Part shown: piece after piece, positions 1 through 33,948 of the stretch
Layout of the letters: each line of letters starts with the position of its first letter
Position numbering within the stretch: the stretch's first letter is position 1
Source: Acidobacteriota bacterium
GTDB taxonomy: Bacteria; Acidobacteriota; Vicinamibacteria; Vicinamibacterales; JAFNAJ01
Assembly: GCA_016789685.1 (NCBI GenBank)
Contig: JAEUQQ010000460.1
Span: 1-33,948 of the forward strand
Direction: 5' to 3'
Length of the DNA: 33,948 bases
Position numbers and translations under genes: made by a program
Notes under the pieces: generated by a model
The model's input: only the letters and a program-made list of their open reading frames with translations
Told to the model about the DNA's origin: nothing
Databases searched by the model: none

Positions 1-1608
1 GTAGCCCTGCGCGGCCAGGACCCTGGCGGCGAAGCTGCGCACCGACTCGTTGTCTTCGACCAGGACGATCCGCTCGAAGCCGCGCGACGCCTGGGCCGGT
101 GGCGCGTCCTGGCGTTCGGCCTCGGCGAAGACGCGCGGGAGGTAGATCTTGATGGTCGTGCCGTGCCCGGGCTCGGAGTAGACCTCGATGCGCCCGCCAT
201 TCTGCGACACGGCGCCGAAAACCATGGGCAGGCCGAGGCCGGTGCCACGCCCTGGCCCCTTGGTGGTGAAGAACGGCTCGAACAGGTGCGCTCGGACGTC
301 TGGCGCCATGCCGACGCCGGTGTCTGAGACGGCCAGGCGGACGTACTCGCCGGGTTCCACCCCGGGATGCGCGCGCACGTAATCCTCGTCGAGCGTGACG
401 TTCTCGGTCTCGATGGTGAGGTGCCCGCCGTCACGCATCGCGTCGCGGCCGTTCACCGCGAGGTTGATCAGGATCTGCTCGAGTTGTCCGCGGTCGAACC
501 GCACGACGCCGGTGCCCGCGTGGTGGAACACGCGCAGCACGATGTCTTCGCCGAGCAACCGCGCGAGCATGCGCTCGACGCGGGCGATCACCTCGCCGAG
601 ATCGAGCAACTGCGGGTCGATCACCTGCTTCCGCGAAAAGGCGAGCAACTGCCGCGTCAGGCTGGCCGCAGAATCGGCCGCGTCGATCACTTCCGACAGT
701 TCGGCGCGAGCGGGATCGCCTGGTGCCAGGCGCGCCAGGACGAGATCGGCGTTGCCCTGGATGACCGTCAGCAGGTTGTTGAAATCGTGGGCCACGCCAC
801 CGGCCAGCCGTCCGATCGACTCCATCTTCTGTGCCTGGGCCAGTTGCGCCTGCAGCCGCTTCGACTCGGTGATGTCGAGCATCGAGCACATCATGTGCGT
901 GACGCGCCCATGATCGTCGTAGACTGCCGCACCCGCCAGGGCGATGTCGAACGGCGTGCCGTCTGCGCGGTGCACGACGAGTTCGCCCCTGTACGATCCG
1001 GCAATGACGGTTTGCCGGAAGGCCTCGGCGGCGCCGCTGAGCCCGCCGAGATCGGCCGGCACGCGCCCGAGCACGTCGTCGGCCGACTCGTGGCCCCACA
1101 TGCGGAGGTACGCAGGGTTGACGTAGATCAGGCGTCCCTGCACGTCGGTGATCGCGATCGCGGTCAGCGCGGCCGCCATCGCGAGGTCCTTGACGCGCAT
1201 CGCCTCGTCGGCCTCGCGCGACTCGGTGACGTCGATGACCGCGCCGACCGTGCGCACGGCTCGGCGTGCATCGCCGGCGCCATCGAACGTCGTCTGCGAC
1301 CGAGCCACGAGCCAGCGCACGGCGCCATCGGCACCGACGACGCGGTACTCGGCGCGCCAGCGCCCATCGCCTGCGAGGTCGTGTGCTCGGGTAACCGACG
1401 CGACCACGCGTGCCCGGTCGTCGGGGTGCACGACCTCGAGGAACAGTGCCAGCGTTGGCGCCTTGCCGTCGCGCCCGCCGTGCAGTTCCCGCATCCGCGG
1501 TGACCAGAACAGCGTCTCGTTGCGCTGATCGTGAACGAAGTAGCCGAGTTGACCGACCTCGATCGCCTGTCGCAGCAGCTCTTCGGGCTCCAGGTAGGCG
1601 TCGCTCAT
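1..1608 (-). CDS. Hybrid sensor histidine kinase (PAS-PAS-HisKA-HATPase-receiver), partial
   Basis: The frame is open from an ATG at 1608 to the left edge, so the C-terminus is missing and 536 residues are visible. Reading the minus strand gives two PAS/PAC sensor domains (about residues 8-135 and 137-260; the first has FWSPRMRELHG, the second ends in DITESK). A HisKA domain follows with the phospho-acceptor His274 in VAHDFNNLL, then an HATPase domain with N box NLAVNGRDAM, G1 box DTGVGMAP and G2 box GRGTGLGLPMV. The receiver domain begins near residue 511 (ERIVLVEDNESVRS) and is cut by the window edge. No transmembrane segment is visible, so it is probably a soluble PAS sensor that autophosphorylates and passes phosphate to its own receiver. 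The ligand is unknown. No SD is obvious before the ATG, so the exact start is less certain than the family call. Confidence 0.9.
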   Translation of the reverse strand, partial: MSDAYLEPEELLRQAIEVGQLGYFVHDQRNETLFWSPRMRELHGGRDGKAPTLALFLEVVHPDDRARVVASVTRAHDLAGDGRWRAEYRVVGADGAVRWLVARSQTTFDGAGDARRAVRTVGAVIDVTESREADEAMRVKDLAMAAALTAIAITDVQGRLIYVNPAYLRMWGHESADDVLGRVPADLGGLSGAAEAFRQTVIAGSYRGELVVHRADGTPFDIALAGAAVYDDHGRVTHMMCSMLDITESKRLQAQLAQAQKMESIGRLAGGVAHDFNNLLTVIQGNADLVLARLAPGDPARAELSEVIDAADSAASLTRQLLAFSRKQVIDPQLLDLGEVIARVERMLARLLGEDIVLRVFHHAGTGVVRFDRGQLEQILINLAVNGRDAMRDGGHLTIETENVTLDEDYVRAHPGVEPGEYVRLAVSDTGVGMAPDVRAHLFEPFFTTKGPGRGTGLGLPMVFGAVSQNGGRIEVYSEPGHGTTIKIYLPRVFAEAERQDAPPAQASRGFERIVLVEDNESVRSFAARVLAAQGY

Positions 1609-1825
1609 GTGCACCACGTCTGGGGGGCAGGGCACGCGTCCCGCGCGGACTCCACGCGGTCTCCAGCTGCGCCATTCTACTCTCGGGGCGTGACGGGCGA
1701 GGTAGCCCGGCCCGACCAGGCCTACTCGAGGGACGCGCTGGGGGCGAGCGATCCGCGCACGGCAGTCATCGCACAACGGCCCGGGCGAGGATCGCTGCGG
1801 AGGGCCCGCCGGGGCGTGCCACTCG

Positions 1826-2320
1826 TCACTGGAACGCGATCAGCGACACCATTGCCTGGGCCGCCACGCCGAGCGCGATGCCGGCGGCCATCGCCGCGTC
1901 GAGCCGTCCGGCATCGCGCAGCGCGCGTCGAAGCGCCCAGAGCCCGAGCGGCAGCCACAGCACCAGGCCCGAGACCATGCCCGGCGAGTGCGTGCCGGTG
2001 ACGAGCGCGGCCACGCCGTGCAACGCGCCGTTGACCGCGACGACGGTCGCCAGGGCAGGCACGGCCACCGCCCGCACGTGCGGCAACCGGCGCGCGGCAA
2101 GCGCGGCGACGGTCATCGCGCCAAAGGCGATCGCGTTGAGCACGACGAAATCGCGGTGCGAGAAGTCGGCGCCAGACATGCGCGACGCCCAGCGCCAGAA
2201 GGTCTCGCCCGACCAGTACTCCTCGGCAATGTGCACGAGATACGTCGCCGGAAACGCGAGGAGCCACCATTCAGACGCCGAGGCGCGACGCGACGCCGAC
2301 GCGACGCCAGGCGTGTTCAT
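1826..2320 (-). CDS. HXXEE-family integral membrane protein
   Basis: This 164-residue hydrophobic protein carries the signature that names the HXXEE family: His30, Glu33 and Glu34 in VHIAEEYWSG. A second family-like region has N and H in VNGALHG followed by SPGMVSGLVLWLPLG. About four membrane segments can be seen (around 20-34, 60-78, 85-108 and 115-160). The biochemical role of the family is not established; the conserved His/Glu residues suggest metal or proton chemistry in the membrane, which is inference. The ATG at 2320 overlaps the stop of the upstream small ORF as ATGA, which argues for translational coupling and supports this start. Confidence 0.75.
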   Translation of the reverse strand: MNTPGVASASRRASASEWWLLAFPATYLVHIAEEYWSGETFWRWASRMSGADFSHRDFVVLNAIAFGAMTVAALAARRLPHVRAVAVPALATVVAVNGALHGVAALVTGTHSPGMVSGLVLWLPLGLWALRRALRDAGRLDAAMAAGIALGVAAQAMVSLIAFQ

Positions 2321-2580
2321 GGGAACTCCCGCTGGGAGGTCGCTTCGATCGCACCCTCGTTCCGGCCACCAGGGACGACGTGCACGCCAGCACCTCGAGG
2401 GCCCACGCGGTCGAGGGCCTCGGCGGCTCGCGTCACGGTGTCGAGCATCTGCCTGACCACATCGACATCACCGAGCACATCGTCGCAGGGCCTCACCTGG
2501 ACCCACCCATCGGCCACGAGCGCCGTTTCATCGGCGCGTACGACCACGATGATGAGGAGGAGGGTGAGCAGGGTCGACAT
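2317..2580 (-). CDS. Small hypothetical protein coupled to the HXXEE gene
   Basis: This is an 87-residue frame starting at an ATG at 2580 and ending in a TGA that overlaps the next gene's ATG (ATGA). The N-terminus is a run of hydrophobic residues (MSTLLTLLLIIVVV), like a short signal or membrane anchor, followed by an unremarkable soluble stretch. Codon third positions are G/C-rich, as in real genes here. I do not recognise a family and the upstream SD is weak. The best argument for it being real is the four-base overlap with the recognised downstream gene. It may instead be a chance open frame in GC-rich DNA. Confidence 0.4.
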   Translation of the reverse strand: MSTLLTLLLIIVVVRADETALVADGWVQVRPCDDVLGDVDVVRQMLDTVTRAAEALDRVGPRGAGVHVVPGGRNEGAIEATSQREFP

Positions 2581-2733
2581 GTGACGCCCATCGCGCAGGA
2601 AGGTCAGTCGCCGCGGTGTTGGAACGGGTGGTGCGAGCGTATCGCCAGCAACCGGGGCGGCGCAACCTCGCGCACCACACCAACCGCCGCAACCGCCCGC
2701 CCACGGCATAATGGGCGTCGAGGATCTCCTGCG

Positions 2734-3831
2734 ATGAGTGCGACACGGCTCGAAAACGTCAACGTCTCCGGGTTCGACGACATGCCGACCCCGGAGGCCG
2801 TCCATGCCCAGGTACCACTCACCGACGCCGCCGGCGCCACGGTGGCGCGGGGCCGCGAGGCCGTCCGCCGGATCATCGAGCGGGCGTCACGCCAACTGCT
2901 CGTGATCGTCGGCCCGTGCTCGATCCACGATCCCGGCGCCGCCGTCGACTACGCACAGCGGCTGGCCGCGCTGGCGGCCGAGGTCGCCGACACGCTGTGC
3001 ATCGTCATGCGCGTGTACTTCGAGAAGCCGCGCACGTCGACCGGGTGGAAGGGCTACGTCAACGACCCGCGCATGGACGACTCGTTCCGCATCCACGAGG
3101 GCATCCTCGGCGCCAGGCGCCTGCTGGTGCAGTTCGCCGAGATGGGCCTCCCGGCCGGCACCGAGGCCCTCGACCCGCTCACGCCGCAGTACCTCGGCGA
3201 CCTGATCAGCTGGTACGCCATCGGCGCGCGCACGACCGAGTCGCAGACGCACCGCGAGATGGCCAGCGGTCTCTCGGCGCCCGTCGGTTTCAAGAACAGT
3301 ACCGACGGCGGCCTCGAGATCGCGATCAACGCCATCCGCTCGGCCGCGCAGCCGCACAGCTTCCTCGGCATCAACTGGCAGGGCCGCACCTCCATCGTCC
3401 GCACGAGCGGGAACCGGCACGGGCACATCGTGCTGCGCGGGGGCGGCGGTCGCCCCAACTACGACACCGTCAGCGTGCGCCTGGCCGAGCGCGCGCTCAC
3501 CGCGGCGGGCCTGCCCGCCAACATCCTCGTCGACTGCGCGCACGTCAACTGCCTCAAGGACCACACGCTGCAGCCCCTCGTGTTCCACGACTGCGTGCAC
3601 CAGATCGTCGAGGGCAACACGTCGATCGTGGGGCTGATGCTCGAGTCGCACCTCGAGGCCGGGCGCCAGGACATCCCGGCCGATCGGTCGCAGCTGCGTT
3701 ACGGGGTGTCGGTGACCGACCCTTGCGTCGACTGGAAGACGACCGAAGAGGTCATCCTGCGGGCACGGGATCACCTGGCGCCGGTGCTCGCGGCGCGTCC
3801 CGTCTCACCGGCGATGCGACGTGAGGCGTGA
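2734..3831 (+). CDS. aroG: 3-deoxy-7-phosphoheptulonate synthase (type I DAHP synthase)
   Basis: It catalyses the condensation of phosphoenolpyruvate and erythrose 4-phosphate, the first step of the shikimate pathway, in the cytoplasm. The 365-residue product matches the AroF/AroG/AroH class (about 350 residues). Visible family motifs in order are VIVGPCSIHDP, EKPRTSTGWKGY, AGTEALDPLTPQYL, GARTTESQTHREMASGL, GFKNSTDGG, the RGG...PNYD region, DCAHVN and GLMLESHL. The ATG at 2734 was chosen because AGGA lies nine bases upstream and the protein then begins at the usual length before the conserved core. The open frame extends further upstream, but that part has no family resemblance. Which aromatic amino acid inhibits it cannot be told from the sequence. 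A small membrane-protein gene overlaps its stop codon. Confidence 0.95.
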   Translation: MSATRLENVNVSGFDDMPTPEAVHAQVPLTDAAGATVARGREAVRRIIERASRQLLVIVGPCSIHDPGAAVDYAQRLAALAAEVADTLCIVMRVYFEKPRTSTGWKGYVNDPRMDDSFRIHEGILGARRLLVQFAEMGLPAGTEALDPLTPQYLGDLISWYAIGARTTESQTHREMASGLSAPVGFKNSTDGGLEIAINAIRSAAQPHSFLGINWQGRTSIVRTSGNRHGHIVLRGGGGRPNYDTVSVRLAERALTAAGLPANILVDCAHVNCLKDHTLQPLVFHDCVHQIVEGNTSIVGLMLESHLEAGRQDIPADRSQLRYGVSVTDPCVDWKTTEEVILRARDHLAPVLAARPVSPAMRREA

Positions 3832-4235
3832 TGGCCCTGCGTGACTGGTCGTGGAAGCGGTGGTTGGCGCTGTTCGCGGTCCTGGCCGCGGTCGGGCTTG
3901 GCCTGGCAGGCTACATGGCCTATCGCGTCGTCGCATCGGGCGCCACGAAGCCCCTCGACAACATGTTTGGCGACCAGCACCTCAAGACCACGGTGGCCCT
4001 CGTCGAACTGCACAAGACGCGCTACGGGTCGTATCCGGCAAGGATCGCCGACCTGACGTTCGTCGGCCCGTGGGACATGATCGCGCTGGGCGCCGTGTCG
4101 TACTGCGCCTCAGCCGATGGCCAGTCGTATTTCGTCGCGGTGCGGCGCGGCTGGGTCGCTCGTCCCGACCTCGACATGCCCGCCGCGTTCTGGCAGGGCA
4201 CCGGTTACTCACCCGCCGTCGGACCCTGCCGGTAG
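3831..4235 (+). CDS. Small single-pass membrane protein, pseudopilin-like fold possible
   Basis: The 134-residue product has a basic N-terminus (WKRW) and one hydrophobic helix at about residues 11-33, then a soluble domain of about 100 residues. That domain has an amphipathic helix followed by TRYGSYPARIADL, a pattern common in pseudopilin-like proteins, but the usual prepilin cleavage site and Glu5 are absent. The ATG at 3831 shares its A with the TGA of the DAHP synthase gene (TGATG), with GAGG a few bases upstream, so it is probably translated by re-initiation. A GTG at 3828 is an alternative start. The function is unknown, and nothing links it to aromatic biosynthesis except position. 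Confidence 0.7.
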   Translation: MALRDWSWKRWLALFAVLAAVGLGLAGYMAYRVVASGATKPLDNMFGDQHLKTTVALVELHKTRYGSYPARIADLTFVGPWDMIALGAVSYCASADGQSYFVAVRRGWVARPDLDMPAAFWQGTGYSPAVGPCR

Positions 4236-4286
4236 CATTCGGCCCGACGCGGGTCGCTCGCGCGTCAGGTCGCCGCCGCGCCGGTC

Positions 4287-5357
4287 GTGGGCGGTCGGTG
4301 CGCCATACGCACGCCCCCGGTCGACGCCTCGCCGCTCGTCGTCGCACTCCACGTCGATGTAACGTCCCTGCGACGCCTGAAGAACATCGCGCGGTGGATT
4401 GGCGGCGATCCGCTACTGATCCCCTTCGGCGCCGGAATCGCGGCGACGATCACGCGAGACGTGCTCGTGACGGCGTACGAGTATCTGAACCTCGCGTTCC
4501 TGCTCGACGGAACGGGCGTGTACGCGGGAGCACGACTCCTGCGCGCACATGATCGGGCGCTGCTTGGCGCGATCGTGGCGATTGGCGACATCGATGTCGC
4601 CATCAGCACGGCCTCGTTCAGGGCCGGTCAGCACGAGTGGACCCGTCCGCGTTTCGGCGAACCGCCCGCAACGGTGCAACTGACCAACATCAGGCATCCG
4701 CTCCTCGAGCAGGCCGTCCCCAACAGCGTGAGCCTGGCACCCGGGCGCGGACTGCTGATCACCGGATCGAACATGTCGGGCAAGTCGACCCTGCTGCGAA
4801 CGGTTGGCGTCACGGTCGTCATGGCCCAGACGCTGAATACCTGCCTGGCGTCGGCCTACGATGCACCGACACTCGACGTCCGCAGTTGTATCGGGAGATC
4901 AGACGACCTGCTGAGCGGCACCAGCTACTACGTGGCCGAAGTGCGGTCGCTGCTGGGGCTGGTGCAGGCCAGCGAGAGTGCAGCGCCGCACCTGTTTCTG
5001 CTGGATGAGTTGTTTCGCGGGACGAACGCCGTCGAGCGGATTGCAGCGGGGCGAGCCGTGCTGCTGGAGTCAATCTCTGGCGCGACGCGCCCCTCACCAC
5101 ATGTCGTGCTCGCGGCGACGCACGACGGTGAACTGGTCGACCTGCTGCCCGACACCTATGCCCCGTGCCACTTCGGCGACGCGGTCAGCGACGATGGGCT
5201 CGTCTTCGATCATCGCATGCGCCCGGGCCCGGCGACGACCCGCAATGCCATCGCGCTGTTGCGCATCCACGGCGCACCCAACGCGCTCATCTCGCGAGCG
5301 TCGGAGTGTGCAAGCATGCTGGACGCCCAGCGTGGTGCGACCTTGCACGGTCGCTGA
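4287..5357 (+). CDS. MutS-type ATPase, apparently 5'-truncated
   Basis: The C-terminal two thirds is a MutS domain V ATPase: Walker A TGSNMSGKST (about residues 159-168), a YYVAEVRSL segment, Walker B FLLDELFRGTN (Asp240, Glu241) and ATHDGEL. Upstream is only a short helical lever-like stretch (LRRLKNIARWIGG, then AYEYLNLAFLLDG). Stand-alone MutS-related proteins of this type are usually near 600 residues with membrane or clamp regions first. Here only 356 codons are open and the only early start is a GTG at 4287 with no good SD; an in-frame TAG lies at 4233-4235. The ATPase motifs are intact, so a shorter active protein is possible, but loss of the 5' half is more likely. It is not the housekeeping mismatch-repair MutS. 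Confidence 0.7.
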   Translation: MGGRCAIRTPPVDASPLVVALHVDVTSLRRLKNIARWIGGDPLLIPFGAGIAATITRDVLVTAYEYLNLAFLLDGTGVYAGARLLRAHDRALLGAIVAIGDIDVAISTASFRAGQHEWTRPRFGEPPATVQLTNIRHPLLEQAVPNSVSLAPGRGLLITGSNMSGKSTLLRTVGVTVVMAQTLNTCLASAYDAPTLDVRSCIGRSDDLLSGTSYYVAEVRSLLGLVQASESAAPHLFLLDELFRGTNAVERIAAGRAVLLESISGATRPSPHVVLAATHDGELVDLLPDTYAPCHFGDAVSDDGLVFDHRMRPGPATTRNAIALLRIHGAPNALISRASECASMLDAQRGATLHGR

Positions 5358-5411
5358 CCTGTTCAGACGGGCGCACCCTCGGTCAACCGCGACGCGCGGT
5401 GATCGGGACGT

Positions 5412-5819
5412 TCAACCAGGTTCGACGATGCGCAACCGCTTGAAATAGCGACGGTAGAACCCGCGATCCCGTGTGAGCAGGGCCTGCGCCTGGTGGAGTG
5501 CGTGCGCGCCGACCAGGAAGTCGGCGACGACGCGATCGCGGCGCCCTCCGCCCGCCTCTCGAAAGGCGCGCCACAGCCGGCCCGCGGCGGCCGCGGCGGG
5601 CGCCGTCATGGGATCGAACTCGATGCCCAGCGTCGAGAGGGCGTCCGCGGCCTCTGCCGGTGAGCCGAAGCGTCCCGCCACCTCGGCCCACACCACGTCG
5701 CACACCGTGAGGCGCCCTGCGCGCGACGCCGCATCGAGGGCGTCGGCCGACCGCGCGGCCCAGCCGGGCTCCTCCTGCAGCACATCGATCAGCACCGCGG
5801 AGTCGACAGCCGTGGTCAC
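5412..5819 (-). CDS. vapC: PIN-domain toxin, VapC family
   Basis: A 135-residue PIN-domain ribonuclease, the toxin of a type II toxin-antitoxin pair that typically cleaves tRNA or rRNA. The acidic active-site set is in place: Asp6 in VDSAVLID, Glu46 in WAEVAG, Asp100 in VVADFLVGAHA and Asp118 in LLTRDRGFYRRYF. The length is normal and the gene looks intact. It starts with GTG at 5819, overlapping the antitoxin stop as GTGA, the usual toxin-second order that keeps antitoxin in excess. The GC-rich sequence and codon use resemble the neighbours. Confidence 0.9.
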   Translation of the reverse strand: MTTAVDSAVLIDVLQEEPGWAARSADALDAASRAGRLTVCDVVWAEVAGRFGSPAEAADALSTLGIEFDPMTAPAAAAAGRLWRAFREAGGGRRDRVVADFLVGAHALHQAQALLTRDRGFYRRYFKRLRIVEPG

Positions 5820-6064
5820 CGGCGCGCGCCCCTGGCCGCCAGGGCGGGGCCGCGCATCTCGTCGATCAGGGCGTCGGTGCTGCGGGTGCGTTTCAGGATG
5901 CCGCGGACGCGATCGACCGGCCTGATGCCCTTGTGCCCCTTGCGGAGCAGCACGCCGACCTCAGTGACCTCGAAAGCCACCACCGTGCCAGCTCTCAGGC
6001 CGAGCCGGTCCCTGACGGCCTTCGGCACGGTGACTTGCCCCTTGGAGGAAACGGTAGACGTCAT
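5816..6064 (-). CDS. vapB: AbrB/SpoVT-type antitoxin, VapB family
   Basis: The 82-residue product begins with a swapped-hairpin AbrB DNA-binding domain (residues 1-45; STVSSKGQVTVPKAVRDRLGL), followed by a charged tail (RVRGILKRTRSTDALIDEM) of the kind that wraps the PIN toxin. The frame is open further upstream, but the conserved start is the ATG at 6064. It should bind the toxin and repress its own promoter. An inverted repeat at 6082-6102, just upstream of the start, is a plausible operator. The stop overlaps the toxin GTG. Confidence 0.88.
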   Translation of the reverse strand: MTSTVSSKGQVTVPKAVRDRLGLRAGTVVAFEVTEVGVLLRKGHKGIRPVDRVRGILKRTRSTDALIDEMRGPALAARGARR

Positions 6065-6081
6065 GCGGAAATGGTAGGACG

Positions 6082-6102
6082 TCTTTACCAGCCAAGTAAA
6101 GA
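6082..6102. promoter_or_regulatory. Inverted repeat, candidate VapB operator
   Basis: TCTTTAC at 6082-6088 and GTAAAGA at 6096-6102 are perfect 7-bp inverted arms separated by seven bases, 17 bases upstream of the antitoxin ATG. AbrB-type antitoxins autoregulate by binding palindromes over their promoter, so position and symmetry fit. The spot is also locally AT-rich, as a promoter would be. This is inference from symmetry alone. Confidence 0.45.
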
Positions 6103-6197
6103 ACGCCATCGGCACCCGACGGGAGACGCCGGACGGGCGAACGCCCAGCGGCGAGCGTCGCCGCAGGGTCGCGGAGAGACGTACCCCTGTCAGGCGG

Positions 6198-6296
6198 CGA
6201 CTTCAGCGTCAGGATCGACAGACCGGGGATGCCTGAGAAGTCCTTGCGATTCGCGGTCAGCTAGCCGAGGCCGTGCGGGACGGCCAGCGCCGTCGT
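6198..6296 (-). pseudogene. C-terminal remnant of a PIN-domain (VapC) toxin
   Basis: On the minus strand, in a frame shifted from the antitoxin, about 33 codons read TALAVPHGLG, then a TAG stop (6261-6263), then LTANRKDFSGIPGLSIL. This is the classic end of a PIN toxin: the HGL segment, the TANRKDF strand with the last acidic residue, and IPGL. There is no start codon, and no PIN N-terminus in the space before it. The scrap overlaps the aberrant C-terminus of the Phd-type antitoxin gene, so a deletion appears to have removed the antitoxin end and most of the toxin. Confidence 0.55.
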
Positions 6297-6526
6297 CGCC
6301 GGTCTGCACCGACGATGTCGGCGAGCCAGGCCTCGCCATCCGCATCGTCCAGCGTCCGATGAAGATCATCGAGTGCTTCGAGCGCCGTCATCCGCGGCGC
6401 ACCCGGCACCAGCCGCGCGACCGGATGGCTGCCCCGGAGGATGACGATCTCCTCGGCGCTGCGTTCGAGCGTGTCGAGCACGCGGATGAAATTGCGGCCG
6501 ACGGCGGTGGCTGTCATGCTCTTCAC
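6257..6526 (-). CDS. Phd/YefM-type antitoxin with aberrant C-terminus
   Basis: The first 65 or so residues match the Phd/YefM antitoxin fold: TATAVGRNFIRVLDTLERSAEEIVILRGSHPVARLVPG, a DNA-binding and dimerisation domain. The following EALDDLHRTLDDADGEAWLADI is also normal for this antitoxin group, but the last residues (ADRRRRRWPSRTASAS) are not. They come from reading a PIN-toxin remnant out of frame. The start is a GTG at 6526 or an ATG at 6517. Without a partner toxin it is probably a decaying orphan, although the DNA-binding part could still repress its own promoter. Confidence 0.65.
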   Translation of the reverse strand: MKSMTATAVGRNFIRVLDTLERSAEEIVILRGSHPVARLVPGAPRMTALEALDDLHRTLDDADGEAWLADIVGADRRRRRWPSRTASAS

Positions 6527-6613
6527 GCCCAGAGCGTATCAGACCATCCGGTTTGCCGACACCTCGCCCGTCACCGCCGCCGCTCACGCCCCAAGGCAGG
6601 GCCGCCAGCACAC

Positions 6614-7714
6614 TCACAGCAGCCCGGACGCCGCGAACCCCCGGCGCAGCGTCTGCAGGTCGCGCGCCATCGCGCCCAGCACTTCGGCGCGCGGAATGGT
6701 GATGGCGTCGCGCGCACTCTCGGCCCCGCCCAGCGGGTACTCGGCCTGGACTTCGACGGGGCCCGAGAAGTTGAGGTCTTTCAACGCGCTCGCAAGCCGT
6801 GGCAGATCGACCAGCCCCGTGCCCAGCGGCACCGTGCGGGTGCGCCAGCCGTTGGCGTCGCCCGGTGGCCGGCCCTGACCGCGGGGACCGCCAGCACCAC
6901 CCGGCCCACCGGGAGCGACGGCCGCCGGGCCCGTCGGCGCGGGCCGATCGCCGCCCTGTCCGGCTCCCCCGACTTCCTGCACCGGCATGTAGTCCTTCAC
7001 GGCGAGCGCCGAAAGATAGGCTCCCGCCGCACGCAGGTTCACTTCCCACAGGCCATTGATGTGGTGCGCCTGGTGGCCGGTGTCGTAGTGGAAGCCCACG
7101 TGCTTCGGATCGAATTCCCTGAGCACCCACAGCAGGTCCCAGAACGCCGAGCCGACGGTGCCCGGCATCGAGTACGTGTGGTAGCACGCGGTCATCTTGT
7201 ACTTCTCGCTGAGCGCGGCGAGCTTCGCGACGCGCGGCTTCAACGCGTCGATCTGCGGCCAGATCGGCTTGGCGAGTTCGTAGCGGAAGGCGCCCCACCA
7301 GTAGTGCGTGATGCCCAGCGCCGATGCCGCCGCGAGGGTGGCCTCGGTATGCGGCGTGTCGGCATCGACGATGTTGGTGGTGATCGAGCGCACGAGCAGT
7401 CCGCGCGCGCGCAGCGTCTCGACGAATGGCGGCAACTCCTTCGCGACGTTGGCGGGATTCACGTGCCCGGGATAGTCGCGGACCGTGAGGTTCACGCCGT
7501 CGTAGCCCATCTCGATGGCCGCGGCCGCCACCTCGTCGGCGGTGCGCAACCACTGCAGGTGGCGCGAGTAGGCATCGACCTTCAGCTTGGTGACGGTCGC
7601 TGTCGCGGCCGCAGCGCTGGGCGCCTGGGCGGCGTGCGCCTCGTCGGCCCGCGACAACGCCGCTCCCGCCAATAGGGCACCGGTGCCGAGTTGAAGGAAC
7701 TCACGTCGCTGCAT
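6614..7714 (-). CDS. Tat-exported sugar phosphate isomerase/epimerase-like TIM-barrel protein
   Basis: The 366-residue product starts at the ATG at 7714, with GGAG seven bases upstream. The N-terminus is a twin-arginine signal (RREFLQLGTGALLAGAALS). The body is an AP-endonuclease-2-like TIM barrel, as in xylose isomerase and myo-inosose dehydratase relatives: EMGYDGVNLTVRD, GLLVRSITTNIVD, HYWWGAFRY, KMTACYHTYS, GFHYDTGHQAHHI and LSALAVKDY supply the Glu/Asp/His residues such enzymes use to hold a metal. A Gly/Pro-rich insertion (about residues 207-245) sits after the KDY strand. Members act on sugars or keto-sugars, often next to transporters and hydrolases; the substrate here cannot be named. 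A TTGACA / 17 bp / TACGGT promoter-like pair lies upstream. Confidence 0.85.
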   Translation of the reverse strand: MQRREFLQLGTGALLAGAALSRADEAHAAQAPSAAAATATVTKLKVDAYSRHLQWLRTADEVAAAAIEMGYDGVNLTVRDYPGHVNPANVAKELPPFVETLRARGLLVRSITTNIVDADTPHTEATLAAASALGITHYWWGAFRYELAKPIWPQIDALKPRVAKLAALSEKYKMTACYHTYSMPGTVGSAFWDLLWVLREFDPKHVGFHYDTGHQAHHINGLWEVNLRAAGAYLSALAVKDYMPVQEVGGAGQGGDRPAPTGPAAVAPGGPGGAGGPRGQGRPPGDANGWRTRTVPLGTGLVDLPRLASALKDLNFSGPVEVQAEYPLGGAESARDAITIPRAEVLGAMARDLQTLRRGFAASGLL

Positions 7715-8075
7715 GGCGGTCTCCGCGGAGTCGAAATCTGCTGGTCGGTAGGGCGCGTCCCCTGCGCACAGGGGCAGCGGTGGGCGAAGGCGGTCGCATC
7801 GGCGGCAGACACCGCAGGCCAGGCGACTGACTTCGACAACTTGGCGAGGCGCCACCGTATCCGGCACCTATCCTAATGTCAATACAAGAATGCAAGACGA
7901 CGAGCTACCTGGTCGGGCCGACACCCCGTCTGCCCTCTCCGGCGCGACGGTGACCGCCCATTCGCGGCAGCGGTGGCCGCGTGGCCGGTTCGTCGCCCCG
8001 GATTGCGTAGTGCAGGACAGCTCCCCGTCAACATGGACCGGCGTCAGTCGCTGCGAAGGCAGCAGAAGGTGCGTC
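7715..8075. other. Intergenic region between divergent genes
   Basis: These 361 bases separate the TIM-barrel gene (minus) from the zinc-peptidase-like gene (plus). The stretch around 7868-7892 is clearly more AT-rich than its surroundings and holds the minus-strand promoter candidate listed separately. No RNA gene, repeat or convincing small ORF was seen in the remainder. Confidence 0.6.
7854..7882 (-). promoter_or_regulatory. Candidate sigma-70 promoter for the TIM-barrel gene
   Basis: On the minus strand TTGACA (7877-7882) is followed after exactly 17 bases by TACGGT (7854-7859). The -35 is a perfect consensus, while the -10 matches only half of TATAAT. It would give a leader of about 135 bases before the ATG at 7714. 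Confidence 0.4.
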
Positions 8076-9365
8076 ATGTCAGAGAAGTGGACCGTCAAGG
8101 GGACGATCGCGGTCGATCACGTGCTGCCGGAGCTCGACGCGATGCTCGGCACGCGCAGCCCGCTCGCGGGCATCCAGGTGAAGGTGTCGGCCCGCTCGAA
8201 GATCCCCTTCGGCTGGGGGACGTGGGCCGCGTGGGACACGGTCACCACGGGCGCCAACGGGGCGTTCAGCGTCTCGAAGGAGAAGGGATCCGACCGCCGG
8301 CAGTTCAAGGTCGAGATCCTGTACGACTCGAGCAAGCTCCGCATCAAGGAAGGCAAGGAGACGAGCCTCTCGATCGGGGGCAACGGGTTCCCGATCGACA
8401 TCGACTTCGACCTCACCGACAAGGACTGGCACGAGGTGCACAGCGACAAGGACGACGACGAGGAGCGGCGCGCCGGGGTGCACGATCTCGGCGAGATCCT
8501 GGTGACCGCGTCGGTCGCCCGCAAGCACGGCGACATCTGGATCCTCTACAACAAGGTCATCGACCTCATGGAGGACTACGGCACCGAGTACATCTTCAAG
8601 AAGAAGGTGGTCGTGAAGTACCCGATGAGCATCTCGCCGGCGGCCTCGTCGTCGTACTGGAATCCGATCGACGGGCGCGGGCACATCAAGGAAGACCAGT
8701 TCAACGCGTACACGCTGCTCCACGAGCTGACGCACCAGTGGGAGTACGACCACTGCACCGGCGAGAACGGCATGGCGTGGCAACTCGTGAAGCACGGCAG
8801 CACGCACCAGCAGCGCGAGAACACCACCTTCGTGCCATTCCTCGAGAGCTTCGCCGATTTCGCGGCGGTGAAGATGCTGCAGGAGATCTCTGGCGGCAGC
8901 CTGAAGAACTTCCTCCAGGCCGCCCCGTACCTCAAGCCGGACCAGCCCTTCAGCCGGACGCACATCGGCGGGGCGCTGGAGCCCGAGGAGCGCAACCTCG
9001 CCAACCTCGACTACACCGAGCGCGGCTGGTACGGCCTGTTCACGGTGCTGACGTTCGCGTATCTCGATCGCGTGGACGTCGATCGCTTCTTCACCGATGT
9101 CGACGGCGAGCACCGCGACTACGCCTTCGTGTCGCTCTTCACGCCGGTGCACGACCTGAAGCTCGGCTTCAGTTTCAAGGACGTGCTGAGCCTCTTCCTG
9201 GCAAAGCCGAGTGCCGACATCGACCGCGTCATCACCACGCAGGAGATGAACTACCGCGCCTTCCTCGACCGTGCCGACAGGATCCTGCCCGGGATGGACG
9301 CCACCAAGGTGAAAGCGGTCAAGGCGCTGCTGAACCCGAAGGCCGAGGCCGCTGCGGCGGCCTGA
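8076..9365 (+). CDS. HExxH zinc-peptidase-like protein with N-terminal beta domain
   Basis: The 429-residue protein starts at the ATG at 8076 (AAGG just upstream) and has no signal peptide or membrane helix. Residues 5-115 form a beta-rich, transthyretin-like domain (LAGIQVKVSARSKIPFG... TTGANGAFSVS). A very acidic linker follows (HSDKDDDEERR, about 122-132). The catalytic-type domain has HELTH at residues 216-220 inside LLHELTHQWEYDH, a zinc-binding HExxH helix, and downstream Glu257 in FLESFADF is well placed as third ligand in the gluzincin manner. I do not recognise a named family. It could be a peptidase or a peptidase-like protein acting in the cytoplasm or released by a non-classical route. 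It stands alone, without obvious operon partners. Confidence 0.75.
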   Translation: MSEKWTVKGTIAVDHVLPELDAMLGTRSPLAGIQVKVSARSKIPFGWGTWAAWDTVTTGANGAFSVSKEKGSDRRQFKVEILYDSSKLRIKEGKETSLSIGGNGFPIDIDFDLTDKDWHEVHSDKDDDEERRAGVHDLGEILVTASVARKHGDIWILYNKVIDLMEDYGTEYIFKKKVVVKYPMSISPAASSSYWNPIDGRGHIKEDQFNAYTLLHELTHQWEYDHCTGENGMAWQLVKHGSTHQQRENTTFVPFLESFADFAAVKMLQEISGGSLKNFLQAAPYLKPDQPFSRTHIGGALEPEERNLANLDYTERGWYGLFTVLTFAYLDRVDVDRFFTDVDGEHRDYAFVSLFTPVHDLKLGFSFKDVLSLFLAKPSADIDRVITTQEMNYRAFLDRADRILPGMDATKVKAVKALLNPKAEAAAAA

Positions 9366-9387
9366 CCGACGGTCGGCGGCGGCCCGT

Positions 9388-10770
9388 TCAGTCGGCGCGC
9401 GGCATCCTGACCGTGAACACCGACCCACGGCCGGGTTCGCTCTCGACTTCGACGCGCGCGCCGTGACGCTCGGCGATCTGCGCCGCGATCGTCAGGCCGA
9501 GTCCCGTGCCACCGGCGTCGCGCGACCGCACCTTGTCGGCCCGCCAGAAACGCTCGAAGACGTGCGGCAGGTCGTCAGGGGCGATCCCGGCGCCGGTGTC
9601 GGCCACCGTGATCGTCACGCCATCGGCAACACGGCGGCCGCCGATCGTCACGCGACCGCCCGCAGGCGTGTACTTCAACGCGTTGTCGGTCAGGATCAGC
9701 AGCAGCCGCCTGAGCTGCGCGTCGTCGGCCGTGACCGGGAGGGCCTCGGCCTCGACGTCGAGGCCGACGAGGATGCCCTTCGATGCCGCCATCGCCGCGG
9801 CCTGCTCGGCTGCGTCGCGCAGCAGCGGCGCGGCGTCCATCGGCACGAGTGCCACGGCGTCCTTGCCGGCATCGCCGCGGGCCAGTTGCAGCAGGTCGTC
9901 GATCAGGAGCGTCGTCCGCGTCGACTCGCGGAGGATCTTCTCCATGCCGTCGATGAGGTCGTCGCGGCTACGCTCGCGGCGCAGCGCGTGCTGGGCAGCG
10001 GTGTGGATCAGCGTCATCGGCGCGCGCAGTTCGTGCGAGGCGTCGGCCGTGAACTGCCTGGTGCGCGTGAACGACTGCTCGATGCGCTCGAGCATGTCGT
10101 TCAGCGTTTCCGAGAGTTGCTGCAGCTCGTCGCGCGACTCCGGCACGGCCAGGCGCGCCGACAGGTTGCGTTCGCCGATCGCCCGCGCCTCGTCTGCGAT
10201 GCGCGCCACCGGCGCGAGGGCCCGGCGTCCGAGCCACACGCCGCACCCCGTCGCCACGACGAGGACGGCCGGGATCGACAGCGCGAGCACCGTGGTGAAC
10301 GCGCCGAGCACCCCCTCGAACTTCCGCTGGGGATCGGCGACGCCGAGGATCAGCGTGTGCGATCCGATCGTGACCTGCTGCCATGCCAGTCGCAGGCGGA
10401 AGTCGGGCGGGCCACCCGATGCGTAGCGGATGTCGAAGCCGAGGTCGGCCGGCGGCGGCTCGGCGACGTCATGCCGGGCAAGGCCCCGCGACTGGGCAAT
10501 CAACGACCCGCCGGCGTCGTACACGAGGTAGAGCTCGCCGAGCAGAGAGATCTCGTCGAGCCGTGCGGCGATCTCGTCATGACCGCCGGGCTCGATCTCG
10601 TCGAGGAACTCGCGCAGGCCGATCAGCCGGTACCGCAGGCCCTGGTCGAGCGCGTGATTCAGCCCTGATCGAATCGAGACCCAGTACCCCGCCGCCGCGC
10701 ACGCGCAGATCGCCGCAACGGTGCAGAAGTACCAGAAGGCCAGCCGGAACCTGAGCGACCGCGTGTGCAT
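9388..10770 (-). CDS. Membrane sensor histidine kinase of an OmpR-type pair
   Basis: The 460-residue kinase has a first membrane helix at about 9-30, a periplasmic sensor of about 125 residues, a second helix at about 157-180, a HAMP linker (RRALAPVARIADEARAIG), a HisKA domain with His246 in DASHELRAPMTLI, and an HATPase with N box LLLILTDNALKYTPAGG, DTGAGIAPDDL and GTGLGLTI. It should sense a periplasmic or envelope signal and phosphorylate the regulator encoded just upstream. The ATG at 10770 overlaps the regulator stop (TGATG), so the two are translationally coupled. The signal is unknown. Confidence 0.93.
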   Translation of the reverse strand: MHTRSLRFRLAFWYFCTVAAICACAAAGYWVSIRSGLNHALDQGLRYRLIGLREFLDEIEPGGHDEIAARLDEISLLGELYLVYDAGGSLIAQSRGLARHDVAEPPPADLGFDIRYASGGPPDFRLRLAWQQVTIGSHTLILGVADPQRKFEGVLGAFTTVLALSIPAVLVVATGCGVWLGRRALAPVARIADEARAIGERNLSARLAVPESRDELQQLSETLNDMLERIEQSFTRTRQFTADASHELRAPMTLIHTAAQHALRRERSRDDLIDGMEKILRESTRTTLLIDDLLQLARGDAGKDAVALVPMDAAPLLRDAAEQAAAMAASKGILVGLDVEAEALPVTADDAQLRRLLLILTDNALKYTPAGGRVTIGGRRVADGVTITVADTGAGIAPDDLPHVFERFWRADKVRSRDAGGTGLGLTIAAQIAERHGARVEVESEPGRGSVFTVRMPRAD

Positions 10771-11435
10771 CACTCCCGGCTCCTGAGGACATAGCCGATC
10801 CCGCGCTCGGTGTGGATGAGCGCAGCCTGGCCGTCGCCATCGACCTTCGACCGCAGCAGGCGGATGAAGACCTCGAGGTTGTTGTAGGTGACGTCGCGGT
10901 CGCCCCAGACGTCCTCGATCAGCCGGTCGCGCGGCACGACGCGGCCGGAGGCGCGCACGAGGCATTCGAGCATCGCGAACTCCGTGCGCGTCAGCGTGAG
11001 CGTCCGCGGGCCGCGCGACGCCTCGCGCGTGCCGGGATCGAGCACGAGATCCCCGAACCTGAGCGGCTGCGCCTGGCCTGCCTGGCGCGTCCGCGCGCGA
11101 ATCCGCGCCAGCAGCACGTCGAACGAGAACGGCTTGGTGAGGTAGTCGTCGGCGCCGGCATCGAGCCCGCGCACGACCTCCTCGGGGGCATCACGCGCGG
11201 TCAGCAGCAGGATCGGCGTGCGCACGTGCCCGCGCCGCAGCCGGCGCGTGACCTCGAGCCCGTCGAGAAACGGCAGCATGACATCGAGCACCAGGATGTC
11301 GAACGCCGCACGTTCGGCCGCGCGCAGCCCTTCGGCGCCGTCGTGGCACACGGTGACGATGTAGCCCTCGTCTTCGAGGTCGCGCCGGACGTAGTCGGCG
11401 ACATCACGATCGTCTTCAACCAGGAGGATTCGCAT
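10770..11435 (-). CDS. OmpR/PhoB-family response regulator
   Basis: The 221-residue regulator has a receiver domain with Asp8/Asp9, phospho-acceptor Asp51 (LVLDVMLP), Thr79 and Lys101 (TKPFS), followed by a winged-helix DNA-binding domain (from about 125; RDRLIEDVWGDRDVTYNNLEVFIRLLRSKVD, ending RGIGYVLR). Start at 11435 with AGGT six bases upstream. Its closest architectural relatives are QseB/PmrA/TctD-like regulators, which bind hexamer-N5-hexamer direct repeats. Two such repeats lie in the intergenic region upstream, so autoregulation plus control of the divergent barrel gene is likely. Confidence 0.95.
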   Translation of the reverse strand: MRILLVEDDRDVADYVRRDLEDEGYIVTVCHDGAEGLRAAERAAFDILVLDVMLPFLDGLEVTRRLRRGHVRTPILLLTARDAPEEVVRGLDAGADDYLTKPFSFDVLLARIRARTRQAGQAQPLRFGDLVLDPGTREASRGPRTLTLTRTEFAMLECLVRASGRVVPRDRLIEDVWGDRDVTYNNLEVFIRLLRSKVDGDGQAALIHTERGIGYVLRSRE

Positions 11436-11472
11436 GGCGGCACCTGTCGGCAGGCGAGGATGCCCCGGCCAC

Positions 11473-11489
11473 CTGAAGGATCCCTGAAG
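11473..11489 (+). promoter_or_regulatory. Candidate response-regulator box 1 (CTGAAG-N5-CTGAAG)
   Basis: CTGAAG at 11473-11478 and again at 11484-11489 form a perfect direct repeat with an 11-bp period, one helical turn, as for PmrA-type regulators. It lies 37 bases upstream of the response-regulator ATG and probably serves autoregulation. Confidence 0.55.
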
Positions 11490-11538
11490 GCAGTGCCCGG
11501 CACGGATTGTCGCTCACGCCACCGCCGTCTCGGCGACT

Positions 11539-11555
11539 TTTCAGGTGCGCTTCAG
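11539..11555 (-). promoter_or_regulatory. Candidate response-regulator box 2 (CTGAAG-N5-CTGAAA)
   Basis: On the minus strand CTGAAG (11550-11555) is followed by CTGAAA (11539-11544) with the same five-base spacing as box 1. It lies just upstream of the divergent PepSY/barrel gene (ATG 11579). The same motif near both divergent starts supports a shared regulator. Confidence 0.55.
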
Positions 11556-11578
11556 TCGGCCCTGTGAGGATGGTCGCC

Positions 11579-12721
11579 ATGACACGTCGACTCCTCTTCT
11601 GGTCGCACCTCTGCATCGGCGTCGTGGCCGGTGTCGCCATCCTCATCATGTCGGCGACGGGCGTGTTCCTCGCGTTCGAACGGCAGATCATCGCCGCGCT
11701 CGCGTCGGCCGGAGGGGCGGTGCTCGTGTGGACCGGCGTCTCGCTCGCGCTGCACCGCCTGCGGCGCGCCCGCAACAGCGCGCGTGGCCGACAGCCGTCT
11801 GCCGCATCGACCGGCGCCGCGAGCGTCGTGCTGGTGTCGGCGCTGATGGCCCCGCACGCCACTGCGCAGAGCACGCAGGCGCCCGCCGGGGCGACCAGCG
11901 TGCAGCGATCCGCGTTCGCGCCACCGACATTCTCTGACGACACGTTCGCCTACATCTTCGGCACCCGATACCGGAACCCGTTCACCGCCAGCGCGGCGGA
12001 ACCCGACGGGGCCGACATCACGCGCCGCAACATCGAGTTCAAGCACGTCGACGCGTGGAAGTACGGCCACAACCTCGCCGTCATCACGATCAAGAGTTCA
12101 AACGGCGTCGAGCCCGCCGCCGGGGGCAACGCCGGCGCGATGGGGCTCTACGCGATCCTGCGGGCGGGCCTGAGCATCAACCGCATCGCGGGCAGGCCCG
12201 TGATCGCGATCGGCCCGCTGAAGGACGTCGACCTCCAGGCCGGCGTCAACCTCCAGACCAAGAACAGCGCGTTCGCACCAAACGAGCGCACGTTCTACGC
12301 CGGCCCGAACTTCCAGTTCCGGTTCGGCCAGGCCTTCGTCAACGTCGCCGTCCAGGTGCGCCAGGAGTGGAACCGTAACGGCATCCTCGGCAGAGTCGAG
12401 GACTACGACGTCGGCGTCAACATCTCGCCCGCCTGGAACATCCCGTTCAGGATCGGCGGCGCCCGGCTCGTGTTCGACGGCTTCGCCGACTACAACTCGG
12501 CGAAGGGCCGCGATGTCACCGGGCACCAGACGAAGGCAGAGTTCCTGGCCCGCCCGCAGCTCAAGCTCGACATCAGCCGCCTGGCAGGCCAGCCCTCTCG
12601 CGTGCTCGAACTCGGGGTGGGCCTCGAGTACTGGCACAACATGTTCGGCAAGAACGCCGACACCGTGCCCGGCGCCTCGCAGCTCACGCCAATCGTGTCG
12701 CTGAACATCCACCTGCCCTGA
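11579..12721 (+). CDS. PepSY-type membrane helices fused to a Tsx-like outer-membrane barrel
   Basis: The 380-residue frame has two unlike parts. Residues 1-62 look like the first and last membrane helices of a PepSY-associated inner-membrane protein (LLFWSHLCIGVVAGVAILIM... FLAFERQI, then GGAVLVWTGVSLALHRLRR) with the whole PepSY domain between them missing. Residues 64-98 look like a signal peptide (RRARNSARG..., hydrophobic 79-92, ending HATAQS). Residues 118-380 resemble nucleoside-channel (Tsx-like) outer-membrane barrels: TFAYIFGTRYRNPF, IEFKHVDAWKYGHN, GPNFQFRFG, LGVGLEYWHNMFG. Start at 11579 (GAGG nine bases upstream). No internal start for a separate barrel gene is evident in frame. 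The fusion probably arose by deletion and may impair export. Confidence 0.7.
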   Translation: MTRRLLFWSHLCIGVVAGVAILIMSATGVFLAFERQIIAALASAGGAVLVWTGVSLALHRLRRARNSARGRQPSAASTGAASVVLVSALMAPHATAQSTQAPAGATSVQRSAFAPPTFSDDTFAYIFGTRYRNPFTASAAEPDGADITRRNIEFKHVDAWKYGHNLAVITIKSSNGVEPAAGGNAGAMGLYAILRAGLSINRIAGRPVIAIGPLKDVDLQAGVNLQTKNSAFAPNERTFYAGPNFQFRFGQAFVNVAVQVRQEWNRNGILGRVEDYDVGVNISPAWNIPFRIGGARLVFDGFADYNSAKGRDVTGHQTKAEFLARPQLKLDISRLAGQPSRVLELGVGLEYWHNMFGKNADTVPGASQLTPIVSLNIHLP

Positions 12722-12774
12722 GCGAGCCCGCAGGGCGAGTCGAAGGGAGCGAGCCCGCAGGGCGAGTCGAAGGG
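12721..12774. repeat. Two tandem 27-bp copies of a dispersed intergenic repeat
   Basis: The same 27 bases occur at 12721-12747 and 12748-12774, beginning AGCGAGCCCGCAGG and ending GAGTCGAAGGG. Each contains a small hairpin (GCCC-GCA-GGGC). The pair fills the gap between two convergent genes and overlaps the stop codon of the barrel gene. A related shorter copy occurs at 21305-21327. Such GAGCGAG...GAGTCGAAGGG elements are widespread short repeats in GC-rich environmental genomes. Confidence 0.9.
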
Positions 12775-12790
12775 GGCGCGAACCGACGTC

Positions 12791-14095
12791 CTACCGCTTC
12801 GTGGCCGTCGTCGAGAACAGCTGCGGGGTGAACTCCGCGAGGTAGTGACGCCACTTCACCCACGTGTGCGCGCCATCGGTCTGCTTGAAGACGGGCGTGA
12901 ACCCGTGCTTCTCGAAGAACGTCACGGTCGCCTGCGTGGTCGTGAACAGGAAGTCGTCCTTGCCGGTGGCGAACCAGAACATCAGGCCCTTCCTCAGCGT
13001 CGCGTCGGCGAGCTTCGCGGCATGGAGCGTCGCCCACTCGTCGGCCGTGGGGCCGAGGCGGGGTGCAGGAGGTGCCGACGCTGCGGGTGCCCCGGGAGCG
13101 GCCGCGGGCGCGCCGGGCATGCGGATCTGCACCTCGGGGAACCCTCCAATAAGTCCCGAACTGAAGACGCCCACATACGCGAACTGCTCGAGGTGCGGGA
13201 TGGCGACATTGAGCGTCTGGTGGCCGCCCATCGAGAGCCCGGCGATCGCGGTGTTCGCGCGGCCCTTCCGCACGCGGTAGTGCGACTCGATGTACGGCTT
13301 CACGTCCTTCGCGAAGTCGTCGACGAAGGCCTGTGTCGCCGATGGACCCATCGCGGCTGGGCCCCGGACGTGTCCCGCCGGCATGACGACGATCATCGGC
13401 ACCGCCTGCTTCGCGGCGATGAGGTTGTCGAGGATGACGTTCGCGCGGCCCACCGACGTCCACGACTCGTCGCTGTCGCCGGCCCCGTGCAGCAGGTAGA
13501 ACACGGGATACGACGCCGTGCCGGTCTCGTAGCCGGGCGGCGTGTAGACGTGCATGCGGCGGAACTGGCCGAGCGAGGTCGACCTGTAGGTGACGCTCGC
13601 GACGGCGCCGTGTGGCACGTCCTTCGTGTCCGCCACGTCAGACCCGGGCACGTAGACCACGCTCCACGTGTTCTGGTTCGACTCGCTGGTCGCCGGGTTG
13701 CGCGGATCGATCGTGGCCACACCGTCCACGTTGAAGTTGTAGCGGTAAGCGCCTGGCTCCGACGCGCCGACCGTGACGTCCCAGATGCCGCTCTCGGCCT
13801 TCGTCATCTGGAGGGCGTCTGGTGCAAGACCCTGGATGTCGCCCGCGGCCACACGCACGGCCTGCGCACGCGGCGCGAAGATCCGGAACGTGATGCGCCC
13901 GTCGGCGGCGACCTCGGGCGACACGTACTGCGGCGGACGTTGCGCGGCCGGGGGCGCCTGCGCCGGCGGCGCGGCCGGCAGACGCGCGGCCTCCTGTGCC
14001 GAGACGACGGTCACCGACAGCCCGGCGACGAGGGCAGATGCGGCGGCGGCGCGAACGACACGGCCGCAACGAGCGCGTGAGACGTGCAGGATCAT
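12791..14095 (-). CDS. Secreted CE1/enterochelin-esterase-like hydrolase with E-set domain (esterase 1)
   Basis: The 434-residue protein starts at the ATG at 14095 (GGAG six bases upstream) with a Sec signal ending near VSAQ (34). A Pro/Ala linker leads to an E-set, CBM48-like domain (about 57-130; YVSPEVAADGRITFRIFAP, then YRYNFNVDGVATIDP). The alpha/beta-hydrolase follows: YTPPGY, YPVFYLLHGAGD, nucleophile Ser288 in GLSMGG, acid Asp380/381 in GKDDF and His410 in GAHTW. A Pro/Ala-rich insertion (about 327-347) sits near the active site. CE1 enzymes with this layout remove acetyl or hydroxycinnamoyl groups from polysaccharides; the substrate here is not determined. It is the last gene of the minus-strand run. 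Confidence 0.9.
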   Translation of the reverse strand: MILHVSRARCGRVVRAAAASALVAGLSVTVVSAQEAARLPAAPPAQAPPAAQRPPQYVSPEVAADGRITFRIFAPRAQAVRVAAGDIQGLAPDALQMTKAESGIWDVTVGASEPGAYRYNFNVDGVATIDPRNPATSESNQNTWSVVYVPGSDVADTKDVPHGAVASVTYRSTSLGQFRRMHVYTPPGYETGTASYPVFYLLHGAGDSDESWTSVGRANVILDNLIAAKQAVPMIVVMPAGHVRGPAAMGPSATQAFVDDFAKDVKPYIESHYRVRKGRANTAIAGLSMGGHQTLNVAIPHLEQFAYVGVFSSGLIGGFPEVQIRMPGAPAAAPGAPAASAPPAPRLGPTADEWATLHAAKLADATLRKGLMFWFATGKDDFLFTTTQATVTFFEKHGFTPVFKQTDGAHTWVKWRHYLAEFTPQLFSTTATKR

Positions 14096-14190
14096 GAGTG
14101 GCTCCAGTGCCGTGCGCGTGGCACGGCACGCAGGTCGTTCACTGTCGTACCAGCGCCGCGCGTGCCCCGTCGGGGCACCGCGGGCCTCCG

Positions 14191-15216
14191 CTACTTCACC
14201 CCGGCCGTGTCGAGCCTGAAGAACCGTGCGGCGTTGTTGTACAGGATGTCGCGCTTCTGCTGGGTCGTGAGGTAGTCGGCATTCTGGATCAGGCTGATCG
14301 AATACGTCATCAGCTTCGGCCACATCATCTGGTCGGTGCCGAACATCACGCGGTCCTGGAAGCCGGCATCGACGAGGCGTTCGATGTAGCGGTTCACTTC
14401 CTTGATCGGGTAGCTCCAGATCAGGCCGGCGACGTCGACGTAGACGTGCGAGCTGGCCTGCAGCAGCGCCAGCATGTTGTCGATCATCGGGTAGCCGGCG
14501 TGCATCACCTGCACGCGCAGTTTCGGGTGGCGTGCCAGCAGTTCCTCGAGCAGGAAGGGATCGCCCTTCGACGCCCTGAACGTCGGCCGGCTGACGTTCG
14601 ATCGCCCGGATCCGCCGGTGCCCATGTGAATCGCAACGGGGATGTCGAGTTCCTCGGCGAGCGCGAAGTACTGGTCGACGCTCATGTCGCTCGGCGAGAT
14701 GCCCTGGTACTGCAGCCCGATTTCGCCCATCACCTTGATGCCACCCTGCGTGAACGCGACGCGCAACTGTTCGACGGGGATGCGCTTGCCGCCCGACTCG
14801 AACGGTGCGCCGGGGATGATCCGGCCGGGCGCGGCCGCCTGCCATCTCTTCACCTGCTCTGGCGACCCGAAGACGACGGCCGTGACGTTGAGGCGCTCCA
14901 TCTCGGCGACGACGTCCTTCAGGTACTCGCCAGGCTTGGCCGGGTAGAGCTTCGGCGAGCACTCCTCCTGCACCCACCCGAACGGCGCTTCGGGCCCCTT
15001 CGGATCCGACGCGACGAAGTTCGACGTGTTGGGGCACATGGGCTGGGCGTTGGGACCCGATTCGTCCATCGCGTGGAAGTGCACGTCGATGATCGGCGGC
15101 ACGTCCTTCGAGGTGTTCTGGGCCGCCGACACGATCGGCAGCCCGAGCAGCAGCGCCGCCGCGCACAACAGCGTGGTCGAGGGCGTGCGCCGGGCAGGTC
15201 GTGAGGATCTCGTCAT
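14191..15216 (-). CDS. Exported amidohydrolase (amidohydrolase-2 family)
   Basis: The 341-residue protein begins at the ATG at 15216 with GGAGA upstream and has a signal peptide (TLLCAAALLLGLPIVSA). The TIM-barrel metal ligands of the amidohydrolase superfamily are visible: His46 and His48 in IIDVHFHAM, His197 in PVAIHMGTG, His239 in VQVMHAGYP and Asp295 in MFGTDQMMW. The amidohydrolase-2 branch contains hydrolases and metal-dependent decarboxylases of aromatic acids. Which reaction it performs is unknown; export from the cytoplasm is unusual for a decarboxylase and fits a hydrolase better. Its ATG overlaps the stop of esterase 2 (ATGA), so the two are coupled. Confidence 0.88.
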   Translation of the reverse strand: MTRSSRPARRTPSTTLLCAAALLLGLPIVSAAQNTSKDVPPIIDVHFHAMDESGPNAQPMCPNTSNFVASDPKGPEAPFGWVQEECSPKLYPAKPGEYLKDVVAEMERLNVTAVVFGSPEQVKRWQAAAPGRIIPGAPFESGGKRIPVEQLRVAFTQGGIKVMGEIGLQYQGISPSDMSVDQYFALAEELDIPVAIHMGTGGSGRSNVSRPTFRASKGDPFLLEELLARHPKLRVQVMHAGYPMIDNMLALLQASSHVYVDVAGLIWSYPIKEVNRYIERLVDAGFQDRVMFGTDQMMWPKLMTYSISLIQNADYLTTQQKRDILYNNAARFFRLDTAGVK

Positions 15217-16427
15217 CTCGTCTTCTCCTGGAACAGCATCGGCGCGACCTCGGCGAGGTTGCGGCGCCAGACCATCCATGTGTGCCCGCCGGGCGTCTCG
15301 ACCGTGGTCGGCCTCACCCCCTTCGACGCAAGCCACGCCGCGAACTGCCGGTGTGGCTCGAGCAGGCCGTCGTCGACGCCCATGCCCAGCCAGAAGAGCC
15401 GCAACTTCGCGCCGACAGGCGGACCAAGGGCCGGGAAGCGCTTCTCGAAGGCGCTGCCGTCGAGCGGCGGCCGCGGCGCCCCTGGCAGCGCCGACGACCC
15501 GTACATCACGTACGCGCCGCTGAAGCCCGCGACCCACGCGAACGTGTCGGCGTTGTTGAGGCCGATGTAGCAGGCCTGCGCGCCGCCCATCGAGAGCCCG
15601 ACGATCGCACGGCCCTCGCGTGCCTTCGTCGTGCGGTACGCCGCCTCGACCTGCGGCAGCACCTCCCTGATGACCGACTCGCCGAAGTTCGTCATGCTGG
15701 CGGGATCCGCCATGCCCTGGAAGCTCGTGCGCGCGCTCGCCACGCCGTACCCCAGCGTGTTGACCATGATCATCGGCGTCGCCTTCCCCGCCGCGATCAG
15801 GTTGTCGAGGATCACGTTCGCACGCCTCGCTGTCGTCCAGGCCGACGCGTCGTCGGTGATGCCGTGGAGCAGGAACAGCACGGGATAGGTCGACGCCTTC
15901 GACGCGTCGTAGCCGGGTGGCGTGTAGACGTAGTAGTCGCGCTCGTCGCCGACGATGGCCGACTTGTAGTAGTGGTGATGGACGACACCGCGAGGCACGG
16001 TGCCGATCTCCCACGGGAGCGAGACCGGCCCGGGCACGTGCACCAGGCTCTGGCTGCCGCCTGGCAGCACGGCCTTGACGAAGGCGTTCCCCGGATCCGC
16101 GATCTGCAGTCCATCCACCACGAAGTTGTAGGGGTAGATGTCTGGCGGCAGGGTCTCGGTCGTCGCCGTCCACACACCCTCGTCGCCGGCGGTCATCGCC
16201 AGCGGTGGCGCGCCGGCGCGGTTGACGATCACCGCCTTGGCGTTGGGCGCCCGCAGGCGGAACGTGATACGGCCATCGGCCGATACCTCGGGCGATCGCA
16301 CCATGGCACGGAACATTGCCGACGGGCTCGGGGCGGGCGCAGCGGGAGGTGCCGGGGGCTGCTGGGCGAACGACGGGCTCGCGGCGAGAGCGGCGAGCGA
16401 CACGCTGAGTGCAATCGATCTGAACAT
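15213..16427 (-). CDS. Secreted CE1-like esterase with E-set domain (esterase 2)
   Basis: The 404-residue protein starts at the ATG at 16427 with GAGG five bases upstream; the frame is open earlier, but the signal peptide (MFRSIALSVSLAALAASPSFAQ) fixes this start. The E-set domain (about 44-115; RSPEVSADGRITFRLRAP, YPYNFVVDGLQIADP) is followed by the esterase domain: YTPPGY, YPVLFLLHGITDD, Ser279 in GLSMGG, Asp352/353 in GVDDG and His382 in GGHTW. It is clearly paralogous to its neighbours but diverged throughout, so the duplication is old. It is coupled by ATGA overlap to the amidohydrolase gene downstream. Confidence 0.9.
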   Translation of the reverse strand: MFRSIALSVSLAALAASPSFAQQPPAPPAAPAPSPSAMFRAMVRSPEVSADGRITFRLRAPNAKAVIVNRAGAPPLAMTAGDEGVWTATTETLPPDIYPYNFVVDGLQIADPGNAFVKAVLPGGSQSLVHVPGPVSLPWEIGTVPRGVVHHHYYKSAIVGDERDYYVYTPPGYDASKASTYPVLFLLHGITDDASAWTTARRANVILDNLIAAGKATPMIMVNTLGYGVASARTSFQGMADPASMTNFGESVIREVLPQVEAAYRTTKAREGRAIVGLSMGGAQACYIGLNNADTFAWVAGFSGAYVMYGSSALPGAPRPPLDGSAFEKRFPALGPPVGAKLRLFWLGMGVDDGLLEPHRQFAAWLASKGVRPTTVETPGGHTWMVWRRNLAEVAPMLFQEKTR

Positions 16428-16497
16428 CACGACCTCGTGGGACGCAGGCGGCGTGGGCCGCGCCGGGAACGACCCGACGCGGCCGGCCATGCAACGA

Positions 16498-17871
<1,374 letters not shown>

Positions 17872-19068
17872 CTACCTGGCGGCCTTGAACAGGTTCGGCA
17901 GCAGGCTCGCGTGCAGCAGGTAGCGCCACGTCGCCCAGTCGTGGGCGCCGTTGCCTCCGATGACGTAGTCGTGCTTCACACCATGCTTCTCGAGGATCTG
18001 GTGAAAGACGACACTGCGGTTCGCCGGCTGGTTCTCGTGCGTACCGAGACCCACCAGCAGGTAGTCGACCTTGGTGTTGATGTCGCGGTCGTTCAGGAAC
18101 TCGGGCGTCGACGTCTCGGATGCCGGATCGCCGGCGCTCAGCACACCGAACGACGCGAACAGATCGAGGGCCTTGAAGCCGACGAGCTGCGTGTGGCGCC
18201 CGCCCATCGACAGGCCGGCGATGGCACGTGCGCGCCGGTCGTTCCTGACGCGGTACTGCCCCTCGACGAGCGGGATGATCTGCGTGCGCAGTTCGCGCGC
18301 GAAGAGGTCGAACGTCAACGCGGTGTGCTTCGGGTCGTTGCGATGCACGACCTGGTTGTTGGGCATGGCGATGATCATCGGCACGGCCTTGCCCTCGGCG
18401 ATGAGGTTGTCGGCGATGAACGTGGCCCGTCCATCGAGCCACCAGCCCGACGCGAGCTCGCCGCTCCCACCCAGCAGGTAGAGCACGGGGTACGTCTTCG
18501 CCCGATCGTAGCCGGGAGGTGTGTAGACGTACATCTCGCGCTCGCCGTTGAGGACGGTCGAGTGGTAGACGTGGCGCGTGAGCGTGCCGTGCGGCACGGG
18601 CCTGGCGTCGTAGTACGCCGGCCCCTTGCCGTGCACGACCAGGTTGCTGTAGCCCGGCTGGTCGCCGAACCCCGTCAGCGTGTTGCCGGGATCGGTCACC
18701 GCCGCACCATCGATCACGAACTTGTAGACGTAGATGTTGGGCGGAATCGGGCCAATCGTGAGCGTCCAGATCCCATCGTCGCCCTTGGTGAACGGCCACG
18801 GCTTCACCTCGCCGTTGAGCGCCGCGTTGATCGTGCCCGCCGACAACAGCACCTCCTGCGCTCGTGGTGCCTTGAGGCGGAACGTCACCATCCCCTCGTC
18901 GGTCACGTCGGGCGAGATGACGTTGGCCATGAACGGCACGAGCTGCTGCGTGTTCCTGTGCGGATTCCAGTCGAGATTGACGTGCGCCTGCTGGGCCGAC
19001 GCGAGCGACGGCATGGATCCCATCGACAGCGCCGCGAACGCGATCGCCACCCGTGCGTGTGAAGTCAT
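17872..19068 (-). CDS. Secreted CE1-like esterase with altered active site (esterase 4)
   Basis: The 398-residue protein is read from the ATG at 19068, which has GGGA eight bases upstream; an ATG at 19074 is the alternative. It has a Sec signal ending near LASAQ, an E-set domain (about 48-128; VISPDVTDEGMVTFRLKAP, YVYKFVIDGAAVTDPG), then YTPPGYD, nucleophile Ser287 in GLSMGG and His376 in GNGAHDW. Two family positions differ: the usual YLLHG is YLLGG (199-201), losing the oxyanion-region His, and the catalytic Asp region reads GLGTHENQ, so a Glu or another residue must serve as acid. The gene is otherwise intact, so it is a divergent paralogue rather than a pseudogene. Confidence 0.87.
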   Translation of the reverse strand: MTSHARVAIAFAALSMGSMPSLASAQQAHVNLDWNPHRNTQQLVPFMANVISPDVTDEGMVTFRLKAPRAQEVLLSAGTINAALNGEVKPWPFTKGDDGIWTLTIGPIPPNIYVYKFVIDGAAVTDPGNTLTGFGDQPGYSNLVVHGKGPAYYDARPVPHGTLTRHVYHSTVLNGEREMYVYTPPGYDRAKTYPVLYLLGGSGELASGWWLDGRATFIADNLIAEGKAVPMIIAMPNNQVVHRNDPKHTALTFDLFARELRTQIIPLVEGQYRVRNDRRARAIAGLSMGGRHTQLVGFKALDLFASFGVLSAGDPASETSTPEFLNDRDINTKVDYLLVGLGTHENQPANRSVVFHQILEKHGVKHDYVIGGNGAHDWATWRYLLHASLLPNLFKAAR

Positions 19069-19135
19069 GGTCATGATCCCGATGCCGGTGCAGACCGGAG
19101 GCGCAGGACGCGCCTCCGGCACACCGCTGTTGGCC

Positions 19136-20836
19136 CTAGGTCGTCGGCAGCGCCTTGCGCGCGTCGCGATCCGGGTCGTTCTTCACCACGCAGGTGTCGT
19201 CGAGGATCATCACCTCGCCGGCTGCGGGCGTGTACCGCGGCCAGGCTGGCAGCCCGGTGCCATTGGGATCACCGGTCTTCATGAATTGCAGCAACTGGCC
19301 CGCCATCACCTGGCCGAGCTTCCGCGGACGGCTCCCGCCGCCCGTGTGGGTCCACATCAGGTCGGTGTTGTTGAACCAGAAGCAGATGTCGACGCAGTGG
19401 AAGGCGCGGATGCGGCCGTCGAACATCGGCGGCTGCCAGCCGAACCAGGCGACGAACACCGGCGGCGCCTGCTTCGCCTTGGCGTCGGCGAGCGTGACGA
19501 CGCCCTGGCGGTTGCTGCTCACCAGCGACCAGATCTCGACGGGCTTCTTGTCGGGGAAGGCCCTGGCGTAGGCATCGACGACCGCACGGGCCCGGTCGCC
19601 GAAGCCTGCACCGAACCCCGCGCGCTCCTTGACCTTGTCGACCACCTGGTCGAGCGTCACGTTCTCGAGCGACGCGTCGATCCAGCTCGGCGCCTGCTCG
19701 TTGAACGTCGAGCAGATCAGCATCGGGATGCTGGCCGCCGTCGGTGCCGGCTCGGGCACGTACGGATCCTGCGGGATGATCGTGCCATCGACGATGGGGT
19801 TGAACCCGCGGCGCATCATCCCGCCCGGGCCCATCTCGGCGGCCAGCTTCTGCTGGGCCCGGTTGGCGATGGTCAGGTACTGCTGCCAGGGCATCGCCTG
19901 CAGCTTGTCGACGTCGGTGGGCCCGAGGCCCGCCTCCTTGAGGACGTATGCGCCGAGCTTCTCCGAGTACTCCTTGTCGCCGCTGCGCACCGTGGCGCCG
20001 CTGAGCACGACGGCCTTGTGGAACAGGCCCTTCGCGCTCGGCATGGCGGTCGTGGTGCACACCTTCGCGCCGCCGCCCGACTGCCCCATGATCGTGACGT
20101 TGCCGGGATCGCCGCCGAAGTTGGCGATGTTGTCGCGCACCCACTCGAGTGCCGCGACCAGGTCGAGCATGCCGACATTGCCAGACGCCGCGTACCTGGC
20201 CCCACCGACGGCGGCGAGGTTCGTGAAGCCGATCGGGCCGAGGCGATGGTTGACCGACACGAACACCGCGTCGCCCATGCGGGCGAAGTTCTCGCCGTTG
20301 TAGCCGTCCTGCTCGATGCCGCTGCCGTTGGTGAAGCCACCGCCGTGCATCCAGAACAGCACCGGGCGCTTCTTCCCGTCATTGATCCCGGGCGTGAACA
20401 CGTTCAGCCGCAGGCAGTCCTCGCTCACGTCGTCGTAGTTCCAGTGATCGCGCCACGACCCGAAGGCGTTCGCGTACCGCTTCTCCATCACCTGCGGCGC
20501 GGTGTTGCCCCACCAGAGGGCAGGGAACACGTCGGTCCACGGCTTCGGCTTCTGCGGCGGCATGAAGCGGTTGGCGCCGGACGTGTCGGCGCCGTAGGGC
20601 ACGCCGAGATAGTGGTAGATGCCGCGCAGGATGTAGCCGCGCACCTTGCCATTGGTCGTGTTCGCGACCGCGATGTGCTCGCCGATCTGTACGATCGGCC
20701 CCTCGTCGGCGACGGGTGCCTTCGCGGCCGCCTTGCCCCTGGCCTGCCCGGCCGAGAGCGTGGCCGACGAGCCGATGGCCAGGCCGGCGGCCCCGGCGCC
20801 GACGGTGTTCAGAAACTCACGCCTGCTGCGTCCCAT
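19136..20836 (-). CDS. Tat-exported type-B carboxylesterase (1)
   Basis: The 566-residue protein starts at the ATG at 20836 after a strong AAGGAGG. The N-terminus is a twin-arginine signal (SRREFLNTVGAGAAGLAIG). The carboxylesterase type-B fold is clear: GVPYGAD, SEDCLRLNVFTPG, oxyanion loop [32 protein letters not shown] with Ser253, Glu380 in STFNEQ and His480 in AFHCVD. The family hydrolyses carboxylic esters of many kinds; export to the periplasm or beyond fits the neighbouring CE1-like esterases. It is less similar to the two carboxylesterases at 27074-30600 than those are to each other. Confidence 0.92.
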   Translation of the reverse strand: MGRSRREFLNTVGAGAAGLAIGSSATLSAGQARGKAAAKAPVADEGPIVQIGEHIAVANTTNGKVRGYILRGIYHYLGVPYGADTSGANRFMPPQKPKPWTDVFPALWWGNTAPQVMEKRYANAFGSWRDHWNYDDVSEDCLRLNVFTPGINDGKKRPVLFWMHGGGFTNGSGIEQDGYNGENFARMGDAVFVSVNHRLGPIGFTNLAAVGGARYAASGNVGMLDLVAALEWVRDNIANFGGDPGNVTIMGQSGGGAKVCTTTAMPSAKGLFHKAVVLSGATVRSGDKEYSEKLGAYVLKEAGLGPTDVDKLQAMPWQQYLTIANRAQQKLAAEMGPGGMMRRGFNPIVDGTIIPQDPYVPEPAPTAASIPMLICSTFNEQAPSWIDASLENVTLDQVVDKVKERAGFGAGFGDRARAVVDAYARAFPDKKPVEIWSLVSSNRQGVVTLADAKAKQAPPVFVAWFGWQPPMFDGRIRAFHCVDICFWFNNTDLMWTHTGGGSRPRKLGQVMAGQLLQFMKTGDPNGTGLPAWPRYTPAAGEVMILDDTCVVKNDPDRDARKALPTT

Positions 20837-21007
20837 TGTGTTGCCTCCTTGCGCGCGTGGGGCGTCTGCCCCTGACTCGGCGCGGTCCTCTCTGCGGTCG
20901 CCAGTCGCCTGCCGCCGCGCGGCGTCCGTGCAGATGAGGACGTCGCAACCCGGTCGCGCGGGGCCACGCCGACCACAGTGCCGTCGGCGCCACGCCTGCG
21001 TTCGCTT

Positions 21008-21250
21008 TCAGTAGCGACGCGAATCCGTCGCGCCCGATTGGTGGTCACCCGCTGGCGTGCGAGCCCCGCGCACGGCGAGGACGAGCATCACCGCCCCGAA
21101 GGCCATCATCACGACGCCCCACCACAGGTTGACGTTGACGCCGAGCGAACGCTGGTAGAGCGCGGCATCGCTGGCCAGGCCGAAGCCCGCCAGCAGCACG
21201 CCGAAGATCACGAACAGCAGGCCAATCGGCCACCGGATGTCGAGTCCCAT
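21008..21250 (-). CDS. Small two-helix membrane protein
   Basis: The 80-residue product has two membrane helices (about 8-27, WPIGLLFVIFGVLLAGFGLA, and 42-60, NLWWGVVMMAFGAVMLVLA) with LYQRSLGVNVN between them and a short polar tail. GGAGA lies ten bases before the ATG. No function is known to me. Its place directly after the sodium symporter gene on the same strand suggests a shared transcript and possibly an accessory role in transport, which is inference. Confidence 0.7.
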   Translation of the reverse strand: MGLDIRWPIGLLFVIFGVLLAGFGLASDAALYQRSLGVNVNLWWGVVMMAFGAVMLVLAVRGARTPAGDHQSGATDSRRY

Positions 21251-21304
21251 CGTCGTTGTGTCTCCGTTAGTCGCGTGTCACCGCGAGTCGGGGGTCCTGT
21301 CCTG

Positions 21305-21327
21305 AGCGAGCGCAGCGAGTCGAAGGG
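21305..21327. repeat. Third copy of the dispersed GAGCGAG/GAGTCGAAGGG repeat
   Basis: The 23 bases begin AGCGAGCGCAGCGAG and end GAGTCGAAGGG. The ends match the two tandem copies at 12721-12774, while the hairpin centre differs. It abuts the stop codon of the symporter gene directly, again at a gene 3' end. Confidence 0.8.
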
Positions 21328-23031
21328 CTACCAGAACACGACGTTCAGCGCGCCCACGCACGCGAGCACGATGACGCCGAGCACTGCCGGGCGTTCGTAC
21401 CACGGCAGGTGCTGGTCACGTGGCCGCTCGGTCAGCGAGTAGACCAGCCCCACCAGTTCGGCATCGGGGCGTGGCCGCGTCACCAGGCTCACGGCGATGG
21501 TCACGACGAAGCAGACCGTCCACGCAAAGATGGCGGTCCAGAAGTTCTGCGCCATCTCGCTCGGATACCCGTGCAGGGTCGCGATCCAGCCCCCCTTGAT
21601 GCCCACGACCGCGTTGAGCGGCAGCGTCAGCCCGTGATGCGCCGTGGCGGCCATCGTGCCCGCGAGCAGGCCCGTGAACGCCCCGTGGCCCGTTGCGCGC
21701 TTCCAGAACATCCCGAGCAGGAACGTGGCGAACAGCGGCGCGTTCACGAACGCGAACACGAGCTGCAGCATGTCCATGATGTTGTTGAACCGCGTCGCCG
21801 CGTAAGCCGCCGCCACCGAGAGCGCGATGCCGAACACCGTCGCCATGCGGCCCACCCAGAGGTAGTGCGCGTCGCTGGCATGCCTGCGGATGTACGACTG
21901 GTAGATGTCGTAGGTCCACACCGTGTTGAACGCGGTGACGTTGCCCGCCATGCCCGACATGAAGCTCGCCATCAGCGCCGTCAGGCCCAGCCCGAGCAGA
22001 CCCGTCGGGAAGTAGTGCGCGAGCATCATCGGGATGGCCATGTCGTAGTTGAGCGACCCATCGGGCTTGGCGGGCAGGGCGAAGCCCGAGGCGCCGGCAT
22101 TCGCCGTCAGCGCCATGGCGACCATGCCCGGCAGGATCACGAGGAAGGGGAAGAGCATCTTCGGGAACGCGGCGATCATCGGCGTCCGCCGCGCGGCGGC
22201 CATCGAGTCGGCCGCCATCGCGCGCTGCACGACGAGGAAGTCGGTGCACCAGTACCCGAACGACAGCACGAAGCCGAGCCCCATCACGAGGCCGAACCAC
22301 TCGACGCCCATGGGGTTGGCCGACGGGCTGCCCATCAGCTGCCACGACGCCGTCCAGGCCTGCGGCGCAAACCCGTTGGCCGTCGACACGCCCGCGAGCG
22401 AGGCCTGCAGTCCGCTCCAGCCGCCCGCGTCCTTCAGGCCGAGGTAGATCAGCGGCGCGAAGCCAAACACGATCAGGAAGAACTGCAGCACCTCGTTGTA
22501 GATCGCCGACGTCAGGCCGCCGAGCAGGATGTAGACCAGGACGATGCCGGCCGAGAGCCAGATGGCGGCATTGAAGTCCCATCCGAGGAGGAGGTTGAGC
22601 AGCAGGCCCATCGCGTACATCGAGATGCCCGACGAGAACACCGTCATGGCTGCGAACGAGATGGCGTTGAAGCCGCGCGTCTTCTCGTCGAAGCGCAGCT
22701 TGAGGTACTCGGGGACCGAGCGCGCGCGCGAGCCGTAGTAGAACGGCATCATGAACACGCCCAGGAAGACCATCGCCGGGATGGCGCCCACCCAGTAGAA
22801 GTGGCTCGTCGCGATGCCGTACTTGGCCCCGGAGGCAGCCATGCCGATCACTTCCTGCGCGCCGAGGTTGGCCGAGAGGAACGCGAGACCGGCCACCCAG
22901 GCGGGGATCGAGCGCCCCGAGAGGAAGAAGTCGGTGCTGGTCTTCATGTGGCGCTTCAGCATCCAGCCGATGCCGAGCACGAACACGAAGTAGACGATCA
23001 TCAGGATCCAGTCGATCAGCGTGAGCTTCAT
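21328..23031 (-). CDS. Sodium:solute symporter (SSS family, SGLT-like)
   Basis: The 567-residue polytopic membrane protein, with roughly 14 helices, starts at the ATG at 23031 after GAGG. The SSS signature regions are present: DFFLSGRSIPAWVAGLAFLS near helix 2, SVPEYLKLRFD, YILLGGLTSAIYNEVLQFF, and FSFGYWCTDFLVVQRAMAA-like helix 7 to 8. Length and the LGAQEVIGMAASGAKYGI segment place it with SGLT-type sugar or polyol symporters. It should import a small solute with sodium across the inner membrane. In this locus it probably takes up the product released by the exported hydrolases, but the solute is unknown. Confidence 0.92.
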   Translation of the reverse strand: MKLTLIDWILMIVYFVFVLGIGWMLKRHMKTSTDFFLSGRSIPAWVAGLAFLSANLGAQEVIGMAASGAKYGIATSHFYWVGAIPAMVFLGVFMMPFYYGSRARSVPEYLKLRFDEKTRGFNAISFAAMTVFSSGISMYAMGLLLNLLLGWDFNAAIWLSAGIVLVYILLGGLTSAIYNEVLQFFLIVFGFAPLIYLGLKDAGGWSGLQASLAGVSTANGFAPQAWTASWQLMGSPSANPMGVEWFGLVMGLGFVLSFGYWCTDFLVVQRAMAADSMAAARRTPMIAAFPKMLFPFLVILPGMVAMALTANAGASGFALPAKPDGSLNYDMAIPMMLAHYFPTGLLGLGLTALMASFMSGMAGNVTAFNTVWTYDIYQSYIRRHASDAHYLWVGRMATVFGIALSVAAAYAATRFNNIMDMLQLVFAFVNAPLFATFLLGMFWKRATGHGAFTGLLAGTMAATAHHGLTLPLNAVVGIKGGWIATLHGYPSEMAQNFWTAIFAWTVCFVVTIAVSLVTRPRPDAELVGLVYSLTERPRDQHLPWYERPAVLGVIVLACVGALNVVFW

Positions 23032-23170
23032 GCGCCCTCGTCCGTGGTGAGGCGCGCAGTGTACAGCGGTTCACCCCGGCGCGCACGGCCTGTCGGCGTC
23101 GATGGCCCACGCCGCACGACCGGCGGTTGTGGCCAGGCGCCCCCCCCCGGGCGCGACGATCCCCGGAACG

Positions 23171-23211
23171 AAAAAGGCCCCGGCCCTCGCGCGATGCGAG
23201 GAACCGGGGCC
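23171..23211 (-). terminator. Rho-independent terminator of the TonB receptor gene
   Basis: On the minus strand a long GC-rich hairpin is followed directly by TTTTT (23171-23175). The stem has 8 bp GGCCCCGG/CCGGGGCC, a small internal bulge, 6 bp CCTCGC/GCGAGG, and a 5-base loop (23176-23211). It starts 17 bases past the receptor stop codon, so the receptor transcript ends here and the symporter gene needs its own promoter. Confidence 0.9.
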
Positions 23212-23227
23212 ACGGTGGAGGGAGCGC

Positions 23228-26200
23228 CTAGAACTGGAAGCGCGCGAGCAGCTGGATTTCGCGCGGCGGCCGCTGCGCCGTGACGGCGCCGAAGCCCGAG
23301 CGGTTGACGACGTTGCCTGACGCGTCGGTCGCCAGGTTCGTCGGCGTGGGATCCGCATAGCTGCGAACCGTCAGCACCGAGTTGATCGCCGTGAACTGCG
23401 TCGTGTTGAGGGCATTGAACGCGTCGAGCCGCAGCTCGAGGCGGCGTCCGCCGCCCATCCTGATGAACTTGCTGATCGAGATGTCGAGGTTGTTCTGCGA
23501 CGGTCCGACCAGGTAGTTCTTCCCCGACTCGAGGCCCTTGCTGCCGACGGTGGGGATCTTGAAGCACGACGTGTCGAACTGCTTGTACGGGTCGCTGCTG
23601 TGTCCGCTGCCTGGGTCGCAGGTCACGACGAGGCGCGCGCCTTCGAGGCCCTGCGTGCCCGTGTAGGTGTAGGGCGACGTCCCGGGCACGGTGAAGGTCG
23701 GCGTGTAGGGCGCACCCGACACGATGCGGTAGACGCCCGACATCTGCCAGTCGTTGATGATGGCGGCAAGGGCGCCGCCGCGCTGGAGCTTGGGCAGCTC
23801 CCACACGAACTGGCTCACGAAGCTGTGCCGGCGGTCGTAGTCGAGCGGGTAGTAGTTGGCCTCGTCCTGGAACTCGTCGTTGCGCGGGAAGCCGACCACG
23901 CTGGGGTTGGGGTTGTTGTTGCCGGCCGGCAGGTCGACGCTCGACGTGCCCATCGCCTTGCCGAGGGTGTAGTTGAACGAGATCAGCACACCCTTCTGGA
24001 ACCGGCGGTTGAACGACATCTGCAGCGAGTTGTAGTCGGCATACGCGCTGGTGTCGACCATGAAGATGTTGCCGTAGCCCTGGTAGGGCCGCAGGAAGTC
24101 GACCGGCAGGGCCGAGGCGCCGGGAATGGCGCTGACGGCGACCGACGGATCCTGGTTCTGCGGCAGGTACGCAGCGCCGTAGGCGGGCGCGTTGATGTTC
24201 TTCTGCGTGTGCTGGTTGCGGCTGCGCGTGCCGACGTACGACACGTCGAGCACCGAACGCCAGGGCAACTGCAACTGCACGCCGACGTTGAACGCGTAGA
24301 CCTTCGGGAAGGTGCCGTCCTGCTCGAAGGCAAACAGGGTCGGCGGCGCCACGAGCGCGCTGCCCGAGTTGACGTCCTGGAGGCGGCCGTAGAACAGCGT
24401 CGGCTGCACGACCGTGGGCGGCTGCTCGATCATGCCGTACACCGTGTCGCCCATCGGCCGGTTGTAGAAGATGCCGGCGCCGCCGCGAACCACGATCTGC
24501 TGCTTGCCCGTGACGTCGTACGACATGCCGAAGCGCGGCGCGTACTGGATGCCGGCGTTCTCGTAGAGGTACTTGTCGATGCCGTCACCGGCCTTGTAGA
24601 GGCCGTTGAGCAGCGTGCCCGAGCCGGGCACGATGCGGCCGATGGCCGCGGCCGGCTGCGTCTGGCCGGTGACGCGGTCGAGCGCGACGCGCACGCCGTT
24701 GACGAGCGCCGGGTAGTACAACCGCGGCGCGGCCGACGCGCTCCACTTGTCGGGCAGGAAGTTCGACGTCTGCTGCCTGGTGTCGTAGGTCGGCTGCATC
24801 CAGTAGAACCGCAGGCCGTAGTCGAGCGTGAGGTGATCGTTCACCTTCCAGTTGTCCTGCGCGTACCACTCGACGTTGTGGTAGAGGTAGTTCCCCTGCA
24901 CCCAGTCGGCGGCCTGCACGTAGGTCTGGTAGATGCCGAGCGCCGCATTCGCGAACGGGTAGCTCGAATCGAACGGGTTCGACGCATCGTTCGTGAAGGC
25001 CACGCTGCCGTTGGCTGCTGCGCGGCTGCTCTGGGGCTTGAGGCCGCGGTTGACGTACACCCCCACCTTGGCGGTGTGCTGGCCCCAGTTCTTCGTCAGG
25101 CTGGCCGACACGTCCTGCGACGTGTTGACGTTGATGAACGGCGCGTACTCGGTCGAGTTCGTCGGCGACGTGGTGCCGACGCGGCCGCCCCACGTGAAGC
25201 GCGGCGGCAGGTCGAGCTGCACCGCGCCCGGATACAGCATCGGGAACGCCGACAGGCCGAGCGCCGACTTGTTGAACGCATCCGGATACCGCGGCAGGTT
25301 CGTGAACGAGTTGCGCGCACGGCCGTAGGTGGCTTCCATGAACATCGAATTCGTGATCGTCCACGCCGCGGTGAACGACATGCCGCGCGTGTAGCGATCC
25401 GAGTCCTCGTACCCGAAGTCGGGGATGTTGGTCGAGAAGCCCGTCGTGCCGCCGCCGTAGGGCACGATGTTGTAGCCCATGTTCTGCAGCAGCTTGCCGT
25501 AGAGGCGCAGGCTCTGCGTGGGGTTCCAGTCGACGCGGATCAGGTCCTGCCGGCGGGGCGCTTCCTGCGCTTCCTGCGACACGTAGTTGTAACCCTGGTT
25601 GATCGTGCCCGGGCTGTTGGCCGCCGGGTACATGTTCAGGATGTTGACGCCGACCTGGTACAGCCGGTTCTGCGGGATGCGGCCGAGCACGCCGCCGTCC
25701 TGGAAGCAGCCGCTCGTGTTCGTCGCGCTGCACGGCAGCCCCGTCGTGTAGTCGCGGATGTACGGATACAGGTTGCCCGCGCTGTCACGCGTCTGCGAGA
25801 AGTCGCCGCGGCGCTCGAGTTCCGTGGGCACGCGGACGTTCACCGGCGACGTCTGGGCGATGAAACGCTTCTGGAACTCCTGGTTCACGAAGAAGAAGAG
25901 CTTCGACGTGCTCTTGCTCATCTTGCCGGGCACGATCACCGGGCCACCGAACGTGTAGCCGATGTCGCGCTGCTGCAGCTCGGGCACCGGCAGCTTCGGG
26001 GTCGCGCGGTTGTTGAACCACGTGTTGGAGTTGAGGTCGTCGTTGCGGCGGATGAAATAGCCTGACCCGTGGTAGTCACGGCCGCCGCTCTTGGTCACGG
26101 CCGTGATCTGCGCGCCCGCCGACCGGCCATACTCGGCCTGGTAGTTCGACGTCAGCACCTTGATCTCCTGCACGGCGTCGGTCGCGAGCGCGACCATCGG

Positions 26201-26839
26201 GCCCTGGTTGCTGCCCGTGTCCATGCTGGTGATGCCGTCGATCTGCACGTTGTTCTGGTTCGCGCGCATGCCGTTGGCGCTCATCGTGTTCGACTGCGCG
26301 CCAAGGGCGCCGGGCGCCGACGTCGCCGTGTTCACGATACCTGCCGAGTTGAACGCGAGCCCGAAGAAGCTGCGGCCATTCTGCGCGATGCTCTGCACGG
26401 CCTCACCTTCGATCGCAAACGACCGCTCGGCGCTCTTGGCCTGCAGTTCGGTCGTCCGCGCGGCGACCATGACGGTCTCTTCGAGGCCGCCGATCTCGAT
26501 CGTCAGCGTGCCGAACGTCTTCTTGTCGCCCGCGTTGACCTGCACGTCGGGCACTTCAAGGGTCTTGAACCCCGCCATCGTCACCGTGAGCTTGTACTTG
26601 TCGGCCGGCACGATCGGGAAGACGAAGTAGCCCTCCTCGTTCGTCACGGCTTCGACCGTCGTCCCCGTCTTCAGGCTGGTCAACACCGCCGTCGCCCCGG
26701 GAATCACCCCCGCCTGGGCGTCCTTGATCGTCCCCGCCAGCGACGCGCTCGTGACCTGCGCGTCGGCGATCTGCCACCCTCCGAACACGAACAACACGGC
26801 TGCCAGCACGGCCAACCGCACAGTCCTGCCAATTCTCAT
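23228..26839 (-). CDS. TonB-dependent receptor with carboxypeptidase-regulatory-like domain (Oar-like)
   Basis: The 1203-residue outer-membrane protein starts at the ATG at 26839 with AGGGG seven bases upstream. It has a signal peptide ending near IADA/Q (27/28), a carboxypeptidase-regulatory-like beta domain (about 30-115; SLAGTIKDAQAGVIPGATAVLTS, YFVFPIVPADKYKLTV), a TonB plug (about 120-265; NGRSFFGLAFNSAGIV, NNVQIDGITSMD, VLTSNYQAEYGRSAGAQITAVTKSGG), and a long barrel ending in LLARFQF with a C-terminal Phe. Length and layout are those of the abundant acidobacterial Oar-like receptors. It should import or bind a large solute, powered by TonB. No SusD-like lipoprotein is next to it. It is flanked by esterases and has its own strong terminator. 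Confidence 0.95.
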   Translation of the reverse strand: MRIGRTVRLAVLAAVLFVFGGWQIADAQVTSASLAGTIKDAQAGVIPGATAVLTSLKTGTTVEAVTNEEGYFVFPIVPADKYKLTVTMAGFKTLEVPDVQVNAGDKKTFGTLTIEIGGLEETVMVAARTTELQAKSAERSFAIEGEAVQSIAQNGRSFFGLAFNSAGIVNTATSAPGALGAQSNTMSANGMRANQNNVQIDGITSMDTGSNQGPMVALATDAVQEIKVLTSNYQAEYGRSAGAQITAVTKSGGRDYHGSGYFIRRNDDLNSNTWFNNRATPKLPVPELQQRDIGYTFGGPVIVPGKMSKSTSKLFFFVNQEFQKRFIAQTSPVNVRVPTELERRGDFSQTRDSAGNLYPYIRDYTTGLPCSATNTSGCFQDGGVLGRIPQNRLYQVGVNILNMYPAANSPGTINQGYNYVSQEAQEAPRRQDLIRVDWNPTQSLRLYGKLLQNMGYNIVPYGGGTTGFSTNIPDFGYEDSDRYTRGMSFTAAWTITNSMFMEATYGRARNSFTNLPRYPDAFNKSALGLSAFPMLYPGAVQLDLPPRFTWGGRVGTTSPTNSTEYAPFINVNTSQDVSASLTKNWGQHTAKVGVYVNRGLKPQSSRAAANGSVAFTNDASNPFDSSYPFANAALGIYQTYVQAADWVQGNYLYHNVEWYAQDNWKVNDHLTLDYGLRFYWMQPTYDTRQQTSNFLPDKWSASAAPRLYYPALVNGVRVALDRVTGQTQPAAAIGRIVPGSGTLLNGLYKAGDGIDKYLYENAGIQYAPRFGMSYDVTGKQQIVVRGGAGIFYNRPMGDTVYGMIEQPPTVVQPTLFYGRLQDVNSGSALVAPPTLFAFEQDGTFPKVYAFNVGVQLQLPWRSVLDVSYVGTRSRNQHTQKNINAPAYGAAYLPQNQDPSVAVSAIPGASALPVDFLRPYQGYGNIFMVDTSAYADYNSLQMSFNRRFQKGVLISFNYTLGKAMGTSSVDLPAGNNNPNPSVVGFPRNDEFQDEANYYPLDYDRRHSFVSQFVWELPKLQRGGALAAIINDWQMSGVYRIVSGAPYTPTFTVPGTSPYTYTGTQGLEGARLVVTCDPGSGHSSDPYKQFDTSCFKIPTVGSKGLESGKNYLVGPSQNNLDISISKFIRMGGGRRLELRLDAFNALNTTQFTAINSVLTVRSYADPTPTNLATDASGNVVNRSGFGAVTAQRPPREIQLLARFQF

Positions 26840-27073
26840 GAAAGCACCCCTTTTGAGGTCACCGATTTCCACGGTCGCTGGAATGCCACCTGCGCATCCT
26901 CGCTCACCCCTGCTCGCCCGGCCCGCCGGCGGCGTACACCCTCGTCGCCTCACCTTCGACCCGCGCGCCCTGCCCGGTACTCCACTGCACGTGCACGTCT
27001 CAGCCCCCACCCTGCACCAGGCAGCGGCCCGGCAACCCACGCCGCGGCGGCTGCCGGCCCTCTCCCCTCCCCA
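26840..27073. other. Intergenic region upstream of the TonB receptor
   Basis: The 234 bases between the second carboxylesterase and the receptor should hold the receptor promoter. A small inverted repeat, TTCCA (26867-26871) and TGGAA (26879-26883), sits 27 bases before the receptor ATG and could be an operator, but it is too short to be convincing. No copy of the LytTR-type box was seen here by eye. Confidence 0.4.
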
Positions 27074-28813
27074 TCAGGTCGCGCTCGTGATGACCTGCCG
27101 CGCTGCGCGATCGGGGTCGTCCTTCACGGCGCAGGTGTTGTCGAACACCATCACCGCCCCCCGCTGCGGCTCGAACGCCGGCCAGGCGGGCAACCCTGCG
27201 TGGTTCGGGTTGCCGCTGCGCGCGAAGTGAATCCACGCGTCGCTCACGCGCTCGGCCAGGACGCGCGCCGCGTCGGTGCCGCCCGTCATCGCGGCGCACC
27301 GGTCGGTGTTGTTGAACACGAACGGCAGCTCCGAGCAGTGGAACGCCCGGGGACGCCCGTCGAGGATCGGCGTCTGCCACGCGAACAGGTACAAGTACGC
27401 GGGCGCCGCCCCGAGCGCCGCCTTCCGCGTGGCCTGCGTGGTCGACACGTACCGGTGCACCGCCGCCGTGACCTGCGAGTAGATGTCGAACGGCCTGGCC
27501 GCCGGGTACAGCGCGCGATACGCGTCGATGACACGCGACGCGCTCGCGCCGTAGCCCGCACCGATGCGCTCGCGCAGCTCGGCGTCGGTCATCTGCTCGA
27601 GCGCGGGTCGATTGAGCGTGTGCCCGTTCTCGTTGAAACAGCACCCGATCAGCATCGGCACGTGCGCGGTCATCGACGGCGCGACCGGGTCGAACGGGTG
27701 CGTGGGCAGGATCGTGCCGTCGACGACGGGCACGAAGCCGGTGCGGTCGCCGAACACGATGCGCCTGACGCCACGCTCGGTGTCGGGTTGCAGCGTCGCC
27801 ATCGCGCCGCTGGCCGCCGCCAGCAGCTTCTCGTACGGCACCGACTGGATCTCGTCGATGCGGGCCGCGGTGATGCCCAGGGCGGCGAGCGTCGCGGCCG
27901 CGACCTTCGCCCCCATCTCGGCGCCGCCGACGCGGTTGTTCGACGCGCTCTGCACGGCGGCACGGTGGAACAGCCCCCTGGCCGCCGGCATGGCCATCAG
28001 CGTGCTGACCTTCCCGCCGCCGCCCGACTGCCCGAAGATCGTCACGTTGCCAGGGTCGCCACCGAAACGCGCGACGTTGTCGCGCACCCACTCGAGCCCG
28101 AGCACGAGGTCGAGCATGCCGACGTTGCCGGCGCTCGCGTACTTGCTCCCGTAGGCCGCCAGGTGCAGATACCCCAGCACGTTGAGCCGATGATTCAGCG
28201 AGACGACCACCACGTCGCCACGGCGCGACAGGCGCTCGCCGTCGTAGGCCTTCAGTTCCTGGCTCGAACCGTTCGAGAAGCCGCCGCCGTGCAGCCACAC
28301 CATCACCGGGCGCTTCCTGGCGTCGAGCCCGGGCGTCCACACGTTCGCGCGCAGGCAGTCTTCGCCCGGCTGCCCGTCGTCCCACTCGAACATGAACGCC
28401 TCTTCGTCGTTCTTCCAGCCGTCGCGCGGCCCATGCGGCGCAACGGGGCCGTAGTAGAGCGCGCTGCGCACGCCCGTCCACGGCGCAGGCTTCGTGGGCG
28501 GCATGAAACGCGCCCCTCCCGCCGTTGACGCCCCGTACGGAATGCCCTTGAACGTGTGGATGTCGCGATACCGCGCGCCGCGGACCTTGCCAGCCGTTGT
28601 CTCGACGACCGAGCCGCCGTCGGTGGCCACGATCAGCGCCCCGCCCGCTGGTGCGACCGGCGCCTGCGCCGCCGACGCGAACGCCGGCAGGCTCGCCGCC
28701 GCCGCGCCGACCAGCGCGGCCGCGCCCTTCAGGAGCCCGCGGCGATCGAGCCCCGTGCCCTGGTTCGTCGTGTCTGCGGCCGCGCGGGCCGTCGTGTCGC
28801 CGTGTTCGAACAT
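27074..28813 (-). CDS. Tat-exported type-B carboxylesterase (2)
   Basis: The 579-residue protein starts at the ATG at 28813 with GGGA nine bases upstream. A twin-arginine signal ([25 protein letters not shown]) lies unusually far in, after 22 residues. Type-B carboxylesterase landmarks: [20 protein letters not shown], oxyanion loop [34 protein letters not shown] with Ser263, Glu395 in FNENG and His492 in [13 protein letters not shown]. It is closely related to the gene just upstream (28867-30600), sharing long blocks such as [14 protein letters not shown] and [15 protein letters not shown], so the two are a tandem duplicate, probably co-transcribed across 53 bases. Confidence 0.92.
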
Positions 28814-28866
28814 CTCAATCGTCCCTTTGCGTCGTCGGGCAAGGTGGCGCGCGTCGTCTCGATGGC

Positions 28867-30600
28867 TCAGACGGTTGGTATCGTCGACCGCTCGGTGCGG
28901 TCGGGGTCGTTCCTGAGGGCGCAGGCGCGGTCGAAGACCATCACGGGCCCTGCCGACGGTTCAAACGCGGGCCATGCCGGAATGCCCGCGTGTGCAGGGC
29001 TGCCCGTTCGCGCGAACGCAATCCAGGCATCGCTCATCCGGCCCGCCAGCTCGATCGCCTCGGGCGTGCCGCCCGTCATCGCTGCGCAGCGTTCGGCGTT
29101 GTTGAAGACGAACGGCAACTCGGCACAGTGGAACGCGCGAGGACGGCCATCGAGGATGGGCGTCTGCCACGTGAACCAGTAGAGAAACGCCGGTGCCCCA
29201 CCCTGCGCGTGCTTCCGCGTGGCCTGCGCGATGGCGTTGAGCCGCTGCGTGGCGCCCGCGATGCGCGAATACACGTCGGGCGGACGCGCACCCGGCATCG
29301 CACGCATGTACGCCTCGAGCACCCTCGTCGCCTGGTCGCCAAACGCCGCGGTGGCGCGCGTGCGCAGGTCCTGCCCGGTGATCGCCTCGATGCCCGCGTT
29401 CTGGATCTCGTTGGCGAATTCGTTGAGCGTGGATCCGATCAGCATCGGCACCTGCGCCGAGACCGCCGGCGCCGCCGGATCGAACGGGTGCTGCGGCAGG
29501 TGCACGCCATCGACGACCGCGGCGAGGCCGTTGCGGTCGCTCACCGCGAAGCGCTGGAGCGTGCCGGTGCCGCCGGCCCCGCCCGTCGCCAGCGTGCGCT
29601 GGGCGGCCTGCGCGGCGGCCAGCAGCCGCGCGTGCGGCATCGTGTGCAACTGTTCGACCTGTGCGGCGCTCACGCCGAGTTCGGCGAGCGTCTGCGCCGC
29701 CAGCCGCGTCGAGTACGTCCTGGGCACCATCCGCAGCCCGGAGCCGCTCTGCACGGCCGCACGGTGGAACAGCCCCTGCGCGGCCGGCATGGCGAGCAGC
29801 GCGCTGACCTTGGCCCCGCCACCCGACTGCCCGAAGATCGTGACCTTGCCGGGATCGCCGCCGAAGCTGGCGATGTTGTCGCGCACCCAGCCGAGCGCCG
29901 CGACGAGATCGAGCATGCCCGCGTTGGCCGACGACGCGTAGCGTTCGCCGTAGGCGCTCAGGTCGAGATACCCGAGGACGTTGAGGCGGTGGTTCAGGGT
30001 CACGACGACGACGTCGCCGCGGCGGCTGATATTCTCGCCGTGATACGACTTGAGCTCCTGCCCGGAACCGGCAAGGAACTGTCCGCCGTGAATCCACACC
30101 ATCACGGGGCGCTTCGCGTTGTCGAGCCCGGGCGTCCAGACGTTGACGCGCAGGCAGTCTTCGCCTGGCTGGCCGTCGTCCCATTCGAAGACGAACGCTT
30201 CCTCGTCGCGCTGCCACCCGCCGCGGGCCCCCTGCGGGCAGGTCGGGCCGTACCAGAGCGAGCTGCGAACGCCCGCCCATGGCGTCGGGCTCGAGGGCGG
30301 CATGAAGCGCGCCGGCCCGGCCGGGCTGGCGGCGTAGGGAATGCCCTTGAACGTGACGATGCCGCCGCTGGTGAATCCCCGCACCTTGCCGGCCGTTGTC
30401 TCGGCGATGGCGCCGCGATCCGAGGCGGCGACGACCCGCGAGGTCGACGGCGTCGACGGCTGGGGCCTGGCCTGCGCCAGCACCTGGGCGCCCGCGCTGG
30501 CGACCGCGGCTCCGGCCACCGCCGCCGCGCCGGCGAGGACGTCGCGACGGCTCAGGCCTGCACGCGCCCCGCCCCTGGCAGCATCACTGTCGCTGGACAT
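28867..30600 (-). CDS. Tat-exported type-B carboxylesterase (3), HGGQ oxyanion variant
   Basis: The 577-residue protein is read from the ATG at 30600, which has GGAG six bases upstream; an in-frame ATG at 30612 is less well placed. It has a Tat signal [23 protein letters not shown]. Landmarks are [49 protein letters not shown] with Ser259, Glu394 in TLNEF and His491 in [13 protein letters not shown]. The oxyanion loop reads IHGGQF rather than HGGGF, unlike its two paralogues in this window. It is the first gene of the minus-strand run and diverges from the LytS/LytTR operon; the shared upstream region carries a LytTR-type box. Confidence 0.9.
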
Positions 30601-30953
30601 GTCCACTCCCATCGAATCGCAAGGCCCACGCGCCATGCGCGGGGCAACGGAGAGCAAGAACGAACGAGTCGCACGCGGTACGGTGCCGCGCCCGGGTGCC
30701 GGGCGCCACGGCCCGGTGAACCACCGGACGCTGGCCTGACCGCCGAGGCTGATGGGGATCGATTCCCTCAGCACATGGCCACGGTTTACACGCATCGCCG
30801 GGCTGCCGGTGAGTCGTTTGTTACGAGCCGGACGCTGGTGTCACGAGGCGGTCGCCTTCCTGCCCCCCGGCGCGCTACCCTTCTGCGCGGCGGTCACGGG
30901 CGTGCCCGCAGGAGGGGCGCGCTCCGTCGCGCCGGAACAGGGGGATCGTCCCG
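30601..30953. other. Divergent regulatory region between carboxylesterase 3 and the LytS-type kinase
   Basis: The 353 bases hold no convincing gene. The right half carries the LytTR-type direct repeat (30817-30846) and a TACCCT -10-like hexamer (30876-30881) pointing to the kinase gene. The left half, up to about 30780, should hold the carboxylesterase promoter, but no clear -35/-10 pair was found there. Confidence 0.6.
30817..30846 (+). promoter_or_regulatory. LytTR-type direct-repeat box, copy 1
   Basis: GTTACGA (30820-30826) and GTCACGA (30840-30846) are imperfect direct repeats with a 20-bp period, about two helical turns, the spacing LytTR regulators use. The 30-bp element matches copy 2 at 26 of 30 positions, including the bases between the repeats. 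TACCCT follows 29 bases later, and 107 bases separate the box from the ATG at 30954. It probably mediates autoregulation of the operon. Confidence 0.7.
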
Positions 30954-32126
30954 ATGGAACGTTCGATCGTCGATGAGCTCCCGTCGGTGCGCGCCGACGC
31001 GATTCGGCGCGATGCAGAGGCGCGAGACGCCCGACAGGGCACGCGCAGGCGGCTCCCACGCTGGCTGCTGGGGTTCGGCTTCTGGACGTTGATCGTCCTC
31101 GCGTATTCGACGCGGCAGGAGCTGCGCTTCGGACCGTACGAGTGGATGCCGATCTCGTGGTTCGAGGCCTTCAAGGCGGCGGTGGCGCAGTGGTACTCGT
31201 GGGGCATCCTGTCGATCGCCATCTACTGGGTGAACCGGACGCTGCCGTTCGCGCCCAACGCGCTGCTCAGCCGGCTGGCGGTGCACATCCCGCTGAGCAT
31301 CGTCTTCACGGTCGCGTACAGCTACATCGACTACGGTGCCACGCACCTGCTCGACGCGCCCAGCGACCGGAACTGGGTGGGGCCGACCCTGTTCGACACC
31401 ATGGCGAGGGTGACGTACCGCCTGGGGACGTTCGTCTACTGGGCCATCGCGATGGTGTGCATCGCGCTCGACTACCAGGCCGACGTGAAAGACCGCGAAG
31501 TGCGGGCGGCCGAACTCGAGCGGCTGCTCTCTGAGGCGCGGCTCGAGACGCTGCGCACGCAGCTCGATCCGCACTTCCTGTTCAACACGCTCAACTCGAT
31601 CTCGGCCTACGTCGAGAGCGCGCCGCGCGAGGCACGCCTGATGCTCGAGCGGCTCGGCGATCTGCTTCGCCGCTCGATGGAGCACGCCTCGGAGCAGGAG
31701 ATCTCGCTCGAGCGCGAGCTGGCCTTCGTCGATCTCTACATCCAGCTGCAGCTCGTGCGGTTCTCAGACCGGCTCGACGTGCGCGTCCGCGTGGATCCCG
31801 ACGTGACGGCGGCGGCCGTCCCGACCTTCATCCTGCAGCCGCTCATCGAGAACGCCATCCGCCACGGCATCGCAAAGCTCACGACGCCGGGCATGATCGA
31901 ACTGGCCGCCTGGCGGAGTGGCGATCGGCTGCACCTGCGCGTACGCGACAACGGCCCGGGGCTGCCGCCGGGATGGCGGCTCGACCAGCACGTCGGCGTG
32001 GGACTGGGCAACACGCGGGCCCGGCTCACACACCTCTACGGTCCTGACGACTTCTCGCTCGACGTCAGCCGAGACGACGAGCGCGGCACGTGCGTCGACG
32101 TGACGCTACCCTATCGGCCGCTGTGA
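30954..32126 (+). CDS. LytS-type sensor histidine kinase
   Basis: The 390-residue inner-membrane kinase starts at the ATG at 30954 with GGGGGA eight bases upstream. Four membrane helices (about 37-52, 80-93, 106-124 and 154-172) form the sensor module. A short coiled coil (DVKDREVRAAELERLLSEARLE) leads to the His_kinase domain with His207 in LDPHFLFNTLNSISAYV, then an HATPase domain with FILQPLIENAIRHGI, DNGPGLPPG and VGLGNTRARL. It should autophosphorylate and pass phosphate to the LytTR regulator encoded 17 bases downstream. The signal is unknown; the membrane-embedded sensor suggests an envelope or hydrophobic cue. Confidence 0.93.
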   Translation: MERSIVDELPSVRADAIRRDAEARDARQGTRRRLPRWLLGFGFWTLIVLAYSTRQELRFGPYEWMPISWFEAFKAAVAQWYSWGILSIAIYWVNRTLPFAPNALLSRLAVHIPLSIVFTVAYSYIDYGATHLLDAPSDRNWVGPTLFDTMARVTYRLGTFVYWAIAMVCIALDYQADVKDREVRAAELERLLSEARLETLRTQLDPHFLFNTLNSISAYVESAPREARLMLERLGDLLRRSMEHASEQEISLERELAFVDLYIQLQLVRFSDRLDVRVRVDPDVTAAAVPTFILQPLIENAIRHGIAKLTTPGMIELAAWRSGDRLHLRVRDNGPGLPPGWRLDQHVGVGLGNTRARLTHLYGPDDFSLDVSRDDERGTCVDVTLPYRPL

Positions 32127-32143
32127 GCGGAAGGACCGGCAGC

Positions 32144-32923
32144 ATGGCCAGCATCAGGACGATCGTGGTGGACGACGAGAAGCCGGCGCGCATGCGCCTG
32201 CTCGAGTTGCTGCAGCGCGAGACCGAGATCGAGGTCGTGGCCACGGCGTCTGACGGCAACGACGCGGTCGCGCAGATTCGCGCCACCAGGCCCGACCTCC
32301 TGTTCCTCGACGTCCAGATGCCTGGCCTCGACGGGTTCGGCGTCCTGCAGCAGCTCGCGCACGACGAGATGCCGGTCACGATCTTCGTGACGGCGTACGA
32401 CAAGTACGCGATCCAGGCGTTCGATGCGCACGCGATCGACTACCTGCTCAAGCCATTCAGCGACCAGCGTTTCGAAGCGGCCGTGGAACGCGCGCGCCGG
32501 TACCTCGGCACGCCAGAGGCCCGCGAGCGGGCCGACGAGCTGGCCGCGGCCACCCAGGAGCGGCGCAGCGTCAACGCACGATCGGGGTTCCTCGAACGTC
32601 TCGTGCTCAAGTCGAACGGCTCGGTGACGTTCCTCAGCGTCGAAGACGTCGACTGGGTCGAAGCCGCCGGCGTCTACGTGAACCTGCACGTGGGGCCCAA
32701 GGTGCACCTGTACCGGTCGAGCGTGACGCAGCTGTTGCAGCGCCTCGACCAGCGCCAGTTCGTGCGCATCCACCGGTCGGCGGCCGTCAACGTCGCAAAG
32801 ATCCGCGAACTTCGCACGCGATCGCACGGCGACTTCACGGTCATCCTCAAGAACGGCGGCGAACTCGCCATGAGCCGTGGGTACCGCGCCAACCTCGAGT
32901 CCTGGCTGAAACAGCCGCTCTAG
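32144..32923 (+). CDS. LytTR-family response regulator
   Basis: The 259-residue regulator starts at the ATG at 32144 with AAGGA eight bases upstream. The receiver domain has Asp10/Asp11, Asp56 (LLFLDVQMP), the TAYDKYAIQAFD segment and Lys in YLLKPFS. A LytTR DNA-binding domain follows (about 150-255; VEDVDWVEAAGVYVNLHV, QFVRIHRSAAVNVAKIREL, LAMSRGYRANLESWL). LytTR domains bind pairs of short direct repeats about two turns apart. Such a pair stands upstream of its own operon and again upstream of the following esterase gene, which makes that esterase the best supported target. Confidence 0.95.
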   Translation: MASIRTIVVDDEKPARMRLLELLQRETEIEVVATASDGNDAVAQIRATRPDLLFLDVQMPGLDGFGVLQQLAHDEMPVTIFVTAYDKYAIQAFDAHAIDYLLKPFSDQRFEAAVERARRYLGTPEARERADELAAATQERRSVNARSGFLERLVLKSNGSVTFLSVEDVDWVEAAGVYVNLHVGPKVHLYRSSVTQLLQRLDQRQFVRIHRSAAVNVAKIRELRTRSHGDFTVILKNGGELAMSRGYRANLESWLKQPL

Positions 32924-32927
32924 CCCT

Positions 32928-32957
32928 TTTGTTACGAGACGGACACCGGCGTCACGA
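32928..32957 (+). promoter_or_regulatory. LytTR-type direct-repeat box, copy 2
   Basis: GTTACGA (32931-32937) and GTCACGA (32951-32957), again with a 20-bp period, begin eight bases after the regulator stop codon. TAACCT (32986-32991) follows 28 bases later as a -10-like hexamer, and 107 bases separate the box from the esterase 5 ATG at 33065, the same distance as in copy 1. An inverted TCGTGAC at 32975-32981 might be a third half-site. Confidence 0.7.
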
Positions 32958-33064
32958 ACGGCCCCGACGCAACGTCGTGACGCGATAACCTGCATCGCGT
33001 CTGCGGCGCGTGCGCGCGCGAGGTGCGTCGCCGCCCGCCGCCTCGACCACACAGGGAGTTCGCA

Positions 33065-33948
33065 ATGCGGGTTCTTGCTTCTGCACTTGTCGGCCTCTGC
33101 CTCGTCGCGGGATCCGCGTCCGCGCAGGCGCCCCGGCCAGGACCAACGCCGATCGTGTCGCCCGAGATCCTGCCCGACGGGCGTGTCACCTTCCGCCTGC
33201 TCGCGCCCGAGGCCACCAGCGTGTCGGTCACCGGCGACTGGCCGGGCGGCATCGAGAGCACGACCACGCCGATGGTGAAGGACGCCGCGGGCATCTGGTC
33301 GGCGACGATCGGCCCGCTGGCGCCGGAGTTCTGGATCTACACGTTCAGCGTCAACGGCGTGACCACGCTCGATCCCCGCAACGTCAACACGCGGCGCAAC
33401 ACGACCCGGATCGAGAACACGCTGCTCATCCCGGGCCCGGCGTCGTCCGACTACATGGTGAATGCGGTGCCGCACGGCACGGTGTCGTTGCAGTGGTACG
33501 CCTCGCCCACGGTCGACGCGACGCGGCGTGCTTACGTGTACACGCCGCCCGGCTACGAAAGCGGACGCGACCGCTACCCGGTGATGTACCTGCTGCACGG
33601 CGGCAGCGGTGACGAAGACGCGTGGTCGTCGTGCGGACGCGCCACGCAGATCCTCGACAACCTCATCGCGCAGGGCAAGGCCGCGCCGATGATCGTCGTC
33701 ATGCCCAATGGCAACACCACACGCATCGCGTCGCCCGACCTGGTGCCGGCGCCACCGGCGCTACCGGCCAACCAGGATCCCGGCAGGTTCCGCAAGTTCC
33801 CCGAAAGCCTGGTCAACGACCTCGTCCCGTTCATCGACGCGCACTACCGCACGCGTGCGGATCGCGACCACCGCGCCATCGTCGGCCTCTCGGTCGGTGG
33901 CGCCCAGACGATGTACGCGGCGTTCAATCACCTCGACCTGTTCGCATG
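33065..33948 (+). CDS. Secreted CE1-like esterase with E-set domain (esterase 5), partial
   Basis: The frame starts at the ATG at 33065 (GGGAG six bases upstream) and is open to the right edge; 294 residues are visible and the C-terminus with the catalytic Asp and His lies outside. A short Sec signal (MRVLASALVGLCLVAGSASA/Q) is followed by an E-set, CBM48-like domain (about 30-105; [40 protein letters not shown]), then [45 protein letters not shown] and Ser276 in GLSVGG. Closest in layout to esterase 3. Its position behind the LytTR regulator with a matching binding box suggests it is the direct output of that system. Confidence 0.9.
   Translation, partial: MRVLASALVGLCLVAGSASAQAPRPGPTPIVSPEILPDGRVTFRLLAPEATSVSVTGDWPGGIESTTTPMVKDAAGIWSATIGPLAPEFWIYTFSVNGVTTLDPRNVNTRRNTTRIENTLLIPGPASSDYMVNAVPHGTVSLQWYASPTVDATRRAYVYTPPGYESGRDRYPVMYLLHGGSGDEDAWSSCGRATQILDNLIAQGKAAPMIVVMPNGNTTRIASPDLVPAPPALPANQDPGRFRKFPESLVNDLVPFIDAHYRTRADRDHRAIVGLSVGGAQTMYAAFNHLDLFA

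Follow-up and report, generated by a model that had tools for sequence, protein, structure and literature searches.

Genes at the locus

The window, that is, the whole stretch of 33,948 bases analysed here, carries on its reverse strand a gene for an OmpR/PhoB-type response regulator of 221 aa (positions 10770-11435). Both Pfam domains of the protein score above cut-off, namely Response_reg (PF00072, receiver, 101.6 bits) and Trans_reg_C (PF00486, winged helix, 76.5 bits), and its recognition helix reads YNNLEVFIRLLRSK. On the same strand follows a sensor histidine kinase gene (9388-10770), identified by matches to HAMP, HisKA and HATPase_c. As judged from reading the sequence, the kinase likely starts at the ATG at 10770, which overlaps the stop of the regulator gene, rather than at 10965 as in the list of open reading frames. 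The best subfamily model for the regulator is TIGR01387 (CzcR/SilR/CopR, heavy metal), yet the score (212.2 bits) is under the cut-off of 279.2 bits. The PmrA and QseB equivalog models gave 153.8 bits (cut-off 330) and 159.4 bits (cut-off 345), and the PhoB model gave 165.6 against 296.2 bits. Since the scores fall under the cut-offs, assignment of the regulator to PmrA, QseB or CzcR/CopR was rejected. Its nearest named homologues belong to Acidobacteria assemblies, and three further homologues occur in the same assembly at E<=1e-40. Convergent with the kinase gene, an ORF at 7890-9365 on the forward strand encodes a HELTH motif of the HExxH metallopeptidase-like type.

The divergent target (11579-12721, forward strand) encodes a protein of 380 aa. 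Its first ~70 residues resemble two helices of PepSY_TM proteins, the first joined to the last; a signal-peptide-like stretch, the second of the protein, comes next, ahead of a Tsx-like outer-membrane barrel. With a PepSY_TM score of 18.5 bits, below the cut-off of 28.8, the protein holds a fragment of this domain only, and a full PepSY protein was rejected as the target in the window. By comparison with two full-length PepSY_TM genes of the assembly, ~300 residues are absent, in frame, from the divergent protein; the in-frame join of PepSY_TM and barrel is either a true deletion-fusion or an assembly error. The structure model has a mean pLDDT of 72, with the N-terminal ~110 residues poor, and the barrel comes closest in fold to Tsx (1tlw; E 1.9e-9; TM 0.71, normalised by target length). 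A search of the phylum found 20 other places that match the barrel, or at most the protein from residue 65, and none that match the starting helices. Among plasmids, the barrel protein found distant barrel homologues only, in 47 records, and no match in these spanned 80% of the query. In addition, a search of the own genome for a small PepSY relative elsewhere, with a protein of the related genome G066 as query, gave no match at E<=0.001.

Two direct-repeat boxes between the divergent genes

Two boxes were found in the intergenic region. Box 1 (11473-11489) reads CTGAAGGATCCCTGAAG on the forward strand, with no mismatch to CTGAAG-N5-CTGAAG, and box 2 (11539-11555) reads CTGAAGCGCACCTGAAA on the reverse strand, an inverted copy of the same motif with one mismatch. 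This bears out the preliminary description of box 1 as a perfect hexamer direct repeat and of box 2 as the inverted motif with a single mismatch. Contrary to that description, the divergent starts are not flanked by the boxes; both boxes lie between the start codons of the regulator (11435) and the divergent target (11579). Each box lies shortly before the gene nearer to it, with the same orientation relative to that gene. Read toward the regulator gene on the reverse strand, box 1 is CTTCAGGGATCCTTCAG, and box 2, read toward the divergent gene on the forward strand, is TTTCAGGTGCGCTTCAG; they are the candidate operators of the regulator-kinase operon and of the divergent gene, respectively. 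CTTCAG-N5-CTTCAG is the form of both boxes when read in this direction.

At up to one mismatch, the motif was observed twice in the window against 0.13 expected, and at least two such sites occurred in one of 100 shuffles. Box 1 is the sole perfect CTGAAG-N5-CTGAAG in the assembly (6,171,741 bases in 777 contigs). However, sites with at most one mismatch number 19 in the assembly against 24 for a backward-pattern control, and a box with one mismatch is therefore not enriched by itself.

Conservation of the box upstream of regulator homologues

The 250 bp upstream of regulator homologues, taken from related genomes and named assemblies, were scanned for the box. The preliminary description had proposed a search upstream of orthologues as a check, and the motif proved to be conserved there: leaving out the window, eight of the 22 homologues of at least 50% identity carry a box with at most one mismatch, against a mean of 0.015 and a maximum of 1 in 200 shuffles. 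Spacers from 0 to 15 other than 5 yielded a single case (spacer 2) among the same 22. With the window included, the box is present in 9/23 homologues of at least 50% identity and in 5/106 below 50%. Four relatives (G004, G005, G007 and G019) have two outward-facing boxes, like the window; these are 6 bp apart, whereas 49 bp separate the two boxes in the window, which counts against the operator reading. One box faces the divergent gene at L017 (genome G066) and one at L040; at L016 (G073) a single box with two mismatches does so, and at L041 the one box faces the regulator.

The 14 homologues of the 22 that lack a box with at most one mismatch within 250 bp count against the operator reading. 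Wider stretches were scanned for ten loci among the homologues without a near box. In G030 a box 2.6 kb upstream heads the operon, in front of a TonB-receptor-like gene. One-mismatch boxes were found after the kinase in G002 and, before a TonB-dependent receptor, after the kinase in G136, and G104 has two outward-facing TTTCAT-type boxes. The sole site of L039 is distant and has a poor -10. In G041, the regulator of which is 65% identical, 14,001 bp contained no box, which also counts against the operator reading.

Promoter geometry

Beyond each box, at a distance of 10 bp, lies a -10-like hexamer: CATCCT (11457-11462, reverse strand) beyond box 1 and GAGGAT (11566-11571, forward strand) beyond box 2. 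Both are weak, agreeing with TATAAT at 3/6 positions each, and a transcript from the hexamer of box 2 would begin close to the ATG at 11579, implying a leaderless message; these two points count against the operator reading. On the other side, no consensus sigma-70 promoter was detected in 11300-11700, which counts in its favour. Between the boxes, at 11511-11506 on the reverse strand, a GACAAT hexamer looks like an additional, basal -10 for the regulator gene.

We then scored the agreement with TATAAT at gaps of 0-24 bp for 14 boxes chosen by their position near the regulator. The best agreement falls exactly at a gap of 10 bp (mean 3.0/6, next best 1.79), and none of 5000 shuffles matched this peak at any gap; the result was the same for 11 thinned boxes. 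With three boxes from the more distant regulators G023, G051 and G033 added, the mean falls to 2.71, still with 0/5000 shuffles, but these three boxes have no -10 at gap 10 (1, 1 and 2 of 6), which counts against the operator reading. The hexamer lies at 11 instead of 10 in the regulator-facing boxes of G007 and G019. The far box of G004 has no -10 hexamer, and the gene upstream there is not divergent. Because the gap-10 rule was first spotted by eye on the same sequences, a second set of boxes was needed. Searching seven genomes for the box alone found 18 places, against 6 for the backward control; 12 of the 18 had not been used before. Gap 10 was again best among these 12 (mean 2.17), a value reached by 2/5000 shuffles at gap 10 and by 60/5000 at any gap; five of the boxes score 3-5 and precede a gene, and seven score 0-2. 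In E. coli, PhoB boxes are described as lying 10 bp upstream of the -10 (PMC1906773), and the layout predicted here is of this PhoB type, in which the activator substitutes for the -35 element.

Some related repeats fall outside this geometry. GTTCAG-N5-CTTCAG or similar boxes occur upstream of a second, more distant regulator group (L026, L029 and L035) and on two contigs of the own genome, C583 (1123-1139) and C288 (943-959), in all cases without a -10 at gap 10; the box on C583 is near a paralogous regulator. A perfect CTGAAG-N5-CTGAAG is also found 40 bp upstream of an actinobacterial OmpR-type regulator (L069, Agreia), which has 44% identity and a different recognition helix.

Box specificity and candidate targets

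A box with at most two mismatches accompanies 11 of the 18 regulators having an F-x-[RKQ] recognition helix and 8 of the 110 others (window excluded; Fisher 6e-7), an association inflated by shared descent. The G236 orthologue, 67% identical, carries CTTAAG-N5-CTTCAG, indicating that the CTTAAG and CTTCAG forms grade into each other.

A strict pattern was defined as the box, the gap and a -10 whose second base is A or C and whose sixth is T. It matched 11 places in five of seven genomes, and its backward control one. The matches in the own genome are confined to the two boxes of the window, and at one mismatch there were 6 places against 2 in controls; a large regulon in this genome is thus unsupported. 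In the relatives, the strict pattern recurs at the regulator locus (two places in G004, two in G005 and one in G066) and elsewhere ahead of genes for secreted propeller-type proteins, C13 and C14 in G066 and one in G073. Of these proteins, that of C13 scores above cut-off for the YncE family, and that of G073 has weak propeller matches only. A strict-pattern place in G066 also precedes a gene beside a PepSY-domain gene.

The divergent neighbours of the regulator vary among the relatives. G007, G019, G066 and G073 have a small secreted protein of the PepSY or PepSY_like type there (above cut-off in G007, G066 and G073, just under in G019), G005 a YncE-like protein (20.9 bits, under the cut-off of 27.1), L040 an outer-membrane efflux protein (TolC-like) and G236 a TonB-receptor-like barrel protein. 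This variation suggests that the regulator and the box stay while the target changes. A fuller picture can be offered tentatively: the regulator and the CTTCAG box may form a conserved unit, whose adjacent envelope targets (PepSY, YncE-like propeller, TonB receptor, TolC-like protein, Tsx-like barrel) are exchanged. The regulators would then belong to an uncharacterised family with the F-x-[RKQ] helix, a compact autoregulated promoter would have been kept across one order and beyond, and the shift from CTTAAG to CTTCAG would have gone with changes in the helix.

Probable regulation by the adjacent response regulator

The boxes are very probably operators of the adjacent OmpR/PhoB-type regulator, which would activate its own operon and the divergent gene by replacing the -35 element. 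In this scheme the sensor kinase would phosphorylate the regulator, and the regulator would sit on each box as a head-to-tail dimer, its two subunits on one hexamer each, 11 bp apart. Bound in place of the -35 element, with a poor -10 lying 10 bp downstream, it would recruit RNA polymerase, to the regulator-kinase operon from box 1 (positive autoregulation) and to the divergent PepSY_TM-remnant/Tsx-like barrel gene from box 2. The boxes, the way they face, their conservation and the constant 10-bp distance to a -10-like hexamer are shown by the sequence itself, and orientation and distance together suggest control of both genes. What we infer from the arrangement is that the regulator is phosphorylated, that it is this one that binds the boxes, and that it activates instead of repressing. 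That the OmpR-type pair controls itself and a PepSY/barrel gene had been predicted in the preliminary description; both controls are supported by the sequence, but the target has no PepSY domain and is a two-helix PepSY_TM remnant joined to a Tsx-like barrel.

The same regulator could bind the boxes and yet repress at one promoter, with box 1 blocking a basal GACAAT promoter upstream of it, giving mixed or negative autoregulation. The position of GACAAT between the window boxes is compatible with this, as is its occurrence just before the regulator start at L016 and L017, where the sole box faces the other gene. However, GACAAT has no matching -35, and the conserved 10-bp distance to the regulator-side -10 is the geometry of an activator site, and we consider such repression unlikely. 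Still less likely, the boxes are real operators bound by a different OmpR-type regulator of the same cell; the three homologues in the assembly and the GTTCAG-N5-CTTCAG-like boxes upstream of more distant regulators would provide for this, whereas the perfect box occurs in the assembly only at this locus and, across genomes, the boxes track orthologues of this regulator. Chance repeats without function would agree with the lack of genome-wide enrichment of one-mismatch boxes, but were rejected as highly improbable in view of the conservation upstream of homologues, the spacer specificity and the promoter geometry.

Comparison with known systems

The regulator and its candidate operators compare with known systems as follows. 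The PmrA half-sites of Salmonella and Klebsiella are CTTAAG and NTTAAT, 5 bp apart and bound head-to-tail (PMC3973317). The boxes resemble this operator in having two hexamers 5 bp apart and an OmpR/PhoB-type regulator, and CTTCAG is one base from CTTAAG in the reading direction; they differ from it in the fourth base of both half-sites, which is C and not A. When compared with the half-site of the PmrA regulon, both window boxes thus agree in spacing and, with CTTCAG, depart in sequence. The preliminary description had assigned the layout to the PmrA/QseB class with another hexamer; the spacing and the difference in the hexamer hold, although the hexamer is nearer to that of PmrA than was stated. 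The pho box of PhoB likewise consists of direct repeats with an 11-bp period, 10 bp upstream of the -10 (PMC1906773), but its half-site sequence is another, and no phosphate genes were seen beside the window regulator. BqsR of Pseudomonas aeruginosa is described as an activator acting on tandem TTAAG-N6-TTAAG (PMC4682146), with the same 11-bp period; its half-site has an A where a C is found here, and its candidate sites are given in hundreds, against two strict ones in this assembly. Among the matches listed in a literature search, we recognised no published description of a CTTCAG-N5-CTTCAG operator, and no paper was found on PepSY with a direct repeat and a divergent arrangement.

The DbfQRS paper (PMC12714742) describes PepSY genes beside two-component systems, on the opposite strand too, as widespread, and it also reports an apparent positive autoregulation of the two-component pair. 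The relatives G007, G019, G066 and G073 are like these modules in that a small secreted PepSY gene lies beside the pair. In contrast, the window target is without a PepSY domain, and other relatives have a YncE-like propeller, a TonB receptor or a TolC-like protein. The design is therefore familiar; of interest are the operator, a variant by one base, and the change of targets, here in a little-studied bacterial group. CTTCAG-N5-CTTCAG, 10 bp and a -10 constitute a testable operator and promoter rule for a two-component family of this poorly studied group, with an operator one base away from the PmrA box. Moreover, the changing targets suggest that the coupling of PepSY to two-component systems is one case of a wider habit, in which a conserved regulatory unit is combined with exchangeable envelope targets. 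G066 also has a second two-component pair (L182, 5318-6819), whose regulator gene has a PepSY-domain gene immediately before it, on the same strand. Just past this PepSY-domain gene is a strict CTTCAG box that faces the opposite way.

Follow-up and report, generated by a model that had tools for sequence, protein, structure and literature searches.

A candidate LytTR-type operator between divergent promoters and a predicted secreted-esterase regulon in an Acidobacteriota bacterium

Introduction

The closest described counterparts of the locus analyzed here come from Streptococcus mutans, Staphylococcus aureus and Escherichia coli. In the LytTR Regulatory Systems (LRS) HdrRM and BrsRM of Streptococcus mutans, direct repeats 11–13 bp apart lie 4–11 bp upstream of the -35 element; they are placed upstream of the regulator's own operon and mediate positive autoregulation (PMC6193735). 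The receiver-LytTR regulator of the AgrCA system in Staphylococcus aureus activates the divergent promoters P2 and P3, one of which serves its own operon, from repeats near -60 (PMC4227749); BtsR and YpdB of Escherichia coli each control a single transporter gene (PMC5552118). The Acidobacteriota are rich in LytTR kinase-regulator pairs, with dozens of regulator matches per genome; in the open-access subset of the literature, no paper was found on a characterized LytTR regulon in this phylum, or on the two-way use of a single repeat pair.

The present locus lies in a 33,948-nt stretch of a vicinamibacterial Acidobacteriota genome (contig JAEUQQ010000460.1, assembly GCA_016789685.1; hereafter the window). 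It shares with HdrRM and BrsRM a LytTR regulator and direct repeats upstream of the regulator's own operon; if a 17-bp promoter spacer is assumed, the repeat would end 5–6 bp upstream of -35, matching their layout. In contrast to these systems, which combine a LytTR protein with a membrane inhibitor, the window encodes a kinase with an HATPase_c domain and a receiver-LytTR protein; the half-site is longer and of other sequence, the targets are secreted esterases, and the sites are predicted to be usable both ways. An LRS consists of a LytTR regulator cotranscribed with a membrane inhibitor and no kinase, whereas the partner here is a histidine kinase. The likeness to AgrCA is a receiver-LytTR regulator at divergent promoters, one of them for its own operon (activation being a prediction here); yet AgrCA has a separate repeat pair for each promoter, and the window has a single pair between two mirrored -10 elements. 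With BtsS/BtsR and YpdA/YpdB the locus has in common a kinase-LytTR pair and, as a candidate here, a direct-repeat operator (PMC5552118, PMC4847170), but the regulator falls below the BtsR cut-off, there are five sites near esterases, and no GAF or 5TM domain was found in the kinase.

Results

Genes and candidate operators in the window

The genes, candidate operators and -10-like hexamers are as follows.

23228–27040, minus strand: outer-membrane TonB-type receptor (CarboxypepD_reg and OMP_b-brl_4), 74% identical in the sister locus
27074–28813, minus strand: second TAT-signal-like carboxylesterase (PF00135, by Pfam)
28867–30600, minus strand: TAT-signal-like carboxylesterase (PF00135, by Pfam), first gene of the divergent operon
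30783–30788, minus strand: -10-like hexamer TAAACC (reads leftward) for the carboxylesterase operon, separated by 28 bp from the opposite edge of operator A
30817–30853, plus strand: candidate operator A, 37 bp, two direct repeats with period 20 (core 30820–30846), conserved in the sister genome G023
30876–30881, plus strand: -10-like hexamer TACCCT for the kinase operon, 29 bp downstream of operator A
30954–32126, plus strand: sensor histidine kinase, 390 aa (PF06580 His_kinase and HATPase_c)
32144–32923, plus strand: response regulator, 259 aa (PF00072, 1.8e-24; PF04397 LytTR, 4.3e-20; motif FVRIHRS), proposed to bind the operators
32928–32964, plus strand: candidate operator B upstream of the CBM48-esterase (core 32931–32957)
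32986–32991, plus strand: -10-like hexamer TAACCT, 28 bp downstream of operator B
33065–33948, plus strand, cut by the contig end: secreted esterase (CBM_48 and PF00756 Esterase), 82% identical to a sister-locus esterase

The initial annotation had named the kinase and regulator a LytS/LytTR system. The pairing of a PF06580 kinase with a receiver-LytTR regulator holds, and the kinase has the His_kinase and HATPase_c domains of LytS/BtsS/YpdA-type kinases; Pfam found neither a 5TM-5TMR_LYT nor a GAF sensor domain, nor any other family, in its 390 aa. The best NCBIfam match of the regulator was the BtsR model NF008677 (169.7 bits, below the 246-bit cut-off); a PDB search with it yielded receiver domains only, among the matches listed. 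The true start of the outer-membrane receptor lies downstream of its ORF start, and no peptide pheromone genes were seen.

The window is esterase-rich at 12791–20836 and 27074–33948: the minus strand carries four PF00756 esterases and one PF00135 carboxylesterase, and these are followed by an SSF symporter, the outer-membrane receptor, two more carboxylesterases and, past the kinase, a further esterase. Within this locus the boxes occur only at its last groups.

Structure of the repeat element

The sequence GTTACGA-N13-GTCACGA occurs without mismatch at 30820–30846 and 32931–32957, its only exact matches within the window. The 30-mers around it (30817–30846 and 32928–32957), both starting with TTT, are identical at 26 of 30 positions; these boxes, with direct repeats of 20-bp period, had been described from the window before, and each proves to be the core of a longer element. 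Aligned sites define about 37 bp, TTTGTTACGAGCCGGAC followed by nnTGTCACGAGCCGGTC, or two direct repeats of about 17 nt with period 20. The two halves agree at 8–13 of 17 positions at a shift of 20, clearly more than at other shifts, and self-comparison of the aligned sites found no inverted symmetry. By its sequence, the 37-bp element is a head-to-tail pair, the layout described for LytTR proteins. Measured against the published LytTR consensus, it has the GTT core and the first repeat matches at about six of nine positions; the fit of the half-site is only loose.

Operator A occupies the divergent region between the carboxylesterase operon on the minus strand and the kinase-regulator operon on the plus strand. 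The distance of 107 bases from box to ATG, which the initial annotation had emphasized, is exact for both boxes (ATG at 30954 and 33065), but it fails as a rule, since other sites have about 99 bases (contig C29) or 117 (G023); the equality within the window is probably coincidental. As a signal it was dropped: box-to-ATG distances vary at other sites, and the distance from the box to the -10-like hexamer is conserved instead.

Genome-wide occurrence

Pattern and profile searches covered the whole genome of this bacterium (G000; 6.17 Mb in 777 contigs). GTYACGA-N13-GTYACGA had four exact matches, one of which, on contig C396, lacks the rest of the motif; with matches in other genomes that lack it as well, this loose pattern was rejected as a sole criterion for being too unspecific. 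The more complete pattern TTTGTTACGANNNGGACNNNNNNGTCACGA, with 22 specified bases and up to three mismatches allowed, matched four times in 6.17 Mb, and a reversed control pattern had no match genome-wide; TTTGTTACGA alone occurred six times, once at a contig end. The total is five sites, one of them reconstructed across two contig ends, and esterase genes adjoin four of the five. The genome-wide motif search that had been proposed earlier thus returned five rare sites, four by esterases, and not many unrelated ones.

Site A has the kinase-regulator operon on one side and, on the other, the leftward cluster in which two TAT-type carboxylesterases accompany a TonB-type outer-membrane protein; site B precedes the CBM48-esterase. 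Site C, on contig C564, lies beside a carboxylesterase that is 63–70% identical to the window pair and has the same relative (reverse) orientation. This gene (649–2387) is split between two frames – a pseudogene or an assembly error – with the upstream box intact. Site D, on contig C29, is located 99 bases before a carboxylesterase in the same orientation and has two mismatches in its second half. At site E, the ends of contigs C390 and C589 share 13 identical bases, GGGACGCCGGCGT, and join to TTTGTTACGAGCGGGACGCCGGCGTCACGAGCCGGAC, a full box. On the C589 side it adjoins an orphan PF06580 histidine kinase (150–1316) that shares 62% identity with the window kinase and lacks a neighboring regulator gene; on the C390 side, where positions 1–26 hold part of the box, it adjoins a DUF5916 gene. 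The orphan kinase may signal to the same regulator as the window kinase.

Since the genome contains only about eight convincing PF00135 genes and the box is present at three loci with them, the association of box and carboxylesterase is strong. No box was found at the other window esterases (12791–20836) or at the carboxylesterases on contigs C232 and C132. The boxes have unrelated surroundings at different sites, while the box itself and its spacing to the -10 do not change.

Spacing to -10-like hexamers on both sides

The TACCCT and TAACCT hexamers that had been reported 29 and 28 bases after the boxes are indeed there (30876–30881 and 32986–32991), and they form part of a wider regularity. 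When gene starts were used to assign directions, the forward side gave its best -10-like offset 28–29 bp downstream of the box (TACCCT, TAACCT, TACGCT, TACTCT), and 3 of 20000 rotations were as good; on the opposite side, where genes read the other way, it was 27–29 bp, and none of 20000 rotations was as good. Without assigned directions, the count was 0 of 20000 for each side. In 12 of the 18 flanks, TA stands at an offset of 27–29 from the box edge, where 0.85 would be expected; the motif is represented by few independent sites, five in this genome and four in two relatives. Flanks that do not face a gene start lack the hexamer, as on the right of the C564 box and on the left of B; a weak TACGGC is found on the non-gene side at contig C35 of genome G037, and on the gene side the C589 kinase is an exception, having no forward -10. 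Judged from these alignments, the conserved constraint is the distance from box to -10 on both sides, and not the 107 bp to the ATG. The unexpected part is the mirrored -10 spacing on both sides of an asymmetric site.

The sister locus and other genomes of the order

G023 belongs to the same order and to another family; its regulator shares 78% and its kinase 67% identity with the window proteins. The locus keeps the box upstream of the kinase-regulator operon, the divergent carboxylesterase, the outer-membrane protein (74%) and the gene order. The initial annotation had named absence of the element upstream of orthologous operons as evidence against its reading; at this 78%-identical ortholog the box is present. 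In G023, whose leftward cluster begins at a single box, the CBM48-esterase ortholog (82%) sits at the distal end of that cluster, downstream of the outer-membrane protein gene. The window gene stands on the opposite side and has a box of its own; the gene has moved and the association with a box was kept. Between the two divergent regions, the box is identical at 34 of 37 positions, the reverse -10 block (GTTTACAC, at the leftward hexamer 30783–30788) at 8 of 8 and the forward -10 block at 11 of 12; pooled, box and both -10 blocks are identical at 53 of 57 positions, against 88 of 199 in the remaining spacer.

In a comparison of 162 genomes of the order, strong boxes were confined to G000, G023 and G037; all three are among the four genomes in which a regulator relative reaches E<1e-80. 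G037, where a histidine kinase/LytTR locus belongs to the same subfamily, has boxes ahead of genes for a GlcD-like oxidase, a Gfo/Idh-type oxidoreductase and a TonB-type receptor. In the alignment, the LytTR domains of the box-bearing group share YRSSVTQLLQRLD and R.HGD(F/Y) segments that are missing in the approximately 49%-identical paralogues; no box was found near the approximately 49%-identical regulators of other genomes. G009 lacks a convincing box despite its 60%-identical regulator, and in G033 a related box (E 4.5e-5) occurs without a close regulator. A separate contig scan with the regulator found distant relatives only (23–40% identity).

Matches in G015, G043 and G002 fall within genes and were regarded as chance. 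A match in G045 was also set aside; it lies on a 6.5-kb contig (C39) that is 98.2% identical over its length to contig C29 of G000 and is a probable contaminant of G045, and tetranucleotide composition groups C29 with G000.

Two further observations concern these relatives. The box variant of G033, TTTGTTACGRGARGGACCGGACGGTKGCGAGCCGG, forms the end of an interspersed 88-bp element that G033 shares with G023, a genome of the same genus, at 88% identity; the loci (L046 11500–11620 and L114 4490–4590) are unrelated. On contig C35 of G037, the gene at 4577–5056, beside a kinase, encodes a LytTR protein of this subfamily with almost none of its receiver domain left, and a full-length homologue is encoded about 5 kb away (9411–10103).

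Discussion

The element is likely the operator of the regulator at 32144–32923, a LytTR-type activator site for divergent promoters within an autoregulated secreted-esterase regulon. This agrees with the initial annotation, which had assigned the box to the neighboring regulator; its place upstream of the regulator's operon, here and in the ortholog, its rarity and its esterase neighbors all point to this assignment. The autoregulated regulon with a secreted esterase, as first proposed, is supported as well, but it was drawn too small: it left out the apparent two-way use and the other candidate target loci, namely two more carboxylesterase loci, the divergent carboxylesterase and outer-membrane-protein genes, and the orphan kinase.

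In the proposed mechanism, the kinase (30954–32126) would phosphorylate the regulator in response to an outside signal, which may be something released when esters or polymers are broken down. The LytTR domains of the regulator would then bind the two head-to-tail half-sites (GTYACGAGCCGGWC, period 20), and the bound regulator would recruit RNA polymerase to weak promoters whose -10-like hexamer lies 27–29 bp from the box edge, which would place the operator center near -55. Since the hexamers on the two sides mirror each other in their distance from the box, a single asymmetric operator could serve promoters in either direction, most simply via the flexibly tethered C-terminal domain of the RNA polymerase alpha subunit. 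Predicted outputs are the regulator's own operon (as positive feedback), the divergent carboxylesterase and outer-membrane-receptor genes and the CBM48-esterase; two more carboxylesterases and the orphan kinase paralogue, which may feed the same regulator, would follow. For the fuller reading – a single head-to-tail dimer that drives divergent promoters, an element deployed either way round, and an esterase regulon with an orphan kinase feeding the same regulator – the sequence evidence tips the balance slightly in favor.

The boxes could alternatively be genuine operators of another transcription factor, with the kinase-regulator pair merely one of its targets; this is quite improbable. The imperfect co-occurrence of box and regulator (G009 and G033) and the loose resemblance of the half-site to the LytTR consensus would fit such a factor, but the boxes in the 162 genomes track close relatives of the regulator, which is also the only transcription factor recognized in the segment conserved between G000 and G023. 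The absence of inverted symmetry counts against most helix-turn-helix dimers, and period-20 head-to-tail repeats upstream of a weak own-operon promoter are the described LytTR layout (PMC6193735). The chance that the boxes are interspersed repeats or duplication relics, hitchhiking with paralogous esterase genes and devoid of a regulatory role, is very small, and this explanation is already disfavored: the C564 paralogue of the window carboxylesterases (63–70% identical) does have its box in the same relative orientation, and a box variant does sit within the 88-bp repeat of the sister genomes, yet the surroundings are unrelated between sites while box and -10 spacing are fixed, the box persists across genera, and the five sites adjoin unrelated families (PF00135, PF00756 and His_kinase).

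That each box is a one-way activator site serving one gene, with the opposite hexamers as coincidental AT-rich spots, is unlikely, though it accommodates the sites with a hexamer on one side only (B and C29) or on the other side only (C564, C73 and C131). Against it, both hexamers at site A and in G023 are conserved across two genera and the rest of the spacer is not, and the mirrored offset of 27–29 bp recurs at C564, C390, C73, C131 and C35, where the genes have the reverse direction.

As a predicted LytTR activator site with secreted-esterase targets, the system offers a concrete candidate operator with a short list of targets and, in secreted ester hydrolysis, a physiological theme. Should the two-way use be true, directionality would not be a requirement for an asymmetric head-to-tail activator site, and this would bear on the contacts that LytTR proteins make with RNA polymerase.
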